This document shows, in pieces, positions 1-64,000 of a stretch of 64,000 nt of DNA. A program made the position numbers and the translations under genes. How positions within the stretch are numbered: the stretch's first letter is position 1; every line of letters starts with the position of its first letter. The stretch comes from a virus. The notes below the pieces were generated by a model. The model did no database searches. It was not told where the DNA came from and saw only the letters and a list, made by a program, of their open reading frames with translations. The stretch spans positions 1 to 64,000 of IMG/VR virus record IMGVR_UViG_3300047558_000049. One strand, 5' to 3'.

Positions 1-201
1 GTTCTGGAACATGCCCCCTTCGATATTTTTTAATCCCCTCATATAATTTTTTGTGTTATAGTTCGTGCATCGGTTAAGTGCAGAATTTCCTAGCCGGGTT
101 TGACTGCATCGGATTGGGGCAACTCCCGGTCGCCGACGGGCTTGTGAAATGCAAGACCAAGCATCTGGGGGCGGGCGACCCGGAGCCACATCACTAACCG
201 G
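1..201 (+). promoter_or_regulatory. Non-coding leader upstream of terminase genes
   Basis: No gene is visible here. A perfect TATAAT lies at 42-47 in AT-rich sequence and could be a -10 box for the left arm, but no good -35 is seen 16-18 bases upstream. From about 93 the sequence becomes GC-rich with nested complementary segments: 93-98 with 125-130, 128-134 with 174-180, and 106-112 with 198-205. This suggests a structured 5' leader RNA, treated as a separate finding. The segment ends at the first codon of the small terminase gene. Confidence 0.45.
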
Positions 202-831
202 ATGCCTATGATTACTGCGATTCCTGAACTGAGTCACCCACTACCCTCGGACGAGGCGGCTACGCTGTCTTTGCATGAGAAGGTGGCTGCCATGTTCAAG
301 ACGACAGAATTCCTAGAGACATTCGGTGCTGCGTCGGAGCCGACGGAAGAAGATCGCGTCAGAGCGAGAGCAGCGTTCCACGAGTCCATCGAAGCGGCCG
401 CGGATACATCCGACCCGGCAAAAATCCCTGCAAAGCTTTCCGCCATTACCACGCCTGCCTCGGTAGGCCATCTCAAAGAGATTCTGTCTGAGTACGACCA
501 TGTGGTCGTGAAGTCGGCAGTACAGATTCGCACGTTCGTGACCAACCGCCTGATCGAAGAGTCAACCAACCCTGACGCCAAGATTCGGATGCGGGCACTC
601 GAGCTGCTCGGCAAGATTGGCGACGTGGGCCTGTTCGTCGAGCGCACCGAGGTCACAGTCAAACACAAGACGACCATCGAGTTGCAGTCCTCGATCAAGG
701 AGCGCATCACCAAACTGTTGCAGGCCAAGAGCCAGCGGGAGCAGAAGCAAGAGGTCACCGACGTGCAGCCCAAGGCTGTAAGTTTGCGTGAAGCTACAGA
801 CAAATTGTTGGACGACGTGTCAGATGACTGA
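202..831 (+). CDS. terS: Probable terminase small subunit
   Basis: A 209-residue protein immediately before the large terminase gene, the usual place of the small subunit that recognises phage DNA and loads the packaging motor. The middle is helical, with a distinctive segment RMRALELLGKIGDVGLF near residues 129-145, and the C-terminal third is highly charged and probably coiled coil. No canonical HTH was recognised, so the call rests mainly on position and overall character. The start is uncertain: ATG 202 has no close Shine-Dalgarno, and ATG 208 in the same frame is as good. The 3' end overlaps the next gene. Confidence 0.6.
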   Translation: MPMITAIPELSHPLPSDEAATLSLHEKVAAMFKTTEFLETFGAASEPTEEDRVRARAAFHESIEAAADTSDPAKIPAKLSAITTPASVGHLKEILSEYDHVVVKSAVQIRTFVTNRLIEESTNPDAKIRMRALELLGKIGDVGLFVERTEVTVKHKTTIELQSSIKERITKLLQAKSQREQKQEVTDVQPKAVSLREATDKLLDDVSDD

Positions 832-1000
832 AGCCGTTTTTAAGTTCCCCGGCGTACGCCGACGTGATGACCTCCACGAATTGGTGGACGAGTTGAAGCG
901 CGTGTCGTATGCCCACGCAGAAACCCACGGTCTGACCGTGACGGAAGCCATTGGTGCACTCGAGCTGGCCAAGCACGAGTTGTTGCTGGAGCAACAATGA
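824..1000 (+). CDS. Small protein between terminase subunits
   Basis: A 58-residue protein starting at ATG 824, inside the last codons of the preceding gene, and ending in an ATGA overlap with the large terminase. It begins MTEAVFKFPGVRRRDDL and is otherwise predicted helical (DELKRVSYAHAETHGLTVTE). The tight coupling suggests co-translation with the packaging proteins. No family was recognised; an accessory packaging role is inference from position. Confidence 0.6.
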   Translation: MTEAVFKFPGVRRRDDLHELVDELKRVSYAHAETHGLTVTEAIGALELAKHELLLEQQ

Positions 1001-2541
1001 CTGAGAAAGTAGACCACGCCGCGGTAGAACTTGAGGCCCTGCTTCAGCAGGACTTGGGTTTGCTCACCGAAGACGAGCTTATGGCTTTGGAAGAAGAAGT
1101 CGTGGAAGTCGAGCGACGCGAAGCAGCGCGTGCTGCACGTGAATCGTTACTTGAGTTCTGCGTTCGGATGAACCCTGACTACAAGATTGGCGCTCACCAC
1201 CGGAAATTGGCCCAGCTACTAGAAGACATGGCGTTCGAACGTAAAGATCGCGTCGCTGTGTCAGTACCGCCACGTCACGGTAAGTCATTTCTCGTGTCAG
1301 TCTACTTTCCTGCATGGTTTTTAGGCAATTTCCCGAACAAAAAGGTCCTGATGGTGTCTCACACCACCGATTTGGCGGTGGATTTCGGCCGAAAAGTCCG
1401 AAATTTGGTGGACCAACAGACATACAAAGACATATTTCCAACTGTAACACTAGCAGCCGACTCAAAAAGTGCTGGACGTTGGAACACAAACGCAGGCGGA
1501 GAGTATTTCGCGTGCGGTGTGGGCTCTGCGCTGGCCGGTCGTGGTGCTGACCTGTTGCTGGTGGACGACCCACACAACGAACAAGACATTTTGAACGGTA
1601 ACTACGAGGCTTTCACCAAGGCATACGAGTGGTTCACGTTCGGTGCGCGTACGCGTCTGATGCCCGGCGGCCGTGTGGCTATCGTGCACACCCGTTGGCA
1701 CCCGAATGACTTGATTGGCAACATGGCCAAGGACATGGCCCGCAACGGTGAGGCCGATCAGTACGAATTCTTCGAGTTCCCAGCGATTTTCAATGAGGGC
1801 ACCGAGGATGAGAAGGCCCTGTGGCCAGAGTTCTTCGACCTCAAGGCGTTGCATCGCACCAAAGCGTCCATGCCAGCGTTCCAGTGGAACGCCCAGTACC
1901 AGCAGAACCCGACGGCCGAGGAAGGTGCGCTCATCAAGCGCGAGTGGTGGAGGCTATGGGAGCGGGAGAACCCGCCACCGTGCGACTACATCATCATGAC
2001 CCTTGACGCTGCGGCCGAATCCAACAACCGCGCTGACTTTTCCGCACTCTTGACGTGGGGTGTGTTCGAGGACGAGACCCTGACGCATGGTGCGCCACAC
2101 ATCATCTTGCTCAACGCCGTCAACGTGCGCGTGGAGTTTGGTGACTTGAAGGACCTGTGCCTGCGCGAGTACAAGGATTGGCAGCCAGACGCGTTCATCG
2201 TTGAAAAGAAGTCCAACGGCACGCCGCTGTTCCAAGAATTTCGTCGAATGGGCATCCCCGTGTCAGAATTCACCCCTCACAGGGGCACCGGTGACAAAGT
2301 TGCACGATTAAATGCTGTCTCAGATATTTTCAGATCGGGCATGGTCTGGTATCCTGCGGGTAGGCGCTGGGCAGAAGCGGTGGTCGAACAGGTCGCAGCT
2401 TTCCCAACCTCTGACCACGACGACATGGTTGACTGCACATCTATGGCGCTCGCACGCTTCCGCAATGGCGGATTCATTCGTTTAGACAGCGACTACGACG
2501 ACGAACCCGTAGGCCGCCCACGCAGAGCTGCGTACTATTAA
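997..2541 (+). CDS. terL: Terminase large subunit (packaging ATPase/nuclease)
   Basis: This 514-residue protein is the DNA-packaging motor. The ATPase domain shows a Walker A-like PPRHGKS (about residues 91-97) and a Walker B LLLVDDPHNE (about 187-196). The C-terminal nuclease domain, RNase H-like in this family, has candidate metal-binding acids at TLDAA (near 336) and DHDDMVD (near 473-479). The acidic N-terminal 45 residues look like a coiled coil that could contact the small subunit. Its ATG overlaps the previous stop (ATGA). Length and motif order fit Terminase_6/gp17-like proteins, and the protein appears intact. Confidence 0.95.
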   Translation: MTEKVDHAAVELEALLQQDLGLLTEDELMALEEEVVEVERREAARAARESLLEFCVRMNPDYKIGAHHRKLAQLLEDMAFERKDRVAVSVPPRHGKSFLVSVYFPAWFLGNFPNKKVLMVSHTTDLAVDFGRKVRNLVDQQTYKDIFPTVTLAADSKSAGRWNTNAGGEYFACGVGSALAGRGADLLLVDDPHNEQDILNGNYEAFTKAYEWFTFGARTRLMPGGRVAIVHTRWHPNDLIGNMAKDMARNGEADQYEFFEFPAIFNEGTEDEKALWPEFFDLKALHRTKASMPAFQWNAQYQQNPTAEEGALIKREWWRLWERENPPPCDYIIMTLDAAAESNNRADFSALLTWGVFEDETLTHGAPHIILLNAVNVRVEFGDLKDLCLREYKDWQPDAFIVEKKSNGTPLFQEFRRMGIPVSEFTPHRGTGDKVARLNAVSDIFRSGMVWYPAGRRWAEAVVEQVAAFPTSDHDDMVDCTSMALARFRNGGFIRLDSDYDDEPVGRPRRAAYY

Positions 2542-2550
2542 GGAACACAC

Positions 2551-5052
2551 ATGGCAATCGACAAAGCACTATACGGCGCACCAATGGGCTTGGAAGCCAC
2601 AGCCGGACAACCTGATCTTGAGATCGAAATCGAGAACCCAGAGATGGTGACACTGGATGACGGTAGCGTAGAGATCACGCTCATCCCCGGTGGTAAAGAA
2701 GAAGGTGAAGATGACTTCAACGCCAACTTGGCAGAAGAGCTTGACGAAAGCCTCATGGCCGAGTTGGGCGAGACGCTTGTTAGTGACTACGGTGACGACC
2801 TTGCATCACGCAAAGAGTGGGAGAAGACCTACACCGAAGGCTTGAAATTGTTGGGCCTCCAGTACGAAGAGCGTACTGAACCTTGGAACGGCGCGTGCGG
2901 CGTGTTCCACCCCATGCTGACAGAAGCCGTGGTGCGTTTCCAGAGCGAGACGATCATGGAGACGTTCCCTGCAATGGGCCCCGTTAAGACACAGATCATC
3001 GGCAAGCAGACCAAAGAGAAGCAAGCTGCGGCCACTCGCGTGCAAGACGACATGAACTATCAGCTCACAGAGGTGATGGTCGAGTACCGCCCCGAGCACG
3101 AGAAGATGTTGTGGAACTTGCCTATCGCGGGTTCTGCGTTTAAGAAGGTGTATTTCGACCCGGCACTAGATCGCCAAGTGTCGATGTTCATCCCCGCGGA
3201 AGATGTGATCTTGCCTTACGGCACGTCTGAAATGTCACTCGCACCGCGCATCACACACCGTATGCGCAAGACCGAGAACGAGATCAAGCGCCTCATCAAC
3301 GCTGGCTTCTATCGCGACATTGAGTTGGGTGACCCCAGCAAACAGCTCGACGAGATTCAGAAAGCCAAGGACAAAGAGACCGGCTTCAGTGCTGACCACG
3401 ATGACCGCTTCCAGTTGTTGGAGATTCAGGTCGAGTTGGACCTTGAAGGCTACGAGCACAAGGACGAGGATGGCGAACCCACAGGCATCGCTCTGCCTTA
3501 CATCGTCACGATCGTCAAAGACACCAAAGAAATCTTGGCCATCCGTCGCAACTGGAAAGAGGGCGACGACACCTACCAAAAGCGCCAGCACATGGTGCAC
3601 TACCAATACATCCCCGGCTTCGGTGCGTATGGCTTCGGCTTGATTCACTTGATCGGCGGCGCAACCAAGAGCGCCACATCCATCACACGCCAGTTGGTGG
3701 ACGCTGGTACGTTGAGCAACTTGCCCGGCGGTATGAAGACCCGCGGTTTGCGCATCAAGGGCGACGACACACCGATCGCACCCGGCGAGTTCCGTGACGT
3801 GGACATCACATCTGGCTCGTTGCGCGACAACATCGTGCCGCTGCCATACAAGGAGCCATCGCAAACTCTGTTGGCGTTGATGAACCAGATCGTTGACGAC
3901 GCACGCCGCTTCGCCGCTGTGGCTGACATGAAGGTGTCGGACATGAGCGCCAACGCGCCCGTGGGTACAACACTGGCCATCCTTGAGCGCATGTTGAAGG
4001 TGATGTCTGCTGTGCAGGCCCGCTTGCACTACAGCCTCAAACAAGAATTGAAGTTGTTGGCTGGCATCATCCGCGACTACACAGACCCAGATTACAGCTA
4101 CGAAGCCGACGGTCCCCGCGGTGCGCAGGCTAAAGAGTCTGACTATCACCAAGTCGAAGTCATCCCTGTTAGCGACCCCAACGCCGCAACCATGTCACAA
4201 CGCGTGGTTCAGTACCAAGCCGTCATGCAGATGGCTGAGAAGGCACCACAGATTTACGACCAGCCCTACCTGCATCGCCAGATGTTGGAAGTGCTTGGTG
4301 TGAAGCACGCCGACAAGTTGGTACCAACCGAAGACGACATGAAGCCGGTGGACCCAGTGACAGAGAACATGAACGTGTTGAAGAACAAACCTGTCAAGGC
4401 GTTCCTCGAACAAGACCACGACGCACACATCGCTGTGCACATGGCTGCTATGCAAGACCCCAAGCTCATGCAGATCATGGGTCAGAACCCACAGGCCCAA
4501 CTCATCTTGGGTGCTATGCACGCTCACTTGGCCGAACACGCTGGCTTCGCATATCGCAAGAAGATCGAAGAGCAGTTGGGTGTACCACTCCCATTGCCCG
4601 GCAAGGACCAAGACCCAGAGATCGAGCGCGAGTTGGCACCATTGATCGCGCAAGCTGCACAACAGTTGTTGAAGCAGAACCAGATCGACATGGCCCAACA
4701 GCAACAGGCACAAGCTGCACAGCAAGCTGCCCAAGACCCATCTACCCAGATCGACTTGCAGAAGCTGCAACTCGAAGGTGCGAAAGTTCAGATCGCCCAG
4801 AAGAAGTTGGAGATGGATGCGGCCGCCAAGGCAGACCAAATCGACGTCGAACGCGAACGTATCGCTGCGCAAGAGCGCATCGCCGGTATGCAGGTCGGCG
4901 CAAAAACAGCCCACGACAAGGCATCCTTGTCAGCTAAACAACAAGCCGAAGGCTTGCGTATTGGTGTTGACATCGCACGTTCGAAAGAACAGATGCAGCA
5001 CCAAGCACATCAATCCGCCCAACAGGCGCAACAAAAGAAGGAATCTAATTGA
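2551..5052 (+). CDS. Portal protein
   Basis: An 833-residue portal, the dodecameric vertex ring through which DNA is pumped. It follows the large terminase by 9 bases behind an AAGGAACACAC ribosome site. The N-terminal 60 residues are very acidic and the core is typical of long P22-type portals. The last 140 residues are Gln/Ala-rich and charged heptads (AQQQQAQAAQQAAQ and similar), a likely coiled-coil barrel. The length exceeds the roughly 725-residue P22 portal and fits podovirus-like heads. The family call is by recognition of order and style, since portals diverge strongly. Confidence 0.85.
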   Translation: MAIDKALYGAPMGLEATAGQPDLEIEIENPEMVTLDDGSVEITLIPGGKEEGEDDFNANLAEELDESLMAELGETLVSDYGDDLASRKEWEKTYTEGLKLLGLQYEERTEPWNGACGVFHPMLTEAVVRFQSETIMETFPAMGPVKTQIIGKQTKEKQAAATRVQDDMNYQLTEVMVEYRPEHEKMLWNLPIAGSAFKKVYFDPALDRQVSMFIPAEDVILPYGTSEMSLAPRITHRMRKTENEIKRLINAGFYRDIELGDPSKQLDEIQKAKDKETGFSADHDDRFQLLEIQVELDLEGYEHKDEDGEPTGIALPYIVTIVKDTKEILAIRRNWKEGDDTYQKRQHMVHYQYIPGFGAYGFGLIHLIGGATKSATSITRQLVDAGTLSNLPGGMKTRGLRIKGDDTPIAPGEFRDVDITSGSLRDNIVPLPYKEPSQTLLALMNQIVDDARRFAAVADMKVSDMSANAPVGTTLAILERMLKVMSAVQARLHYSLKQELKLLAGIIRDYTDPDYSYEADGPRGAQAKESDYHQVEVIPVSDPNAATMSQRVVQYQAVMQMAEKAPQIYDQPYLHRQMLEVLGVKHADKLVPTEDDMKPVDPVTENMNVLKNKPVKAFLEQDHDAHIAVHMAAMQDPKLMQIMGQNPQAQLILGAMHAHLAEHAGFAYRKKIEEQLGVPLPLPGKDQDPEIERELAPLIAQAAQQLLKQNQIDMAQQQQAQAAQQAAQDPSTQIDLQKLQLEGAKVQIAQKKLEMDAAAKADQIDVERERIAAQERIAGMQVGAKTAHDKASLSAKQQAEGLRIGVDIARSKEQMQHQAHQSAQQAQQKKESN

Positions 5053-5243
5053 TACCTGAACTAGAAATCTTGCGGAAGAAATTCCGTGAACGCATGAACG
5101 ATGTCGCGGATAACGTGTCAACGGGTAAATGCGCTGATTTTGGTGAATACCAAAAACTCTGCGGGGTGATCGAGGGCTTGGCCTACGCAGAACGTGACTT
5201 AATCGACCTCGCAGAAACTATGGAGAAAGCTCAAGATGAGTGA
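5049..5243 (+). CDS. Small helical protein after portal (TTG start)
   Basis: A 64-residue protein whose TTG initiation codon overlaps the portal stop (TTGA). A strong AAGAAGGAAT Shine-Dalgarno lies inside the portal's last codons, so translation is probably coupled. The sequence is fully helical and charged (LEILRKKFRERMNDVADN) and resembles the small coupling proteins often found beside phage head genes. It overlaps the co-chaperonin gene by eight bases. Function is unknown. Confidence 0.65.
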   Translation: MIPELEILRKKFRERMNDVADNVSTGKCADFGEYQKLCGVIEGLAYAERDLIDLAETMEKAQDE

Positions 5244-5685
5244 AATCATTTTGCCTAACGCTGGCATCATCACACCCGGTATGTATGCCATCCCTGAAGT
5301 CCCACAGATTTCAGAAAAACAAGTCGAAGAAATCCCAATTGAGGAACGTGCACGCCAACTGCCCGAACCAAAAGGCTGGATGATTTTGGCTGCCGTGATT
5401 GATGTACCTGAGACATTCGAAGGTTCAAACATTATTCGCGCTGAAGCTACACGCAAGTCAGATGAGATGACCTCACCTGTGCTCTACGTGATGCAACTGG
5501 GCCCAGAAGCCTACAAAGACGAAACCAAATTCCCAAGCGGCCCCCGCTGCAAGGAAGGTGATTTCATCTTGACTCGCCCCTACGCAGGTACGCGAGTAAA
5601 AATCCACGGCAAAGAATTCCGCTTGCTCAACGACGACCAAGTAGAAGCGACCGTGCAAGACCCACGTGGCATTAGCCGCGCATAA
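5236..5685 (+). CDS. GroES-like co-chaperonin
   Basis: A 149-residue protein whose second half resembles the GroES/gp31 beta-barrel: LYVMQLGPEAYKD, then GDFILTRPYAGTRVKIHGKE, and a closing LLNDDQVEATV. Phage co-chaperonins such as T4 Gp31 replace host GroES on GroEL to fold the capsid protein. Its position between portal and scaffold/capsid genes fits that job. The first 45 residues are an extra extension compared with bacterial GroES. Recognition is by motif and context; the mobile loop that would contact GroEL was not firmly located. Confidence 0.72.
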   Translation: MSEIILPNAGIITPGMYAIPEVPQISEKQVEEIPIEERARQLPEPKGWMILAAVIDVPETFEGSNIIRAEATRKSDEMTSPVLYVMQLGPEAYKDETKFPSGPRCKEGDFILTRPYAGTRVKIHGKEFRLLNDDQVEATVQDPRGISRA

Positions 5686-5695
5686 GGAGTGAACG

Positions 5696-6739
5696 ATGTC
5701 TAAATTTAGAGGCGATACGTTCAAGTTCCCCGATGAAGTCCAAGTCAAACCCAAAGTGGGTGCGGAAGACGACGCAAAGGTGGAGTTTGAAATCGAGGGC
5801 CAAGAAGTCAAAGATGACAGCGACAAGGTTGTCAAGGAAGACAAGCCCAAGAAAGACGAACCTGAGATTGAGATTGTTGAAGACGAACCTGAGATTGAGA
5901 AGGCCACACCACATGCGGCCGACCCAGACGAAGAAGAGTTGGACCAATACTCATCGAACGTTAAAAAGCGAATTGACAAGCTGACACTGGCTCGTCGTGA
6001 AGAAGAGCGTGCAAAGCAGGCAGCCCTTCGCGAAAAGGCAGAGCTTGAACGTCTCGCACAAGCGGTGACGGAAGAAAACCGTCGCTTGCAAGAGTACATG
6101 CAGAACGGCGAGAAAGCCTACATGGAGAAGGTGCAAGCCCTCGCCCAAGTAGAGCTGGAACGCGCCAAGCAGAAGATGAGCCAAGCGTACGACGCGGGCG
6201 ATTCGTCAGCATTGGCTAATGCACAGGAAGAAATGATGTTGGCCGGGCTAAAAGTGCAACAAGCACAAAATTTTCGCCCAACCCCTATACAACAGCTAAA
6301 ACCTGTAGTACAGTCCGCTCAAACGGCCCCCGCAGAGGTAGAGCCCGACCTAGACCCAAAGACAGCCGCATGGATGTCCAAGAATGAATGGTTCGGCGAT
6401 GCTAAGAAAAAAGCCATGACCAGCTATGCGATGGGACTGCACCAAGAATTGGTCGATGATTACGGGCAAGACTTTGCCCGCACGGATAAATACTTCCAAC
6501 ATATCGACGCTCAAATGCGTCGCGTCTTCCCCGGTGAATTCGGCATTGAGCCCGAAGAAACCACCCGGGAAACCCCAACCAAGACAAAACCCGCAACTGT
6601 TGTTGCGCCTGCGAGTCGTGTGACGGCGGCGAAGAAAATTCGCTTGACCCAAACACAAGTGTCGATTGCCAAACGGCTAGGCGTCCCACTTGAAACTTAT
6701 GCAAAACATGTAGCTGCTATGGAGAAACAAAATGGCTGA
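5696..6739 (+). CDS. Capsid scaffolding protein
   Basis: A 347-residue, highly charged, mostly helical protein between portal and capsid genes, as expected for an internal scaffold. Residues 20-85 are extremely acidic with an internal repeat (EPEIEIVEDEPEIE). Residues about 85-170 form a long charged coiled coil (REEERAKQAALREKAELERL). A compact segment WMSKNEWFGD follows near 230, and the basic C-terminus ends LGVPLETYAKHVAAMEKQNG, which could bind capsid protein. The ribosome site is AAGGAGTGAACG. No protease is apparent nearby, so the scaffold may leave intact. Confidence 0.75.
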   Translation: MSKFRGDTFKFPDEVQVKPKVGAEDDAKVEFEIEGQEVKDDSDKVVKEDKPKKDEPEIEIVEDEPEIEKATPHAADPDEEELDQYSSNVKKRIDKLTLARREEERAKQAALREKAELERLAQAVTEENRRLQEYMQNGEKAYMEKVQALAQVELERAKQKMSQAYDAGDSSALANAQEEMMLAGLKVQQAQNFRPTPIQQLKPVVQSAQTAPAEVEPDLDPKTAAWMSKNEWFGDAKKKAMTSYAMGLHQELVDDYGQDFARTDKYFQHIDAQMRRVFPGEFGIEPEETTRETPTKTKPATVVAPASRVTAAKKIRLTQTQVSIAKRLGVPLETYAKHVAAMEKQNG

Positions 6740-7181
6740 AATTGACCGTAACCCACGTACCAAATCCACTCGCGACGCTACCAAGCGTGTCGGATGGAAA
6801 CCAGCAAGTATTCTTCCAGAGCCAGACAAACGACCCGGTATCGGGCACCGTTGGATTGCTACATCCGTGCTAGGCGAATCCCAGCACACCAACGTGTCGA
6901 AAAAACGACGCGAAGGTTGGGAACCTGTACGTGCAGAAGATTATCCAGAACTTGAAGTTGTGGGTAATGCTCAAGGAAACGTCGAGATCGGTGGCTTGAT
7001 GCTCTGCTCTGCCCCGCTTGAGATGATTGATTCCCGTAATGAGTATTACGCGAACGCTTCTCAAGCACAAACCGACTCTGTTGACCACAAGTTCACTGGG
7101 CTCTCAGACCCCCGTATGCCTGTGTTCTCTGAGAAAAAATCGGGTGTGTCGCGAGGCGCATCCTTTGGAACTGGAAATTAA
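6732..7181 (+). CDS. Head-region protein of unknown function
   Basis: A 149-residue soluble protein overlapping the scaffold gene by eight bases. Its N-terminus is basic (NPRTKSTRDATKRVGW), and the middle holds RPGIGHRWIATSVLGES and GGLMLCSAPLEMIDSR. The C-terminus is Ser/Gly-rich. No catalytic pattern was recognised. Position between scaffold and capsid suggests a head assembly or minor head component. Confidence 0.55.
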   Translation: MAEIDRNPRTKSTRDATKRVGWKPASILPEPDKRPGIGHRWIATSVLGESQHTNVSKKRREGWEPVRAEDYPELEVVGNAQGNVEIGGLMLCSAPLEMIDSRNEYYANASQAQTDSVDHKFTGLSDPRMPVFSEKKSGVSRGASFGTGN

Positions 7182-7194
7182 CTAGGAGCTAACT

Positions 7195-7791
7195 ATGGCA
7201 TTCCCAACTGTCTCAGCACCTTATGGCTTGGACCCCGTCAATTCGCTTGACGGTAAGCCCTACGCCGGTGCTACCCGCCTGATTCCCGTTGCCGCTGGTT
7301 TCGGTACTGCCATTTTCAATGGCGATACCGTGCAAATCGACAGCACCGGTTATCTCATTAAATCAACCTCAACTAACGCTGGCACTATCGTTGGCGTGTG
7401 TATGGGTGGTCAATACGTGAACTCGAGCGGTCAAACCGTTCAAGGTCAGTACATCCCTGCATTGGCTTCGACTGCTGCTAACCCAGCATACGCCTACGTT
7501 GTGGACGACCAACAAGCATTGTTCAAAGTGGCCGTTGTTACCTCTGGTACAACTATGGGCACCGCGAGCCGCGCTGATGTCGGTTCTAACGTTGCTTTGG
7601 TGTTGAACGCTGGTTCCACTACCACCGGTGACTCAGCTTTTGCTGTGACATTGACTGGTGCTGGTACAACTGCAACCATCCCATTGCGCGTTATCGACGT
7701 GGTTGAGCAAACTGCCACTGCTCCCGGTGTGTACACCGAGTTGTTGGTGAAGATCAACGCCCACCAATACAACAACACTACTGGTGTTTAA
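7195..7791 (+). CDS. Probable capsid decoration or minor head protein
   Basis: A 198-residue, Thr/Ala/Gly-rich, beta-strand-dominated protein directly upstream of the major capsid gene, 10 bases apart, behind CTAGGAGCTAACT. It opens AFPTVSAPYGLDPVNSLDG and carries no charge clusters, like many abundant virion surface proteins. The highly regular strand pattern and strong ribosome site suggest high expression. Decoration is inference; it could also be a secondary capsid protein. Confidence 0.55.
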   Translation: MAFPTVSAPYGLDPVNSLDGKPYAGATRLIPVAAGFGTAIFNGDTVQIDSTGYLIKSTSTNAGTIVGVCMGGQYVNSSGQTVQGQYIPALASTAANPAYAYVVDDQQALFKVAVVTSGTTMGTASRADVGSNVALVLNAGSTTTGDSAFAVTLTGAGTTATIPLRVIDVVEQTATAPGVYTELLVKINAHQYNNTTGV

Positions 7792-7801
7792 GGAGTAAAA
7801 C

Positions 7802-8731
7802 ATGGCTATTTCACGCGCACAACTGCTCAAAGAATTGCTGCCCGGCCTGAACGCTTTGTTCGGCATGGAATATGCACGCTACGGCGAAGAGCACAAAGAA
7901 ATCTTCGAAACAGAAGCCTCTGAGCGTTCATTCGAAGAAGAAACCAAGCTGTCTGGCTTCACTGCCGCACCAGTCAAAAACGAAGGTTCTGCCATCGCTT
8001 ATGACAATGCGCAAGAAGCATGGACTGCACGTTACAACCACGAGACAATCGCACAAGGTTTCTCTATCACTGAAGAAGCGATGGAAGACAACTTGTACGA
8101 CAGCTTGAGCAATCGTTACACGAAAGCTTTGGCCCGCTCGATGGCTTACACCAAGCAAGTTAAAGCTGCTGCTATCTTGAACAACGGCTTCAGCCAAAAC
8201 TACCTCGGTGGTGACGGCGTGTCATTGTTTGGTTACAACAGCTCTGGCACATTGGTGAACCACCCATTGGTTTCTGGTGGTACCAACGCCAACACACCCG
8301 CTGTCGCCGCCGACTTGAACGAGACTTCTTTGGAAGCCGCCGTGATTCAAATCGCTGGTTGGACAGACGAACGTGGTCTGTTGATCGCCGCACGTCCTAA
8401 GAAATTGGTTGTGCCTCCAAACCTGATGTTCGTTGCAAAACGTCTGTTGGACACCGAACTCCGCGTCGGTACAACTGACAACGACATCAACGCGTTGAAG
8501 CAAATGGGCGCAATCCCAGAAGGCTACACCGTTAACCACTTCTTGACAGACACCAACGCATGGTTCCTGTTGACAGACGTGCCAAACGGCTTGAAGCACT
8601 TCGAACGCGTGGCTTTGGCCACTTCGATGGACGGTGACTTCGACACCGGCAACGTGCGCTACAAGGCACGTGAGCGTTACAGCTTCGGCTGGTCTGACCC
8701 ACTCGGCGTCTACGGCTCTGCTGGCGCTTAA
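7802..8731 (+). CDS. Major capsid protein
   Basis: A 309-residue protein with the layout of HK97-fold capsid proteins of the Mu gpT-like branch. The helical N-arm includes GLNALFGMEYARYGEEH, followed by ETKLSGF, then an ALARSMAYTKQVKAAAIL helix. A later AARPKKLVVPPNLMFVAKRL segment and a C-terminal TDNDIN...GYTVNHFLTDTNAWFLLTD block are typical of the A-domain. It sits between scaffold/decoration genes and a strong terminator, a classic site for the most highly expressed phage gene. The ribosome site is AAGGAGTAAAAC. Confidence 0.88.
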   Translation: MAISRAQLLKELLPGLNALFGMEYARYGEEHKEIFETEASERSFEEETKLSGFTAAPVKNEGSAIAYDNAQEAWTARYNHETIAQGFSITEEAMEDNLYDSLSNRYTKALARSMAYTKQVKAAAILNNGFSQNYLGGDGVSLFGYNSSGTLVNHPLVSGGTNANTPAVAADLNETSLEAAVIQIAGWTDERGLLIAARPKKLVVPPNLMFVAKRLLDTELRVGTTDNDINALKQMGAIPEGYTVNHFLTDTNAWFLLTDVPNGLKHFERVALATSMDGDFDTGNVRYKARERYSFGWSDPLGVYGSAGA

Positions 8732-8741
8732 TGCACCACTG

Positions 8742-8769
8742 AAAAGGTCCTTCGGGACCTTTTCTTTTT
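8742..8769 (+). terminator. Rho-independent terminator after capsid gene
   Basis: A 9-bp stem AAAAGGTCC/GGACCTTTT closed by a TTCG tetraloop and running into TTTTCTTTTT, 10 bases after the capsid stop. It probably limits read-through so that head proteins are made in excess over downstream tail proteins. Confidence 0.92.
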
Positions 8770-8879
8770 GGTGAAACGGGTGTATATTCACCCCAACCGG
8801 AATTTTCGGTGCGGCAAACAGGTCCGGCTGACCACATGCAGATTGGCGCACCACAACGCATGATTTAAGGAGCATCCTC
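8770..8879 (+). promoter_or_regulatory. Leader between terminator and next gene
   Basis: About 110 bases without a gene. It follows the capsid terminator and ends in a strong TTTAAGGAGCATCCTC ribosome site. A TGTATATT sequence at 8781-8788 could be an extended -10 box, but no convincing -35 accompanies it. A short inverted segment (CCGGAATTTTCGG) is present. A promoter restarting transcription here is plausible, not proven. Confidence 0.35.
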
Positions 8880-9314
8880 ATGGGATTCGCAACTCACTTA
8901 GGCCCTTGGTTGTTGGGCACTGTCAAAAACACTACTGGCACTACTGCTGGCACCGTTCGCAATATGGGCGCTACCGTGGTCACTCAATCCGTTCCTATGG
9001 TCGCTGGCTCTGCCGTGACATTGATGTTGCCCGCTGGCGCGTTGATTCATGACGTGCAAGGCTATGTGACTACCGGCGCTGTTGGCACGCCAAACGTGAC
9101 TGTTGGCGGCACAATCATCGGTACACTTTCCACCGCCGCTGGCTTGAACGCTCTTAGCGTTACCGCAGCTAACGTAGGTACCATGTTGAACGTAGGTTCT
9201 ACCGACGCTTTGTTGAGCTACACAGCTACCGCCGCTTCGGCCGGTACGTTGGTTGTTACCTACACCGTCCGTGGTTCTGACGGCGCTGCTAACCCAACTA
9301 GCACACAACAATAA
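8880..9314 (+). CDS. Virion structural protein, beta-rich
   Basis: A 144-residue protein of almost uncharged Thr/Val/Gly/Ala beta-strand sequence (VTLMLPAGALIHDVQGYVTT, ATAASAGTLVVTYTVRGSD). It is flanked on both sides by strong terminators, so it may form its own transcription unit with independent and high expression. A second decoration protein or outer-head fibre is a reasonable guess from composition and position. No named family was recognised. Confidence 0.55.
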   Translation: MGFATHLGPWLLGTVKNTTGTTAGTVRNMGATVVTQSVPMVAGSAVTLMLPAGALIHDVQGYVTTGAVGTPNVTVGGTIIGTLSTAAGLNALSVTAANVGTMLNVGSTDALLSYTATAASAGTLVVTYTVRGSDGAANPTSTQQ

Positions 9315-9321
9315 TTGATCT

Positions 9322-9345
9322 CAGGGGCTTCGGCCCCTGTCTTTA
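9322..9345 (+). terminator. Rho-independent terminator
   Basis: A 7-bp GC stem CAGGGGC/GCCCCTG with a TTCG loop followed by TCTTTAAA. The T-run is shorter than at the previous terminator, so partial read-through is likely. It lies 7 bases after the stop codon of the preceding gene. Confidence 0.85.
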
Positions 9346-9358
9346 AAGGAGATTGATT

Positions 9359-9649
9359 ATGACCATGCAATATGATGTAAAGAGTACGCACTTAAACACG
9401 TCTGGTTCGGTGTACGCCAGCCGTGCGCGTGTGAAGGGCTTCTCTATCTGCGCAACTGCAAGTGCGGCCGGTACCTTGATTTTGAAGGACGGTGGTTCTA
9501 GCGGCACGAACTTGCTTGAGATTGATATTCCCTCGAACTCGAACCCAAACTCGTTTTACGTGTTGGTGCCGGGTGAAGGCGTATTGTTTTCAACCAACAT
9601 TTACGCGACCCTTACGAACATCGCAAGCGTAACGGTGTTCTATGGCTGA
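9359..9649 (+). CDS. Small beta-rich structural protein
   Basis: A 96-residue protein. ATG 9359 is preferred because AAAGGAGATT lies at the right distance; an upstream TTG would sit on that ribosome site. The sequence is strand-rich (VYASRARVKGFSICATASAAG, NSFYVLVPGEGVLFSTNIYA) and reads like a small single-domain virion protein. It overlaps the glycosyltransferase gene by eight bases. Confidence 0.55.
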   Translation: MTMQYDVKSTHLNTSGSVYASRARVKGFSICATASAAGTLILKDGGSSGTNLLEIDIPSNSNPNSFYVLVPGEGVLFSTNIYATLTNIASVTVFYG

Positions 9650-10385
9650 TACCGAGAAGAGCATTAGCCTAGCTGGGCGCAAACTCATGATTGCGATTCC
9701 AGCCTACGACAACAAGCTGAACATTGACGCAGCTTTTGCCTTGTCCAATCTGGCCGTTCAGGTTCAGTCGTTGGGGGTTAAGCTCTACCTCACGCACCTC
9801 TCGGGGTGCTCCCTCATTACGAAGGCTCGCAACTCATTGGTTGCGGACTTCTTGAAATCCGACGCGGACACGCTTTTGTTCGTCGATGCGGATATGGTGA
9901 TTACCGCTGACGCCGTGCTCCGCCTTTTTGCGTTGAGCTTAGACAAAGACATCACAGCCGGTAGCTACCCACGTCGCGGCGCTGACCGCAAGTTCTTTTT
10001 AGATTACTACCTCGATGAGAACGGTGCTCTTGAGTTCGATAAGAACGGTTTGATGCGCGTAAAACGTGTCGGCACCGGGTTCATGATGATTCAGCGGCAC
10101 GTCCTTGAGACGATGGTTGCCAACCACCCAGAGTGGTCATACAACAACAACGTCGATAACCGTACCGACAGCGCCATTTTTGACCTGAAGATCATCAATG
10201 GCGAATACTACGGCGAAGACTACCTCTTCTGTGACCGCGCAGCCGAAGACGGCTTCACGGTCTTCCTAGACCCCTCAATCAGTATCCCCCATATGGGCCA
10301 AGAGAAGTTCACCCGTGACTTCAACGAGGACGTCCTACAGCCATTGCTGGCCCAACACTGCACCGCAGTACCAAAGGCGGCGTAA
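9642..10385 (+). CDS. Glycosyltransferase-like protein (GT-A fold)
   Basis: A 247-residue protein with features of nucleotide-sugar glycosyltransferases: N-terminal strand LMIAIPAYDNK (about 15-25), KARNSLVADFL (about 61-71), and a DxD-type metal site LLFVDADMV (about 78-86). It is followed by AGSYPRRG and a distal EDYLFCDRAAEDGF segment, where GT-A enzymes often carry a catalytic acid. It sits among virion genes, so its acceptor may be a virion protein, a host surface glycan or modified DNA; the sequence does not decide. A full enzyme length appears present. Confidence 0.72.
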   Translation: MADTEKSISLAGRKLMIAIPAYDNKLNIDAAFALSNLAVQVQSLGVKLYLTHLSGCSLITKARNSLVADFLKSDADTLLFVDADMVITADAVLRLFALSLDKDITAGSYPRRGADRKFFLDYYLDENGALEFDKNGLMRVKRVGTGFMMIQRHVLETMVANHPEWSYNNNVDNRTDSAIFDLKIINGEYYGEDYLFCDRAAEDGFTVFLDPSISIPHMGQEKFTRDFNEDVLQPLLAQHCTAVPKAA

Positions 10386-10627
10386 TGGAACTGATGATCT
10401 GGAACATCGCCCTGTCAGCCGTGCTTGCGCTGGTTGCATGGGTACTGAAAGACAAAGCCGAGGAACTCAAACGCCTTGGCATCTTGCTGAACAAAACACG
10501 CGAAGAAGTCGCACGCGACTACGTAACGCGCACCGAAATTCACGCCGACATCACGCGGGTCCTCGACCGGTTGGATAGGCTGGATGAAAAGTTGGACCGT
10601 CTTGTGGAGAAACGTCATGGCATCTAA
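10385..10627 (+). CDS. Membrane-anchored coiled-coil protein
   Basis: An 80-residue protein starting at TAATG over the previous stop. It has one N-terminal membrane helix (WNIALSAVLALVAWVL, about 5-20), then a charged coiled coil ending in heptads RVLDRLDRLDEKLDRLVEK. The layout resembles small phage membrane proteins of unknown function and T7-type spanin or lysis accessory proteins, but it is far from the lysis cassette. Confidence 0.6.
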   Translation: MELMIWNIALSAVLALVAWVLKDKAEELKRLGILLNKTREEVARDYVTRTEIHADITRVLDRLDRLDEKLDRLVEKRHGI

Positions 10628-10880
10628 ACCACGCGTGGACCTGCAACGGGTCAATGAAAAGAAAACCAACCACGGCGACATGTCGCTTTTTAAACAAGGA
10701 GGCCAAGTCATGGCTACTAAATCTGCTATCACTAAAGCAAAAATGGGTTCTGTCAAAACTGCTGCCCCTAGCAAAGACGGCGTTGCATCCAAGGGTAAAA
10801 CCAAGGGCAAGCAAGTCGCTATGAAGGGCATGAAGCCTCTGGGCATGTGCTCTGGCGGCATGACCAAAGGCAAGAAGTAA
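10617..10880 (+). CDS. Lys-rich small protein
   Basis: An 87-residue basic protein from ATG 10617, which overlaps the preceding stop and has GTGGAG upstream. A second in-frame start at ATG 10710 has an even better AAGGAGG site and would give 56 residues, so two products are possible. Content is Lys/Gly/Met-rich (KGKTKGKQVAMKGMKPLG), ending SGGMTKGKK. It is the first of a run of small basic proteins (10.6-13.8 kb) and may bind DNA or serve as a minor virion component. Confidence 0.5.
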   Translation: MASKPRVDLQRVNEKKTNHGDMSLFKQGGQVMATKSAITKAKMGSVKTAAPSKDGVASKGKTKGKQVAMKGMKPLGMCSGGMTKGKK

Positions 10881-10895
10881 TTCAAGGAGGCCACT

Positions 10896-11309
10896 ATGGC
10901 AACCCGCAAACCCCGTAAGTTCGCCGAAGGCGATTACATCGAAGACGACGCAGTGCAGACCGAGGAACAAAACGCCTCGAACAACGCTATCGCTGCGGCA
11001 GCTCCGGCTAAGACCCCTTCGTTCAAAGAAGCCTTCGCTGCCGCCCGTGGTGCTGGCGACAAGACCTTTGAATGGGGCGGTAAGAAGTTCACCACTGAGA
11101 TGGCCAAGCCAAAAGCCGCTGTCAAAGCTGAACCTAAAGTCAAGACATTGGCACCCGCTGACAAAGGTGAGACCCGCAAGGCTCTCCCATTGAAGAGCAC
11201 CAAGTCTGAGACCGGCAACAAGTTCATGGGCTCTACCGGCCTCAAATCCGGTGGTTCTGTGAAGGGTTGGGGTATGGCACGTGGGGCCCGCAAGGCCAAG
11301 GTGTACTAA
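10896..11309 (+). CDS. Basic protein with GWG-ARGARKAK tail
   Basis: A 137-residue Lys/Ala-rich protein behind AAGGAGG. The N-terminal part is polar with an acidic patch; the middle contains FEWGGKKFTTEMAKP, and the C-terminus ends GGSVKGWGMARGARKAKVY. Almost the same final 19 residues end the 72-residue protein at 11843-12061, although codons differ, so the tail is under protein-level selection. Function is unknown; the conserved tail could be a capsid-docking or nucleic-acid-binding tag. Confidence 0.55.
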   Translation: MATRKPRKFAEGDYIEDDAVQTEEQNASNNAIAAAAPAKTPSFKEAFAAARGAGDKTFEWGGKKFTTEMAKPKAAVKAEPKVKTLAPADKGETRKALPLKSTKSETGNKFMGSTGLKSGGSVKGWGMARGARKAKVY

Positions 11310-11581
11310 TGCGCCCGAGCCGCGGTATGGGAGCCATCTCTAAAGCCAAGATGCCTGCGAAACGAGAAATTGTTCGCAAGGACGGCACTGAGCCAACCAA
11401 ACTTTTCAAAAAGGGCGGTTGGATTAAGGACGCCATCAAGAAGCCCGGCGCGTTGCATGAGCAACTCGGTGTGCCAAAGGGTGAGAAAATCCCCGCGAAG
11501 AAGCTGTCAAAGGCCGCTAAGGCCCCCGGCAAGTTGGGCCAACGTGCTCGCCTTGCTGAGACATTGAAAGGTCTCAAGTAA
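11309..11581 (+). CDS. Basic small phage protein
   Basis: A 90-residue protein starting at ATG 11309 in a TAATG overlap. It contains LFKKGGWIKDAIKKPGALHE and GVPKGEKIPAKKLSKAAK, a Lys-rich pattern shared by small proteins in related freshwater phages. The stop overlaps the next start. Role unknown; a nucleic-acid-associated or minor head function is inference from charge and position. Confidence 0.6.
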   Translation: MRPSRGMGAISKAKMPAKREIVRKDGTEPTKLFKKGGWIKDAIKKPGALHEQLGVPKGEKIPAKKLSKAAKAPGKLGQRARLAETLKGLK

Positions 11582-11835
11582 TGGCTAAGACTCCTGCGTG
11601 GCAACGTAAAGAAGGCAAGTCTGAGAAGGGCGGCTTGAATGCTAAAGGGCGTGCCTCTTACAACAAAGCGAACCCCGGCAAGCCCGGTCTGAAGGCCCCA
11701 CAGCCTGAGGGCGGACCTCGCAAGAAGTCGTTCTGCGCACGGATGTCCGGGATGAAAGCCAAGCTGACTTCTGAGAAGACAGCCAAGGACCCCAACAGCC
11801 GCATCAATAAAAGCCTTCGGGCATGGAAGTGCTGA
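11581..11835 (+). CDS. DUF6321-like small basic protein
   Basis: An 84-residue protein with the DUF6321-type pattern: TPAWQRKEGK near the start, GGLNAKGRASYNKAN, a central APQPEGGPRKKSFCARM, and KDPNSRINKSLRAWKC at the end. The family is common in phages and has no known function. The start overlaps the previous stop (TAATG). Lysines, prolines and conserved Cys residues suggest a small folded protein, not a disordered tail. Confidence 0.72.
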   Translation: MAKTPAWQRKEGKSEKGGLNAKGRASYNKANPGKPGLKAPQPEGGPRKKSFCARMSGMKAKLTSEKTAKDPNSRINKSLRAWKC

Positions 11836-11842
11836 GGTAGCT

Positions 11843-12061
11843 ATGAGCTTTAAAGACCTTCAAGGCGCTATCGGTATCGGTGGCCCTAAACTCGCACAGG
11901 CGGCGGGTCCTATTGGTGGTGGCGCTATTGCGGAACCTATTGGTGACGAACGCGCTAAGTGGGAAGAAGAACAAAAGCAAAAGCAGCAGGGCTACAAAAA
12001 AGGTGGCTCTGTCAAAGGCTGGGGCAAAGCTCGCGGCGCACGTAAAGCGAAAATGTACTAA
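11843..12061 (+). CDS. Small protein with GWG-ARGARKAK tail
   Basis: A 72-residue protein. The first half is Gly/Pro-rich (GAIGIGGPKLAQAAGPIGGG), then comes an EEEQKQKQQ helix, and the last 19 residues GGSVKGWGKARGARKAKMY match the tail of the protein ending at 11309. The pair suggests duplication or convergent selection of a common C-terminal signal. It precedes the head-tail adaptor gene by two bases. Confidence 0.55.
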   Translation: MSFKDLQGAIGIGGPKLAQAAGPIGGGAIAEPIGDERAKWEEEQKQKQQGYKKGGSVKGWGKARGARKAKMY

Positions 12062-12063
12062 TC

Positions 12064-12996
12064 ATGGCAATCACATCTGGTCAAACTTCATTCAACCTCG
12101 ATCTAACTGAGTTGGTCGAGGAAGCGTTCGAACGTGCCGGAAGTGAGATGCGCACTGGCTACGACCTGCGCACAGCCCGTCGTTCATTGAACTTGATGTT
12201 CTCTGATTGGGCCAACCGTGGCGTCAACATGTGGACGATTGAGCAGGGCACCATTAACTTGGTCCCCGGTCAAAACACGTACCCACTGCCAAACGACACC
12301 GTTGACTTGCTTGAGCACGTCATCCGTACACAGGCAAACCAGACAGCAAACCAAGCTGACTTGACCATCACACGTATCAGCGTCTCGACCTATGCGACCC
12401 TCCCAAACAAGCTTCAGCAGGCTCGTCCAATTCAGGTATGGGTCCAAAGGTTGGATGGACAGACTACGGCGTCAATCACGACTCTTGCGAGTGACATATC
12501 GTCTACTGACACAACGATTACGCTGACTTCGACCGTGGGATTGGCTGCTGCTGGGTTTATCAAAATCGGCACTGAGACGATCAACTACGGCTATATCAGC
12601 GGGGACCAATTGGGTAACTGCTTCCGTGGGCAAGACAACACAACTGCTGCCGCGCATAGCGCAGGCGATGCAGTATCTGTACGTAACCTGCCAGCCGTCA
12701 CTGTCTGGCCAACCCCTGACAGCTCACAAGCCTATCAGTTCGTCTACTGGCGCTTGCGCCGTACACAAGACGCTGGCGGTGGTGTGAACGTGATGGACGT
12801 GCCATTCCGTTTCGTGCCTTGTATGGCCGCCGGTTTGGCATATTACGTCGCGATGAAGGTGCCCGGCGGTATGGACCGCTTACAGGTGCTTAAAGCCCAA
12901 TACGACGAGGCATGGTCCCTTGCTGCGCAAGAAGACCAAGAGAAGGCTGCTGTGCGCTTCGTACCCCGCCAGATGTTCATTGGTGGCGGGACCTAA
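12064..12996 (+). CDS. Head-to-tail adaptor with inserted beta module
   Basis: A 310-residue protein resembling podovirus gp4/tail-adaptor proteins that join portal and tail: helical start (LVEEAFERAG..TARRSLNLMFSDWANRG), then a beta part (WTIEQGTINLVPGQNTY). Residues about 141-206 form an inserted beta module (TTITLTSTVGLAAAGFIKIG ... CFRGQDNTTAAAHSAGD), which recurs in the tail-stabilisation protein at 23.6 kb. After the module the adaptor fold resumes (VYWRLRRTQDAG). Its TAATG end overlaps the next gene. Confidence 0.68.
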   Translation: MAITSGQTSFNLDLTELVEEAFERAGSEMRTGYDLRTARRSLNLMFSDWANRGVNMWTIEQGTINLVPGQNTYPLPNDTVDLLEHVIRTQANQTANQADLTITRISVSTYATLPNKLQQARPIQVWVQRLDGQTTASITTLASDISSTDTTITLTSTVGLAAAGFIKIGTETINYGYISGDQLGNCFRGQDNTTAAAHSAGDAVSVRNLPAVTVWPTPDSSQAYQFVYWRLRRTQDAGGGVNVMDVPFRFVPCMAAGLAYYVAMKVPGGMDRLQVLKAQYDEAWSLAAQEDQEKAAVRFVPRQMFIGGGT

Positions 12997-13421
12997 TGGG
13001 TAATCGGTTTTCCTCCGCAAAGAACAGCATCGCCGAGTGCGATCGCTGCGGCTTTCAGTTCAAGCTGAAAGAGCTTCGCCGCGAGGTCGTCAAAACCAAA
13101 AATTACGAGTTGTTGGTGTGTCGTCCATGTTGGGACCCAGACCAACCTCAACTGTTGTTGGGTATGTACCCTGTGGATGACCCACAGGGTGTACGTAACC
13201 CACGTCCAGACACTACGTACTACGCTGCTGGTACTACGGGTCTGCAAACAATCATTGGTGCTACAGACGAAGACGGTGTTGGCTTGCCCAGCGGCGGTAG
13301 TCGAGTCATTCAATGGGGTTGGGCACCGGTTGGTGGGGCCAGCTTAGACGATAATGGTCTAACGCCAAATAACTTGGCTTTGACTGTGAATATTGGTACA
13401 GTAACGATCAGCACAACGTAA
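12996..13421 (+). CDS. Zinc-ribbon structural protein
   Basis: A 141-residue protein from ATG 12996 (TAATG overlap). Four cysteines in two CxxC pairs (C15/C18 and C42/C45) with basic residues between them make a zinc ribbon. The rest is beta-rich with GWAPVGGAS and a final NLALTVNIGTVTIST strand pair. Position next to the adaptor suggests a neck or tail component; the metal site probably stabilises the fold. Confidence 0.62.
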   Translation: MGNRFSSAKNSIAECDRCGFQFKLKELRREVVKTKNYELLVCRPCWDPDQPQLLLGMYPVDDPQGVRNPRPDTTYYAAGTTGLQTIIGATDEDGVGLPSGGSRVIQWGWAPVGGASLDDNGLTPNNLALTVNIGTVTISTT

Positions 13422-13431
13422 GGAGCCGAAC

Positions 13432-13638
13432 ATGGCAAAAATGGAATCCGGCAAAGCCGACATGGCACAAGACAAAGCCCTCATCAAGAAGGCTTTCAAG
13501 CAACACGACAAGCAAGAACATAAGGGCAGCAAAGGCACAACTTTGAAGCTCAAGGCTGGTGGCCCAACATCTATGGACCGCATGAAAATGGGTCGTAACT
13601 TGTCTCGCGCTAACAATCAAAAACCCGGGAGCAAATAA
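13432..13638 (+). CDS. Small Lys/Met-rich protein
   Basis: A 68-residue basic protein behind AAGGAGCCGAAC. It has one charged helix (AQDKALIKKAFKQHDKQEHK) and a disordered basic end (MGRNLSRANNQKPGSK). It belongs to the same cluster of small basic proteins as its neighbours upstream. Function unknown. Confidence 0.5.
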   Translation: MAKMESGKADMAQDKALIKKAFKQHDKQEHKGSKGTTLKLKAGGPTSMDRMKMGRNLSRANNQKPGSK

Positions 13639-13838
13639 TGGCTACCTACAAACAACCTAAGAAGGTGTCTACCCCTGTGGTTGGCGCTGACGACATCAAA
13701 AAGACACTGAAGGATGCCAACGTGTCTGTGGCTAATATCCACAGCAACACATACAAGGGCACCAAGACTTCGGGTATCAAAATCCGTGGTACAGGCGCAG
13801 CTACCAAAGGCGTGATGGCACGCGGACCAATGGCCTAA
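13638..13838 (+). CDS. Small basic protein
   Basis: A 66-residue protein whose ATG overlaps the preceding stop (TAATG). Sequence elements are DDIKKTLKDANVSVANIHSN and a Gly/Lys-rich C-terminus. No family was recognised; tight coupling on both sides supports that it is translated. Confidence 0.5.
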   Translation: MATYKQPKKVSTPVVGADDIKKTLKDANVSVANIHSNTYKGTKTSGIKIRGTGAATKGVMARGPMA

Positions 13839-13839
13839 C

Positions 13840-14565
13840 ATGACCTACGACGAACTCTACGCAACGATTCAGTCCTACACGGAAAACCAATTCCCGGACA
13901 CATATCTTGCTGATGGAAGTGTGGTGTCTACCAAGACACAGATCGACACGTTCATCAAGCAGGCGGAGCAGCGCATCTTCAATACGGTGCAGTTCCCTTC
14001 ATTGCGTAAGAACGTCACAGGTAACGTCACAAACGGTAACAAGTATTTGTCTTGCCCAGATGATTTCTTGGCGACGTACTCTATTGCGATCATCGACGCT
14101 GACGAGAACTACGAATACCTGTTGAACAAGGACGTCAACTTCATCCGTCAGGCGTACCCAAATACGAACGTGACGTATAACGGCTTGCCAAAATACTACG
14201 CGTTGTTTGGGCCAACAGTAGTGGGGGGTGGCACGATCACAAACGAGTTGTCGTTCATCTTAGGGCCGACCCCAGATGCCGACTACGGTGTCGAGCTTCA
14301 CTATTATTACTACCCAGAGTCAATCACCACTGCTGGTACCTCTTGGTTGGGTGACAACCTCGATTCCGTTTTGTTGTACGGTTCATTGGTTGAAGCCGCA
14401 ACCTTCATGAAAGAAGAGGCGGACGTCATCGCTAACTACAACGGCAAGTACGCTGAAGCTCTTGGCTTGGCCAAACGTCTGGGTGATGGGTTGGAACGCA
14501 GCGATGCGTACCGTAGCGGCCAATTCCGAACTCCACCTCTGGCACAAAACTTCGGGGTTAAATAA
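13840..14565 (+). CDS. Tail adaptor protein (DUF6682-like)
   Basis: A 241-residue protein like the gp11/gp6-type connector proteins of short tails and the DUF6682 family. It has an N-terminal helix pair (DTFIKQAEQRIFNTVQFPSL), a central beta part (DDFLATYSIAIIDADENYEY), a tyrosine-rich VELHYYYYPESIT strand, and final helices LLYGSLVEAATFMKEEADV. It probably forms a ring below the first adaptor. The next gene starts in its TAATG stop. Confidence 0.65.
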   Translation: MTYDELYATIQSYTENQFPDTYLADGSVVSTKTQIDTFIKQAEQRIFNTVQFPSLRKNVTGNVTNGNKYLSCPDDFLATYSIAIIDADENYEYLLNKDVNFIRQAYPNTNVTYNGLPKYYALFGPTVVGGGTITNELSFILGPTPDADYGVELHYYYYPESITTAGTSWLGDNLDSVLLYGSLVEAATFMKEEADVIANYNGKYAEALGLAKRLGDGLERSDAYRSGQFRTPPLAQNFGVK

Positions 14566-14996
14566 TGGCCATCGCACAAGGCGCTACCAACACATTCAAA
14601 GTTGGGTTGCTAGATGGCAACTACGACTTGGCTACAGGCAATTTCAAAATTGCCTTGTTCACGGCCGCCGCGTCTATTGGACCGGAAACTACTGCGTACT
14701 CTATCGGTATGCCCGGAGAAGTTGTAGCCTCTGGCTACACACAAGGTGGCAATCCACTGACGATCACTCAGGTGCCCACCATTGGGAACCAAACAGGTAA
14801 CGCCACAGCGTATCTTTCGTTTCAGAACGTTTCATGGACTTCAGCATTAACTGCACGAGGTGCATTGATTTACAACACAGACACGAATGCTTCGGTCTGT
14901 GTTCTAGACTTCGGCGCTGACAAAACTTCAACAACAACTTTTACGGTGCAGTTCCCCGCTGCTACCAACACAGCGGCGATCATCCGCATCTCTTAA
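14565..14996 (+). CDS. Beta-rich virion protein
   Basis: A 143-residue Thr/Ala-rich protein (GATNTFKVGLLDGNYDLATG, LTARGALIYNTDTNASV). It is strand-rich with a central GYTQGGNPLTITQ loop, similar in texture to neighbouring tail proteins. It lies between adaptor and tail fibre genes. A small tail or fibre-joint protein is inferred from position only. Confidence 0.55.
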   Translation: MAIAQGATNTFKVGLLDGNYDLATGNFKIALFTAAASIGPETTAYSIGMPGEVVASGYTQGGNPLTITQVPTIGNQTGNATAYLSFQNVSWTSALTARGALIYNTDTNASVCVLDFGADKTSTTTFTVQFPAATNTAAIIRIS

Positions 14997-15007
14997 CAGG
15001 AGCTACC

Positions 15008-15613
15008 ATGCACAAAGAAATTTCTGGTTTTGGCGACAGCGCTACAGCCACGCTACAAACAAACGCTACCGTGCCCGAGGGTATGGGTATCGAAGGTCAC
15101 TACCACGTTGAGTGCCGTGACGCTGAGGGTAATTTGAAGTGGGAAGAAAAGTTCCCTAACTTGGTGGTCGCGGTCGGTAAGCAATTGATGTTTGACACAT
15201 TGCTGAAAGGCTCGAGCTACACAGTGGTCGGCCCATACCTCGGCCTGATTTCTGGTTCTGGTAACACCTTCGCCGCTGCGGACACTATGTCCAGCCATTC
15301 TGGCTGGTCCGAATTTACTGCATACACTGTTGGCGGCTCCGCTGTCCGCGGTACCGCTGTGTTTGGCTCCGCATCATCTTCCGGCTTGACCCCAGCCAAC
15401 GTTACTACCTCGACGGCTTCTGCTATCACATACACCATCACAGGCGGTGGCGGTACCGTTGGTGGCTGCTTCTTGGTGACCGGCTCAGGTGCTTCGTCAA
15501 CCATTAGCAACACTTCTGGTACGTTGTATAGCGCGGGTGCATTCGCTACCGCCAAAGTGACAACTGCTGGTGACACTGTTTCTGTTACATACAGCACAAC
15601 AGCAACTTCTTAA
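15008..15613 (+). CDS. Tail-region structural protein
   Basis: A 201-residue protein. The first third is charged (GIEGHYHVECRDAEGNLKWE), the rest is Ser/Thr/Gly beta sequence with repeated hydrophobic strands. The ribosome site is CAGGAGCTACC. Similar proteins accompany tail fibre genes in related phages; exact role unknown. Confidence 0.55.
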   Translation: MHKEISGFGDSATATLQTNATVPEGMGIEGHYHVECRDAEGNLKWEEKFPNLVVAVGKQLMFDTLLKGSSYTVVGPYLGLISGSGNTFAAADTMSSHSGWSEFTAYTVGGSAVRGTAVFGSASSSGLTPANVTTSTASAITYTITGGGGTVGGCFLVTGSGASSTISNTSGTLYSAGAFATAKVTTAGDTVSVTYSTTATS

Positions 15614-15625
15614 TAAGGGGTCGAA

Positions 15626-18091
15626 ATGACTCTGGCGCTATACGATCGGGTTCAAGAGACCACGACAACGGCGGGCACAGGCACTATCACCCTCACAGGT
15701 GCTGTGGCTGGCTTTCAGTCGTTTGCGGTTGTCGGTAACGGCAACACTTGTTACTACACCATCGTCAACAGCACGGCGTGGGAAGTAGGTATCGGCACGT
15801 ACTCGACTACGGGCCCGACTCTGGCGCGTACAACTGTCCTATCGAATTCAAACGCGGATACATCCCCAATTACCTTAGCGGGTCCTTCGTCGGTATTCCT
15901 GACCTACCCTGCGGAGAAGTCAGTTAATTTGGATGCTGACGGCGTATTGGTGATCGGGGAACCAATCAGCTACTCTGACACCGACATCATCGCTACGTTC
16001 GCTTCGACCGTAGCTGGTTACAACCAGATGATCTTGCAGAACAAGAGTTCTGCTACAGACGCCTCAGCCAACTTCAACGTCTCGAACGACACAGCCACGG
16101 ACACCACAGGTTTTGCCGAGCTGGGTATCAACTCATCTACGTTTAGTAATGGTGCGGGCGCGTTCAACATCCCCGGTGCGGCCTACCTAGCCTCTGCTTC
16201 AACCGATTTGTCGATTGGTACGTATGGCGCGTACAACATCCACTTCGCTACGAACAGTAGCACTACGGATTCGATGACCATCTTTAACAGCGGCGGAATC
16301 TCCTTGGGTGGTTATGGGGACCCCGGCATCGGTAACATCTCGGCCAATAAGTTCGTGCCCGGGTACACCGCAGTGGCATCTGCTGGTGGTACGACAACGC
16401 TGACCGCGGCGTCAAACTATTACCAACGGTTGACCGGTACGCAGAACCAAACATTTGTGCTGCCCGACGCTACCACCTTGGTGACGGGCACAACCTTCCT
16501 GATTGCCAACGACTCGACGGGTACGCTGACAATCAAGGACGGCGCGACAACTACGATCGAATCCATTCCAGCCACGGGGGTTGACTACATCTACTTGATT
16601 AGCAACAGCACTGTTGCAGGTACATGGAAGACGTATTCGTTCAATCCAAGCAACTATGACTTTACGTCCGGTAGCGCCAACTTTGGTGGCGCTACGATTT
16701 CTAATGCGGTGTGGAACGGTACAACGATTGGTTCCGGCTACGGTGGTACAGGCTTAACTACATTTGTAGCGGCCAACAACGCGATTTACTCGACAAGCTC
16801 TTCCGCTTTGACCGCTGGCACTTTACCGGTGGCCGCTGGCGGTACAGGCATAACGTCACTAACTGCCGGGTACATCCCATACGGTAACGGCACATCTGGC
16901 TTCGCGTCTTCTAGCTCCTTGCAGTTCGCAAGCGGCGTGTTGGTTGTTGGTGGGTCATCTGTTTTAGGCGGGGCGACAAACCCCATCACTGCTTTCACTG
17001 GAAGTACCAACAACTACATCCAGACATACGTTTACAACCAGAGCACGGGTATTAGCGCGTCTTCTGACTTTGTGGCGTACACAAACAACAGCACCGATGC
17101 CCACGGTTGGGCTGACTTGGGCTTTACCAGCTCAACGTATGCGGACCCTGTTTACACGGTCACAGGCCCCAACGAAGCCTACGTGTTTGGCTCTGCGCTG
17201 AACAGCTCGTTCACCGGCAACTTGGTCTACGCGACGGACTCGACAGGTTCGGCCAACGCGCATCAATGGTACGTAGGTGGTTTCACGCAGCTCAAGTCTG
17301 CATGGAAGATGCAGCTCACCTCGACAGGTTTGCAGTTGGCTGACGCATTGGCCACAAGTTACGGGGGTACCGGCTCAACATCGACCACATACTGCTCACT
17401 CACTACGAACGTAACAGGCACACTCCCCACTGCTAACGGTGGTACAGGTAACACATCCGGTCAAGCTGCACGCGTGGCAAACGCGCTGTCTGCGGGTACG
17501 GGTATGTCGTACACCTCCGGCACTACGTTTGATGGGTCGGCTGCACGTACGTTGAATTTAGCCAACACAGCGGTGACCCCCGGGTCTTACACGTACTCAA
17601 GCATCACAGTTGACGCTCAAGGGCGGCTGACGTCCGCGTCATCGGGGTCGGCCCCATCGGCATTTCCCGCCGGAACTGCTATGCTGTTTGTACAAACCGC
17701 CGCCCCAACGGGGTGGACTAAATCTACAACGCATGACAACAAAGCCCTGCGTATTGTTTCAGGTACCGCAGGTTCCGGGGGTTCGGTTGCCTTTACAACG
17801 GCGTTTACTTCTGGGTTATCAGCAGGCGCTACGACACTTAGCACGTCCCAAATACCTAGCCATAACCACATTGGTGGTTTCGCACGCGCCGCCGGTTTTG
17901 AGTATTCAAACAACGCACTTTATAGCTATGCAGATTTAACTAGCGGGACAGCCGTAGCCGCGCAGGCCAGTGGGTACTACACAGGACGTTATGCTTATAC
18001 GTCTTCTAACGGTAGTGGCGGTTCGCATAACCACACACTCCCCAGTTTTGCTGTGCAATATGTTGATGTCATCATAGCAACGAAGGATTAA
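15626..18091 (+). CDS. Tail fibre protein
   Basis: An 821-residue fibre. The N-terminal part (MTLALYDRVQETTTTAGTG) is a virion-attachment type seen in phage fibres. The shaft contains repeated GGTG turns (GYGGTGLTT, AGGTGITSL, GGTGSTSTT, GGTGNTSG), typical of intertwined trimeric fibres. The C-terminus has a collar-like module: FPAGTAMLFVQTAAPTGWTK, SQIPSHNHIGG and GGSHNHTLPSF, whose His pairs may bind metal. It probably recognises the host surface. It is followed by a small gene starting two bases later. Confidence 0.82.
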   Translation: MTLALYDRVQETTTTAGTGTITLTGAVAGFQSFAVVGNGNTCYYTIVNSTAWEVGIGTYSTTGPTLARTTVLSNSNADTSPITLAGPSSVFLTYPAEKSVNLDADGVLVIGEPISYSDTDIIATFASTVAGYNQMILQNKSSATDASANFNVSNDTATDTTGFAELGINSSTFSNGAGAFNIPGAAYLASASTDLSIGTYGAYNIHFATNSSTTDSMTIFNSGGISLGGYGDPGIGNISANKFVPGYTAVASAGGTTTLTAASNYYQRLTGTQNQTFVLPDATTLVTGTTFLIANDSTGTLTIKDGATTTIESIPATGVDYIYLISNSTVAGTWKTYSFNPSNYDFTSGSANFGGATISNAVWNGTTIGSGYGGTGLTTFVAANNAIYSTSSSALTAGTLPVAAGGTGITSLTAGYIPYGNGTSGFASSSSLQFASGVLVVGGSSVLGGATNPITAFTGSTNNYIQTYVYNQSTGISASSDFVAYTNNSTDAHGWADLGFTSSTYADPVYTVTGPNEAYVFGSALNSSFTGNLVYATDSTGSANAHQWYVGGFTQLKSAWKMQLTSTGLQLADALATSYGGTGSTSTTYCSLTTNVTGTLPTANGGTGNTSGQAARVANALSAGTGMSYTSGTTFDGSAARTLNLANTAVTPGSYTYSSITVDAQGRLTSASSGSAPSAFPAGTAMLFVQTAAPTGWTKSTTHDNKALRIVSGTAGSGGSVAFTTAFTSGLSAGATTLSTSQIPSHNHIGGFARAAGFEYSNNALYSYADLTSGTAVAAQASGYYTGRYAYTSSNGSGGSHNHTLPSFAVQYVDVIIATKD

Positions 18092-18092
18092 T

Positions 18093-18395
18093 ATGCGCGT
18101 AACTATTGTTCGTTCCGACGGTCTTGTGTCTGTAAACGGCGTGGCGTACGCAGGGCTTGATTTGTCTTTTATACCTGTAGATATACACGCGGTTCAGTGG
18201 TATGGTTCTTCTGGTGAAGTAGAGTACGTGGACCCCATGACCAACCGTATGCTGGCTAATACGGCGATTGAATCTATTACGGCTTTTCAGCAAGCGATTG
18301 ATCTGTGGGAAACGACAAACACTCAAGCTACCCCCGTGCCAGACAACCTATTGGTTGACGATGGTGATTTCAATACGCCTATGGAGCAACCATGA
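18093..18395 (+). CDS. Fibre-associated small protein
   Basis: A 100-residue protein immediately after the fibre gene: beta N-terminus RVTIVRSDGLVSVNGVAY, IPVDIHAVQWYGSSGEVEY, then a helix. Small genes in this position often encode fibre assembly factors or chaperones, but no known chaperone motif is visible. It overlaps the next gene by four bases. Confidence 0.55.
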   Translation: MRVTIVRSDGLVSVNGVAYAGLDLSFIPVDIHAVQWYGSSGEVEYVDPMTNRMLANTAIESITAFQQAIDLWETTNTQATPVPDNLLVDDGDFNTPMEQP

Positions 18396-18703
18396 AAATA
18401 GAACCCGAAGCAAACTGCCCGCTCAACGGCTTCAACCCATGTAAAAAGCTAGGGTGCGCTTGGTTTATGCAGGTTAGAGGAAAAAACCCGAACACGGGGG
18501 AAGACGCGGATGAATGGGGTTGTTCGATGGCGTGGTTACCCGTTTTAATGATCGAAAATTCGCAGCAACAACGTCAAACAGGCGCTGCTGTGGAGAGCTT
18601 TAGAAATGAGATGGTTAAATCTACCGAGGTGGGCCAGCGAGTCTTACTTGCTGCCGCCGGGGTTACGCCGCAGGCCCAACAAATGATTTTGGAGGGTAAG
18701 TAA
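18392..18703 (+). CDS. Four-cysteine protein of unknown function
   Basis: A 103-residue protein with cysteines at 9, 17, 22 and 44 in a region with Trp and Phe (CPLNGFNPCKKLGCAWFM), followed by a helical C-terminus (AAVESFRNEMVKSTEVGQRV). The spacing could bind zinc or an iron-sulphur cluster. It sits among fibre genes. It does not match a family I can name. Confidence 0.55.
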   Translation: MKIEPEANCPLNGFNPCKKLGCAWFMQVRGKNPNTGEDADEWGCSMAWLPVLMIENSQQQRQTGAAVESFRNEMVKSTEVGQRVLLAAAGVTPQAQQMILEGK

Positions 18704-18802
18704 ATGCGCATGACTATCCGTGTACCAGACGGCGCGGTTGGCGTCGAGCAACGGTTTTTTCCCGGATTTGACATGCCGAAAGCAGTATGGGTGGGGGTGT
18801 AA
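18704..18802 (+). CDS. 32-residue small protein between fibre genes
   Basis: A short gene from ATG 18704, directly after the preceding stop (TAAATG), with GGAGGG eight bases upstream. It encodes MRMTIRVPDGAVGVEQRFFP and 12 more residues. It fills the only gap between the 103-residue protein and the next large gene and begins like a small beta protein. Translation is likely from the ribosome site; function unknown. Confidence 0.45.
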   Translation: MRMTIRVPDGAVGVEQRFFPGFDMPKAVWVGV

Positions 18803-18805
18803 CGT

Positions 18806-19774
18806 ATGTTCGGTTTCTCTTCGTTTGCACAAACGCCTTTCGCGTCGCTTGCGGGGACTAGCTACGTCTTTGCGATCTCAGAAAATGTTGATGTTGCGTC
18901 TAACACGACTGAGCAATCGAACTACAACGTTTCAGTCATAGACAATATATTATTAGAAGACCTGAACTCACAAGCAGGTCTATTCTTTGAGAACATTAGC
19001 GAAGATGTTGGTGTTGCAGATTCCAACACGCAGTCGTGGGCGTTCGGGCAAACTATCTCGGAAGATGTGGTTCTGGCGGATGACCTCAGCATCGCAGCAC
19101 AATTTGTAAACTCAGTATCAGAAGGCGTGGTGATCGAAGACACGCCTATACCGTACTTTGCGTTACTGGAAGATTTGACTGAACCGATTGATTCCGTGGA
19201 GGATTCCAACACACAGGCGTGGGCGTTTGTACAGACAATCGCGGAGAACATTGCCGCCGCTGCCCCAGCAACAGTACAGGCCAATTTCCCGTTAAGTATC
19301 GCAGAAGCTGTCGAGGCAGGGGATACCGCGTCTATTGCCGCGCAATTCGCTACGGCTCTAACAGAGGCACTTGTATCAGAGGATATTGAGACCATCATCT
19401 CGGTGTTTTTCTTGGACATCATCGAAAATTTAGACTCTGCCGCGACGCAGGCTATCGCCGCGCAGTTCGCACAATCAGTTTTTGAAAATTTGAACCCTGC
19501 GGACGCAGCATCTGTAGCCGCAGCTTTCAAAGCTTTGATTGCCGAGAACGTTGAGATGTTAGACAATAGCGCGGTATCCGGGTGGGTCAAGATTATTGAC
19601 GCTCAGATAGCAGGGTGGAGTGGTATCGACGACACCCAATCAGTAACTTGGACTGCTGTAGACGACTCACAAACATCAAATTGGGCATCCATCAATGGTA
19701 GTCAAACCGCGGGCTGGACAACAGAACTGGATTCACAGACCCCTAGCTGGTCTACCATAACAAACATTCAATAA
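18806..19774 (+). CDS. Repeat-rich tail protein
   Basis: A 322-residue acidic protein built from two repeat types. Residues about 20-260 hold repeats of roughly 30-36 residues in which ISEDV/IAENI is followed by a DS/DT turn and SIAAQF (EDVVLADDLSIAAQFVNSV, EAVEAGDTASIAAQFATAL). The last 65 residues carry five copies of a roughly 11-residue W..I.D.Q unit (GWSGIDDTQ, TWTAVDDSQ, NWASINGSQ). The regularity suggests an elongated stack or fibre. It lies between two fibre genes and may be a fibre or spike component. Confidence 0.6.
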   Translation: MFGFSSFAQTPFASLAGTSYVFAISENVDVASNTTEQSNYNVSVIDNILLEDLNSQAGLFFENISEDVGVADSNTQSWAFGQTISEDVVLADDLSIAAQFVNSVSEGVVIEDTPIPYFALLEDLTEPIDSVEDSNTQAWAFVQTIAENIAAAAPATVQANFPLSIAEAVEAGDTASIAAQFATALTEALVSEDIETIISVFFLDIIENLDSAATQAIAAQFAQSVFENLNPADAASVAAAFKALIAENVEMLDNSAVSGWVKIIDAQIAGWSGIDDTQSVTWTAVDDSQTSNWASINGSQTAGWTTELDSQTPSWSTITNIQ

Positions 19775-19783
19775 GGACGCAAA

Positions 19784-20965
19784 ATGTCTTCTAGCTACTC
19801 ACCAGACCTTCGCATTGAACTCATCGGTACCGGCGACCAAGCCGGTGTATGGGGCGCTACCACGAACACAAACCTTGGCACTTTGCTGGAATCCGCAATT
19901 GCTGGGTATACATCCGTCGCCGTTGCTTCTGCTAACCAAGCTTTTACAGTGTTGGACGGTGTAGCAGATCAAGCTCGTAACGCCACAATCGCGTTGACCA
20001 CTTCTACCGGCGCTAACTTTGCGGTGTACGCCCCTCCCAGCCCCAAGCTGTATGCTATCTATAACGCTAGCTCATACACCGCTACGATCTACAACTCGAC
20101 TGTCAGTGGTAATACTACGGCTGCGGGTACCGGTGTAGCTATCCCCGCAGGTAAAACAATGACCGTATGGAGTGATGGTACAAACTTCGCCCAACAGAAC
20201 ACCCACCTGATCTCCCCTACGTTGGCATCGCCAACAATGACTACACCCGCGTTGGGTACCCCTGCTTCTGGCGTATTGACCAACGCTACTGGCCTGCCTA
20301 TTTCTACTGGCGTGGCTGGTCTTGGTACCGGCGTTGCTACTGCTTTGGCCGTGAACGTCGGTTCTGCTGGTGCGCCGGTTGTTAACGGTGGGGCTTTGGG
20401 CACACCCTCTTCAGGCACGTTGACTAACGCTACAGGACTTCCATTGTCTTCTGGTGTTACAGGTACATTGTCGGTAGCTAACGGCGGCACTGGCGCTACG
20501 TCTATTACATCTGGTGCTTTGGTTAAGGCCGCAGGTACGGGGGCTTTTTCAGCCGCGTCTGCTTCCGACATCGTAGGGCAAATCGGCTCCACCCCTGTTG
20601 CAAACGCTACCACGGCTGCAAACGGCGGCGTAACTTCCGTTAACAGTGCGACAGGCGCTGTTGATCTGGCTTCTTTAGCTGCTTTTGATAGGTCTTTAAG
20701 CACAAACGGCTACCAAAAATTCCCGGGTGGTTTTACTGTGCAGTGGGGTACCGGAACCTACCCTAACACCGATTGGTTGTATACGGCCTTTCCTACGTCA
20801 TTTGCGAGCCAATGCGTCGGGGTGTGGGTTATTATTCTGTACGATCAACAGGCATACGCTACGATTTTGAAGCCATCGGCACCACCAACAGCGGCGGGTT
20901 TTACACACTTCACATTCAGCAACCCTACGGGCATACCATTCCGCTATATCGCCATCGGCTACTAA
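19784..20965 (+). CDS. Second tail fibre (Gp53-like C-terminus)
   Basis: A 393-residue fibre. The N-terminus (SYSPDLRIELIGTGDQAGVW) matches a common phage fibre attachment segment. The shaft has repeats G..P.SG.LTNATGLP (twice) and a GGTGATS turn. The last 90 residues (GYQKFPGGFTVQWGTG ... FTFSNPTGIPFRYIAIGY) match Gp53-like fibre tips. With the 821-residue fibre it suggests two receptor-binding devices or a branched fibre. The ribosome site is AAGGACGC. Confidence 0.78.
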   Translation: MSSSYSPDLRIELIGTGDQAGVWGATTNTNLGTLLESAIAGYTSVAVASANQAFTVLDGVADQARNATIALTTSTGANFAVYAPPSPKLYAIYNASSYTATIYNSTVSGNTTAAGTGVAIPAGKTMTVWSDGTNFAQQNTHLISPTLASPTMTTPALGTPASGVLTNATGLPISTGVAGLGTGVATALAVNVGSAGAPVVNGGALGTPSSGTLTNATGLPLSSGVTGTLSVANGGTGATSITSGALVKAAGTGAFSAASASDIVGQIGSTPVANATTAANGGVTSVNSATGAVDLASLAAFDRSLSTNGYQKFPGGFTVQWGTGTYPNTDWLYTAFPTSFASQCVGVWVIILYDQQAYATILKPSAPPTAAGFTHFTFSNPTGIPFRYIAIGY

Positions 20966-20968
20966 GAT

Positions 20969-21757
20969 GTGGACCCAATCAGTCTTCTCCTCATGGCGCA
21001 AAGCGCAGTCGGTGCTATCCGCGCTGGCTGCCAAATGCTGTCGGAAGGCAAAGCTGAGATCAGCAAGTTCAAAAAGCAAGTTGAGGGCGGCATCGCCGAC
21101 GCGAAAGCGATCTACAAAGAGGTTACGGGTATCTGGGGTTGGGTCAAATCTTTATTTGGTGCGCCTCAGAAACCTGTTGCAAGCGTTAAGCATGTTCCCG
21201 AAACCAACTTCGGGAACATCGAGCCACCCAAGCCTGTGGCGAAAAAGGCAAATCGCCAACCGGAACCAGAGTTAAGTTATGAGGAGTTTCAAGCGCGTGC
21301 GGTGCACGACATCTGCGAAAATTTAAAGGTCTACTTTGAGGCCATGAGGCATCTCAAAGCACATTGTCGGGAACTCGAAGAAGAGGCTCTCACCACCGAG
21401 AAGGTTGCCGATAGTGCGATTGACCGCATTGAAATCCAGTGGCAGATGCAACAGCTTTCTGCCCAACTCAAGCAGGCCATGATTTATGGCACGCCTAGAG
21501 AGCTGGGGCTTGGTGCGATGTATGAGGATTTCCTCATCAAGTACGACGAAATTGTTGAGGCGCAAGAGGTAGCCCGGGCAGTCAAGGCTAGAAACGAAAG
21601 AAACAAGGCATGGCAACGCGAGCTTCTCAAACATCATCGAATCGACCGAACAATAGCGGTAGTGGCAATTCTGGTAATGGTGGCATGGATGTGGGGCATA
21701 GTGCTATCGCTCGCATGGCTCGTGAAGACACCCAATGGTTTATCGTCGCTGTTGTGA
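20969..21757 (+). CDS. Membrane-tethered helical protein (GTG start)
   Basis: A 262-residue protein beginning at GTG 20969; a competing ATG two bases earlier opens a frame without matching character. The body is long charged helices (SEGKAEISKFKKQVEGGIAD, YEEFQARAVHDICENLKVYF), and the C-terminus has one membrane helix (VVAILVMVAWMWGIVLSLAW). It opens the lysis cassette and overlaps the next gene by about 150 bases in another frame. A role in lysis timing or in the inner membrane is inference. Confidence 0.6.
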   Translation: MDPISLLLMAQSAVGAIRAGCQMLSEGKAEISKFKKQVEGGIADAKAIYKEVTGIWGWVKSLFGAPQKPVASVKHVPETNFGNIEPPKPVAKKANRQPEPELSYEEFQARAVHDICENLKVYFEAMRHLKAHCRELEEEALTTEKVADSAIDRIEIQWQMQQLSAQLKQAMIYGTPRELGLGAMYEDFLIKYDEIVEAQEVARAVKARNERNKAWQRELLKHHRIDRTIAVVAILVMVAWMWGIVLSLAWLVKTPNGLSSLL

Positions 21758-21939
21758 TCTTGAGTCTAGTATTGTTCCTAGCCCTGCCAATGTCCTTGCT
21801 GGTGTTGGTAGAAACAGAGAAAATGAAGTCGGATGTCCGACACGAGATACGCCAGTTGAAGAAGCTAAAAGAACAGTTGAAGGAACAGAATGAAAAAGCT
21901 ATTGTTGTTAAGCCTGCTTCTGACCCTGCTGGGTTGTGA
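21610..21939 (+). CDS. Inner-membrane coiled-coil protein
   Basis: A 109-residue protein overlapping the previous gene. A Ser/Asn-rich N-terminus precedes one membrane helix (FIVAVVILSLVLFLALPMSLL, about 44-63) and a charged coiled coil (DVRHEIRQLKKLKEQLKEQ). This single-pass plus coiled-coil layout is that of inner spanins, and the lipoprotein gene that overlaps its 3' end would be the outer partner. However, a clearer spanin pair follows at 22.6 kb, so this pair may act differently. Confidence 0.55.
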   Translation: MATRASQTSSNRPNNSGSGNSGNGGMDVGHSAIARMAREDTQWFIVAVVILSLVLFLALPMSLLVLVETEKMKSDVRHEIRQLKKLKEQLKEQNEKAIVVKPASDPAGL

Positions 21940-22108
21940 AGAACGTTACCGCTATCATTGCCAAGACCCAAAGAATTGGGCGCAGAAGCGATGCCAGCGC
22001 CCCGACTGTCAGTTCACCCAAGACTGTCCTGATTACCTCGTAGCACCTATTTTGGAGAAGCCAAGTGTCCCACAAGCACCAGCATCAACAGCGTCTTCTG
22101 ACCGCTGA
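21890..22108 (+). CDS. Cys-rich lipoprotein
   Basis: A 72-residue protein with a type II signal peptide (KKLLLLSLLLTLLGC, modified Cys at 16), followed by a Cys-rich domain (C25, C36, C41, C46) and a Pro/Ala-rich end. It should sit in the inner leaflet of the outer membrane or the periplasm. It starts inside the preceding membrane-protein gene and overlaps the holin candidate, a nested arrangement like Rz/Rz1 genes. The disulphide-rich body is unlike typical Pro-rich Rz1 proteins. Confidence 0.6.
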   Translation: MKKLLLLSLLLTLLGCEERYRYHCQDPKNWAQKRCQRPDCQFTQDCPDYLVAPILEKPSVPQAPASTASSDR

Positions 22109-22571
22109 AGAAATTGAGGTCCGCGTCTGGGCCGCAGTCGTCGTTATCGTGACGTTCATCCTCGCGGGTATCGTCATGTTCATGCTCTACAGCTTGGCCT
22201 ACGTAACGCAGCCTATCAAGAGTATGGCCCCGATGGACCAAGCCTTTGCCAAGATGCTCAACGACATTGTGTTGTTGATCGTCGGCGGTATTGGCGGTGT
22301 TATGTCCAAGAAGGGCGTGCAGGCTATTTCAGAACGTATGGCTACCGCACAGGTGCCACCCCCACAGCCCCAAGCCGTAGCGCCAAGTCCTAGCCCCGCG
22401 CCTACGGCTCAACCGGGCATGTTTGATTTCAACTTCAACGGTTTCAAGAACCCTGAGCTTGACGAAGAGTGGCGTGCACCCCCTCCACCTACTACCCCAC
22501 CTGACTACGTGGACCCTGCTGTGGAGGAGATTGCCCATGAGCGAGCCGCAGCCAAGCGAGAGTCAACATGA
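22065..22571 (+). CDS. Holin candidate with Pro-rich tail (GTG start)
   Basis: A 168-residue protein from GTG 22065. Two hydrophobic helices (WAAVVVIVTFILAGIVMFML about 22-41; MLNDIVLLIVGGIGGVM about 64-80) fit a two-segment holin that releases endolysin. A long cytoplasmic Pro/Gln/Ala-rich tail follows and then an acidic end. It lies directly before inner spanin and endolysin genes and overlaps the lipoprotein gene by 44 bases. The tail is longer than in most holins, so the call is by context. Confidence 0.62.
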   Translation: MSHKHQHQQRLLTAEEIEVRVWAAVVVIVTFILAGIVMFMLYSLAYVTQPIKSMAPMDQAFAKMLNDIVLLIVGGIGGVMSKKGVQAISERMATAQVPPPQPQAVAPSPSPAPTAQPGMFDFNFNGFKNPELDEEWRAPPPPTTPPDYVDPAVEEIAHERAAAKREST

Positions 22572-22978
22572 TTCCGAACCCCTCGATGATTCTGGGGGCT
22601 ATCGTTGTCGCCTTAACTGCATATTTCTACGGCCACCATGTAGGCTATGCGCTAAAGGAAGCGGAGGACGCAGCTCTGATAGCCCAGAAGAACACCGAGA
22701 TGCGCCAGCACAAGGATGAACAAGATGCCAAAGATGCCAACACCAAGCAAGAGTTTGAAGCTAAGTTGTCTAGCGTTATTGCTAGCCGCCCAAGGTTGTT
22801 CGTCCCCACCAAAGGTGGATGTGCCACCACTCCCGGCAACGATGGTCAAGCGCGAGCCGAACTTGACGGACAGACTGTTGAAGACCTTATCCGGCTCGTC
22901 GCCGAAGGAGACAGGGCCATCATCGAACTCAACTCCTGCATCGACAGGTACGAAGCCGTAAGGAACACACTGAAATGA
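22568..22978 (+). CDS. Inner spanin (Rz-like)
   Basis: A 136-residue protein with an N-terminal membrane helix (MILGAIVVALTAYFYGHHVG), then a charged coiled coil (ALIAQKNTEMRQHKDEQDAK) and a C-terminal periplasmic helix with LVAEGDRAIIELNSCIDRYE, the Rz/DUF2514-like pattern. Inner spanins span the periplasm with an outer lipoprotein and fuse the two membranes at the end of lysis. Its ATG overlaps the holin candidate stop. A second frame inside it encodes the outer partner. Confidence 0.78.
   Translation: MIPNPSMILGAIVVALTAYFYGHHVGYALKEAEDAALIAQKNTEMRQHKDEQDAKDANTKQEFEAKLSSVIASRPRLFVPTKGGCATTPGNDGQARAELDGQTVEDLIRLVAEGDRAIIELNSCIDRYEAVRNTLK
22716..22961 (+). CDS. Nested outer spanin lipoprotein (Rz1-like)
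   Basis: An 81-residue protein read in a different frame wholly inside the inner spanin gene. It has a signal peptide (SLKLSCLALLLAAQGC) with the acylated Cys at residue 28, then SSPPKVDVPPLPATMVK, a Pro-rich Rz1-like stretch, and a short helix. ATG 22716 or ATG 22734 could start it; both have only weak ribosome sites. A fully embedded Rz1 is known from lambda, so the arrangement is credible and its partner surrounds it. Confidence 0.72.
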   Translation: MNKMPKMPTPSKSLKLSCLALLLAAQGCSSPPKVDVPPLPATMVKREPNLTDRLLKTLSGSSPKETGPSSNSTPASTGTKP

Positions 22979-23586
22979 TTACCGCATCGCAACTGACGCG
23001 TTTACATATCGACCCCGCCATGATGGACCCGCTCAATGCTACGTTCATCAAATTCAAGATCGACACACCCCGCAAGCAAGCTGCCTTCCTTGGCCAGTGC
23101 GGGCACGAGTGCGGCAACTTCCGCATCTTCGAAGAGAACCTGAACTACAAAGCCGCCACGCTGATGAAGCTGTGGCCCAAGCGTTTCCCCGCCCTAGAAA
23201 TTGCAAACCAGTATGCAGGCAACCCCAAGAAAATCGCGAATAACGTCTACGCTAACCGCATGGGCAATCGCGATGAGTCTAGTGGTGATGGCTATCGGTT
23301 TAGGGGTCGTGGTGGTATTCAGCTTACTGGCCACGCTAATTACTACCATGCTGGTCAAGCTCTTGGGGTGGACTTCGTAATGAACCCTGACTTGGTGGCC
23401 ACGCCGCTGTACGCGATGTTGACTGCTGGGTGGTTCTGGTCTACCCACGGCTGCAATGAATTAGCCGAAGCTGCCAACTGGGTCGGTCTGACCAAGAAGA
23501 TCAACGGCGGTACTATAGGTCTTGAGGACCGTGTATCCCATACAGCCCTCGCATTGAATGTGTGCGGTGAGTGCACTGTTGCCTGA
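22975..23586 (+). CDS. Endolysin, glycoside hydrolase family 19
   Basis: A 203-residue lysozyme/chitinase-like endolysin. The catalytic region FLGQCGHECGNFRIFEENLNY (about 38-58, written here by motif) contains the expected Glu residues near 45 and 53, and GDGYRFRGRGGIQLTGHANY (about 102-121) is the family signature. It cleaves the glycan of peptidoglycan. No signal peptide is present, so a holin should release it. It starts four bases before the inner spanin stop. Confidence 0.92.
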   Translation: MITASQLTRLHIDPAMMDPLNATFIKFKIDTPRKQAAFLGQCGHECGNFRIFEENLNYKAATLMKLWPKRFPALEIANQYAGNPKKIANNVYANRMGNRDESSGDGYRFRGRGGIQLTGHANYYHAGQALGVDFVMNPDLVATPLYAMLTAGWFWSTHGCNELAEAANWVGLTKKINGGTIGLEDRVSHTALALNVCGECTVA

Positions 23587-23613
23587 AGCCCCGCTTAGTG
23601 AGAAAATCCCGCC

Positions 23614-25800
23614 ATGCCTTTACAGAAACTACAATTCCGCCCCGGTGTCAACCGTGAAGGCACAACCCTCGCTAACGAAGGCGGCTGGTTTGATTGCGAC
23701 AAGATTCGCTTTCGTTCTGGATACCCTGAAAAAATCGGTGGGTGGGTTCGTGATACCGGTGTAGCACAGGCAACCCTACAACCCCCAGTAGGTTCATATT
23801 GGGGTGTCGCACGTTCAATGTGGAATTGGATTACCTTGGGCGGCCAGAATCTTTTGGCCGTCGGTACCAACCTCAAATACTACATTCAGAACGGCCCTAA
23901 CGGCTACTTCTACGACATCACACCTATACGCGTAACCCATGCAGGGATTACAAGTGCGTTCACAACCGTTAACGGTTCTACTACTGTGACGGTTAACGAC
24001 CCCGGCCACGGCGCGGTGAACAACGATTTCGTCACCATTTCTGCTGTCGGCGGTGCGGTCAACGGTATACCCGCGGCCAGCTTGAACCAAGAATTCCAGA
24101 TCACGTATCTGAATTCGAACCAATACAACATCGTCGTGAACGCCCCCGCCACGTCTTCTGGCACAGGCGGTACTGCAACGTTCACGTACCAAATCAACAG
24201 TGGTTTGGACGTTTACACATACGCAACTGGATGGGGTGCAGGTACTTGGGGCGGCGTTGTCACAGGTTCAAAAGTAACCACACTTAACACCACCGTCAAT
24301 AGCAGCGCCACATCTATCGTGCTGACCTCGGCCACAGGCTTTACAACAACAGGTACGATCGTCATCGACGCAGAATCTATTACATATTCTGGCGTCTCGA
24401 CAAACACTTTGACAGGTTGCACTCGCGGTGCAAACGGCACTACTGCGGCCGCACATACCGCTGGTGCTACCGTGACGCAAGTCACTTCTTCATTCTCTGG
24501 GTGGGGCACTGCCGCTACATCTGGCGCGGTTGGCCAGCAGTTGCGTTTGTGGAGCCAATCTAACTACGGGCAAGATTTGATCTTCAACCCCCGTGGTGGT
24601 GCGATGTACTACTGGGCGGTAAACGCAAACGTCAACACGTTTGACCGTGGCACCATCATGAAGGCTGGGGACTACATCCCCGGTTCTGGCAGCGTTGTCT
24701 ATGATTCAACCACCCCGTCGATCGCCAACTTTGTCATGGTGTCAGACGCATCTCGATTTGTGATAGCTATGGGTACCAACGACCCATCTGGCGCACTGTT
24801 CTCTGCAACACAAGACCCGTTGTTAATTCGTTGGTCGCAACAAGAACAGTTCTACACATGGACTCCCGCTGCGACAAACCAAGCAGGTGACTACCGTCTA
24901 AGTAGTGGCTCCGAGATCGTTGGCGCTTTGCAGACCCGACAAGAAATTTTGGTTTGGACCGATGCCGCGCTGTATTCCATGCAGTACCTTGGCCCACCTT
25001 ATGTGTGGGGCTTCCAGATCATGGGTAGCAACCTATCCATCGCGGGACCAAACGCAATGGCTACGGCGAACAACGTGACTTACTGGATGGGTTCAGATAA
25101 GTTTTACATGTACTCAGGCCGCGTAGAGACACTACCGTGCACTTTGCGTCAGTATGTGTTTGACGACATCAACATGGACCAGTCTTACCAATTCTTTGCC
25201 AGCACCAATGAGGGCTACAACGAGATTTGGTGGTTCTATTGTTCGGCTGGTTCGGATGTTATCGACAAGTATGTTGTGTTCAATCATCTTGAACGTACTT
25301 GGTACTACGGCACTATGGCCCGCACATACTGGCTCGACAGCCCCTTGCGTGCAGAACCAATGTCTGCCGGATATAACGGTCAGCTCATCTACCAAGAGAC
25401 AGGTAACGACGATGGTACGACTACACCTGCTTCGCCTATTGAGGCTTACGTGCAGTCCTCTGACTTTGATATTGGTGACGGCTACAACTTTGGCTTTGTT
25501 TGGCGGATTATTCCCGACGTGACGTTCGACGGTTCGAACGTAAACAACCCCGCAGTGACCTTCACAGTGCGCCCACGTCAAAACCCCGGTACAAACTACG
25601 GAAGCACTGACACACCAACTGTAGCCAGCAAGCAGAACTACATTGGACAGCAGACTTACAACGTGCAGCAGTTCACCGAGTATGCGTATGTGCGGATTCG
25701 TGGGCGTCAGATGGCGTTCAAGATCAGTTCAGATGGCCTAGGTGTTGCGTGGCAGTTGGGTATGCCGCGCCTAGACGTTAAACCAGACGGACGGAGATAA
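23614..25800 (+). CDS. Tail stabilisation / tail needle-base protein
   Basis: A 728-residue beta-rich protein of the podovirus tail, similar to P22 gp10-type stabilisation proteins. It has N-terminal QFRPGVNREGTTLANEGGWF, a conserved WTDAALYSMQYLGPPYVWGF near 448-467, and a C-terminal KISSDGLGVAWQLGMPRLDV. Residues about 223-290 are an inserted beta module (TSIVLTSATGFTTTGTIVID ... CTRGANGTTAAAHTAG) shared with the adaptor at 12.1 kb. It closes the tail tube below the adaptors. Confidence 0.75.
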   Translation: MPLQKLQFRPGVNREGTTLANEGGWFDCDKIRFRSGYPEKIGGWVRDTGVAQATLQPPVGSYWGVARSMWNWITLGGQNLLAVGTNLKYYIQNGPNGYFYDITPIRVTHAGITSAFTTVNGSTTVTVNDPGHGAVNNDFVTISAVGGAVNGIPAASLNQEFQITYLNSNQYNIVVNAPATSSGTGGTATFTYQINSGLDVYTYATGWGAGTWGGVVTGSKVTTLNTTVNSSATSIVLTSATGFTTTGTIVIDAESITYSGVSTNTLTGCTRGANGTTAAAHTAGATVTQVTSSFSGWGTAATSGAVGQQLRLWSQSNYGQDLIFNPRGGAMYYWAVNANVNTFDRGTIMKAGDYIPGSGSVVYDSTTPSIANFVMVSDASRFVIAMGTNDPSGALFSATQDPLLIRWSQQEQFYTWTPAATNQAGDYRLSSGSEIVGALQTRQEILVWTDAALYSMQYLGPPYVWGFQIMGSNLSIAGPNAMATANNVTYWMGSDKFYMYSGRVETLPCTLRQYVFDDINMDQSYQFFASTNEGYNEIWWFYCSAGSDVIDKYVVFNHLERTWYYGTMARTYWLDSPLRAEPMSAGYNGQLIYQETGNDDGTTTPASPIEAYVQSSDFDIGDGYNFGFVWRIIPDVTFDGSNVNNPAVTFTVRPRQNPGTNYGSTDTPTVASKQNYIGQQTYNVQQFTEYAYVRIRGRQMAFKISSDGLGVAWQLGMPRLDVKPDGRR

Positions 25801-25802
25801 GC

Positions 25803-26117
25803 ATGGCGTCAAAGAATTCAATCGCCCCTCGACTACCCGCTGCACCTGTTGAATACAGCCAGCGGTTCATGGACGACCTGACAAACATCTTACGTTTGTA
25901 TTTCACACAGTTGGACAACCCTTCGCCTATGCTGGCGGCGTCCCAAGGTGTAGGTACTGCTAGCGTAATTTCTGCATTAACTTTTGCACAACCTGACCCA
26001 GCTAACCCCGGGCAGTTTAAAATCAGCTTGCCAACACAGGCTGACCTTGCTAACCTCCGTTCTGGGGACGTCTACGTAGACACTTCGGCCAGCAACGTAT
26101 TGAAAGTAAAAGTATGA
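25803..26117 (+). CDS. Small tail-associated protein
   Basis: A 104-residue protein starting behind GGAGATAAGC. It has a polar start (SKNSIAPRLPAAPVEYSQRF), a helix DDLTNILRLYFTQLDNP, and a beta end with GDVYVDTSASNVLKVKV. It overlaps the following gene by four bases. Position between the tail-stabilisation and ejection genes suggests a small tail component; no family recognised. Confidence 0.55.
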   Translation: MASKNSIAPRLPAAPVEYSQRFMDDLTNILRLYFTQLDNPSPMLAASQGVGTASVISALTFAQPDPANPGQFKISLPTQADLANLRSGDVYVDTSASNVLKVKV

Positions 26118-27442
26118 GCCTTCACATTGCCGCAAAACATTTAGCCGCCCAAGGCCGTGGCCCCGACACAACCCTCGTCCACATGGCCCCACGCGAAGTG
26201 GCTGGCCTGCAAGCGATTGCAAAAGCCCACGGTGGTTCGCTGACGATCAACCCCGAAACCGGTCTGGCGGAAGCTGGATTCCTGTCACGCATCCTGCCTA
26301 CTTTGGCGGGTGCTGCGTTGGCAGCTACCGGTGTCGGCGCTCCTATGGCGGCGTTGATGATTGGTGGAGGTACTGCGCTGGCTAAGGGTGACTTGAAAGC
26401 GGGCTTGATGGCTGGCTTGGGCGCATACGGCGGCGCTGGTTTAACAAGTGGCGCGGCCACCTTGGGTGCAGAGCAGGCTGGCACAGCCGCTGGCCAAGAA
26501 GCTGGATTGAAAGCCGGTGCGGAATCTTTGGGTACAACCCCCGAAGTTATGGCTACCCAGCAGGGGTCGCAACAAGCGTTGACAACTTCGTACCCAGACA
26601 TGAGCGGCAACATCACCCCAGATACGTCATTCATCGACCCCACCAAGGCCCAACAATACAGCAACGCGTACAGCGAGGCGTACAAGCCCGCGTTTGACGC
26701 CAACAACGTCAAGAACTTCGACAACACGATGTCGGGCTTCAAGGCCGCAGGTAACGACTTTGGCGCTTACGCAAAAGCTTCTGGTGGGTACGGTGGTTTG
26801 GCGCAATCTGGTCTGGCTGCTATGGCCCCTGCTATGGCTGACAAGCAGCCGGTCGTCCCCGGCGTGGAGCATTACAACGGCCCCTTGAGCCGTTACAGCA
26901 TGTCGGAAAACTACAAGCCATACGAGGCCCAACAGCCCAACCCATACTACCAAGCGCAGTATCAAACCTACGCAGGTGGTGGTACGGTCGAGCAGATGTC
27001 TAACGCAAACGCAGTTGGCCAGAACACTGGGTACCCTCAAGCGGATATTCAAGGCCACGCGTACGCAACGCCTTGGCAAACCCCCGTGTCTGAAAACATG
27101 GTCACCGACACCGCGGACACAGGTGTTAACCGTATGACCGGTGAAATGAACTTTGCCGCTGGCGGCCACTTGGGGGGCTACTCTGACGGCGGCCGTATGT
27201 TGAAAGGCCCCGGCGATGGCATGTCTGATTCGATTCCTGCAAAGATTGGTGCGAAGCAGCCTGCGCGTCTTGCTGATGGTGAGTTTGTTGTCCCTGCTGA
27301 CGTTGTGTCTCACCTAGGTAATGGCTCTTCGGATGCTGGCGCAAAGCAGCTATACAAAATGATGGACCGCATCCGTGCGGCCCGCACTGGCAAAAAGAAA
27401 CAAGCTCCGCAAGTCAACCCCGGTAAGGCCATGCCTGCATGA
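26114..27442 (+). CDS. Ejection-type virion protein
   Basis: A 442-residue protein with an N-terminal part (IAAKHLAAQGRGPDTTLVHM, and a PREVAGLQAIAKAHGGSLT segment) and a strongly hydrophobic Ala/Gly tract (ILPTLAGAALAATGVGAPMA, about residues 57-76). The rest is disordered, with a conserved end (PARLADGEFVVPADVVSHLG). Hydrophobic Ala/Gly tracts followed by flexible regions are typical of podovirus proteins that leave the head with DNA and insert into the envelope. The exact function is inference. Confidence 0.58.
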   Translation: MSLHIAAKHLAAQGRGPDTTLVHMAPREVAGLQAIAKAHGGSLTINPETGLAEAGFLSRILPTLAGAALAATGVGAPMAALMIGGGTALAKGDLKAGLMAGLGAYGGAGLTSGAATLGAEQAGTAAGQEAGLKAGAESLGTTPEVMATQQGSQQALTTSYPDMSGNITPDTSFIDPTKAQQYSNAYSEAYKPAFDANNVKNFDNTMSGFKAAGNDFGAYAKASGGYGGLAQSGLAAMAPAMADKQPVVPGVEHYNGPLSRYSMSENYKPYEAQQPNPYYQAQYQTYAGGGTVEQMSNANAVGQNTGYPQADIQGHAYATPWQTPVSENMVTDTADTGVNRMTGEMNFAAGGHLGGYSDGGRMLKGPGDGMSDSIPAKIGAKQPARLADGEFVVPADVVSHLGNGSSDAGAKQLYKMMDRIRAARTGKKKQAPQVNPGKAMPA

Positions 27443-27900
27443 ACTACACCATAACGCTAGAGAAGTTCACTCAGAACTACAGGGAGCTTGAGCCCCTGTA
27501 CCGTCAGCACTACGCTGAAATGACTGAACGCCTAGCGGCTGAGGGTGTTTTTTATAGCCCATACGCTCCACGGTTGGATAAGTATGGTGAGGCTTGCGAG
27601 GGTGGGTGGCTTTTGAATTTTGTGGTCCGTTGTGACGGTGTTGCGGTTGGGTATAGCAATGTGTACGTGACCAACGACATGCACAACAATGACCTGATTT
27701 GTCAAGAAGACACGGTGTTCGTTCTGAAAGAGCACCGCAACGGAATCGGTAAGAAGCTGGTTCAGTGTGTAGTTGAGGAGCTGCGATCACGTGGTGTGAA
27801 GCGGCTGATGGTGTCGGCAATGACCGACTTACGTGTGGCCAAACTCTGGAAGCGAATGGGCTTTAAAGAAATGGCGACACAAATGATTTATGAATTTTGA
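27439..27900 (+). CDS. GNAT-family acetyltransferase
   Basis: A 153-residue N-acetyltransferase. The acetyl-CoA pyrophosphate loop is HRNGIGKKL (about 99-107), preceded by the strand DTVFVLKE and followed by RSRGVKRLMVSAM and AKLWKRMGFKEMA, the usual end of the fold. The acceptor is unknown. It lies between two ejection-protein genes, so it might modify a virion protein or act on a host target after delivery or late expression. It overlaps its upstream neighbour by four bases. Confidence 0.85.
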   Translation: MNYTITLEKFTQNYRELEPLYRQHYAEMTERLAAEGVFYSPYAPRLDKYGEACEGGWLLNFVVRCDGVAVGYSNVYVTNDMHNNDLICQEDTVFVLKEHRNGIGKKLVQCVVEELRSRGVKRLMVSAMTDLRVAKLWKRMGFKEMATQMIYEF

Positions 27901-27908
27901 GGTGACCT

Positions 27909-29048
27909 ATGTGTGGTTCAAGTAGCCCAGCAGCTCCATCGTCGTCAACGACAAACACGTCGAACATCCCCGAATACGCACGCCCGTACGTAGAGACAAT
28001 GCTGGGTGCTACCCAGAAACAGTTGTTCGATACGAAGCAGACCGGCGGGGTGTATGACCCTAACACCGGCGTAACTTCGCCTACCTCTACCGAGATCACC
28101 GGCATGAAAGGCTATACGCCTTACAGTACCGATATGAACAACTATTTTGCTGGGTTCAACCCCATGCAAGAACAAGCGTTCACCGGCGCGGCCAACCTCG
28201 GCCCTACACAACAAACTGCTGACGCTTCCACAATGGCTGGCGCTGCGGGTTTGAACGCGCTGAACACCAACTACAACGGTATGCAAGCCACGTCACAAGA
28301 CTTTGGCAACAACGCCGCTGCGCGATACATGAGCCCATACGCTATGCAAGCGTTGGCCCCTCAGTTACAAGAGCAAGCCCGTGCGTCTCAAATTGCTGGT
28401 CAGCAACAACAAGCTGAGGCTGTCGGTCGTGGCGCGTTCGGCGGTAGCCGTGACGCTTTGATGCGTGCGGAGCGCGAGCGCAATCTGGGTATCCAACAAG
28501 GTAACACGATCAGCCAAGGCTTGAACACCGCGTACAACAACGCGATGCAACAGTTCAACGCAGACCAAGCCCGTGCAATGCAAGCGCAGACCGCCAACAT
28601 TGGCCAGCAACAGTTCGGTGCCAATCTCGGTATGCAGGGTATCAACGCCGCCAATCAGGCCGCCAACACCTTGGGCACTTTGGGCCAGCAACAGTTTGGC
28701 CAAGAACAAGCCGCCATTGGCTTGCAGAACCAGCTCGGCTCTCAACAACAGGCGCTTGAGCAGAACAAGATCAACCAAGCCATCCAGAACTACGCTACCC
28801 AACAGCAATGGGGTATGCAGCAGCTCTCCAACATGAACGCTATGTTGCGTGGCTTGCCCTTGCAGACTACATCGACACAGACCTACCAAGCTGCACCATC
28901 CACCGTATCTCAGATCGCTGGTCTTGGCTTGGCTGGTGCTGGCCTCGCTTCGAAGACAGCCGCTAAAGGTGGCTCGACCAAAGACATTAAGAAACGCCCA
29001 TCCGCTGGCTTGGCCGCAGGCGCGTTGAACAAAGTAATGAAAGGCTAA
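27909..29048 (+). CDS. Gln-rich ejection-type protein
   Basis: A 379-residue protein with a short Ser/Pro-rich start (CGSSSPAAPSSSTT), then Gln/Asn/Ala-rich helices (QQQQAEAVGRGAFGGSRDAL, QQFGANLGMQGINAANQAAN) and a final hydrophobic-basic stretch (IAGLGLAGAGLASKTAAKGG). Composition and location match internal virion or DNA-ejection proteins that form a periplasmic channel. The RGAFGGSRDALMRAERERN motif is common in such proteins of related phages. Confidence 0.6.
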   Translation: MCGSSSPAAPSSSTTNTSNIPEYARPYVETMLGATQKQLFDTKQTGGVYDPNTGVTSPTSTEITGMKGYTPYSTDMNNYFAGFNPMQEQAFTGAANLGPTQQTADASTMAGAAGLNALNTNYNGMQATSQDFGNNAAARYMSPYAMQALAPQLQEQARASQIAGQQQQAEAVGRGAFGGSRDALMRAERERNLGIQQGNTISQGLNTAYNNAMQQFNADQARAMQAQTANIGQQQFGANLGMQGINAANQAANTLGTLGQQQFGQEQAAIGLQNQLGSQQQALEQNKINQAIQNYATQQQWGMQQLSNMNAMLRGLPLQTTSTQTYQAAPSTVSQIAGLGLAGAGLASKTAAKGGSTKDIKKRPSAGLAAGALNKVMKG

Positions 29049-29050
29049 TC

Positions 29051-30151
29051 ATGCTGGGCAAATCAACTTCCAACATGTCGCTTGAAGAACTGCAAAAAGC
29101 AGTGATGGGCGCTAACCCCGCCATTGAGCCTTACCAAGCATTGGCTGCCATCGAGAAGATGGTCAAGGCCGAGAAAGCCAAGACCGCGCAGTTGGCTCAA
29201 CAGCCGCGCCCTCAAGGTATGGTGGCCCAACGCACAATGGCCGAAGCTGCTGCACTACGTAACCCCTATATGGCGGCTGGTCTGGGCGCTGCCCCCGTCG
29301 CTTCTCCTGTGACCACCCCGATGGGTGAACAGGCTGCCCCTGTTGGTATGGCAGGCGGGGGCATGGTTGCGTTCGCCAAAGGCGGTATCACACCCTACGA
29401 GTCTGGTTTTGAAGCCTTGTCTGATGATGAGCGCATCGCAGCCTTGCAGAAATACAAAGAAGCTCTTGGCGCGAACAACGCCGAACTGCTCTCTCCGTTA
29501 GAAGCCCAACAAGCCAAGTACGCACAAGAAGCTGAGAAGACCAAGAAGGGTGGTTTGAGTGACGCACTCCTCGCCGCAGGTCTGGGCATGATGGCTGGCA
29601 AATCCCAGTACGCCATGCAGAACATCGGTGAAGGCGGCCTAAAAGGTCTGGCCCAGTACCAAGAGTCACAGAAGGCCGCGCAAATGGCGCAAGACAAGAT
29701 GTTGCAGTCTCAAGCCGATATGGCCAAGTCACGCATCGCCCTCGAAAAAGGCGACGAGACAACTGCTGCCGCACTGCAAAACCAAGCACGCCAAGAAGCA
29801 CAGGCGGCTGGCCAATTCAAGCTACAAGGTCAATACTACGCTGGCTCCAACGCCGCGCAGATGGCTGCGGCTCAAAACCGTGGTTTGGCTGGTGGGTACG
29901 GCGCGGACAAGCAACGTTTGGCTGAACTCAAACTCATGTTGACCAGCAAGCAAGCAGAACTCAAAGACAAATCCATGATGCTACCAAAGAACGCCACACG
30001 TAAGGCGCAGTTGCAGGGTGAGGTGGACGAGTTGAACAAAGTGATTGCTTCGATGGCTGGGGTCGGTACAATGGCACCAAGTACCCCCGGCGCAGGCGCT
30101 GCTGGCGGTCAGAACGTATATAACTTCAACGACATTACGAAGCCTCAGTAA
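29051..30151 (+). CDS. Ejection-type virion protein
   Basis: A 366-residue protein two bases after the previous stop. It contains helical Ala/Gln/Lys-rich stretches (EKMVKAEKAKTAQLAQQPRP), a middle FAKGGITPYESGFEALSDDE, and a hydrophobic ALLAAGLGMMAGKS segment followed by long charged helices. Its structure echoes the two preceding ejection-type genes, suggesting a three-part internal complex with the giant protein downstream. Confidence 0.58.
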   Translation: MLGKSTSNMSLEELQKAVMGANPAIEPYQALAAIEKMVKAEKAKTAQLAQQPRPQGMVAQRTMAEAAALRNPYMAAGLGAAPVASPVTTPMGEQAAPVGMAGGGMVAFAKGGITPYESGFEALSDDERIAALQKYKEALGANNAELLSPLEAQQAKYAQEAEKTKKGGLSDALLAAGLGMMAGKSQYAMQNIGEGGLKGLAQYQESQKAAQMAQDKMLQSQADMAKSRIALEKGDETTAAALQNQARQEAQAAGQFKLQGQYYAGSNAAQMAAAQNRGLAGGYGADKQRLAELKLMLTSKQAELKDKSMMLPKNATRKAQLQGEVDELNKVIASMAGVGTMAPSTPGAGAAGGQNVYNFNDITKPQ

Positions 30152-30152
30152 C

Positions 30153-33100
30153 ATGGCCTACTCAATTCGCCTCCCAGATGGTTCGCTGGTTCAGAACATC
30201 CCTGACAACATTCCACCACACGAGGCGAAGGCTCAAATCCTGCAATCCCGACCTGAGTTCGGCGACACCAAACGTTCATGGGGCGAAGCTGCCGGTGACA
30301 TCGGCGCAAGTGCGTTATCTGGTTTGGGCTCGTTGGCCCAGCTCCCCGGCCAAGCCTATGGGCTGGCCACAGGTGACTTCGATACTGGCATCCTGCAAGG
30401 AGCCAAGAAGTTGTCCAAGTTTGGTGAAAGCCTCAAGTCGGAAGGCTTGCAGGCACGCGAAGCAAAGCGCGACATCAAAGTAGCTGAGGCCGAGAAGAAC
30501 GGCCAGCTCAGTGCATTCGGCACGTCGTTTGCCGAGACAGTCAAAGACCCCGCACTGTTCACATCGTTCCTTGCGGAACAACTCCCACAACTGTTTGTGC
30601 CCGGCTCCGCCGCTATGGGTGCTGGCCGCATGGCGTTTGCCAAGGCTGTTGCCTCTGGCGCTGGTGAGAAAGCTGCTACCGCTGCCGCAGTTGCCGCCGG
30701 TACGGCCGCAGCCAAAGGTGCTGGCGCAGTTCAGCAAGGTGCCGATGTTGGCGCTCAAGCCTACGAAGACCTCTACAAACGCCTTGTCAAAGACGGCAAG
30801 TCCAAAGAAGAAGCCGCAGCCCAAGCTATTGGTTTAGCGCGTGCCACCGGCGCAAGTGCAGCGGCTATTTCTTGGTTAGCGCAGGGCTTGCCCGGCGCAC
30901 AGGCACTTGAGAAGGCGCTCGCAGGTGGCGCTACGAAGTCTGGCATTGCCAAGGCGTTTGCCGCAGGTGCAGCCGGTGAGGGCGTCAGCGAGATGGTCGA
31001 AGAAGGTGGTGGTAAGTTCTCGCAGAACTTAGCCATGCGCGACATTGACCCAACCCAAGCCTTGATGCAAGGTGTCGGTGCTACTGCGGGTCAAGCGGCC
31101 GTTGGCGGTGTTGGTATGGGCGGTGCCGCAGGTGCTATCTCCAGTGGTCGCGGTCGCCCCGATGTGGCGCAGGTAGCCAAAGCTGCCAACGTACCGGCTA
31201 GCGATTTAGAGAAAGCCAATAACGAACGCATCCTTCGCCAGCAACAAGAACAACTGAGCGCCGCACAAGGCAAAGAAGCCCGTGCCGGTGAGAAACTTCT
31301 CGCAGCAGAAGACGCAGATTTGGCTGCCCAAGCAGCCGCAGACAGCAAGGCACGGGGCGAAGCACTCGCTGCTCAAGAAGCAGAACTCCGCGCAAAGCGC
31401 GAGGCTGACCTGCAAGCAGCGTTCCCTTCCGACTACCAAGATGTGATGGCTGGTGCCAACGCATACGCCGAACTGTTCAAAGAGAAGCAGTCGCTTGAGG
31501 GTGAGCGCAAGACCAAAGAAGTCCGCGCTCGCATCGCGCAGCTCGACGCCCGTATGCTTGAGATTACGGAAGCTGACACCCGCGTGGCTTCTGCTGTGGC
31601 ACAACTGCAAAAAGATCAAGAGAAGCTGGCAAAAGCCGCTGGCTTCCCCGCCAAGAAGTCTGCCAAGGCTATGGAGAACGCGCCCGCGCAGATGGAAATG
31701 CGTGAAGCGTTGGATGTGCCCACCCAACCACAGACCGATTTGTTTGGTAACCCACTACAAGTCGCGCCTGACGAAGCCACACCGACCGCAGGCGACTTGC
31801 TTGACGGCGTGCCCATGACCACGCAGAACCTCGAAGACGCAGGGCTTGGTCCGACACGCAAAGAGATGGTTGCCGCAGGACAGCGCAATCTGTTCCAACA
31901 ACGCCAGCCACGCGGCGGGAAAACCTCCACGCCAACACAAGCTGACACCGGTTTAGAACAAGCCGTCACAACAGAAGAGCAACCAGTTACCGAGCCCAAG
32001 AAGGTTGAGAAGCCTGTCGCGCTCACACCTGAGACTGTGCCCACCACCGTCACACCCGACGTGCTGGGTGCCTTGGGAATTGGCCGCACAGCCACGATTC
32101 GCAAAGCCGACCACGGCATCATGGGCAAAGACATCGCCGACCCAGCACAAGCTGGGGAAGTCAAGTCCATTCTTGAAGCCTACAAAGAAGGCCGTAGTGC
32201 CCCCATCCAGCAGAAGATTGATGCCTACCTCGCACGACCAGAGTTCCAAGCCGCCGCGCCTACCGCGCCGACTACAACGGGAGAAACAAATGCTCGACCA
32301 GTTAAGCAAAAAGGACGTGGAGCTAGCGTTCCAGCACCTGTCGAAACCGATACAGGAAGCGCCGCCCCCGCAGTTGCAGAATCTGAACGAGCTGGAATGG
32401 TTCCTGTTGGACAGGATGTTGGCGCAGATACTGGCCGAAAAGCAAAGTCAGCCGCTCCAGTAAACATGTTTGAGCAGTTGGTGCAGAAGGAAAAAGCGCC
32501 AGAAGAAGGCACTACACCCGACACCACGCTCAAGTCACTCCCCGACGATGTTGAGGCAGAAGTCCCCGTCCATCTCCGCCCGTGGGGTGGCGTACAGCTA
32601 TGGCGTCCAGAATCTCAAGGCGCGGAAGCAATGACCGACGTGCAGGCCGCCCTCCAAGAGAAAGCACGAGCGGGTGATGTACGTGGTGCCTTGCAGGCTA
32701 TCCTTGACGCGCCAGCAGGTGTGTACAACGAACTCGACAAGCTGGTGGCAAAACGTCTGCTGGCTGCTAGCTCGCTACCCACGCTGGAAGTTGTGGCCGC
32801 CAAAGAAGGTTCACCTGACGGTACGTACGATGCCGTGAACGACCACGTGCAGTTGACTGAAGGTTCGGTCGGCAGTCACACACTCTTGCATGAGTTGGTC
32901 CACGGGTTCGTCCACCGCATGATTGCCCTGCACGAAGGCGGTATCTCCAAGAACCTGCATATCGGTAACCTGCGCCAGCTCTACGACTTTATCGCCAAGC
33001 AACATCCTGAATTGGTGAAGACCTACGGCATGACAAACCTGAGCGAGTTCGCCTCTGAGGTCATGTCAAACAAGGCGTTCCAGAAAGAACTGCAAAAGAT

Positions 33101-35960
33101 TACCTACCGCCGCGAGAACGCTTTCACCGCGTTTGCCAAATCCGTGCTGCGCATCTTGGGCATCTCCCCCACCGACCAGAACACCGCACTGGGCTCTGCC
33201 CTGATCTCGGTTGAAGCTGTCATGGGTGAAGGCCGCCGCCTGCAAGAATCCGCCAAGGGCACGAACGTCGAAGGCTCTCTCGACAATATCGCCAACGTGT
33301 GGGGTCAGGGCACACTGGATGCCATCCGCCAGATTCAAGATGCTGTCGGCTCCGATACCCCCGAACAAGTTGGTGGGGTAATGGAACAAGCGTTGAGCGG
33401 TATCAAGCGTGCGCGTGAGAAGACAGGTATCTTGGCGGCGTTCCGCCAAGCCGCCGTGAACAAGTACGCCACCGTGGAATCCAAGGTTTCGCAGATGTTC
33501 TCGCAAGGCGTGCGCGATGCGTTCGGCAACCTGAACCCGATGTTGCTGGTGCGCCAAGCTGACGACAGTGCCAAGACCATCATGGACTTCTTCCGCGCTG
33601 GTGGTATCCGAATCAACAAAGATGGTTTGGTAGAAACCTTCGACACCGACGCATCCGCAACACAGGCGCTCAAGGAAATCCAAGCGTTTGCAGAAGCCGA
33701 AGGCATGGACTTCGACAAGGCGAAGAAGGACATCTCCACCGTGTTGGAAGGCCACCGCCTGCACTCAATCCGCGAGTTCAACAACCAGCTTGAGCAGTCA
33801 GCCAAGATACTGGAAGCCCAAGGCAAGAACAAGCAAGCCGATGCAGAGCGTGCCCGCAAGATTCGTCTGCACATGACGAACCAAGAGATCGACACGCTCG
33901 AAGAAATCTACCAATCTACCCCCCGCATCCAGAAGGTGCAGGAAGTGTTCAACGCAACCCGCGGTCAAGCGATTGACTTGATGGTGGCCAGCGGCCGCAT
34001 CACCAAAGAGCGCGGTGAAGATTGGAAATCGAACTCTGCCTACGTGCCGTTTGACCGTGTGCTGGAAGACATTGGCCCCAACCCTATGCCACGTGGCAAG
34101 GGCTTGGCCGTACTCGGCAGCGACCCAAAGATCAAAGGCTCGATGGAGAAGCCAATCAAAAACGCCATCGACTCGTACATGAACACCCTCGGCTGGATGG
34201 TCGAAGATGCCATGAAGAACCGCGCTGCGGTCGAGTTGCTGGAAACTATGGCCGGTGTTGGTTACGCTGAGAAGCACGCCAAACCTAGCATGGCCAAGAA
34301 TGAAAATCTCGTGGTGCCCCGCCTATTCCAAAACGGCGAGCCTGTGTACTTCGAGGTGCAGAACGAGTTCGATATGGCTGCGTTCCAGCAGGCCCCAGAG
34401 ATGACCAACTGGCTCATCAAGGGTCTGGCCGCCACCTCACGATTCATGCGCACCAGCGTCACGGCAATGCCACCATTTGCGGTCAAGCAGGTGCTGGAAG
34501 ACGCGACCCGTGCTGCCATGTATTCCGGCGTGGAGCGCCCACTTGTTGTGGCAATGAAGACTTTGTACAACCTGCCCCGCACCTTCTATGGTGAGTGGAC
34601 CGGCAAGAAGTCTCCTATGGTCAAGCGCATGGAAGAGTTGGGCATCATCGGTGACTTCGACTTCAACATCTACCAGCCAACCACCGAGATCGAAAAAGAA
34701 ATCGGCGCAAAGAAACGTGGCACCGCGGGCACGATCTTCCACAGGCTCGAACAGTTCACCAAGGCATCTGACTTGGCCGCACGCTTGGCTGTGTACGAAG
34801 AGACGATGCGCGACACCAACGGCGACGAAGTGCTGGCCCAGACCCGCGCACGCGAACTGATTAACTTCAACCGCCGTGGTTCGTCAGGTACCATGAACAC
34901 GCTGTCCCGCGTGATTCCCTTCTTCAACGCGTACGCCCAAGGCTTGGATGTACTGTACCGTTCAGCGTCTGGTATCGACTCGACCAGCTCGATCGAACGT
35001 GGTGCAGCACGTCGTTTGTTCTGGAGCCGTGTTGGCATGATGACTGCCTTCGGCATGATGTACGCCTTGGCCATGTCGGGCGACGACGGCTACGAGAACG
35101 CAACGGATGACGTGCGTGACAACAACTGGATTCTGCCCGGTGGCTTCAAACTGCCTGTGCCAAAAGAATTGGGCTTCATCTTCAAGGTCATCCCAGAGCG
35201 TGTCGTCGAATACGCCAAGCGTTCTGGTACCCCAGAAGAGCAGAGCGTAGCTGAAGCGGTCACTGGCGTGCTCAAGTCGGCGCTGTCCACCTACGGTATG
35301 CCAAACACTGTGCCGTCCACCATCCGCCCTGTGCTGGAGAACATGACCAACTATTCGTTCTTCTTGCAGCGTGAGTTGGAATCCACCTCGATGCAGGGTA
35401 AGGAGCCCGGCCAGCGTTACACATCCAGCACATCTGAGTTGGCCAAGGCGATCGGTGAAGCCACTAACATGTCGCCAATCAAGATCGACAACCTCATCCG
35501 CGGCTGGTTCGGTATGGTTGGTTCGACTACCCTGCTGGCTACCGACGCGATGTTGAACCCAACACGCCCTGACCGCCCGATCTACCAGATGCCGTTTGCC
35601 AGCATCTTCTTGTACGACACGATTGGTGGCCGCGCCAAGAATGAGTTCTACGACGTTCAGAACAAGGCAGCGCAGGCTGAGAACACCTTCAACGATCTGC
35701 TGGAGAAGGACCCTGCCAAGGCTGAGAAATACCTTGAGAAAAACGAGGCTCTGATTAACGCAGCACCGGTGCTGAACTCATCTCTCGAAGAGCTGTCCAA
35801 CTTGCGCCGATTGCGCCTAATGGTGGAGCAGGGTACCGACGAAGAACTCGGCATGGATGGCGCGGAACGCCGCAAGTTCATCGACGAGATTCGCCAAAAC
35901 GAAAACGAGTCCCTGCGCTACGTGCGCGAGTTGAAAAAGCAAATCAACGACGCGCAATAA
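30153..35960 (+). CDS. Giant virion / polyvalent protein with zinc-protease motif
   Basis: A 1,935-residue protein, about a tenth of the left arm. ATG 30153 is preferred because MAYSIRLPDGSLVQNI is a conserved start. Features in order: a polar N-terminus; Ala/Gly-rich hydrophobic helices (about 180-345); charged coiled coils to about 510; a disordered Pro/Thr region; HELVH at about 913-917, a zinc metallopeptidase-type motif; long helices; and a C-terminal part (about 1530-1700; QFTKASDLAARLAVYEETM, FNRRGSSGTMNTLSRVIPFF) resembling the large polyvalent-protein domain LPD38. Such proteins enter the cell with DNA. It ends at the convergent terminator. Confidence 0.72.
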   Translation: MAYSIRLPDGSLVQNIPDNIPPHEAKAQILQSRPEFGDTKRSWGEAAGDIGASALSGLGSLAQLPGQAYGLATGDFDTGILQGAKKLSKFGESLKSEGLQAREAKRDIKVAEAEKNGQLSAFGTSFAETVKDPALFTSFLAEQLPQLFVPGSAAMGAGRMAFAKAVASGAGEKAATAAAVAAGTAAAKGAGAVQQGADVGAQAYEDLYKRLVKDGKSKEEAAAQAIGLARATGASAAAISWLAQGLPGAQALEKALAGGATKSGIAKAFAAGAAGEGVSEMVEEGGGKFSQNLAMRDIDPTQALMQGVGATAGQAAVGGVGMGGAAGAISSGRGRPDVAQVAKAANVPASDLEKANNERILRQQQEQLSAAQGKEARAGEKLLAAEDADLAAQAAADSKARGEALAAQEAELRAKREADLQAAFPSDYQDVMAGANAYAELFKEKQSLEGERKTKEVRARIAQLDARMLEITEADTRVASAVAQLQKDQEKLAKAAGFPAKKSAKAMENAPAQMEMREALDVPTQPQTDLFGNPLQVAPDEATPTAGDLLDGVPMTTQNLEDAGLGPTRKEMVAAGQRNLFQQRQPRGGKTSTPTQADTGLEQAVTTEEQPVTEPKKVEKPVALTPETVPTTVTPDVLGALGIGRTATIRKADHGIMGKDIADPAQAGEVKSILEAYKEGRSAPIQQKIDAYLARPEFQAAAPTAPTTTGETNARPVKQKGRGASVPAPVETDTGSAAPAVAESERAGMVPVGQDVGADTGRKAKSAAPVNMFEQLVQKEKAPEEGTTPDTTLKSLPDDVEAEVPVHLRPWGGVQLWRPESQGAEAMTDVQAALQEKARAGDVRGALQAILDAPAGVYNELDKLVAKRLLAASSLPTLEVVAAKEGSPDGTYDAVNDHVQLTEGSVGSHTLLHELVHGFVHRMIALHEGGISKNLHIGNLRQLYDFIAKQHPELVKTYGMTNLSEFASEVMSNKAFQKELQKITYRRENAFTAFAKSVLRILGISPTDQNTALGSALISVEAVMGEGRRLQESAKGTNVEGSLDNIANVWGQGTLDAIRQIQDAVGSDTPEQVGGVMEQALSGIKRAREKTGILAAFRQAAVNKYATVESKVSQMFSQGVRDAFGNLNPMLLVRQADDSAKTIMDFFRAGGIRINKDGLVETFDTDASATQALKEIQAFAEAEGMDFDKAKKDISTVLEGHRLHSIREFNNQLEQSAKILEAQGKNKQADAERARKIRLHMTNQEIDTLEEIYQSTPRIQKVQEVFNATRGQAIDLMVASGRITKERGEDWKSNSAYVPFDRVLEDIGPNPMPRGKGLAVLGSDPKIKGSMEKPIKNAIDSYMNTLGWMVEDAMKNRAAVELLETMAGVGYAEKHAKPSMAKNENLVVPRLFQNGEPVYFEVQNEFDMAAFQQAPEMTNWLIKGLAATSRFMRTSVTAMPPFAVKQVLEDATRAAMYSGVERPLVVAMKTLYNLPRTFYGEWTGKKSPMVKRMEELGIIGDFDFNIYQPTTEIEKEIGAKKRGTAGTIFHRLEQFTKASDLAARLAVYEETMRDTNGDEVLAQTRARELINFNRRGSSGTMNTLSRVIPFFNAYAQGLDVLYRSASGIDSTSSIERGAARRLFWSRVGMMTAFGMMYALAMSGDDGYENATDDVRDNNWILPGGFKLPVPKELGFIFKVIPERVVEYAKRSGTPEEQSVAEAVTGVLKSALSTYGMPNTVPSTIRPVLENMTNYSFFLQRELESTSMQGKEPGQRYTSSTSELAKAIGEATNMSPIKIDNLIRGWFGMVGSTTLLATDAMLNPTRPDRPIYQMPFASIFLYDTIGGRAKNEFYDVQNKAAQAENTFNDLLEKDPAKAEKYLEKNEALINAAPVLNSSLEELSNLRRLRLMVEQGTDEELGMDGAERRKFIDEIRQNENESLRYVRELKKQINDAQ

Positions 35961-35988
35961 AAAATCCCCTCGGTGATGAGCCGAGGGG
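35961..35988 (-). terminator. Terminator between convergent arms
   Basis: An 8-bp stem CCCCTCGG/CCGAGGGG with a 7-base loop. Read on the - strand it runs into ATTTTTTATT, a good rho-independent terminator for the right arm. On the + strand no T-run follows, so it acts mainly for leftward transcription, though the hairpin may also slow rightward polymerase. Confidence 0.8.
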
Positions 35989-36039
35989 AGTCCAACCGAT
36001 AAAGGAGAGGTAGCATGAACAACTACCGCCTTTATTGTA

Positions 36040-36255
36040 TTACGCCGTGCGCCAGATGCGAACCCCCCACATGCCATTCTCGACACGCGCTTGGTACTTG
36101 GTCTTGTAGCCAAACTGACGGGCCCGCATCCGAATAGACGTGGCCACGCTGCGGTCGTCAAGGCAGGGGATGAAGAAGGACGAGCCCACTATGAACTCGC
36201 CCCACTCGATCTTTATTTGGACGCCCAGTACCTCAAGCGGCTTGGTCGTCTTCAT
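36040..36255 (-). CDS. Small basic protein at end of right arm
   Basis: A 71-residue protein. ATG 36255 (MKTTKPLEVLGVQIKIEW) is preferred over a TTG four codons upstream because AAGGCC lies just ahead of it. Residues FIVGSSFFIPCLDDRSVATS and RMRARQFGYKTKYQARVENG precede the final GVRIWRT strand; the whole reads as a small beta-alpha-beta DNA- or RNA-binding type. It overlaps the primase-helicase gene by 23 bases and is the last gene of the right arm. Confidence 0.62.
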   Translation of the reverse strand: MKTTKPLEVLGVQIKIEWGEFIVGSSFFIPCLDDRSVATSIRMRARQFGYKTKYQARVENGMWGVRIWRTA

Positions 36256-39073
36256 TGGCCTTGGCAATCACGGCATCGTGGTCGAACACGCGGCTCAGTG
36301 AGTCGTCAATCAGGATGGCGTTCACGGGTGGTGCAGATACCAGCATACCTTTAGCCATACGCTTCTTGACGGATTCCACGCGGATTCCATCGTTCTTCAA
36401 GGCGTTCAGCGTCTCGTGGTAGCTGACCTGATTCTTCGAACACCACTCCTTGAATTTCTTCTGGACGAGGTACAGGCACTTGGTATCCATGTCATAACGA
36501 ACCATCAGTTCATTACGCGGAGTCATAAGCGGTGGCTTCGGTAAACCGTTGTCCGCCGCGTTGTCGTGGCCAACCAAGATGCTGTTGATGTTCGAGTTGA
36601 TGAACGAACCGATTGCAGATGTGCCGTCCACAGGGATAGCCTTCACGTCACCCTTGCCGCCGCGCAGGAACACGATGAGCCACTTGAAGATGCGTAGCAC
36701 GTCCATGTCGATCAGGCCCAGCTTCTTGGCGATCAGGCCGCCTGTGATGGCAACTGCACCGATGGTGGACCAGAAGCGTTCGCGTTGGCCAAGGCCAGCG
36801 GCGGCATCCAACTTCAACTGCACGTCACGCAGGGTCTCCAACACCTCATCGAGATTGCTGACCACATACTGCATGTAAATCTCACCGGCCATACCGAAGT
36901 TGTTGGGCAGCTTGCCGAACAGTGAATCAGTAAATTCCTTCGAGAAGTTTGCGTCGCGGGTGATCTTCAATTCGATGATACGCATCAACTCACCCTCGGG
37001 GAATTCCTTGAGGGAGTACAGCTTGTCGTACAGGCTGCTGTTCGATGACGTGATGGCCAGCAAGCGCCACAACGTGTTGTTGATACGCTCGGCGTTGACC
37101 TGCGATTCCATACGGTTCTTGCCGCGCCCTTGGGTGATGGCGTAAGCCAACTGAGACACGACCTCTTCCTTCATGTTGGTCACCTCGTCGATCGTGACCG
37201 GCAGGTTGTTCATCACACCAAAGCGGAAAATCTTGGCGTTGTACGTATCGTCGTTCTGCAACAACATGTCGAACGGTTGACCCCAGATGCTGTTGATCGC
37301 CATCTGCACGGTTGACTTGCCGGTGCCTGAGCCGGGGCTCATGAGGTTGACAATGCCGCCACGGACCGGCGAGAACTTAATCAGCGGTGCGCCAAAGCCC
37401 AACAAGAACGCGAAACCTTGTGGTTCCATGCCGGGGTTGTCATAGAAGTTCACCACGGTCTTCCACTCTTCCAGCGTGCCTTTCTTGGTCAGCATGGCGC
37501 AAGCCTGCATGATGCCTGTCGAGGGTGGGCTGTACTTGACGCCGTTCTTCGTGATCTCTCGGTCGCCCAAGATGAATGTGTTTTCGTCCGTCCACCCAAA
37601 CTGGGTGCGTACCTTCTCTGCTTGTTCCATATTCTGTAATTCCTTTACCCAACGTGATACGTAGAACATGAGTTCGTTGACGGCTTTATCAAGCACGACC
37701 ACACCATGCTCACCGACTGCATCGCGGAAACGGTCTTTTGACAGCGCGGCGGTCAGCGGGATAGAGAACTCACGCACCCCATCTTTTGGCAGGTGCAGAC
37801 GCATCCATAGCACTTCACCCAATGCAGGGTCGTGCATACGCTTCACGACATAGAAGTCATTCTCATAAACCAGCTTGTCGTTGTCGCCTTCTTTCTCAGC
37901 GTCAGAGCGGCGATACACGCCACCATACTTGCCACGGAAAAATGGGAATGGATATGACGGAATGTGATACGTGCGAAGGTCATGGGTCTCGGCATCTTCA
38001 GTGACAACGATGTTGTCTTCTTCGGTAGCTTCGGCAATCTCTTTGCCCAGCACGATTGGTGAACCAAACTTGCCGTGGTGTTTGCAGTCTGCGCAAACCT
38101 TTGGGCGCAACGAATTGAAAACGTCACAGGTGTAAGGCCCCTTGGTTTGGCCAGCCTTGTACTCGGTCTCACCACGGTCGTAGGACGCGTGCTGGTCAGA
38201 GATAGTGTGGATAGCTTCGTCACGGTCAACGCAGTGTTGCGCAATCGAGAGGCCAGCTCGCCATAGAGGTTCTTCGATGTCATTCTGCTCCTCCAGTATG
38301 TGGTTGAGCTGCGCACAACCTTCCAGCTTCAACATGATGATCTTGCTGAAACGGTAGGTGTTGTTTTTACCCATCAACGTCTTGCTGGTCTCATCCATCT
38401 CAGTTTGGCGGAGGTGCTCTGGGATGTCAAAGGGCAATGCGTTCGTAGGCTGGCTTGTCTCGGGTGCACCGAGGGCTTTTGCAAACTCAATCAGGTCAAT
38501 CAAACCGAAGCCAGCGATGTACTCGACAGGCAAGGGGTTCGATGGGTCTTTGTAGTTGAGGGTGTCAGGCACGCGCAGGATGCGTGCGGTGTCAGTGGTA
38601 CAGGCAGGGTCGGCTTCGAGGCCGCGCTCCACACAAACTTCTTTCAGGCGTTTCGCTACAGGTAACCAGACATCCTTTGAAATTGCTTCTGGCAGCACCC
38701 AATACGTGTGTACCCCTCTGCCTGAGTTGATGCAGATGGGTTGTGGGAGATTGAGGTCGGCACAGAATTGGCCGAGTGCTGCGATTGCGTCTTCGCGGGT
38801 GGGGTAGGGCTTGTTGTCACCGCAGTCCAAGTCCAACCAAAAGGCTTTCAGTTGGGTGACGTTGGACGCTAGGCGACGTGGGTTGTCAGATTGTTCGAAC
38901 GATGCGGGTGCGAAATATACGTCAGCACCTGCTGCATACATTTGGTCAATCTGAACCTCAAGCGAGGGGATGTCATTGGCGAACCGTGCGCGAACCTTGC
39001 CTTGCATAATCCCGACGGCGCAATACAAACCAGAGTCGGCAAGCACTGCTGTCAGGAATTCGTTTTTTGTCAT
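36233..39073 (-). CDS. Primase-helicase (prim-pol plus DUF927 helicase)
   Basis: A 946-residue replication protein. The N-terminal half resembles archaeo-eukaryotic primase proteins: FWLDLDCG (about 78-85) supplies paired catalytic Asp residues and NSGRGVHTYWVL (about 116-127) is the nucleotide-binding segment. A CxxC pair (VCADCKHH, about 326-333) may bind zinc. The C-terminal half is a DUF927-type ring ATPase with Walker A GSGTGKST (about 581-588) and Walker B LPVTIDEV (about 624-631). One protein can thus prime and unwind DNA at the fork. It ends where the small downstream gene starts. Confidence 0.85.
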   Translation of the reverse strand: MTKNEFLTAVLADSGLYCAVGIMQGKVRARFANDIPSLEVQIDQMYAAGADVYFAPASFEQSDNPRRLASNVTQLKAFWLDLDCGDNKPYPTREDAIAALGQFCADLNLPQPICINSGRGVHTYWVLPEAISKDVWLPVAKRLKEVCVERGLEADPACTTDTARILRVPDTLNYKDPSNPLPVEYIAGFGLIDLIEFAKALGAPETSQPTNALPFDIPEHLRQTEMDETSKTLMGKNNTYRFSKIIMLKLEGCAQLNHILEEQNDIEEPLWRAGLSIAQHCVDRDEAIHTISDQHASYDRGETEYKAGQTKGPYTCDVFNSLRPKVCADCKHHGKFGSPIVLGKEIAEATEEDNIVVTEDAETHDLRTYHIPSYPFPFFRGKYGGVYRRSDAEKEGDNDKLVYENDFYVVKRMHDPALGEVLWMRLHLPKDGVREFSIPLTAALSKDRFRDAVGEHGVVVLDKAVNELMFYVSRWVKELQNMEQAEKVRTQFGWTDENTFILGDREITKNGVKYSPPSTGIMQACAMLTKKGTLEEWKTVVNFYDNPGMEPQGFAFLLGFGAPLIKFSPVRGGIVNLMSPGSGTGKSTVQMAINSIWGQPFDMLLQNDDTYNAKIFRFGVMNNLPVTIDEVTNMKEEVVSQLAYAITQGRGKNRMESQVNAERINNTLWRLLAITSSNSSLYDKLYSLKEFPEGELMRIIELKITRDANFSKEFTDSLFGKLPNNFGMAGEIYMQYVVSNLDEVLETLRDVQLKLDAAAGLGQRERFWSTIGAVAITGGLIAKKLGLIDMDVLRIFKWLIVFLRGGKGDVKAIPVDGTSAIGSFINSNINSILVGHDNAADNGLPKPPLMTPRNELMVRYDMDTKCLYLVQKKFKEWCSKNQVSYHETLNALKNDGIRVESVKKRMAKGMLVSAPPVNAILIDDSLSRVFDHDAVIAKANEDDQAA

Positions 39074-39102
39074 GGCAGTTCATTTCGCTAAGGGTTAATC
39101 GG

Positions 39103-39327
39103 TCAGACGCGTTCGATGTATTTCATCAACTTATTCAACGTCGCAGGCTTTGGGTCGAACTCGCCAGTGAACCAGCCGTATACGGCAACGGTGCTCACAC
39201 CAGCAACTTCGGCGACCTTACGGACGGGAATGTTTTTCTTAATACACACGCGGCCTAACTTAACCCCGATGCGCTTGCCATCAGCGTCTTTGTTCTTCTG
39301 AACGATTGATAGGGAATAGCCGATCAT
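39103..39327 (-). CDS. HTH DNA-binding protein (Cro/C1-like)
   Basis: A 74-residue protein with a classic helix-turn-helix: NIPVRKVAEVAGVSTVAVYG (about 33-52), followed by WFTGEFDPKPATLNKLMKYI. The N-terminus is short and basic. It resembles phage Cro-type repressors or small host-like regulators. It sits 29 bases before the primase-helicase gene and after a 99-base gap with two hairpins, so it may regulate that boundary. Confidence 0.78.
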   Translation of the reverse strand: MIGYSLSIVQKNKDADGKRIGVKLGRVCIKKNIPVRKVAEVAGVSTVAVYGWFTGEFDPKPATLNKLMKYIERV

Positions 39328-39426
39328 GATTTTCTTTCTAAATGGGTGACCCCCAACGCGGGGTCTGTAGCTCCACGAATGGACGCGAAGGGGGTCGAAA
39401 AGATAGGCGGGTTGCCCCGCCCCTGA
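39328..39426 (-). terminator. Probable terminator and hairpin before HTH gene
   Basis: On the - strand the stop of the preceding gene is followed by a GC hairpin GGCGGG-GCAA-CCCGCC (39406-39421) and TATCTTTT, a moderate rho-independent terminator. A second 6-bp hairpin GACCCC/GGGGTC (39348-39365) lies just before the HTH gene start without a T-run. The first may reduce read-through into the primase operon; the second could be a protein site or leader structure. Confidence 0.6.
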
Positions 39427-40305
39427 TTACTCAGCGTCGTCAGCCCACTCGTCAAGGACGGAAGCTACGCTCTTGCTTTCAACCTTGGTCTTGGTCACCT
39501 TGGTTGGCTCTTTGACAGGCTCATCAGATGAGCTTGCTGCTGGTGCTGCTTTAGCAAATGTTGCTGGCAGTGCGGGTGCCTTGTCGGTACCGTCCACTTG
39601 GTTCACTGTCATCGACACTGCGTTCAGTGCATCAGTGGATTCACCTTGTGCCTTGGCGCTGGCCATCTCTTGCACGCTCAATGGGCGCACAGCTTTGAAC
39701 GTCAGCTTAGGTGTGGCGCTGGCTGTGTCGAAACGCATCTCGGTCACAACGGCTGTCACGGGGATACCGTGGCCGCCCAAGAACTTAGCGTACTGTTGCA
39801 ATGGCATCTTGGCTGGGTCTGTGCCGAAGATAGATTGGCCGGGCAACGACAGTTGGTACACGTCGCCGTCGAGGTTGTTTTCCAAAGCCACAGCAATGCG
39901 TTGGTTGAAACGGCAAGCGCGTGAATCGCCTTGGCCAGAACCTTTGATGTTCTGTGGGCAGTTCTGGCAGTTAGTGGACTGCTTGTTCTTCGAGCTTGCG
40001 TCTGGTGCAACGCCGTCATTTGATTGGCACTCGGGTGATGCGTTCTGGCCTTCGACATACGAGCCAGCGTAGTAGCTGCGCGAAATCTTTTCAGCAGAGC
40101 GAACGATCACAACGTTCATAGCGCGGTCGTCGTTTTGTGCGACTTCCTTACCGCCGACGATCATGCGGAACACGCCGCCTTTGATAGAGATGCGCTTGCC
40201 GTTACCACCAGAACCCATCAACGCTTTGGTTGTCGCGTCGAGTTCGAGGTTTTGCAAGTGTGCTGGCAGTGCGTTGCCGCTGGCGAATAAAGTGATTTCA
40301 GACAT
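39427..40305 (-). CDS. Probable ssDNA-binding protein with Cys cluster
   Basis: A 292-residue protein. Residues about 15-90 are strand-rich with basic patches (GKRISIKGGVFRMIVGGKEV). A Cys-rich part follows (PECQSND, TNCQNCPQN, SRACRFNQR; about 92-140), possibly binding zinc. The C-terminal third is disordered and ends in an acidic tail VLDEWADDAE, as in SSB and T4 gp32 proteins. The location beside primase, helicase and polymerase supports an ssDNA-binding role, but no formal OB-fold match was made. Confidence 0.5.
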   Translation of the reverse strand: MSEITLFASGNALPAHLQNLELDATTKALMGSGGNGKRISIKGGVFRMIVGGKEVAQNDDRAMNVVIVRSAEKISRSYYAGSYVEGQNASPECQSNDGVAPDASSKNKQSTNCQNCPQNIKGSGQGDSRACRFNQRIAVALENNLDGDVYQLSLPGQSIFGTDPAKMPLQQYAKFLGGHGIPVTAVVTEMRFDTASATPKLTFKAVRPLSVQEMASAKAQGESTDALNAVSMTVNQVDGTDKAPALPATFAKAAPAASSSDEPVKEPTKVTKTKVESKSVASVLDEWADDAE

Positions 40306-40308
40306 GTG

Positions 40309-40512
40309 TTACTCCTTGGGTTGCAATGTTGCGTGGATGTTGTTGAATTGGGTGATGATGTTGTGGACCAAGCCTTCGACTTGTTCCATTGGCAGCTTGC
40401 GCAGCACACCAACGATGCCCTGCACTTCTTGCGCAGTCAGCACGATCGGGTACATCGGGTTCGCTGGGGTTGGTTCCTGTGAGGCTTCTGGGGTTTGGAC
40501 TTCTTCGGTCAT
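40309..40512 (-). CDS. Small helical protein
   Basis: A 67-residue acidic protein (EEVQTPEASQEPTPANPMYP at the start), followed by a helical part VLTAQEVQGIVGVLRKLPME and VEGLVHNIITQFNNIHATLQ. It overlaps its upstream neighbour by four bases. It might be a polymerase or replisome accessory; no family recognised. Confidence 0.5.
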   Translation of the reverse strand: MTEEVQTPEASQEPTPANPMYPIVLTAQEVQGIVGVLRKLPMEQVEGLVHNIITQFNNIHATLQPKE

Positions 40513-40706
40513 TTGACTTCCTTCATGATGTCGATGTTCATATTGAAATGTTTCGCGAGTTCGCTGGCAAAGAAGCGGTAGCTCTTGCCGACCCTCACAT
40601 ACGGAATACGCTTTGCTGGGTCTTGCTCCCGAATCAAAGTGTGGATGGTTGACGGGGCGACTTGCAAAAGCTTCGCCACCTGCGCCAATGTCAGTGCAGT
40701 TTCCAA
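40509..40706 (-). CDS. Excisionase-like HTH protein (TTG start)
   Basis: A 65-residue protein from TTG 40706, one base after the preceding stop, with AAGGAGC upstream; an earlier ATG in frame would overlap the neighbour by over 70 bases and lacks a ribosome site. The core TLAQVAKLLQVAPSTIHTLI and IPYVRVGKSYRFFASEL match MerR/excisionase-type winged helix proteins (HTH_17). It may act as regulator; no integrase is present for it to assist. Confidence 0.72.
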   Translation of the reverse strand: METALTLAQVAKLLQVAPSTIHTLIREQDPAKRIPYVRVGKSYRFFASELAKHFNMNIDIMKEVK

Positions 40707-40707
40707 T

Positions 40708-41097
40708 TTAGCTCCTTCGTACTGTAACAGTGTATCGGTTGTCAACGTTAAGTCCCGGGGGCAAAAGGTCGGGATTTTCACGTAGAAAGTTTTTCATCGC
40801 AAGCTGCGATATGCGGCGCTCTACTAAATCAAGCGCATCGTGATCTCGAATGAACTTGTGCATCGCGCCCCAATCTCCCGTCCAGTAGCGTGTTGAGATG
40901 CTACGGATGGCAGTGCCATGTGCTGTCTTGATGCTTTCAGCACCGGTTGATTTGCAGGTCTCAAGCAGGTTCTGTTCGACCAGCTCCATCTGCTCTTTGA
41001 TTGCGTTGTCTTGTGCTTCGTATGCAGCTTTCAATTCGGCACGCTTGTCGCGCATCTTTATGTAAGCCTTAACGAGCTTGTCTGCTGTAATGTCCAT
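40708..41097 (-). CDS. Coiled-coil protein of unknown function
   Basis: A 129-residue protein with a long N-terminal helix (KAYIKMRDKRAELKAAYEAQ) and a globular end (STRYWTGDWGAMHKFIRDHD, AMKNFLRENPDLLPPGLNVD). It lies just below a strong promoter. Similar proteins are frequent in phage replication regions without a known role; host-nuclease inhibition has been suggested for some such coiled coils, but nothing here proves it. Confidence 0.55.
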   Translation of the reverse strand: MDITADKLVKAYIKMRDKRAELKAAYEAQDNAIKEQMELVEQNLLETCKSTGAESIKTAHGTAIRSISTRYWTGDWGAMHKFIRDHDALDLVERRISQLAMKNFLRENPDLLPPGLNVDNRYTVTVRRS

Positions 41098-41124
41098 GCT
41101 CTTCCTTTCAGTGTTTTTTCGTTA

Positions 41125-41152
41125 ATCATACACCATAACTTGTCAATGTCAA
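41125..41152 (-). promoter_or_regulatory. Sigma70-type promoter
   Basis: Read on the - strand: a TTGACA -35 (41152-41147), 16 bases, TATGAT -10 (41130-41125), then the start region of the 129-residue gene with an AGGAAGAGC ribosome site. A second TTGACA overlaps the first in tandem. It lies over the end of the helicase gene and drives the primase side of the replication module. A TCCTAC half-site of the right-arm palindrome lies at 41157-41162, just upstream. Confidence 0.85.
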
Positions 41153-42702
41153 GTACCTCCTACAGTTTCTTTATAGAGTTCCATCAAATTAAATTGGGCC
41201 TCTTCTTTATTGTCTAAAGCCTTGTACAACTTCGTCTCTACAGGCGAGCCTTGCAGCTTCACCACCAGACACTTGTTGACTTGGCCAGCGCGGTGGACAC
41301 GGGCGTTAGCCTGTGCGTAGGTCTCATATGACGTGATGGGTGACCACCACACCACAGTGTTGGCTGCGTGCAACGTTACGCCGTGCGATGCAGCTTGCGG
41401 CTGGATGACAAGCACCCTCGGGTCAGGCTGCTCTTGGAATTTCTTGAACACATCGGTGCGTCGCCCTGCTGGAACCCCGCCGTGGATTACGTCCGCCGTA
41501 TAGCCCGCCTTGAGCAGCTCGTCGTAGATGATCTCGATCGAATGGCGGAACGGCACGAACACCAACACCTTGTGGCTGGACTCGTCGATCACTTCCTTGA
41601 GCACCGACATGCGGTTGCTGGCATCGAAGGACACCACCTCGTCGTTGTCGGTGTAGACCGCACCACAAGAAATTTGCAGCAGCTTGTTGAGCTTGGCCGC
41701 CGCGTTGACTGCGGTGATCTCTTCGCCTGCGGCGTTGACTGCCATGACCTTGCGCAGCTTCTCGTAATACTTGACCTGCTGTGGCGTGAGCGGTACCTCA
41801 CGTTCTGTGTACAACATGTCTGGTAGATCAAGGCATTCTTCTTTGGTGAATCGGATGGCCGGTTGCAGCAGCGTGCTGACCGTCTGCTGCGCGTCCACCT
41901 TGGGCACCCACTTGAACTGCGTGATCTTGTGCATCACCTGATCGCGGTACATCGTGAAGCTACGGGGCGTAGAGCTGGGGCTGACCAGCTTGGCCAAGCC
42001 ATAGGCATCCAAGGGTGACTGCGAGGCAGGCGTACCCGTCAGCATCCACAGCCACATGTCAGGCTTGAGCAAACGGTTCAGTGTCTTCCAGCGCGTTGTA
42101 GTAGCGGTCTTATAAGCATTGGCCTCGTCGATAACAATCATGTCGAAACCTGCGTTGGCAATCACATCTTCCACCACAGCCACGCCGTCGAAGTTGATGA
42201 TGACGAACTCAGCGTCCGAGTTGATGACCTGTGTGCGCTTCTCTTTGCTGCCGTATGCGATGCCTACCTTGCGGTGCATTGCCGCCTTGAAGATGTCGTT
42301 CTGCCATGCAGCTTGCATGATTGACAGTGGGCAGATGACCAGCACACGCTTGATTTGCTTGGCCTTCATCAAGTAGTCGCAGGCCCACGTGATCGACATT
42401 GTTTTGCCTGTGCCGGGGTCGTTGAAACAGAACGCTCTACGGTGCAGCGTTAGGAACGCGGCAGTCTGCTTCTGGTGTGTGAACGGGTCGTAGATGCCCG
42501 GCCACTTGTACTTGGCCATGATGGGTGACGGCACGTTCTTGATCTTGAGGTTCTTCAAGACCTGCGCTTCTTCCAAACCCCAGTGAACCATCACCGTACT
42601 GACAGGCCCCTCTTCGATCAGGGCGCTCTTGGGGATGACGTTCAGCACCTTGTGAGGGTTACGTAGGCGTAGCTTGAGCGCCTTGCCTTCAATGATTTCC
42701 AT
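41149..42702 (-). CDS. SNF2-like superfamily 2 helicase
   Basis: A 517-residue helicase. Walker A is NDPGTGKTMS (about 94-103), motif Ia LVICPLSIMQ (about 121-130) and motif II VIDEANAYKT (about 190-199; DEAN, not the usual DEAD/DEAH). C-terminal motifs include VFVPFRHS, VIQPQAASHGVTL and ARVHRAGQ, the SNF2 signature. Phage proteins of this kind take part in replication restart or recombination. It follows the HNH gene cluster and overlaps its upstream small gene by 14 bases. Confidence 0.88.
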   Translation of the reverse strand: MEIIEGKALKLRLRNPHKVLNVIPKSALIEEGPVSTVMVHWGLEEAQVLKNLKIKNVPSPIMAKYKWPGIYDPFTHQKQTAAFLTLHRRAFCFNDPGTGKTMSITWACDYLMKAKQIKRVLVICPLSIMQAAWQNDIFKAAMHRKVGIAYGSKEKRTQVINSDAEFVIINFDGVAVVEDVIANAGFDMIVIDEANAYKTATTTRWKTLNRLLKPDMWLWMLTGTPASQSPLDAYGLAKLVSPSSTPRSFTMYRDQVMHKITQFKWVPKVDAQQTVSTLLQPAIRFTKEECLDLPDMLYTEREVPLTPQQVKYYEKLRKVMAVNAAGEEITAVNAAAKLNKLLQISCGAVYTDNDEVVSFDASNRMSVLKEVIDESSHKVLVFVPFRHSIEIIYDELLKAGYTADVIHGGVPAGRRTDVFKKFQEQPDPRVLVIQPQAASHGVTLHAANTVVWWSPITSYETYAQANARVHRAGQVNKCLVVKLQGSPVETKLYKALDNKEEAQFNLMELYKETVGGT

Positions 42703-42850
42703 CTATAGCCTCTTTTTTCTTTAACGTGTTGAACAGCGCGTAGGCATCTAGCAACCGTATGACAAGAATGGCCCTACCTTCGGAGTCGTCATAGATGGTT
42801 TCATACAGCGCGTGCTGTCGTATGTGCTGCTCAAATTCTTCTAGGGTCAT
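42689..42850 (-). CDS. Small helical protein
   Basis: A 53-residue protein from ATG 42850, chosen because GGAG lies five bases upstream. It reads MTLEEFEQHIRQHALYETI and ends with an acidic-basic helix LLDAYALFNTLKKKEAIDG. Its end overlaps the helicase start by 14 bases. Function unknown. Confidence 0.5.
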   Translation of the reverse strand: MTLEEFEQHIRQHALYETIYDDSEGRAILVIRLLDAYALFNTLKKKEAIDGNH

Positions 42851-43052
42851 AGGGTCTCCAATAGCGAAATAGACCGAAAGCACAATGTGCAGTCAGTCAG
42901 GGATATGGCGGCACCTTGCGGGTGCCAATCGGCTGAATCACCATCCGTTCTGAAAGGGGAGGTAGACGGCTTCAGCAGGTGCGGTTAATAGGGTCCAAAC
43001 TTACAAAGTCCCCCGCCGCCCCACTCACACCTTTGGGCAGCGTATTGCAAGA
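42851..43052. other. Gene-free gap with a hairpin
   Basis: About 200 bases with no convincing gene or promoter. It contains a perfect 6-bp hairpin GGCACC-TTGCG-GGTGCC (42910-42926) and Gly/Pro-coding-like GC-rich sequence without a good frame. It is unusually large for this compact arm, so it may hold a regulatory or RNA element. Confidence 0.4.
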
Positions 43053-43331
43053 TCACTTCTTCTTTGGCTTGTTCACCTTCACCGTGTGATCGCTGTTGCG
43101 ACTGAACGAACGGTTTGCAGATGGTGTCTTCAAACGCAGGTTAGCTTTGCCAGCACTGCCCCCTTTGGACAGCGGCACTTTATGGTCAATGTCTTTGCCC
43201 TTGCGGTCAATGCCTTCGCGGTCATACAGATCACGGGCAGCTTCACGTTTGCGGCGGGCGGGTGCCTCACCACGTGCGAGTTGTTGCTGGTATTCTTTTT
43301 TGTAGGGGCGGGGCTTGTTGACGTAGGGCAT
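43053..43331 (-). CDS. HNH endonuclease
   Basis: A 92-residue protein with a compact HNH core: GKDIDHKVPLSKGGSAGKAN (about 45-64) gives the His, and NRSFSRN near 73-79 supplies further metal-site residues. The first 40 residues are basic (RPYKKEYQQQLARGEAPARR). Small HNH proteins of phages act as nicking or double-strand nucleases in packaging or recombination; its position among replication genes suggests the latter. It lacks a separate DNA-binding domain. Confidence 0.82.
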   Translation of the reverse strand: MPYVNKPRPYKKEYQQQLARGEAPARRKREAARDLYDREGIDRKGKDIDHKVPLSKGGSAGKANLRLKTPSANRSFSRNSDHTVKVNKPKKK

Positions 43332-43334
43332 TTG

Positions 43335-44009
43335 TTACTTTCTTCCACAGTGAGCGCACTCGCTCACCCAGCAGTAATTTTTACACAAACCGTTGGGTTT
43401 TGCATTCCAAACTCCACTGCTATATGCACCTTCCAGCATGGTGATGGTTGGCATCCAGTTGCCCCAGTAACGGTGCTGTTGCTGGGCTTCGTAGACAGCG
43501 GGCACAAACTTACCTTCGGTCAGGAACAGCAGGCCGCCTTTGACCTTTGTGATGTTTGGCCAACGCTTAAACACGGCCAAGGCCATGAGTTCGAGCTGGC
43601 TCACGTCAGCGTAGCGGCTCTTGCCCATCTTGTAGTCGATGACACGGGCTTCGTTCTTCTCGTGGTCGATGATGAGCAGGTCGGCCACGCCACGGAACCA
43701 GCAGTCAGCCGCAAAGAAGTCACATGGTTCCAACGCTTCGGTCAATGCGAACTTGATCTCGCAGTGCTTTTCGCCGGGGATGCGCTTCAATGCGTCCAAG
43801 GGTTCCTGCATGAAGTCGAACTTCGGGGGGATGGGTGTGCCGTCCTTGATGTAGAACTCGGCGGCACTGTGTGCCTCCTTGCCGTACATCGCCGCTTCGC
43901 CTTCGGGCTCTTTCACATCCTTGAGTACACGCGTGTGGTAATACTTCTTGGGGCAAGTGGTAAAAGTTTTCAGGCTAGAAAACGACCATGCTGGAATCTT
44001 AGCAGTCAC
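43335..44009 (-). CDS. RecB/Cas4-like PD-(D/E)XK nuclease
   Basis: A 224-residue nuclease of the PD-(D/E)XK class. Metal-site residues are visible at KEAHSAAEF (H47), FRGVADLLIID (D110) and VIDYKMGKS (D125, K127). Cysteines at 19 (TTCPKKYY) and at 209, 213, 218 and 221 (CKNYCWVSECAHC) have the arrangement of the 4Fe-4S cluster of AddB/Cas4 proteins. It probably processes DNA ends during replication or recombination. It overlaps the polymerase gene by 11 bases. Confidence 0.85.
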   Translation of the reverse strand: MTAKIPAWSFSSLKTFTTCPKKYYHTRVLKDVKEPEGEAAMYGKEAHSAAEFYIKDGTPIPPKFDFMQEPLDALKRIPGEKHCEIKFALTEALEPCDFFAADCWFRGVADLLIIDHEKNEARVIDYKMGKSRYADVSQLELMALAVFKRWPNITKVKGGLLFLTEGKFVPAVYEAQQQHRYWGNWMPTITMLEGAYSSGVWNAKPNGLCKNYCWVSECAHCGRK

Positions 44010-45888
44010 CGTACGACACTCCCATACCGCTTTCGCAGTTCACTGGTAAACCTTCTGCCCATGATGGCGTCCAACGCATACACGTCTCAACGTAATCACG
44101 AGCCTCGTCAGACTCTTCATGCCGCGCAACAATGCCGATAGCATCGTGAACCGTGAGGACCACTTTGTATCGCTTGGCAATCTTTAACATCTGTTCACCG
44201 ATGATACACCGCGCTATTGCTTGTGTGAAGTTTTCTACGACCTTTCCACCATAAATCTTGTTCGCGCCTTTTCGTGTTGTGTACTGAAACTGACGCTTAC
44301 CTTCGGCGTCTACAACTTCTTGCAAGCCGTTGTAGAAAATGTGCAGGCCGTTCGGAAGCAAGATGCCGTGTTCGTCCACGGTCAGCAAGCCATCGCGGCC
44401 GAGGGTCATCGTCTGCCCACGTACCATGCACCGTAGGGCTTCTTGCGACTCGCGCCAGAGCTGGGGGATTCGAGGATACGTCTCACGGTACGTTGCGATA
44501 ATCCGCGCAGCTTCCGCTGTGTCAATCTCAGTGCCAAAAGTTTTGAGTTGAGCTTGGAACTTGGGCCCTCCCATACCGTAGCCAGCACCAAGAATGGTTG
44601 TCTTACCCACAAATCTCTCCGGCGCATCAACAGCAGCAACCGGTTTGCCGTAGATTGCCGATGCCATGATCTTGTAAACGTCATCGCCATTTGCAAACGC
44701 TCCTACTAAGTCGTCTTGATTGGCCTCCCACGCAAGCGTGCGGGCCTCGATTTGAGATGAGTCAGCGTCGATGAAGACGTAACCCTCTGGGGCCACGATG
44801 GCCTTCTTGAGCTTGCCTGCGTTCGCGCCACGGCTCGGCAGGTTCTGCAAGTTGATTGAGTCAGTACCACCCCAACGGCCAGTGTGCGCCGCGTAGTATT
44901 TCAACGGGATGGGGAACGGCCCGCGCTTTGAGATGTCGATGAACCGCTGGGTGCGGGTCTCTTCCAGCGTGGATTTAGTGCCCAGACGAGCTGCGCACAA
45001 TGCCTGCACCCGTGTGTCGGGATGCTCCAGCAAAGCCTTGAAGCCTTCGTCCGTCTTGGCAAACGCCCACGTCTCTTTGCCTGTGGTCATGCTGATCTTG
45101 AGCGGGGGGTTCACGCCCAAACCTTTCAACATCTCAGCAAACTGTGGGTTGCTCATCAACGTCTTGCGCACCGTGGCCTTGGTTTCCTCGTCACCCAAAA
45201 TGTGCTTGACCGCCAACTCTTTGTGCCCGATGGACTGCAAAGCGTTGACTAGGTGGTTGGTCTTCTGCGCGGCGGTGTCAGCCAAGTGCATCTCAAGGCT
45301 CTTGGTATCGAGCTTCAACACGGGGTGGATGAACATGCTCAGGGTCAGGTCAATCAGCTTGAGTTCCATCTTAGGGAACCCAGCAGCCATCATCTTGTTG
45401 AAGATGAGGTACGTCAGCTCAACGTCCTTGCGGCAATACTGACCGTAGTTGTGCAGCTCCATCTGTGTGAAGTTGCGGAGGTGTTTGCCCTTGGCGTCGT
45501 TCACCTCGGTGCCCTTTTCCCCCACACCGTAGCGCAACGACATGTTGGCCAGAGATACGCTGGCATCCACACCGTGCAGAGCGCGGCCCATCGACATGGT
45601 ATCTAGCCAGCCTTTGGGTTTGATGCCGTACAGCCACGACAGAATCGCGCCATCGAACATGGCGTTGTGAGCCAGCACAAGTGAGTCAGACCAAGGCAGC
45701 ATGGCCAAGGCAGCTTCGATCTCAGGCCCCGTACCTGTCACCCAGCGCGTGATGCCGTCGTCGATCTTGTAGGCAAAGCCAATGGTCTCGAAGTTCGGGC
45801 TACGCACGTACTCCTCAGTGCTGATCTTGCTCAGGCTGTACTCTTGGTCATAGTACGTCTCGAAGTCGATTGTGATGAGGTGTGTCAT
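43999..45888 (-). CDS. Family A DNA polymerase with 3'-5' exonuclease
   Basis: A 629-residue replicative polymerase. Exonuclease motifs: ITIDFETYY (D8, E10), LAHNAMFDGAI (D79) and YCRKDVELTY (D155). Polymerase motif A is FIDADSSQIEAR (about 372-383), motif B RFVGKTTILGAGYG (about 425-438), motif C LTVHDAIG (about 578-585). In motif B the residue matching E. coli Phe762 is Leu (433), not Phe or Tyr. Length and order match T7-type polymerases without the thioredoxin loop being obvious. It overlaps both neighbours. Confidence 0.95.
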   Translation of the reverse strand: MTHLITIDFETYYDQEYSLSKISTEEYVRSPNFETIGFAYKIDDGITRWVTGTGPEIEAALAMLPWSDSLVLAHNAMFDGAILSWLYGIKPKGWLDTMSMGRALHGVDASVSLANMSLRYGVGEKGTEVNDAKGKHLRNFTQMELHNYGQYCRKDVELTYLIFNKMMAAGFPKMELKLIDLTLSMFIHPVLKLDTKSLEMHLADTAAQKTNHLVNALQSIGHKELAVKHILGDEETKATVRKTLMSNPQFAEMLKGLGVNPPLKISMTTGKETWAFAKTDEGFKALLEHPDTRVQALCAARLGTKSTLEETRTQRFIDISKRGPFPIPLKYYAAHTGRWGGTDSINLQNLPSRGANAGKLKKAIVAPEGYVFIDADSSQIEARTLAWEANQDDLVGAFANGDDVYKIMASAIYGKPVAAVDAPERFVGKTTILGAGYGMGGPKFQAQLKTFGTEIDTAEAARIIATYRETYPRIPQLWRESQEALRCMVRGQTMTLGRDGLLTVDEHGILLPNGLHIFYNGLQEVVDAEGKRQFQYTTRKGANKIYGGKVVENFTQAIARCIIGEQMLKIAKRYKVVLTVHDAIGIVARHEESDEARDYVETCMRWTPSWAEGLPVNCESGMGVSYGDC

Positions 45889-46478
45889 AGAGCGTCCCTG
45901 CGCTTGATGTATTCCTGCACGGTCATGCCCATCTTCTTGGCCATCACGTGGTCGGTATGCGTGACGAGAATCTTATTCAGCTTCTCACGCTGGTCCTTGG
46001 CCACGTACTTGTACGCTGTGTTGGTATCTGCCATCTGTACCGGCTGGCCTTCGGTCTTGGCGTACACCGTATCGAACGCGCTGTTCAATGTTGCCAAGGT
46101 CTGCTGCTGCATCGCCGATGTGGTCAGCACAGTGCTTGGGCTAGTGCCGCGCAAGATACCTTGTGAGGCTTGCTTACCTAATCCAGCTTGGAATGTTTGC
46201 TCGGGGCTTGGGCCGAGGTCGTTACCAGACACGATGTTCTTCAACATGTCTTTGTGCAGACGTGCCAAGTACGCCTTGCGGTACGCCTCAAGTAGTGTGA
46301 CGCGTTCATGTTCAGTCAATGCCCAAAGCGTGCGGTGATAGCGGTTTTCAGTCTCGTCAATGGCGTAGGCTTCCAACCCACGTACTAACGTATCCCAACG
46401 CCCGTTCATTTGAAACTCGTCAGGGTTGGTTTCAAGACGTGCCAGCACGAGTTTTGTGAAGTCACTAAGTTCAGACAT
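45885..46478 (-). CDS. Protein of unknown function beside polymerase
   Basis: A 197-residue, mostly helical protein. It begins SELSDFTKLVLARLETNPDE and has TLWALTEHERVTLLEAYRKA, a Gly/Ser linker and a basic tail (NKILVTHTDHVMAKKMGMTV, KRRDAL). It overlaps the polymerase by four bases and the VRR-NUC gene by eight. Its strict linkage to the polymerase suggests a replisome accessory such as a loader or single-strand annealing helper; nothing in the sequence proves it. Confidence 0.5.
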   Translation of the reverse strand: MSELSDFTKLVLARLETNPDEFQMNGRWDTLVRGLEAYAIDETENRYHRTLWALTEHERVTLLEAYRKAYLARLHKDMLKNIVSGNDLGPSPEQTFQAGLGKQASQGILRGTSPSTVLTTSAMQQQTLATLNSAFDTVYAKTEGQPVQMADTNTAYKYVAKDQREKLNKILVTHTDHVMAKKMGMTVQEYIKRRDAL

Positions 46479-46776
46479 ATAACCCCTCCAATTTGTTAAG
46501 TAAGTTTTGCAGTTCGTCTTGGTTGTTTTCGTTCACCACCATAGCGGTACCACCGTTCTGCACGATCTTGGCTATCTCGCGGTCTTGCAAGACAGTTGTG
46601 GTTCCTTTGCCAGCCTTACATTCAATGGCCAAGAAGTGTCCATGTATGCAGCAGATGATGTCAGGAATTCCTTGACGACCATAGCCATTGGCTGGGGGGA
46701 AGAAGTAGTAGACGTTGTGCCTGTCGAGCATCTTTGCAACATCGCGTTTAACTTTCGCTTCGGGTGTCAGTGCCAT
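46471..46776 (-). CDS. VRR-NUC nuclease
   Basis: A 101-residue nuclease from ATG 46776 (GGAG eight bases upstream); an earlier ATG gives an unsupported extension. Typical motifs: GIPDIICCIHGHFLAIECKA (G..D then E.K), with helix VKRDVAKMLDRHNVYYF before. VRR-NUC enzymes cut branched DNA such as flaps and Holliday junctions. The gene overlaps the exonuclease gene by 29 bases. Confidence 0.88.
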   Translation of the reverse strand: MALTPEAKVKRDVAKMLDRHNVYYFFPPANGYGRQGIPDIICCIHGHFLAIECKAGKGTTTVLQDREIAKIVQNGGTAMVVNENNQDELQNLLNKLEGLYV

Positions 46777-47293
46777 TTGATTTCTCCAATGCTTGCAGGA
46801 TTGCGATTGCGTGTACGGCTTGTGTCTTCGCGTCATCTAACGCATTGTGGTGCGTACCCCCACGGACGAACGGGATGTCAGGGCGCAGGGTCTTCAACGT
46901 GCGGTAGCAGCGATCGTTCCAAAACTTCCAAGGCTGTTCTCCATGTGTCTTGCGGTACGCGTTAGACAGGATGACGTTATCGAATGAAGCACCATTGCCC
47001 CACACCACGGCGTCGTGTGGTAGCCAGCGCTCAAACCCCGAGAGCACAACCGGCAGGGATACGCCGCTCTTCTTGAACGCAGCACGGGCTTCATCTGACT
47101 GCTGCATCCACCACATCACGGTGCTGACGTCCATCTGTAATCCAAAATCCACGCAGCTCTGTGCGTCGATGTTCTCGTAGAACTCTCGCCCCAACTCACC
47201 CGTCGCGTGGTCAAACTCAACCGCGCCAAGGGCGATGATGACAGAGTTGCTACCGTTACCCAATGTTTCTAAATCGACCATTACGTTATTCAT
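46748..47293 (-). CDS. DEDD 3'-5' exonuclease
   Basis: A 181-residue exonuclease from ATG 47293 (MNNVMVDLETLGNGSNSVII), which supplies the first two acids D7 and E9. Later elements include MWWMQQSDEARAAF, AVVWGNGASFDNVIL and HHNALDDAKTQAVH, a DEDDh-type third motif. It resembles the Rv2179c-like family that trims DNA or RNA ends. It may proofread or process recombination ends together with nearby nucleases. Confidence 0.85.
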   Translation of the reverse strand: MNNVMVDLETLGNGSNSVIIALGAVEFDHATGELGREFYENIDAQSCVDFGLQMDVSTVMWWMQQSDEARAAFKKSGVSLPVVLSGFERWLPHDAVVWGNGASFDNVILSNAYRKTHGEQPWKFWNDRCYRTLKTLRPDIPFVRGGTHHNALDDAKTQAVHAIAILQALEKSNGTDTRSES

Positions 47294-47679
47294 TTTTGTT
47301 TTCCTAGTGAGAGCAAGAACAACATGCAGCATGTGGCATGTGCAAGGTGAGACAAGCCTGTCTCTTTATCAGTGGCTTCGCCTTCGTTGTACTTGATGAT
47401 GTGGCGGAACGCGGCGGCGAGGTAGCGTGTCTCTGCATGTTCAACATGCTTCCAGTTGTCACGTGCGTATTTCTTTGCGCCGAACTCTAGCACCTTGACC
47501 ACTTCGTCCATGCCGTCCCACGGCACGAGTGTGTAGTCGAGCTTGCCGCCGTCAAACTTCATGCCTTTCTCGGCAGCTTCTGCCATCAGGCTCATCTTAT
47601 CAGCCAAGGCTTTCATCGCCTCTTCTTCCTCTGGTGTGAACTCAGGGAACATTTCAATTTGTGCGTTGGTAGGTATCAT
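47290..47679 (-). CDS. dATP/dGTP diphosphohydrolase-like protein
   Basis: A 129-residue protein of the dGTP diphosphohydrolase/MazG-related type (formerly DUF5664): KFDGGKLDYTLVPWDGMDEV (about 41-60), EFGAKKYARDNW (about 65-76), and RHIIKYNEGEATDKETGL plus HLAHATCCMLFLL at the end. Enzymes of this family hydrolyse purine dNTPs and in some phages support synthesis of modified bases. No PurZ or adenylosuccinate synthetase-like gene is seen here, so a Z-genome is not supported. It overlaps both neighbours by four bases. Confidence 0.78.
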   Translation of the reverse strand: MIPTNAQIEMFPEFTPEEEEAMKALADKMSLMAEAAEKGMKFDGGKLDYTLVPWDGMDEVVKVLEFGAKKYARDNWKHVEHAETRYLAAAFRHIIKYNEGEATDKETGLSHLAHATCCMLFLLSLGKQK

Positions 47680-47855
47680 CTTTGTAGTCCTTCAGTTGGT
47701 TGGATGGTTATGGTTACTTTCAATATGCCGAGATCAGGGAGAGCGAAGTTCTGCGCATCTGTCTTCTTGTCGAACATGATGTACAGGCCGTAGCTGTTCC
47801 TGACTAAGCGCCCTTTGCGGGTCACCGCCCACATAGCTTTGCGAATCTTCTTCAT
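47676..47855 (-). CDS. Small basic protein in gap
   Basis: A 59-residue protein from ATG 47855 to TGA 47676. It begins MKKIRKAMWAVTRKGRLVRN and continues SYGLYIMFDKKTDAQNFALP, ending in a short beta strand. It starts in the ATGA overlap with the 159-residue gene and its stop overlaps the diphosphohydrolase start, so it fits the operon perfectly. No family recognised. Confidence 0.6.
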   Translation of the reverse strand: MKKIRKAMWAVTRKGRLVRNSYGLYIMFDKKTDAQNFALPDLGILKVTITIQPTEGLQR

Positions 47856-48331
47856 GCTGGTTGCCTTTCAACAATAGGTCGCATCAAGCGGTTCTGAAAT
47901 TCAAGGTTGATGATGTCCATCGCCTTCTCCATGTCGCGCACGGTAGACAGGTTGAGCTGTTCATCATGCAACTCCATGACAAGGTTGAGCGCCTTCAACT
48001 CACTGGCTTTAAGGATGAACCTGCCGGACTCAACCCCGCGTCTAGCCACCGCGTAGAGCGCGTCTTGTGCCTCACGTATTTCCACCGCCCAATCCTTACC
48101 GAACTCAGGGCGCAGTCGTGTGTAGGCTTCCGTCATGTTCATCATGCCAATCAGCACGTCGATCTCGTTGCGCGTCGCGTCACCTCTACGTAGGGTGTCC
48201 ATCGCAGAGTGGTTCTTGATACGTAGGTCGGTCGTCAGCGTCACGCTGTTCATCGGCTTCAGGCCAGACAGCACCCAGTTAACTAAGTCGGGGCGCACAC
48301 CCTTGGATTTGTATTTGCTTTTCTTTCTCAT
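47852..48331 (-). CDS. Helical protein of unknown function
   Basis: A 159-residue protein with a basic start (RKKSKYKSKGVRPDLVN), helices SAMDTLRRGDATRNEIDVLI and EFGKDWAVEIREAQDALYAV, and a basic end FQNRLMRPIVERQ. It is coupled to neighbours on both sides by ATGA. It may be a nucleic-acid associated protein; no motif is decisive. Confidence 0.5.
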   Translation of the reverse strand: MRKKSKYKSKGVRPDLVNWVLSGLKPMNSVTLTTDLRIKNHSAMDTLRRGDATRNEIDVLIGMMNMTEAYTRLRPEFGKDWAVEIREAQDALYAVARRGVESGRFILKASELKALNLVMELHDEQLNLSTVRDMEKAMDIINLEFQNRLMRPIVERQPA

Positions 48332-48492
48332 CGTGTCTTCCGCACGAGTGCGGCCCTATCAAGTTTGCGAATGATGTCTTCGAGCTGGCGCACCTTAGAT
48401 TCCAGCTCTTCAACGCGCTTCTCAAGTTGGGCGCGTATCTGTTCTGGGCTTCGGTGTGGCACGCTTAGGCCGATGGGTTTTCTTTCTTGCAT
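48328..48492 (-). CDS. Small coiled-coil protein
   Basis: A 54-residue protein between ATG 48492 and TGA 48328: MQERKPIGLSVPHRSPEQIR, then a coiled coil AQLEKRVEELESKVRQLEDI. It overlaps the zinc-finger gene upstream by 28 bases and couples to the next gene by ATGA. The heptads suggest a short dimer. Function unknown. Confidence 0.55.
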   Translation of the reverse strand: MQERKPIGLSVPHRSPEQIRAQLEKRVEELESKVRQLEDIIRKLDRAALVRKTR

Positions 48493-48656
48493 ACGTGGTC
48501 CGATGGGTATTTAGACGACAACATAAACTTCACGCCGCACTGTGGGCACGTCACCTCTACGGCTGACCAATCAACTGTGTCGTAGCCCTTGCTGTAGTTC
48601 TTGTGGTTGGTCGGGCGTTGGTCATCACCCTTACCTGCTTCGCTGTAGTGCGTCAT
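48465..48656 (-). CDS. Small zinc-finger protein
   Basis: A 63-residue protein starting SEAGKGDDQRPTNHKNYS, a motif common in phages, with TCPQCGVKF (C37, C40) and HVC (H54, C56) that together can hold zinc. It may bind nucleic acid. It overlaps both neighbours by a few bases. Confidence 0.62.
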   Translation of the reverse strand: MTHYSEAGKGDDQRPTNHKNYSKGYDTVDWSAVEVTCPQCGVKFMLSSKYPSDHVCKKENPSA

Positions 48657-48985
48657 TTCTTCACCCCCTTGGGCATACCCGCCTTGTTGAAAATATGGAA
48701 CTCGGTCGGTGCCAAGTTGGGTCGGTGCAGGTGTGCTGCACGGATGGGGTGCTTGGCATTTGTGACGACGGTGAACGCTGCCTTGTTTACTGCTTCACGC
48801 GCAGCCTTGGCTTTACCACCTTGAATAACACCGTTGGCTTTCTGTGTGGCTTCGAGGCGGATGCTGCTCAAGAACTCTGGCATGTACGTCTTCACGTAGT
48901 CAGGGTGGAAAGCATTGATGATGGGTGGTTGTTCAGGTTTCAAAACGAAGCATCCTTTGATGGGGTCATATGTTGTTAGGCTCAT
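48653..48985 (-). CDS. Protein of unknown function
   Basis: A 110-residue protein from ATG 48985 (ATGA overlap). It has MSLTTYDPIKGCFVLKPEQP, HPDYVKTYMPEFLSSIR, a Lys/Ala helix (GGKAKAAREAVNKAAF), and an amphipathic end. No family recognised; the mixture of polar helix and strand suggests a small globular protein. Confidence 0.48.
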   Translation of the reverse strand: MSLTTYDPIKGCFVLKPEQPPIINAFHPDYVKTYMPEFLSSIRLEATQKANGVIQGGKAKAAREAVNKAAFTVVTNAKHPIRAAHLHRPNLAPTEFHIFNKAGMPKGVKK

Positions 48986-49242
48986 TCGACACCACACACT
49001 TTCTTCATGTAGGCCACGTAGATTTGGTCGGGCGTGTCGTAGTTGGTAGGGTCATCAGCGATGTAGTAAATGACTGACGGCTTACCAAAATCACGGTTCT
49101 TTTTCACGGGGGTGACGATGACTTTGTTGACGCCCGTTTCTTTATTGAAACGATGCAGGTAGTGTTCTTTGTCGCCAGAGATGTGCATCACCAAATCCAT
49201 ACGTTGGGTGCAGAACTCTTCAAAGGTCAGCTCGGGTCTCAT
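48982..49242 (-). CDS. Protein of unknown function
   Basis: An 86-residue protein: ELTFEEFCTQRMDLVMHISG, then strands VNKVIVTPVKKNRDFGKPSV and YYIADDPTNYDTPDQIYVAY. The ribosome site is GGAGAGCCCCCT. It starts 42 bases after the next gene's stop upstream, one of few gaps here. Function unknown. Confidence 0.48.
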   Translation of the reverse strand: MRPELTFEEFCTQRMDLVMHISGDKEHYLHRFNKETGVNKVIVTPVKKNRDFGKPSVIYYIADDPTNYDTPDQIYVAYMKKVCGVE

Positions 49243-49284
49243 AGGGGGCTCTCCGGTAATTGTTGTCGTTGTTGGGTAGCGTAA

Positions 49285-49572
49285 TCACGCTCCTGCTTTT
49301 TGGTCCACGGTATCGGTGGGTGGGGTGGAAATGGCCACGTCATGTCGTTCCTCACAAAATTCTATAGATGCGTTGGCGATCATGACGCGTGACTCTTGCA
49401 GATTGCACTTCTCACATGAACGCCGCTGAATGACGTTGACGCCTGTGTTCTCGGGGTCATCCCACTTGGTCCACTTGTGGCGGCATTTGTCACGGTGTTC
49501 AACCAAGTGAATCACCAGCATGACCAGCATTACAGAGGCAGGGATAGTCACCATCAAAAATAAGTCTGTCAT
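49285..49572 (-). CDS. Membrane protein with zinc-ribbon-like domain
   Basis: A 95-residue protein with an N-terminal membrane helix (LFLMVTIPASVMLVMLVIHL) followed by a Cys/His cluster (CRH near 30-32 and SCEKC near 52-56) and a polar tail. It could be a membrane-tethered regulator or host-takeover factor. It starts the first of a run of membrane proteins. Confidence 0.58.
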   Translation of the reverse strand: MTDLFLMVTIPASVMLVMLVIHLVEHRDKCRHKWTKWDDPENTGVNVIQRRSCEKCNLQESRVMIANASIEFCEERHDVAISTPPTDTVDQKAGA

Positions 49573-49814
49573 TGCATGTCCCTCAGCTTATCCAAGTGGT
49601 CCCAATAGAACTCAGTGTGTGCCTTGGCATCTTCCACCTTGTCGTGGTCGAGGTACTTGCACACATCACGTGCAGCTTCAACCGCACCTTGCAGATGTGT
49701 GTGAGCACGAGCGCCGTATTCAAAGCCCATCTCGTAGGCGTTCTCCATCGCAGTCACTGTGTTCTCGTCACAGCCAACGCTACGCAACAGCGTAGACATT
49801 TCATCTTTAGTCAT
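49569..49814 (-). CDS. Small acidic helical protein
   Basis: An 81-residue protein with EMSTLLRSVGCDENTVTAME, NAYEMGFEYGARAHTHL and an acidic end. ATGA overlap with the membrane-protein gene and 8-base overlap with the small gene upstream. No family recognised. Confidence 0.5.
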   Translation of the reverse strand: MTKDEMSTLLRSVGCDENTVTAMENAYEMGFEYGARAHTHLQGAVEAARDVCKYLDHDKVEDAKAHTEFYWDHLDKLRDMQ

Positions 49815-49914
49815 TTTGAAATTCCATCCAGTAGAAGAAGCCCCACAGCAGTGCTACCAGCACACCGCAGCCCAGCGCCATGAGAAGCACCATCAGTGCT
49901 ACGTTCTCGATCAT
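49807..49914 (-). CDS. 35-residue single-pass membrane microprotein
   Basis: A short gene from ATG 49914 to TAA 49807. The product is almost wholly a membrane helix: MIENVALMVLLMALGCGVLV followed by ALLWGFFYWMEFQND. It overlaps its neighbours at both ends (4 and 8 bases), so it is well placed in the operon. Single-pass microproteins of phages often modulate host membrane complexes; function here is unknown. Confidence 0.5.
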   Translation of the reverse strand: MIENVALMVLLMALGCGVLVALLWGFFYWMEFQND

Positions 49915-50033
49915 TTGCAGGTCCCCATACTCATTGCTTTGCTATGCAGCACATCCCACACGTCTGGGTCACCAGCGAATAGGAAGCAGCACACGAGTAG
50001 GAATACCCAGAAGCGTGTGTCATTGCTGTCCAT
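49911..50033 (-). CDS. 40-residue membrane microprotein
   Basis: A short gene from ATG 50033 to TGA 49911 in a TGATG and an ATGA overlap. It reads MDSNDTRFWVFLLVCCFLFA and continues polar to a short end. The hydrophobic Cys-Cys stretch is a single membrane segment. Part of a chain of small membrane proteins from 49.8 to 52.5 kb. Confidence 0.5.
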   Translation of the reverse strand: MDSNDTRFWVFLLVCCFLFAGDPDVWDVLHSKAMSMGTCK

Positions 50034-50317
50034 CAGTAGCCCCTTGCCTTGCGGCGTTCTGCCCAATACGCCTCGTTTTCGGCAGCATCCTTACGAGCAC
50101 CTACTACGCGCAAGTAGTTGATAGCCAACATGCCGACCACGATAGAGATACCGATCATCAGCATCCCTACCCAGAAGTTCGTGCAGAGTTGCCAGAGCAC
50201 CATCAGCACCCATGTGATTGCGGTGGTTGCGCCCACCACAAAGATAGCGATGCTTTTAAGTGTCGGTACGGTGGCTTGCCACGCGGCTTTTAAATCGTCT
50301 TTAAATTGTTGTTGCAT
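50033..50317 (-). CDS. Two-pass membrane protein
   Basis: A 94-residue protein with hydrophobic helices SIAIFVVGATTAITWVLMVL and WVGMLMIGISIVVGMLAINY separated by a short loop, and a basic C-terminus. It overlaps the next membrane-protein gene by 17 bases. The layout resembles small holin-like or ion-channel proteins, but no lysis gene is nearby, so a host-membrane role is more likely. Confidence 0.58.
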   Translation of the reverse strand: MQQQFKDDLKAAWQATVPTLKSIAIFVVGATTAITWVLMVLWQLCTNFWVGMLMIGISIVVGMLAINYLRVVGARKDAAENEAYWAERRKARGY

Positions 50318-50522
50318 ATCTTTCCTCCTTACTCACATAGCTGATTCGCAAGAACAGCGCCCAGCCAAACAACCCAGTGCTGATAGCGTAGAACATGCGG
50401 TCTTCCCGAGCCCACATGAATGGGTCGAAGTTGGCACCTACGATAGCCATAAATGGATACACCAATGCCGCCGACACAATGAACGGCGTGACGCACAGCG
50501 TCATCTCTTTAAGTTCTTTCAT
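50301..50522 (-). CDS. Two-pass membrane protein
   Basis: A 73-residue protein: EMTLCVTPFIVSAALVYPFM and MFYAISTGLFGWALFLRISY are likely membrane helices around an acidic loop. Its stop overlaps the following gene by 17 bases. Function unknown. Confidence 0.55.
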   Translation of the reverse strand: MKELKEMTLCVTPFIVSAALVYPFMAIVGANFDPFMWAREDRMFYAISTGLFGWALFLRISYVSKEERYATTI

Positions 50523-51010
50523 TGTGCCACCTCTTTACCTTTAGGCCAACCCAACTTGCTCAAGTCAGCCACAACATTTGCAAGGGCTGGTAGTGTGGTG
50601 ATCGGTTTCTCAATCGTCGGGAAGTAGCTCTTGAACTCGGGCAGTCGGTCGTTGAGTTGTTTGATAGTGGTACATGCCATGACAGCAGCTTTGAGCGAGT
50701 CACGTGCGTTCTGCCGCGCCTTGTCTTCGTCGTGGTATTTCTGCTTGAGCTGGTCAAGGGTCTTGGTTTCAACATCCCCGATGACCACATCCCGCGTACC
50801 CCAGCTACACCCGTCGTATATCAAATCGCCGAAGTGGTGGGTGCGTAACGCGTGCGGTGCCTTCTTGTACAGCTTGCGGCACTCAGGTGACATGGCCTTG
50901 ACGATGGCGGCTTGCAGTTCCTCCCTGCGCTTCTTCTTGTCTGGTACCGGCACATCATTCATGATGGCGCGGACGATTGCCTCTTTATCCCATTTGGTGA
51001 TGCGTGACAT
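50519..51010 (-). CDS. Nmad5-like protein (possible nucleotide-modification link)
   Basis: A 163-residue protein with helices (RRREELQAAIVKAMSPECRK) and a C-terminal block RLPEFKSYFPTIEKPITTLP followed by LANVVADLSKLGWPKGK. This resembles the domain called Nmad5, associated with modified-DNA phages, as I remember it; the match is by eye only. Four-base overlap with the membrane-protein gene. Confidence 0.4.
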   Translation of the reverse strand: MSRITKWDKEAIVRAIMNDVPVPDKKKRREELQAAIVKAMSPECRKLYKKAPHALRTHHFGDLIYDGCSWGTRDVVIGDVETKTLDQLKQKYHDEDKARQNARDSLKAAVMACTTIKQLNDRLPEFKSYFPTIEKPITTLPALANVVADLSKLGWPKGKEVAQ

Positions 51011-51194
51011 TTGATTCCCCTTTGATGATTGGTTTTACATGGCATGAATGGTGGAGGGTGCTGAGACCCTCCCCCTCTAGTTGGCAGACGTACCGCCATT
51101 TGTTCTTCCACAGGTAGCGCCCGAGGAACGTGAACCGTTGGCCTGTACGTTTGAGCATGAATCTCGCCCCTTCGGGCAGCTCCCGTAGAAACAT
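50985..51194 (-). CDS. Small basic protein
   Basis: A 69-residue protein from ATG 51194 in a TGATG overlap with the SPFH gene. It has FLRELPEGARFMLKRTGQRF, TFLGRYLWKNKWRYVCQLEG and a C-terminal His/Cys-rich end (HHSCHVKP, THHQMG). The small beta-barrel-like pattern is of the kind seen in nucleic-acid or protein binding adaptors. Function unknown. Confidence 0.52.
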   Translation of the reverse strand: MFLRELPEGARFMLKRTGQRFTFLGRYLWKNKWRYVCQLEGEGLSTLHHSCHVKPIIKGESNVTHHQMG

Positions 51195-51997
51195 CACTTC
51201 ACGTGAATGAATGGCGTGGCGTTGCCCGACATAGTGGCAGGCAGCTTGCCGTCCCACTTCTTGATGGCTTCGAGGTCAACGAACTGCTGGCCGCCCTGTG
51301 CTGACACGGCAGATGCCTTGATACGGATTGCATCGGCTACACCCTGAGCCTCGACACGCATACGCTCGGCTTCGGCCTTGGCCAACTCAACTTCCTTCTG
51401 CTTGGCGTTGATCTGGAATTGGCGGTTGGCCGCTTCCATGATGGCCTTCTCAAGTGCGGGGTCGGTCACGAGGTTACGCACGTTGGCACTACGCACAAAG
51501 AACCAGCCCTTACCTGCTGACTCGTCGAGGTCCTTCTGCAACTGCTTGACCACATCGGCAGCGATTGACGTGCGCTCAGTGTGTACCGTGGCAGAGCCGT
51601 ACTTGGTCACCGTGTTGTAGATGTTCTCACGTGCTTGGCGGGTCACATAGTTCATACCGATGCGTGCGCCGTCTTCGCCCTTCTCATAGGTTACGTCGCC
51701 CGGCCAGCGGGTCATGATGTCCGCAGCTTTGCTTGGGTCGATCTGAATGTAGATGTCCACGTCCAAGTCAGACAGTGTGATCTTGTCGCTTGTCTGCGGC
51801 TTCATGTCGTCGAACTTCAGCAAGAGTTCTTTTGCAGATACCTCGGTCACACGTTTGAACATGGTGAAGTACACGCCCGGCGGCATGGTCTCATGCTTGA
51901 CCTGACCCAGCGTGGATTCCACACCGATGTTGCCCGTGTCGATTTGTGAACATGCTGTCAGCCAGACAGCGGCGAATGCGATTAAAAGTCGTTTCAT
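51194..51997 (-). CDS. SPFH/prohibitin-like lipoprotein
   Basis: A 267-residue protein from ATG 51997 (AAGGAGAGATAC upstream). A signal peptide ends in a canonical lipobox, LLIAFAAVWLTAC, so Cys16 is lipidated. The body is a Band-7/SPFH domain: NIGVESTLGQVKHETMPPGV, ITLSDLDVDIYIQIDPSKAA, a helical VTDPALEKAIMEAANRQFQI and a coiled-coil AEAERMRVEAQGVADAIRIK. Such proteins form membrane rings like HflK/C and stomatin. A lipidated phage copy could alter host protease or membrane organisation. Confidence 0.82.
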   Translation of the reverse strand: MKRLLIAFAAVWLTACSQIDTGNIGVESTLGQVKHETMPPGVYFTMFKRVTEVSAKELLLKFDDMKPQTSDKITLSDLDVDIYIQIDPSKAADIMTRWPGDVTYEKGEDGARIGMNYVTRQARENIYNTVTKYGSATVHTERTSIAADVVKQLQKDLDESAGKGWFFVRSANVRNLVTDPALEKAIMEAANRQFQINAKQKEVELAKAEAERMRVEAQGVADAIRIKASAVSAQGGQQFVDLEAIKKWDGKLPATMSGNATPFIHVK

Positions 51998-52007
51998 GTA
52001 TCTCTCC

Positions 52008-52199
52008 TTAAAAGATTTTTCCGGAACCAAAAGTAGCTTGCGTCATGAACGCCAGCCATACGAGTAAGAACAATGCCACCACCTTGAACAGATGTGTGCC
52101 ACGGAACTTACGCAAAGCGTCCTTGGCCTCGCTCGGCAGGTAGTACCAACCGAAGTAGCCAATGAACACAATTAGGGTGAGGGCAATGAGATGTTTCAT
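52008..52199 (-). CDS. Two-pass small membrane protein
   Basis: A 63-residue protein from ATG 52199 (AGGAGG upstream). MKHLIALTLIVFIGYFGWYY and LFKVVALFLLVWLAFMTQAT form two membrane helices joined by a basic loop. It precedes the SPFH gene by 10 bases. A partner of the SPFH lipoprotein is possible from linkage only. Confidence 0.58.
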   Translation of the reverse strand: MKHLIALTLIVFIGYFGWYYLPSEAKDALRKFRGTHLFKVVALFLLVWLAFMTQATFGSGKIF

Positions 52200-52501
52200 T
52201 TCCACGTCCTCCACATATAGACACCGATAAATATCCACATGCACACACCGATAGCCAAGTACGCCTTGTCTTGCCAGCGTTGCTCAGGTGGGTAGAACGA
52301 TTCCATGCCGTCACCTAGATGGCGGAACGCATCGTCTGTTGTGCGTGGGAAGCACCGTGTCGTAGGGCAACCGTGGTTGTCGATGTAGTGCTGGGCACGT
52401 TCACGTGTCGATGCACGTACAACCTTGGGCTTCTTATAGATAGCGACGAGCAGCCTACGCTTGACTCGCGTCTTGATGATTGTGTAGATACGGTTAAACA
52501 T
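52196..52501 (-). CDS. C-terminally anchored membrane protein
   Basis: A 101-residue protein with a basic N-terminus (NRIYTIIKTRVKRRLLVAIY), a Cys-containing middle (NHGCPTTRCFPRTT) and one C-terminal membrane helix (AYLAIGVCMWIFIGVYMWRT). It overlaps both neighbours. No family recognised. Confidence 0.55.
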   Translation of the reverse strand: MFNRIYTIIKTRVKRRLLVAIYKKPKVVRASTRERAQHYIDNHGCPTTRCFPRTTDDAFRHLGDGMESFYPPEQRWQDKAYLAIGVCMWIFIGVYMWRTWK

Positions 52502-52860
52502 TATTTAATCTCTCCAAAAAATCTGCCTTGGGTTGGGTCCCCAGTGCCGTCATAGAAAGCACTCATCTTGTCTTGTGCCATGTCAATGATGACCTTACGC
52601 TTCTTCACAAGATGCTTGCTGTTCTCAGACACCAGCCAGTACGCGTCACCGATGCGGTGGCCGATGGATTTAATCTCACCCATAGGGTCAACCATACTGA
52701 GCAATGCCACATCCTTGCGTACCCAATCGGGCAACGCCTCGTCCGTGAACGTAGCACTGGGGCCGATCGTGTCTGTCGTGTTCTCAAGGTAGCACGTCAG
52801 CGACCAGCGCCCGCTTGGTTTGCGCATTACTCGGTATAGGTAGTCTGGGTGTCGTTGCAA
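52501..52860 (-). CDS. Protein of unknown function (TTG start)
   Basis: A 119-residue protein. TTG 52860 is chosen because GAAGGAAAG lies just ahead and the reading frame upstream overlaps the VWA gene without support. It reads LYRVMRKPSGRWSLTCYLEN, WVRKDVALLSMVDPMGEIKS and MAQDKMSAFYDGTGDPTQGR, typical of a mixed alpha/beta protein. Position after the VWA gene suggests it may belong to the same module, but no function is visible. Confidence 0.52.
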   Translation of the reverse strand: MQRHPDYLYRVMRKPSGRWSLTCYLENTTDTIGPSATFTDEALPDWVRKDVALLSMVDPMGEIKSIGHRIGDAYWLVSENSKHLVKKRKVIIDMAQDKMSAFYDGTGDPTQGRFFGEIK

Positions 52861-52870
52861 TTTCTTTCCT

Positions 52871-54040
52871 TCACATATGAACGGTAACGCCGTTAGCAGC
52901 GGTGATATGTCGGTTGTCAGCGATACACCAGAGTATTGGCGCAGGCCAATCGGTGCCCCAGCTTCCGAAGACTTCACCGTCTGTAAGCATGACGATACAG
53001 TCGGGTTTGATATTGTGCTCATTGAGATAGGCAGACATGCACTCGGGGTCGGTGCCGCCGCCACCTTTAGGCTTAGTGGATTCGCGCAGTGTTGATAGCG
53101 CGGCTTCGTCATAGGTTTCGTGTGCTGCAACGTTGTGCCCCCAGTAAATCAGATCGACCATCTCAGGCTTCACAGAATCAAAAATTGATTGCGCCTCGGA
53201 CAAGAAAGCAGCCAGTTCCTTGTTGCCAATAGAGCCAGACGTGTCTACGCCCACCGCGATGCGGAAGATGCGATCACTGAAGGTTGTGGGCAACATCAGG
53301 TCTTGGCTTTGGAAACGTCGATTGATACGACGATAGCTTGAGTAGTCGTCGCCAACCTTACTGTTCGTGATGAACTCACGCAACGCCTCACGCCAATCAA
53401 CCTTAGGCTCCAGCATGTCGAGTAGGGCGCGGTCAACGTTCACGCCAGCCTTGGATGCAAGGATGCCGCCTTGACGCAACGCGCCGTCAATCGTGCGGGC
53501 CAGCTCATCCACCTCATCAGGTGTCATGTCTTCGGTGCTGTCCCAATCGTGTTGGTCGAAGCCTGCATTGCCAGACTTACCTGCGGAGCTGCCACCGTTG
53601 GGGTACTGTTGCTTGAGCTTGCGGAACACCTCACCTGCGTCCATGCCACGGTACTGCTCGTCGAGGCAACCACCATCAGGCAGTTTGACGAAACGATCTT
53701 TGAGGTAGCGGTCGTTGATCGGCAGGTTGATAACGAAGTCACACGCCATGTTCGCAAGCATGGGGTCTTCCTTATACATCCAGCGCCAGATGAACGTGTG
53801 CTTAAACGCGCAGTGCATCTTCTCATGCAACACCAAACCCATCAGCTCTTGGTCAGACAAGGTAGCAATGAATTGTTGGCTGTACTTGGTGTTCACGCCA
53901 TCGGTACATGCGGTCACCGCAGGGTCATCGACCACTTCGGTTTTGCCATACATGATGATGCCAGCAAGCATCATGTACTCAGGGTCACGGATGAGTGACA
54001 CGTGAGCGCGTTCGAGTCGCTGTTGTGGTGTTAAGTTCAT
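52871..54040 (-). CDS. VWA/metallopeptidase-like protein (DUF2201-type)
   Basis: A 389-residue protein. The N-terminal part holds LVLHEKMHCAFKHTFIW with HExxH at about 72-76, the metallopeptidase-like DUF2201 signature. The C-terminal part is a von Willebrand A fold whose MIDAS is VGVDTSGSIG (D266, S268, S270) with GGGGTDPE near 330. Such proteins act with MoxR-type ATPases in assembling or activating other proteins. ATG has GGAGG upstream. The partner ATPase lies 0.7 kb upstream. Confidence 0.85.
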   Translation of the reverse strand: MNLTPQQRLERAHVSLIRDPEYMMLAGIIMYGKTEVVDDPAVTACTDGVNTKYSQQFIATLSDQELMGLVLHEKMHCAFKHTFIWRWMYKEDPMLANMACDFVINLPINDRYLKDRFVKLPDGGCLDEQYRGMDAGEVFRKLKQQYPNGGSSAGKSGNAGFDQHDWDSTEDMTPDEVDELARTIDGALRQGGILASKAGVNVDRALLDMLEPKVDWREALREFITNSKVGDDYSSYRRINRRFQSQDLMLPTTFSDRIFRIAVGVDTSGSIGNKELAAFLSEAQSIFDSVKPEMVDLIYWGHNVAAHETYDEAALSTLRESTKPKGGGGTDPECMSAYLNEHNIKPDCIVMLTDGEVFGSWGTDWPAPILWCIADNRHITAANGVTVHM

Positions 54041-54041
54041 A

Positions 54042-54404
54042 TTACCTCCGGCCTATCGGCCCTTTCGATCTGAGTTTCTTGAGTTCGGCTAAGTCTTTGC
54101 TTACCTGCTCGGCGTGTCGCTTCACAGCTTCGTCAACCATCGGCCCGAGGAGCCGCTGTACTTCGCTACCCACACCATCAGCCAGTATCAAGCGCAGGTT
54201 ACGTTGCAATTGGTCTTCAAAGTAATGCTTGAGTGGTGTGCGCATGGTTTTAAGCTCTGCGTCAACCAGCTTGCCTGATACCCAACTGCAAACCTCGGGG
54301 CGATCGAACACCGCCGCCATAGCTGCGTGGATACGGTCAGTCACAACGTCGCCGTCTTTCAACAGCATCCACGCATCAGCCTTTTGCTTTTCTTCTGGTG
54401 TCAT
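54042..54404 (-). CDS. Helical protein within MoxR/VWA module
   Basis: A 120-residue helical protein from ATG 54404. It contains DAWMLLKDGDVVTDRIHAAM and QLQRNLRLILADGVGSEVQR, ending in a basic helix (ELKKLRSKGPIGRR). It lies between the ATPase and VWA genes and is coupled by ATGA, so it probably belongs to their complex. No family recognised. Confidence 0.55.
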   Translation of the reverse strand: MTPEEKQKADAWMLLKDGDVVTDRIHAAMAAVFDRPEVCSWVSGKLVDAELKTMRTPLKHYFEDQLQRNLRLILADGVGSEVQRLLGPMVDEAVKRHAEQVSKDLAELKKLRSKGPIGRR

Positions 54405-54712
54405 CGTGAGCCCTTCCAAGGTAGGGGTTGAATTGCATTCTGGTTGTTAGCTATCTGACCAGATGTGTTGCTGGCAAACTGCGAGTTGTATATCTGCTGT
54501 GCCATTTGATTCTTGGTGTTCATCATCGACTGCGCCAGACTGTTCTGATACTGCTGTGATTGATACGCCATACGCTCCCGCTCAAGGGTATCGAGCGCGT
54601 TTTGTATTAGCTGTGGGTTCTTCAGAAGCACGGCGAGAATCTTCTTCTCGACGGCTTCATCCGCAGACAACAGTATGGCGGCGTTCGCTTTGTTGTTATC
54701 TTTCTCGTTCAT
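54401..54712 (-). CDS. Gln/Asn-rich helical protein in MoxR/VWA module
   Basis: A 103-residue protein from ATG 54712, four bases after the ATPase stop. Its first half is charged (AILLSADEAVEKKILAVLLK) and its second half is Gln/Asn-rich (RMAYQSQQYQNSLAQSMMNT, NNQNAIQPLPWKGSR). Such low-complexity polar regions can drive assembly. It is translated with the VWA partner genes; role unknown. Confidence 0.52.
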   Translation of the reverse strand: MNEKDNNKANAAILLSADEAVEKKILAVLLKNPQLIQNALDTLERERMAYQSQQYQNSLAQSMMNTKNQMAQQIYNSQFASNTSGQIANNQNAIQPLPWKGSR

Positions 54713-54716
54713 GGCA

Positions 54717-55772
54717 TCACACGAACATGTATTGATTCTGGATAGCGAAGCCCGTGAACTTGCTGTTGTCGAGCACGAACGCCTTGCTGTCTTTCTTGAT
54801 AGCAGTGGTGCAGAACAACGCTTGCATTTCCTTGGGCATACGTGCCATGTAATCCATCCACGCATCGAGTGTGCCTTCCTCAACCCAGTTCAACGCTTGG
54901 TGAGTCAGCATCATCTTGCCTGCGATTTCCTTAGGCATCTTGGCGTTCTCAGGGTCAGCAAGAATCTCGGCACGCTTGGGCAACGAGTCACCCATAGCAA
55001 TCCACGCTTGCAAGTCAACGGTAGCTGGCGCACCGATGGTGCCGATCAGTGCCACCTCAAGCGCGTTGTTGGTGAAGCGATGACGGTTGTTCACGATCTT
55101 GCTGGCCTGTGTCAACGAGCGGTGTGTCACGAACGCAGTGCGTTGTGCCTTGGGGTGGAAGATGTATGGGTTGTCGTTCGGGTCTTGGTAGTGATCGAAC
55201 GGTGCCAACGCCTCGGGGCGCTCACCTGCCCACATGATGATCTCAGGTGCCACGCCATTGAGTGATGCGTAGTCGTCAATCCATTCCTTAGCGGTAGGCT
55301 TGGCCATCTTCACGAATGATAGGCGGTTGCGGTGGTGTGCTTGGAACGTATCGCCCACAGACTCAGAGCCTAGGTTGGTCGTTGCAAACACGATGCTGTC
55401 AGGGTGCAGGTATTGGTTACCCAAGCGGCGCTCAACCAGCAGAGGTAGGGCCGCATCTTTCACAGGCTTGGATGCCTTACCCATCTCGTCCAGCATGAGG
55501 ACGACAGGCGTGTTGTCGTGCATACCCAGCGAAGCGTTGGGGTAGAACTCAGATGACTTGGTTGCGTGGTCAACAGCAGGTACACGGAAGTCACCCTCGT
55601 GCATCACAGTCATGTCGAGGTACATCTTGCGGTGCGTAGGGAAACGCTTGGCCACCATGTCGATCAAAGATGATTTACCAGAACCGATGTGGCCCTCAAC
55701 AATAGTGGTCACGTCAGCGCCAGTGGCGGAGATAAAGTCAACGGTCTCGTTGTAGTTCATGTGAGCTTGCAT
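54717..55772 (-). CDS. MoxR-like AAA+ ATPase
   Basis: A 351-residue AAA+ protein. Walker A VEGHIGSGKSSL (about 25-36), Walker B VVLMLDEMGK (about 90-99), sensor-like FATTNLGSES and HHRNRLSFVKM follow. MoxR proteins remodel or insert metal or ligands into clients together with VWA proteins, in line with the gene at 52.9-54.0 kb. It starts after CTGAAAGACTACT. It lies 17 bases after the DUF3150 gene upstream. Confidence 0.88.
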   Translation of the reverse strand: MQAHMNYNETVDFISATGADVTTIVEGHIGSGKSSLIDMVAKRFPTHRKMYLDMTVMHEGDFRVPAVDHATKSSEFYPNASLGMHDNTPVVLMLDEMGKASKPVKDAALPLLVERRLGNQYLHPDSIVFATTNLGSESVGDTFQAHHRNRLSFVKMAKPTAKEWIDDYASLNGVAPEIIMWAGERPEALAPFDHYQDPNDNPYIFHPKAQRTAFVTHRSLTQASKIVNNRHRFTNNALEVALIGTIGAPATVDLQAWIAMGDSLPKRAEILADPENAKMPKEIAGKMMLTHQALNWVEEGTLDAWMDYMARMPKEMQALFCTTAIKKDSKAFVLDNSKFTGFAIQNQYMFV

Positions 55773-55789
55773 AGTAGTCTTTCAGTTGG

Positions 55790-56656
55790 TTAGATTTCAA
55801 GTTGGAATTTTTCTACGAGGTCATTCATCTTTGTCTTGACTGACTCACGTAGCTCAGGGGACTCACGTAGGGATTTGATGTCTACGTTCTCTAATGACAG
55901 CTCAAGCTGTCGTCGTGCTTCTTCTAGCTTGGGGTCGTCCAGCACGTTAAGCGATTTCAATGTCTCGCACAAACGCAGGGCGTTCTCAAGCATGGATGCA
56001 AACAACTTCGATGGCTTGCCATCTTCTTTGGGCACCATCTTGTTGCGGATGTGGGTGATCTCTAGATACAACCTATCCCACGGCTCGATCATGGCATCCT
56101 CAAGGCGGTCACGCATGGTCGCTTCGAACTTGTCCTTGAGCTGCTGTGCGGCCTCGGCAGGTATGTCTACACGGAAGTCACCAGACTCAGGCACAGGTGT
56201 GAAGTGGTAGCGTAGGGCAAACTTCTTATGGAGGTCTGACGCGTCAGGGTACTCTTTCGAATCGAAAAGTTTTCCCAGCTTGAAAGCCTGTGCTGCTACC
56301 TTTGTCGAGTAGTTATTCACAAACCTATCCACAAGCGCGTTGAACTGTTGCTCGTGCTGATTCAGCTCGTGGCTAATGTCGAAGAACGCTTTGGTTGGTA
56401 CCAAGCGTGTGCCTGTGTCTGACCACGGCAGAGTCACCTGATACAACCATGTGCGCACCAAGCCAGCGTACGAATTGATCGCGGCTAGGTCATCGTCCTC
56501 AGCAAACAGATTCTTGTGAACCGATGTAGCTGAAGCACGTGCGCCCTTGGCCAAGCTAACCTCGTTGGCTGTTGCCTTGTCTTGCTTGCGCCCTGTGTAC
56601 ACAGAGATGTTTAAGTCGAGCAGCATCGCACTCGACGAGAGTGATTTATGTTTCAT
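55790..56656 (-). CDS. DUF3150-like protein (partner of MoxR/VWA)
   Basis: A 288-residue helical protein beginning MKHKSLSSSAMLLDLNISVY. Its coiled coils include LYLEITHIRNKMVPKEDGKP and LEEARRQLELSLENVDIKSL. In many phages a DUF3150 protein is encoded beside MoxR and VWA genes and is thought to be their partner or client. Its ribosome site AGGA lies in the right half of the palindrome at 56661-56674, so any protein bound to that palindrome could block its translation start region or transcription. Confidence 0.78.
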   Translation of the reverse strand: MKHKSLSSSAMLLDLNISVYTGRKQDKATANEVSLAKGARASATSVHKNLFAEDDDLAAINSYAGLVRTWLYQVTLPWSDTGTRLVPTKAFFDISHELNQHEQQFNALVDRFVNNYSTKVAAQAFKLGKLFDSKEYPDASDLHKKFALRYHFTPVPESGDFRVDIPAEAAQQLKDKFEATMRDRLEDAMIEPWDRLYLEITHIRNKMVPKEDGKPSKLFASMLENALRLCETLKSLNVLDDPKLEEARRQLELSLENVDIKSLRESPELRESVKTKMNDLVEKFQLEI

Positions 56657-56660
56657 GATT

Positions 56661-56674
56661 TCCTACCGGTAGGA
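56661..56674. promoter_or_regulatory. Palindromic site A (TCCTAC-CG-GTAGGA)
   Basis: A perfect 14-base palindrome TCCTACCGGTAGGA in the short gap between two - strand genes. Its right half on the - strand provides the AGGA ribosome site of the DUF3150 gene. Member of the right-arm palindrome family. A two-base centre is too small for an RNA hairpin, favouring a dimeric DNA-binding protein. Confidence 0.75.
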
Positions 56675-57136
56675 TTAAGCAGTGCGCAAGATTTCGATCT
56701 TGTTCGTGGTCTTGTTGGTGCACACCTTGTGCGAGTCATTGCCGAAGCACTTGGCCGCAGCGTTGGACACCGTACTGAGCAAGTCGTGCAGATTCACGTC
56801 ACACATAATCATCTCAGGGGTCAAGCCAATCTCGGCCACATCACCAACCTTGAGGCATTCAACGTAAGGCAAGACTGCGTTGCGCATCGAACCGTATGGC
56901 ATTTTCAAAGCGCGGCGTTTGGCTTCTTTTTTGGGGGGCTTGGCGGCCACCAGTTCCAAAGAACCCTGCGTGATAGTCGTGCCATCGCTCAAGCGAATGA
57001 TGTACTCAGTACCAGCCACAGCCAGTAGGCGCAGCGCCTGCTCGATGGTACGTTTGACAATCTCAGGCGCAGTAGATGCGGCGAGAGTAGGGTTTGTTAC
57101 TTGGTTCACGGTGCGTGAGTTGTTTGCGTTTGTCAT
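56675..57136 (-). CDS. Protein of unknown function at module start
   Basis: A 153-residue protein with a strand-rich middle (TEYIIRLSDGTTITQGSLEL), then basic PPKKEAKRRALKMPYGSMRN and VLPYVECLKVGDVAEIGLTP. The C-terminus holds Cys-containing strands. It lies just downstream of a strong promoter and starts the DUF3150/MoxR/VWA operon. The basic segment suggests nucleic-acid contact; regulatory role is possible. Confidence 0.55.
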   Translation of the reverse strand: MTNANNSRTVNQVTNPTLAASTAPEIVKRTIEQALRLLAVAGTEYIIRLSDGTTITQGSLELVAAKPPKKEAKRRALKMPYGSMRNAVLPYVECLKVGDVAEIGLTPEMIMCDVNLHDLLSTVSNAAAKCFGNDSHKVCTNKTTNKIEILRTA

Positions 57137-57163
57137 AGAAGTTTCTCCAGTTAATTTGTTTAC

Positions 57164-57199
57164 ATGATGAAGTTTACATCATAAAGTTGGTTGTGTCAA
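57164..57199 (-). promoter_or_regulatory. Promoter with overlapping palindromic operator
   Basis: Read on the - strand: TTGACA (57199-57194), 17-base spacer, TAAACT (57176-57171). A 19-base inverted repeat ATGATG-TAAACTT-CATCAT overlies the -10 box (57164-57182), so a bound repressor would shut the promoter. It lies just after the stop of the 131-residue gene and drives the 153-residue gene and the MoxR/VWA module. Confidence 0.82.
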
Positions 57200-57205
57200 G
57201 TATGT

Positions 57206-57601
57206 TTAGGGTTTCATCCAATCGGGTGCCTCCGTATAGTCAGCACCGAAATACTTACTGATACGTAGCTGCATACCATCGCCCGTCCTGAAGAAGTGAT
57301 CTTCAGCGGCCTTGATAGTCATGATGTCATCACCATCACAGTCAATGTGGATATACGCCTCGTCGTTGTGCTGGTACTTGTCACACCTGCTGTCCTTAGT
57401 AGCGTGCCACTTGTCGTTGGCTGGTGTCATCCACACATAGTCGTAGTTACCGTTGTACCCACGCACCTCGTCAGGTATCTCAGCAGGTAGCTTGGGGTTC
57501 AGCTTCAACACGCAGTGCATCTCGGTATCTTCTACCGTGTAGTTTGAATAGCCTGTGTCACGTGTGAACAGGAACTTACATTGCAAGCATGAGTTACTCA
57601 T
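57206..57601 (-). CDS. Four-cysteine protein, possible zinc protein
   Basis: A 131-residue protein from ATG 57601 with GGGAGATACCC upstream. Cys residues at 5, 8, 30 and 73 (NSCLQCKFLFTRD, EMHCVLKLNP, SRCDKYQ) are spaced for a metal site. The end is a mixed alpha/beta stretch RTGDGMQLRISKYFGADYTE. Its stop lies just before the promoter of the next operon. Function unknown. Confidence 0.55.
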   Translation of the reverse strand: MSNSCLQCKFLFTRDTGYSNYTVEDTEMHCVLKLNPKLPAEIPDEVRGYNGNYDYVWMTPANDKWHATKDSRCDKYQHNDEAYIHIDCDGDDIMTIKAAEDHFFRTGDGMQLRISKYFGADYTEAPDWMKP

Positions 57602-58028
57602 TGGGTATCTCCCTCGATTGAATGTCCGTGATGGGGTCAACAGCGCGTAGCTGTGCGGCTAGGTTCTCAAGCTGTGCCTTGACGAACGCCATGTTGCGGT
57701 ACACCTCGGAGTAGCCGGGATTGCTGAAGCTATACCTCGTGTGCAGGTACGGTGATATGTCACCTGCGTGGCCGCAGTCGAAGCCCATCTTCGTGCCGCT
57801 GTTGAATGTGATGCCACCATGCACAGCTAAGTCAGGCTCAGTCTCACTAGCCAGCGGATGATGTGCGCCCATGTATACGTAGCCACATAGGTGGCCAAGC
57901 TCAGGGTGCCGCTTCACTTCGCACCAATACCCATGCGATACGAACAGCGCGTTGTCGGGCTCAAGCTCCCACTCAGGTACAGGCTCGGCTCGGTCAGGTA
58001 CGTTAATCATGTGGTTCATGTCGTTCAT
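57594..58028 (-). CDS. Protein of unknown function
   Basis: A 144-residue protein with GYWCEVKRHPELGHLCGYVY, AHHPLASETEPDLAVHGGIT and MGFDCGHAGDISPYLHT. Conserved Cys, His and Gly suggest a small metal- or ligand-binding protein. A common phage hypothetical type. It overlaps its downstream neighbour by eight bases. Confidence 0.5.
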   Translation of the reverse strand: MNDMNHMINVPDRAEPVPEWELEPDNALFVSHGYWCEVKRHPELGHLCGYVYMGAHHPLASETEPDLAVHGGITFNSGTKMGFDCGHAGDISPYLHTRYSFSNPGYSEVYRNMAFVKAQLENLAAQLRAVDPITDIQSREIPNE

Positions 58029-58037
58029 GTTGGTTCC

Positions 58038-58541
58038 TTAGTTGTCGAAGAAGAAAACGAATCGGAAGTCAGTGGCGTCATCTTCTTCGCGCACGTTCAC
58101 CCCACAATAGGTTTCTAGAAATAGAAGAACAGCACGGTTAGCCCCATACTCCAGCACATCCTTTGCGTATTGCTTTTGCAGGTGGCCTATCGTTTCATCG
58201 TTCTGTTCATCAACGGCCTCGATGTACTTGGCTACAAACTCAGGCGCTAAACAATGCGAATGGCTATGCCCATCCCCTCGCCACTCAGTGACGTACTGCG
58301 TGTATAGGGGCGACGCATCTGGTGGTATACCCCTTGGCGCAGGGCCCTCACCACGCACGCCAGCTAGCTTGGCAAACAATCGGTAGAACCTACCTTCTAC
58401 TTGCCAGAACAGCGCGCTTGACCAACTACGGTCGCCGTCCATACCAAATGCTATGCGTGATGCTGGTGCAAAGGTTTGCACAGTCGCCCACTCGCCGTTC
58501 TTCAATCGCTTCTCAGCGTACAGGTGAATGTCTGCGCCCAT
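58038..58541 (-). CDS. Conserved phage protein (MGADIHLY type)
   Basis: A 167-residue protein starting MGADIHLYAEKRLKNGEWAT, with RFYRLFAKLAGVRGEGPAPR and HSHSHCLAPEFVAKYIEAVD. This is a conserved but uncharacterised family in phages. His-rich HSHSHC may bind metal. It lies nine bases from the next gene. No function can be named. Confidence 0.6.
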   Translation of the reverse strand: MGADIHLYAEKRLKNGEWATVQTFAPASRIAFGMDGDRSWSSALFWQVEGRFYRLFAKLAGVRGEGPAPRGIPPDASPLYTQYVTEWRGDGHSHSHCLAPEFVAKYIEAVDEQNDETIGHLQKQYAKDVLEYGANRAVLLFLETYCGVNVREEDDATDFRFVFFFDN

Positions 58542-58542
58542 G

Positions 58543-58728
58543 TCATGCCCCTACTTTCTTTTTGAAATCTTCGAACGCTTGCACCATCTTGTTACGTGCT
58601 GACTCGTCTTCGATCAACACCTTCAAGAAGAATCGTGTCTTTTGTTCTTCGTCGCGATACTTGAGCGCGAAGCCTGTTGCCAATGCTGCCCATGTGAACA
58701 GCACGATTTCTGTGATTGAGATTTCCAT
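58543..58728 (-). CDS. Single-pass membrane protein
   Basis: A 61-residue protein: MEISITEIVLFTWAALATGF is a membrane helix, followed by a charged helix (YRDEEQKTRFFLKVLIEDES). Ribosome site GGAAATGAC. It opens a run of small beta and membrane proteins. Function unknown. Confidence 0.5.
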   Translation of the reverse strand: MEISITEIVLFTWAALATGFALKYRDEEQKTRFFLKVLIEDESARNKMVQAFEDFKKKVGA

Positions 58729-58729
58729 G

Positions 58730-58963
58730 TCATTTCCTTTTTAACATTAGGTAAGTGATGATCTTGTCGCTGTGCTTGGCCACTTCGTGCCACATCTCAG
58801 CGGGTAGCAAGGTCTTGCCTTGGTTGCTCTCGTTCAGCGAGTTGTCGCTGTTGAGCGTGTAATGTGCGCTGTACATCGTCATCTTCTTCCAGTAGTAGAT
58901 GCGCACGTAGTTGTCTTTGTCGTACACATATACGCTCAGCTTGCCCCATTTGAAGTCACTCAT
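58730..58963 (-). CDS. Small beta-plus-helix protein
   Basis: A 77-residue protein with N-terminal strands (GKLSVYVYDKDNYVRIYYW, TMYSAHYTLNSD) and a C-terminal helix (AEMWHEVAKHSDKIITYLML). The same plan is seen in the next three genes, which suggests an old family of duplicated small proteins. The start overlaps the next gene by TGATG. Confidence 0.5.
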   Translation of the reverse strand: MSDFKWGKLSVYVYDKDNYVRIYYWKKMTMYSAHYTLNSDNSLNESNQGKTLLPAEMWHEVAKHSDKIITYLMLKRK

Positions 58964-59220
58964 CAGTTGCTACCCAGTATGAGTAGCACCCTCGCCTTGG
59001 GCAATGCCGCATCGAAGTAGGCTTGCACCCGCTTCGGTAGCCGTGGCACTTCCTCGAATGGTTCGGTGGTGTTCGGCGAGTATTGGTACATCGGTGCGCT
59101 GATAGCCAACGTCTCTTTGTCCCGATACAGGTGCATCTCCCACTCGCGTTTACGTACTGAGAACTGCACCCATATGTCCACGTACTCAGCGTCTTGCGAC
59201 ATGTCGTATTCGAGCTTCAC
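58963..59220 (-). CDS. Small paralog 1 (GTG start)
   Basis: An 85-residue protein; GTG 59220 is chosen one base after the preceding stop with GGGGGG upstream, and a TTG four codons earlier is the alternative. Strands VDIWVQFSVRKREWEMHLYR precede a C-terminal helix VQAYFDAALPKARVLLILGS. The last segment matches those of the next two genes (see finding). Function unknown. Confidence 0.55.
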   Translation of the reverse strand: MKLEYDMSQDAEYVDIWVQFSVRKREWEMHLYRDKETLAISAPMYQYSPNTTEPFEEVPRLPKRVQAYFDAALPKARVLLILGSN

Positions 59221-59221
59221 G

Positions 59222-59455
59222 TTACCCCCCAAGAATCAAAATGGTTTTCAGTTTGTCGAGATGCTTTTGTACCTCGATGCGGAATGGGCGCGGTGCGTCT
59301 TTGCAGATGACTAACCTTGGTGCGCTGTTCTCGATGAACATACTTGCGTGTGCAAACGGTACGTTGGGGTGATAGATGCTCAACCCATGTGAAGTACGCT
59401 CCACCCACATCGTGCCCGACAGGTGTATGGTTTTTGTTGGGTGTCCCATAGTCAT
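59222..59455 (-). CDS. Small paralog 2
   Basis: A 77-residue protein from ATG 59455 (ATGA overlap). It has strands TMWVERTSHGLSIYHPNVPF and a C-terminal helix IEVQKHLDKLKTILILGG that aligns with the paralogs on either side. The proteins appear to come from tandem duplication followed by strong divergence. Confidence 0.55.
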   Translation of the reverse strand: MTMGHPTKTIHLSGTMWVERTSHGLSIYHPNVPFAHASMFIENSAPRLVICKDAPRPFRIEVQKHLDKLKTILILGG

Positions 59456-59736
59456 CCTTTCAGTATGGCCAGCGCCTGCGCTTTGGTTAGCGCGGCTTTG
59501 AATACAGGCTCGGCTTCTTCGCACACGCCGTTGACCTCACGCCAAGTATTCGTGCGGTTGTAGTCTTTCTTGCTCATCATCCAAGTGCCATCAGGTTCAA
59601 CGAACGCCATGTATTCCACGTGTGTCTTTGTCGTTGTGGTGTAGCCAATGCGGATGCAAGAGTGGTTTGCGAACTCATCGTACGCAATGCTGATTACCAC
59701 CCATTGCTTCCTAGCTGGAACAATTACTTTTGCCAT
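59452..59736 (-). CDS. Small paralog 3
   Basis: A 94-residue protein with VIVPARKQWVVISIAYDEF, IGYTTTTKTHVEYMAFVEPD and a C-terminal helix PVFKAALTKAQALAILKG, matching the end of its two neighbours. It starts one base after the peptidase stop. Function unknown. Confidence 0.55.
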   Translation of the reverse strand: MAKVIVPARKQWVVISIAYDEFANHSCIRIGYTTTTKTHVEYMAFVEPDGTWMMSKKDYNRTNTWREVNGVCEEAEPVFKAALTKAQALAILKG

Positions 59737-59737
59737 A

Positions 59738-60823
59738 TCACTGTGGCATGTGCAAGGTATCGAACACAGTACACAACACGCTGTCCATGTCGTGCGTCTC
59801 GGCGAGTGCTTGCCAACGCTTGATAGCCTTGGGCGTGATCTTCTTCTTGTCGAGGAACTTCAACGCGAACTCAGGGTCTTCGGGGTACACAGACTCAGCG
59901 GCCATCCACAACAACTCGTCAGGCCAACCGAACTCTGCGTCAGTCAACGCGTCTTGCAAGATGCCCGTGCCAAGCATGTCATCGTCATACGAAGAAAGCC
60001 ACCAGTTCTTCTTGCCGAACGCAGAGCCTTGGTACTTGTCCTCGACCTCACCAGCTTTCCTACTCGTAGGAAGTTTGTCCCACTTGATGTTGAGCACAGC
60101 TTCACTCAATGCAATGAAGTGTTGAATGTCGAGGGACTCGTGTTCGCTATGCTCACGGGCGTAGCCTACCGATATGTTGGTGCATTCGGGGATGATGTCA
60201 ACGAACTCGGCTGTGTCGGTATAGACACCGCTGTCGTCAGGCAGATACATCATGCGCTCGTCTGCGTTCAATGCGTCAGCTAGTGCTTGGCCAAACGCAT
60301 CAGAGCAACAACGACCCCACCCTTGGTGTGTGATAACGCTGTCGATACCACGGCGGTCAAAGGCAATGGCTCGGTCGAACTCACCCAGTAGGTCAGCGTG
60401 ATGCTCGGCGATATGCTTGGCACCGATGCCGCCACATTCCTCACCCTGCGAGAAGATGTAATAGCCAGCCACGTCATTGTGAATCAGGTGCATGAGCATT
60501 GCACAGCCAGCGCCGTCATCTGCGCCGAGTGGTGCGCCATTCGCGTGCCAATGTGTATCGGTCTTGCGAATCTTGTTAGCACCTACCTCACGATGCACTG
60601 TGTCAACGTGTGAGATGAACAAGGTACGGCTGTCACCATCGTGTCGATTGTCTACGTGCAGGTTGTCGCAGTCATCGAGGAACGCACGTTCAGCGAGATG
60701 CACAGGTAACTCTTGCCACAGCCATTGCGTAAAGAAGTCAACGCTAGGTGTATTGTGTGGTCGCTTCATAGACAGGCCACGAGCGAGAGTTGTATAGAGG
60801 ATAGAGTGTTTGTTGAATGTCAT
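59738..60823 (-). CDS. M28/M20-like zinc peptidase
   Basis: A 361-residue metallopeptidase-like protein. Zinc-site motifs: ISHVDTVH (H72, D74), PLGADDGAG (D102, D103), FSQGEECGGIG (E128, E129) and the late REHSEHESLD near 222-231. This pattern fits M20/M28/M42 aminopeptidases or carboxypeptidases. A phage-coded enzyme might process a host or phage peptide or a peptidoglycan fragment. A palindromic site of the regulatory family lies within the gene at 60057-60072. The start is ATG 60823 with GGAAAC upstream. Confidence 0.85.
   Translation of the reverse strand: MTFNKHSILYTTLARGLSMKRPHNTPSVDFFTQWLWQELPVHLAERAFLDDCDNLHVDNRHDGDSRTLFISHVDTVHREVGANKIRKTDTHWHANGAPLGADDGAGCAMLMHLIHNDVAGYYIFSQGEECGGIGAKHIAEHHADLLGEFDRAIAFDRRGIDSVITHQGWGRCCSDAFGQALADALNADERMMYLPDDSGVYTDTAEFVDIIPECTNISVGYAREHSEHESLDIQHFIALSEAVLNIKWDKLPTSRKAGEVEDKYQGSAFGKKNWWLSSYDDDMLGTGILQDALTDAEFGWPDELLWMAAESVYPEDPEFALKFLDKKKITPKAIKRWQALAETHDMDSVLCTVFDTLHMPQ
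60057..60072. promoter_or_regulatory. Palindromic site F inside peptidase gene
   Basis: TTCCTAC-TC-GTAGGAA with perfect seven-base arms, within the coding region for LPTSRKAGE of the zinc peptidase. It shows the motif also occurs intragenically, as known for other phage repressor sites. Confidence 0.7.
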
Positions 60824-60854
60824 GATAGTTTCCAGTTGCGGTTAAATTAAAAAG

Positions 60855-60868
60855 TCCTACGTGTAGGA
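60855..60868. promoter_or_regulatory. Palindromic site B (TCCTAC-GT-GTAGGA)
   Basis: Fourteen bases with perfect arms TCCTAC/GTAGGA, between the Cys-rich 485-residue gene and the peptidase gene. Following T-rich sequence on the - strand gives a faint terminator look, but the two-base centre argues for a protein site. Confidence 0.75.
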
Positions 60869-60869
60869 A

Positions 60870-62327
60870 TTACTCAGCGGTTTCGCTGGCTTCGTCTTGC
60901 TCAGGTGCATCGTCAGGGTGGTATGTCTCACCATCCACAGTCACAGGCTCGACTTCGCTGTATAGGTAGTAGTCGGATGTGGCGTAGCATTTCCATGCGT
61001 CATCCTCATGCGCCCACTCACCATCGTGCAGTTGCACACAGTTCTTGACTAGGCGGTACTCGCTGTCGTGTTCGCAGTAGCAGACACGATCATCGTCAGT
61101 GGCATACCAATCACCGTCAATACACACGGCGTCATCTTCGGCGCACAGGTCACCGTTATCAAGGCGCACGAGGCTGTTGTCATCGAGATAGTCGGTGTCT
61201 ACGTATTCATCCCAGCCCTCGACCCACTCAACGTTGTCCTCGTGGATGTAGCGTTGGTAACCGTGTCGGCTGTACGCATAGCGGTAGTTGTTGTCAACAC
61301 ACGATGAACACACATGGCTGTCCTCGTCTGCGCCAACCCAGTAGCCGTCACCATCATCGAAGCGGGTGCCACAGTCCTCACATTCCTCGCTGCCAGCTTC
61401 CTCAGTCGTGCCGTCAGTTTGGTTGCAGGTGTAGTCACCGCAGTCAGCGATGAACAAACCCACAGGCTTGCCATCTACGAACTCAATGTCAACCTCTTGG
61501 TTGCAGCCATCGAGATACGGTGCGAGGAAATCTTCGGGGTTGCGGCCACGTGATACGTACTTGAGCTTGGTGCCCCACGCATAGCCACCACAATGTGCAT
61601 ACCCCTGAGCCTTGAGCCATGCGGCCAGCGTCTCGTCAGCGTTGCTATACCCACCATGCGGGTCTTTCTTGTAGGTGCGGACGAAATACTTGTTGCCATG
61701 CTGGTCGGTGTTGCACAGCGCACGACCCACGGTGTCGCCGTCATAGATACGCACAGCCATGTGCCAGCCCAAGGTTGGGCAATAGGTTTCGTAGGGGTGA
61801 CGGCCAGCGTCAGCGCCCCACACCATGCACGAGCGTGGGCCTTTGAGCAGGTGGTAGAGCATTTCCGCTGTGGTGTGTACGAACTTCATGTCGCTGTTGC
61901 TATGCAACGCAACCAAGTCACGCAGTGCATGGTCAGGCAGCATGGTGAAGTGCGCACGTAGGTACTTGCCGATGGATGTGACTACCTGACGGTCAGCCTC
62001 GCCACTACGCTCGTCCCGTGTGTAGGCCAAGCGGGTGGTGTCAGTCGTGGATTCATGCGGCCATTGCAAGAGCAACAGTTGCCAATCGTCAGGCCGTGAC
62101 ATACGCAAAGCCTTACGCACGATGGGGTGCAGTGGATAGCGTTCTTGCTCACGTTGGTGCCATGCACGTGCTGGTCGTGCGATATACGGCTCACCTAATA
62201 GGTGGCGCTGTTGGTACTCAGACCACACATATCGGCGGTCTACCCGTGCGGTGCGCAGGATGCGAGCGGCTTGGTTAAAGATGTTTTCCATATCATCGGC
62301 GTTGTAGCCGTGTTCGATGTATTCCAT
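60870..62327 (-). CDS. Large Cys-rich acidic protein of unknown function
   Basis: A 485-residue protein. The N-terminal half is basic and aromatic (YVWSEYQQRHLLGEPYIARP, MSRPDDWQLLLLQWPHES). The middle is Gly/Tyr-rich (HCGGYAWGTKLKYVSRGRN). The C-terminal third is extremely acidic and Cys-rich (GSEECEDCGTRFDDGDGYW, SHVCSSCVDNNYR, CYCEHDSEYRL), consistent with one or more zinc ribbons and a negatively charged surface. It may mimic DNA or bind host regulators. No family was recognised. It starts behind AAGGGGAATCC. Confidence 0.58.
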   Translation of the reverse strand: MEYIEHGYNADDMENIFNQAARILRTARVDRRYVWSEYQQRHLLGEPYIARPARAWHQREQERYPLHPIVRKALRMSRPDDWQLLLLQWPHESTTDTTRLAYTRDERSGEADRQVVTSIGKYLRAHFTMLPDHALRDLVALHSNSDMKFVHTTAEMLYHLLKGPRSCMVWGADAGRHPYETYCPTLGWHMAVRIYDGDTVGRALCNTDQHGNKYFVRTYKKDPHGGYSNADETLAAWLKAQGYAHCGGYAWGTKLKYVSRGRNPEDFLAPYLDGCNQEVDIEFVDGKPVGLFIADCGDYTCNQTDGTTEEAGSEECEDCGTRFDDGDGYWVGADEDSHVCSSCVDNNYRYAYSRHGYQRYIHEDNVEWVEGWDEYVDTDYLDDNSLVRLDNGDLCAEDDAVCIDGDWYATDDDRVCYCEHDSEYRLVKNCVQLHDGEWAHEDDAWKCYATSDYYLYSEVEPVTVDGETYHPDDAPEQDEASETAE

Positions 62328-62361
62328 TTGGATTCCCCTTTCAGTTGCGATAAAGATGTTT

Positions 62362-62377
62362 TTCCTACGGGTAGGAA
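62362..62377. promoter_or_regulatory. Palindromic site C (TTCCTAC-GG-GTAGGAA)
   Basis: A 16-base site with perfect seven-base arms between the zinc-finger gene and the 485-residue gene. Thirty-four bases separate it from the ATG. The following AAAAACATCTTTAT on the - strand closely matches the flank of site D. Confidence 0.8.
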
Positions 62378-62378
62378 G

Positions 62379-62597
62379 TTAGGTTGTCCCACCCTTATGG
62401 GATGAGTTGAGCCCTTTGAGCAGGGCGTGGTCGGTCACCACGATGTAGTTGCTCTTGGGCATTGGCACGATGGTGTGCTTCTGTGCTTTGGCCAGCTTCT
62501 CGCCGCAGGTCATGCAGGTTCGAAAGCCCAGCTTGGCGCGTGCTGGTGGCACACGCTCGGCATAACAGCAGGTGCAGATCAGGTTGTGGTAGTGCAT
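62379..62597 (-). CDS. Small zinc-finger protein
   Basis: A 72-residue protein from ATG 62597 (GAAGGGAATCCAA upstream). Cys at 8, 10, 11, 28 and 31 (NLICTCCYAERVPPARAKL, FRTCMTCGEKLAK) form a zinc finger, then VVTDHALLKGLNSSHKGG. A DNA-binding or regulatory role is plausible. It is the first gene after a long leader. Confidence 0.65.
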   Translation of the reverse strand: MHYHNLICTCCYAERVPPARAKLGFRTCMTCGEKLAKAQKHTIVPMPKSNYIVVTDHALLKGLNSSHKGGTT

Positions 62598-62934
62598 TTG
62601 GATTCCCTTCAGTTGCGATGGATTCCCCTGCCGTTGGCAGGGTGGTGCGGTATGCACCGCAAGGCTGTCTCATAACCAGCCTCACGTTGAATACAGTTGT
62701 GTATTGTTGTCCGCTGTACTGTCTCATAACCAGTATGCGCTCGGTTTACATTTTGTTTTGTCGCTTGTATTGCTTTTCTTGATGTGCTGTTACCACACAC
62801 CAAGGCCGACTGACTACGGCACGCCTTCTCGCTGAACATTGATGGAATGAACCCATGTGCCAGCTTCTGTATTTACAGCGGCGGTTTTGTTTACCTGATT
62901 GGGGTCAGGTGTGTATAAGATGTTTTTAAAGAAC
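62598..62934 (-). promoter_or_regulatory. Long untranslated leader with direct repeats
   Basis: A region without a convincing gene. Together with site D it follows the promoter at 62996-63024, giving a leader of about 390 bases before the zinc-finger gene. It contains two perfect copies of CTGTCTCATAACCAG (62665-62679 and 62719-62733), a CTGCC-GTT-GGCAG hairpin and other short inverted repeats. Leaders this long are exceptional in so compact an arm. Confidence 0.55.
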
Positions 62935-62950
62935 TTCCTACGGGTAGGAA
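62935..62950. promoter_or_regulatory. Palindromic site D (TTCCTAC-GG-GTAGGAA)
   Basis: Same 16 bases as site C, about 40 bases downstream of the predicted start of the 63.0-kb promoter. On the - strand it is flanked by TTTAAAAACATCTTAT. Its position inside the early leader would let a bound protein stop initiating or elongating polymerase. Confidence 0.8.
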
Positions 62951-62995
62951 ACTTGCCTACACCATTCGAGGGCGATACCTCGACTAATTGGGTAT

Positions 62996-63024
62996 ATCTT
63001 AACACAGTAAAGGTACCTTGTCAA
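62996..63024 (-). promoter_or_regulatory. Strong sigma70-type promoter
   Basis: On the - strand: TTGACA (63024-63019), a 17-base spacer with the palindrome AAGGTACCTT, and TAAGAT (63001-62996). The spacer bases at 63002-63017 match 14 of 16 bases beside site E at 63760-63775. It serves the zinc-finger, Cys-rich, peptidase and further genes of the right arm. Confidence 0.82.
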
Positions 63025-63071
63025 GTTGGGAAGGCCCAGTTTTGGGGGTTTGCGGCCCCACGGGCCACCAG

Positions 63072-63491
63072 TTATTCGACCCGCTTGATCTCAAGGTAGG
63101 CGCGTTTGTTGTATTCGAATCGGTTGGTGATGAAGGCTTTGTCGAAGTTGGTTCGCTGATAGCTGCAAGCCACGCGCAGGTTGTTGGCATCGACCATGTG
63201 CACCACGAGGTATTCGCCCACGGCCATCTTCTTCAGTTTGTACAGTGCCAGCTTGCGGTCAGGCTCAAAGAATTTGCTGACCATGTTCGAGCGCCGCGCC
63301 AGTTGGTTGCGGTCTTCGCGCTCTTGGGCTTGTGCATCGGTCTCACGCTGGCCGCTGTCTTCCAGCTCACGGTTCTTCTGCATGATCTCGCTGGACTGCA
63401 AGGCGCTGGCTCGTACATCATCAGGTATGTCGTGCAGGGTTGCAAATAGGTCGCCGAGGTCGGCGCTCAGGGGTGTGTGCTTGGTGTCCAT
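63072..63491 (-). CDS. Early-type protein of unknown function
   Basis: A 139-residue protein, first gene of the right arm when read leftwards. It has an acidic start (LSADLGDLFATLHDIPDDVR), a charged helix (NRELEDSGQRETDAQAQERE) and a basic end with strands (RLALYK-like DRKLALYKLKKMAVGEYLVV and VACSYQRTNFDKAF). The helix plus basic beta end suggests a nucleic-acid-binding dimer, a fair candidate for a regulator. RBS AAAGGAACCTGC. Confidence 0.6.
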   Translation of the reverse strand: MDTKHTPLSADLGDLFATLHDIPDDVRASALQSSEIMQKNRELEDSGQRETDAQAQEREDRNQLARRSNMVSKFFEPDRKLALYKLKKMAVGEYLVVHMVDANNLRVACSYQRTNFDKAFITNRFEYNKRAYLEIKRVE

Positions 63492-64000
63492 GCAGGTTCC
63501 TTTACATTGTTAAGGGTGAGTGTTGTGGTAGTGTACCAGAAGTCCATTAGTGTTCCTAAACAGTCTAAGGCGTTCCAGCCATGTTCTCTAAGCGATAGGA
63601 ACGGTGAAACGATAATAGAGGTGAGTGGATGTTGACGCTGAGTTGCGTTGCCCACAAAAAAGTCTAACTAAGTCTAATTTCTGCGGGGTGCGTTTGGCGT
63701 TTTTTGGGATGGCGCTCTACCAGACGAACGGACGGAAATTCCTACTAGTAGGAACATTTACATAGTAAAGATACCAAAAAGCCCAGCGCCATTTTGGAAA
63801 TGCCAGAATTATTAGAGAGAGAGATAGATATATATATAAATAGTAGTAGTAGTAGAAGAAAAAGCCCCTGCCAAACATTGCCAACTAATGCAAAACATGA
63901 TTAAACATGATGTTCCGATATACCACTTGGAACGCGTGGGTACAAATTAGACAAATTAGGAACGCGTAGTTGCGTTGGAACGGCCTAGTTGCATAGGTGC
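63492..64000. promoter_or_regulatory. Non-coding right end with repeats
   Basis: About 500 bases without a convincing gene. It holds palindromic site E (63739-63754), AGTCTAA repeats, an AT-rich microsatellite (63814-63863: GA, TA and TAG units), repeated ACAAATTAG, and GGAACG at 63929, 63959 and 63977 with further GGAAC copies nearby. No tRNA or complete promoter was recognised. It could be an origin, packaging site or regulatory end; which is undecided. Confidence 0.5.
63739..63754. promoter_or_regulatory. Palindromic site E (TTCCTAC-TA-GTAGGAA)
   Basis: A perfect 16-base palindrome including its centre, 248 bases upstream of the first right-arm gene. Five bases away lies a 16-base sequence (63760-63775) matching the spacer of the 63.0-kb promoter, though its own -35 and -10 boxes are poor. 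Confidence 0.82.

Follow-up and report, generated by a model that had tools for sequence, protein, structure and literature searches.

The conserved core of the operon analysed here consists of the genes for a DUF3150 protein, a MoxR-like AAA+ ATPase and a protein combining a zincin metallopeptidase with a VWA domain, together with a small downstream gene at positions 52501 to 52860. The operon lies in a 64,000-nucleotide stretch of viral DNA, here called the window (positions 1 to 64,000 of IMG/VR record IMGVR_UViG_3300047558_000049). MoxR-VWA genes are core genes in N4-like phages and are found in hundreds of phage records. We tentatively propose, with confidence somewhat below even, that the three proteins would form an ATP-dependent remodelling, and possibly proteolytic, machine that serves the replication or recombination of mobile-element DNA rather than virion assembly.

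The core proteins and their operon

The MoxR-like ATPase (351 aa; 54717 to 55772, minus strand) matches phrog_1297 (E = 2e-42), while its score against Pfam AAA_5 (17.5 bits) is below the 22-bit cut-off. At the level of sequence, its ATPase motifs are intact: Walker A (G27-S34), Walker B (D95-E96), N133, R150 and R218 are invariant or nearly so from the window to jumbo phage, and the family features (Walker A and B, sensor 1, arginine finger and sensor 2) are all present. Its partner, the VWA protein (389 aa; 52871 to 54040, minus strand), matches DUF2201_N (E = 1.5e-20) and DUF2201 (E = 3e-14), with scores above cut-off for both PF13203 (74.4 bits) and PF09967 (53.6 bits). It carries an HEKMH motif and a complete MIDAS, and its invariant residues include H72, E73, H76 and D101 and, in the MIDAS, D266, S268, S270, T330 and D354. 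When the model of its N-terminal domain was compared with the PDB, zincins led the matches (selecase, with a probability of 1.00, then jannalysin, a protease of the Spartan/SprT type, ArdC and IrrE), although the fold-search E values exceeded 0.1. For the third protein (288 aa; 55790 to 56656, minus strand), DUF3150 is the sole Pfam model to pass its cut-off (PF11348, 31.7 bits against 24.9). Its predicted fold had no match in the PDB (best E = 0.47), among viral proteins its significant matches were to DUF3150-like or unnamed ones from phages, and the term DUF3150 received no mention in the literature searched.

The preliminary description treated the MoxR/VWA machine and the DUF3150 protein as one unit, and comparison across genomes supports this. 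The three genes occur together and on the same strand in all 31 untruncated viral loci with room for all of them, in three gene orders among the pooled loci, and the distance matrices of their products correlate at r = 0.91 to 0.95 (44 loci), with no permutation exceeding 0.27. By these sequence comparisons, the trio is a three-gene unit whose members are inherited together. Two departures were seen: in the Tunturi_3 phage DUF3150 is present but neither MoxR nor VWA could be detected, and Schitoviridae have MoxR-VWA with no DUF3150 detected. Searches with tblastn placed homologues of the VWA protein in 555 phage records and of MoxR in 296, and the DUF3150 protein of the window matches just four phage records; no relative of the window at the DNA level was found in the phage collection. 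Many MoxR-VWA genes in phage records are misnamed “HNH endonuclease.”

Six open reading frames, all on the minus strand, occupy positions 52871 to 57199 in the arrangement previously proposed: a leader gene, the DUF3150 and MoxR-like genes, two small genes (linkA and linkB) and the zincin-metallopeptidase/VWA gene. This gene content is confirmed, with profile matches to named families for the three core proteins, and the description of a tight operon agrees with the spacing, neighbouring genes either overlapping or standing 1 to 18 bp apart. The proposed end at 52871 does not hold, as there is nothing there to end transcription and the gene at 52501 to 52860 comes immediately after the VWA gene. 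The leader gene (153 aa; 56675 to 57136, minus strand) belongs to a family limited to the clade of the window, with homologues in 14 loci (30 to 45% identical) and no match in Pfam or PHROG.

A sigma-70-like promoter, TTGACA-N17-TAAACT (57171 to 57199, minus strand), precedes the operon. It had been noted previously and is real: it stands at the same position in all 12 relatives with the leader gene, four of which have a perfect TATAAT as the −10 element, and a promoter score as good arises in 0.4% of random 160-bp stretches. Control by an operator is another matter. The palindrome put forward for this function, TGATGTAAACTTCATCA (57165 to 57181, minus strand; 6-bp arms, 7-bp gap, over the −10 element), was rejected, being equalled or bettered in 37% of random 160-bp windows and absent from relatives; it occurs just once in the window. 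A direct repeat, TGTAAAC-N7-TGTAAAC (57158 to 57178, minus strand), lies over and past the −10 element and, as judged by eye, is visible with mismatches in 10 of the 12 relatives (absent from L011 and L012), making it a possible, if weak, candidate regulatory site.

Genomic context and possible function

In the phages, genes for PolA, a PD-(D/E)XK nuclease, an Hjc-like nuclease and a helicase come after the module. In the window, the replication genes on this downstream side include a family A DNA polymerase (43999 to 45888, minus strand; phrog_17, E = 4e-88) and a PD-(D/E)XK (RecB/Cas4-like) nuclease (43335 to 44009, minus strand; PDDEXK_1, E = 2.9e-15), and no annealing protein was identified in this phage. 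Both the module and the replication genes are on the opposite strand from the virion genes. The same trio, in the order MoxR-DUF3150-VWA, is found on Burkholderiales plasmids, on conjugative and other plasmids and on bacterial islands. A Rad52 or Sak4 annealing protein and a nuclease-like gene precede it on the islands, and the IncA plasmid pRA1 has bet-exo inside a CobS/CobT-type version of the module; in SXT/R391 integrative and conjugative elements, a CobS-like gene presumably follows exo. On most Burkholderiales plasmids the module adjoins PRTRC and type IV secretion genes, without recombination genes. PRTRC was considered as a functional partner and rejected, as it adjoins the module on several Burkholderiales plasmids only; the sole literature match joining PRTRC and ubiquitin was unrelated.

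Judged from these neighbourhoods, the trio has a DNA-recombination and replication context. Its presence on plasmids and mobile islands, often beside DNA-recombination genes, suggests a function that is probably tied to the replication or recombination of DNA. The argument from context is one of guilt by association, and in the phage lineage synteny by descent could account for the neighbours.

The mechanism that we envisage would begin with early expression of a ternary machine from the host-type promoter. A physical complex of DUF3150, MoxR and the VWA protein is likely. Within it, a putative MoxR hexamer would grip the VWA domain of its partner and so pull or twist that protein, whose zincin domain may either cleave the client or retain it by means of the metal; active proteolysis is conceivable but somewhat doubtful. 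DUF3150 would be a dedicated third subunit, most likely a client adaptor, a role for which we consider the chances to be even. The linkers, the leader protein and the product of the downstream gene may be accessory or regulatory. The clients would most likely be DNA-bound protein complexes arising in the replication or recombination of mobile elements, an assignment that we hold at slightly less than even confidence.

A role in counter-defence or host takeover, with host proteins such as immune or restriction complexes being taken apart or degraded by the machine soon after infection begins, is unlikely but the best placed of the alternatives. The early-type promoter suits it, as do the occurrence of the machine in both phages and conjugative plasmids, which meet the same defences, and the antirestriction protein ArdC among the fold matches of the N-terminal domain. 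However, the module is core in N4-like phages (PMC4193335) and in the lineage of the window, whereas typical anti-defence genes are variable. The proteins of the window also had no match at E ≤ 0.01 in PADLOC, which lists defence rather than counter-defence proteins.

Insertion of a cofactor or metal, with the HExxH motif holding metal for a client enzyme, is rather less probable still. It is what characterized MoxR-VWA pairs such as NorQ-NorD, CbbQ-CbbO and CobS-CobT do (PMC13036017), and the pRA1 version is CobS/CobT-like by sequence, but no gene for a metalloenzyme client consistently adjoins the module, and the HExxH pattern and fold are peptidase-like. A narrower and quite speculative form of the DNA-linked proposal would make the machine the mobile-element equivalent of Spartan-type proteolysis, common to phages, conjugative plasmids and islands. 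In it, DUF3150 would steer a zincin driven by MoxR towards proteins that obstruct intermediates of replication or recombination, and N4 gp24/gp25 would represent a pared-down version.

Folding and cleavage of structural proteins by a chaperone for virion assembly or processing has been proposed for group 2.2 jumbo phages, with the MoxR-VWA tail-assembly precedent of the archaeal virus ATV cited in support (PMC7824862). As the role of this module it appears improbable: no virion genes were seen beside the trio on plasmids or bacterial islands, and in the phage the module is opposite in strand to the virion genes, with its own conserved sigma-70-like promoter. That DUF3150 is a constant partner and that the trio occurs on plasmids and beside annealing and recombination genes make it less plausible that virion assembly explains such modules in general.

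Linker genes and the downstream gene

Between MoxR and VWA lie linkA (103 aa, Gln/Asn-rich; 54401 to 54712, minus strand) and linkB (120 aa from ATG, 125 from TTG; 54042 to 54404, minus strand), which were previously suggested to define a new complex if they always travelled with the module. They do not. LinkA has no homologue in any of 14 close relatives, its single weak match being C-terminal and beside VWA in L064. LinkB has full homologues in three of the 14 (L002, L014 and L003) and its N-terminal motif alone in L011 and L015, giving four to five in total when the motif is counted, and is absent elsewhere. The linkers are thus not part of the core. Despite the ATGA overlap that couples them in the window, and although five relatives have small proteins with a common N-terminal motif at this position, it is very improbable that a complex of MoxR, VWA and DUF3150 requires them as subunits, since the slot holds no gene in 6 of 11 distinct close loci. 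Similarity between linkA and linkB is marginal (shuffle p = 0.003), and no paralogy is claimed.

The travelling companions of the module are DUF3150 itself and the gene directly downstream of VWA (dn, about 119 aa from a TTG start; 52501 to 52860, minus strand), whose presence in relatives is steadier than that of the linkers. Members of its family occur in 66 of 88 loci, and in 43 they come immediately after the module; in other clades the counterpart of dn is the C-terminal domain of a longer protein of ~270 aa.

Comparison with known systems

The pairing of MoxR with a metallopeptidase-VWA protein is already known from group 2.2 jumbo phages (PMC7824862), and N4 gp24/gp25 are core genes of unassigned function (PMC4193335). 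Both have the same MoxR AAA+ and DUF2201_N-VWA pair as the window, but DUF3150 is not described there and the role proposed in print is virion assembly. DUF3150 as the third component of this pair appears to be previously undescribed.

Like the window, the bacterial ternary conflict systems of the VMAP, iSTAND and FtsH types (PMC7159879) have an operon in which MoxR and vWA are joined by a third protein of their own. In the window, the third protein is DUF3150, without VMAP-C, effector domains are lacking, and the carriers are mobile elements; the MoxR protein also lacks the N-terminal extension with aromatic motifs, for which its P-loop, starting at residue 27, leaves no room. CobS-CobT, NorQ-NorD and CbbQ-CbbO likewise join a MoxR ATPase to a MIDAS-bearing VWA partner, and in their mechanistic model a VWA finger enters the AAA pore (PMC13036017). 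The window differs in its DUF2201-type VWA and DUF3150 third subunit; its MoxR matches neither CobS nor CbbQ_C, and its proteins have no match in NCBIfam (TIGR01650, CobS) or to CobT in Pfam.

The AAA-bet-exo-DUF3150-VWA stretch of pRA1 and IncA/IncC plasmids combines DUF3150 (PF11348, E = 8e-89) with an ATPase of the MoxR type and with a VWA protein that carries HEAAH and DMSSS motifs. Direct profile comparison of its DUF3150 with that of the window is weak, and the link rests on the Pfam model. In contrast to the window, its ATPase and VWA protein are of the CobS/CobT type and bet-exo is inserted between the components. The IncA/IncC-type DUF3150-VWA stretch, present in 90 of 5,426 complete Escherichia coli genomes, offers a tractable test bed.

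Composition and setting of the module

The window covers 64,000 of the 64,773 bases in the IMG/VR virus record. Virion genes (terminase, portal, head, and endolysin) occupy the + strand from about 0.2 to 36 kb, replication genes (DNA primase/helicase, helicase, PD-(D/E)XK nuclease, family A DNA polymerase, and exonuclease) the − strand from 36 to 48 kb, and small early-type genes the remainder up to the window end. The module lies on the − strand immediately upstream of the replication block. All six genes of the preliminary description were found: leader (56675-57136), DUF3150 (55790-56656), MoxR (54717-55772), linkA (54401-54712), linkB (54042-54404), and VWA (52871-54040). A seventh, dn (52501-52860), directly follows the VWA gene and was grouped with the module. 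Farther downstream, still within the early region, 51194-52030 (−) encodes a lipoprotein resembling SPFH/band-7 proteins (phrog_200; E = 1e-45). An M20/M28-like peptidase (phrog_4191) is encoded at 59738-60823 (−), and 15 of 88 loci have a member of its family upstream of the module. The 1,971-aa product of 30045-35960 (+), a probable virion protein, matches the N4 virion RNA polymerase family over residues 140 to 676; the matched segment of that family is its N-terminal part, outside the polymerase domain.

A profile search recovered at least 493 DUF3150 relatives in viral contigs. Many viral contigs are fragments. Among distinct loci flanked by 4.5 kb in each direction, MoxR, VWA, and DUF3150 lay on a single strand in all 31. 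The gene order is MoxR-VWA-DUF3150 in 48 loci, DUF3150-MoxR-VWA in 19 distinct loci and the window, and MoxR-DUF3150-VWA in the 65-kb Pag-Yong1/MinM2/Pra-JY27 group. Pairwise distances for the three proteins were correlated at 0.91 to 0.95 across 44 phage, plasmid, and bacterial loci (no permutation exceeded 0.27), which shows co-inheritance of the trio and not contact. Of 88 loci, 66 have a dn-family gene, which directly follows the module in 43, and the window dn corresponds to the C-terminal domain of a protein of ∼270 aa found elsewhere. Phage Tunturi_3 (L019) has DUF3150, with no MoxR or VWA detectable across its whole 97.6-kb record. The VWA of viral locus L013 (895-2085) is nearly identical to that of L007 for the first ∼110 residues and diverges sharply afterwards, suggesting recombination or a chimeric contig. 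Translated searches found one in-frame TGA in the DUF3150 reading frames of three records (L058, L093, and L098), which probably precedes the start codon.

In 16 close viral loci, the mapped genes follow the order leader-DUF3150-MoxR-(0 to 2 small genes)-VWA-dn. Profile searches of these loci and protein searches covering 14 records in full identified linkB-like proteins in L002, L014, and L003, and the linkB N-terminal motif in L015 and L011 (the latter by profile only); linkA had no match in any close locus or the 14 records. Elsewhere the MoxR-VWA slot is empty or holds an unrelated small gene (L009), and L004 has an HNH-like gene one slot earlier. The preliminary description suggested that the linkers could define a new complex and named their absence from most relatives with the module as refuting this; linkB occurs in a minority of relatives and linkA in none, and on these comparisons both are accessory.

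Promoter and palindrome

The sequence TTGACA-N17-TAAACT (57199-57171) holds the same position ahead of the leader gene in each of the 12 relatives having a leader, with a −35 of TTGACA or TTGACT, a 17-bp spacer in every one, and a perfect TATAAT −10 in four. Random 160-bp stretches from the same genome score as high in only 0.4% of cases. Given this conservation and score, the promoter of the preliminary description is borne out and is very probably genuine and used by host RNA polymerase. The palindrome proposed as an operator over the −10 is unsupported, since 37% of random stretches reach its arm length and it is missing from the relatives. A direct repeat, TGTAAAC-N7-TGTAAAC, is partially retained in 10 of the 12.

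Plasmid and bacterial loci

Sampling of plasmids and genomes was opportunistic. DUF3150 was found in 44 plasmid records, and in three plasmids checked each trio gene had a profile E value of about 1e-43 or better. The Burkholderiales and Rhodovastum plasmids inspected have the order MoxR-DUF3150-VWA, with other genes in between in Simplicispira. PRTRC genes adjoin the trio in plasmids L115, L121, and L123, and type IV secretion genes lie on the opposite side in L121 and L123. In a “Candidatus Manganitrophus” plasmid (L117), DUF3150 adjoins genes for an AAA ATPase, DUF1257, and DUF2997; a DUF2201-type VWA is missing from the vicinity, and DUF3150 perhaps has a different ATPase partner here. IncA plasmid pRA1 has the order AAA (AAA_5 and CbbQ_C)-gene-bet-exo-DUF3150-VWA; its VWA is CobT-like, yet has HEAAH and MIDAS, and its DUF3150 is a strong Pfam member, linked to that of the window through the Pfam model and weakly by direct comparison.

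In one bacterial phylum, DUF3150 was found in 5 of 59 genomes versus 0 of 14 controls, and the trio was complete around every copy with enough sequence. The genes upstream include one resembling PD-(D/E)XK nucleases, assigned by motif as Pfam gave no match, and one for a single-strand annealing protein, which is of Rad52 type in bacterial loci L130 (Pfam E = 4e-21) and L101 and Sak4-like AAA_24 in L131.

Predicted activities and role

MoxR retains every motor motif, and VWA retains H72-E73-x-x-H76, D101, and the MIDAS residues; two divergent VWA copies have HExxxH instead. The leading PDB matches to an AlphaFold2 model of the VWA N-domain (pLDDT 77) were selecase, jannalysin, a Spartan/SprT-type DNA-protein-cross-link protease, ArdC, and IrrE. 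These five are HExxH zincins; their E values (0.13 and up) are not significant alone, but zincins consistently fill the leading ranks. The DUF3150 model (pLDDT 82) matched nothing in a structure search of the PDB. PHROGs and many phage records label the VWA family (phrog_1314; window 52871-54040) “HNH endonuclease,” a name also given to the Tunturi_3 DUF3150 protein; contrary to this name, the phrog_1314 members examined are metallopeptidase-VWA proteins.

The module adjoins exonuclease, annealing, or replication genes in three kinds of element, and the annealing protein varies (Bet, Rad52, or Sak4) while the module stays. This shared context points to clients arising in DNA replication or recombination, although it may partly be due to shared descent. 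Virion assembly has been proposed for the two-gene MoxR/VWA form in jumbo phages (PMC7824862), but carriage of the trio by plasmids argues strongly against this as a general role.

In NorQ-NorD, the VWA domain extends a finger into the AAA pore, and the partner is twisted by ATP hydrolysis (PMC13036017). By analogy, the VWA protein of the phage is probably driven by the MoxR ring, and its zincin domain would in turn either act on the client or hold it. As the constant third part, DUF3150 would be the best candidate for an adaptor.

The phage MoxR/metallopeptidase-vWA pair is already published (PMC7824862), and the N4-like phages count N4 gp24 and gp25, both of unknown function, among their core genes (PMC4193335, PMC7650795). 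DUF3150 was not mentioned in the literature searched, whose coverage excluded most subscription papers. Bacterial MoxR-vWA ternary systems are known (PMC7159879); their third proteins differ from DUF3150, but the three-part MoxR-vWA layout is common to both.
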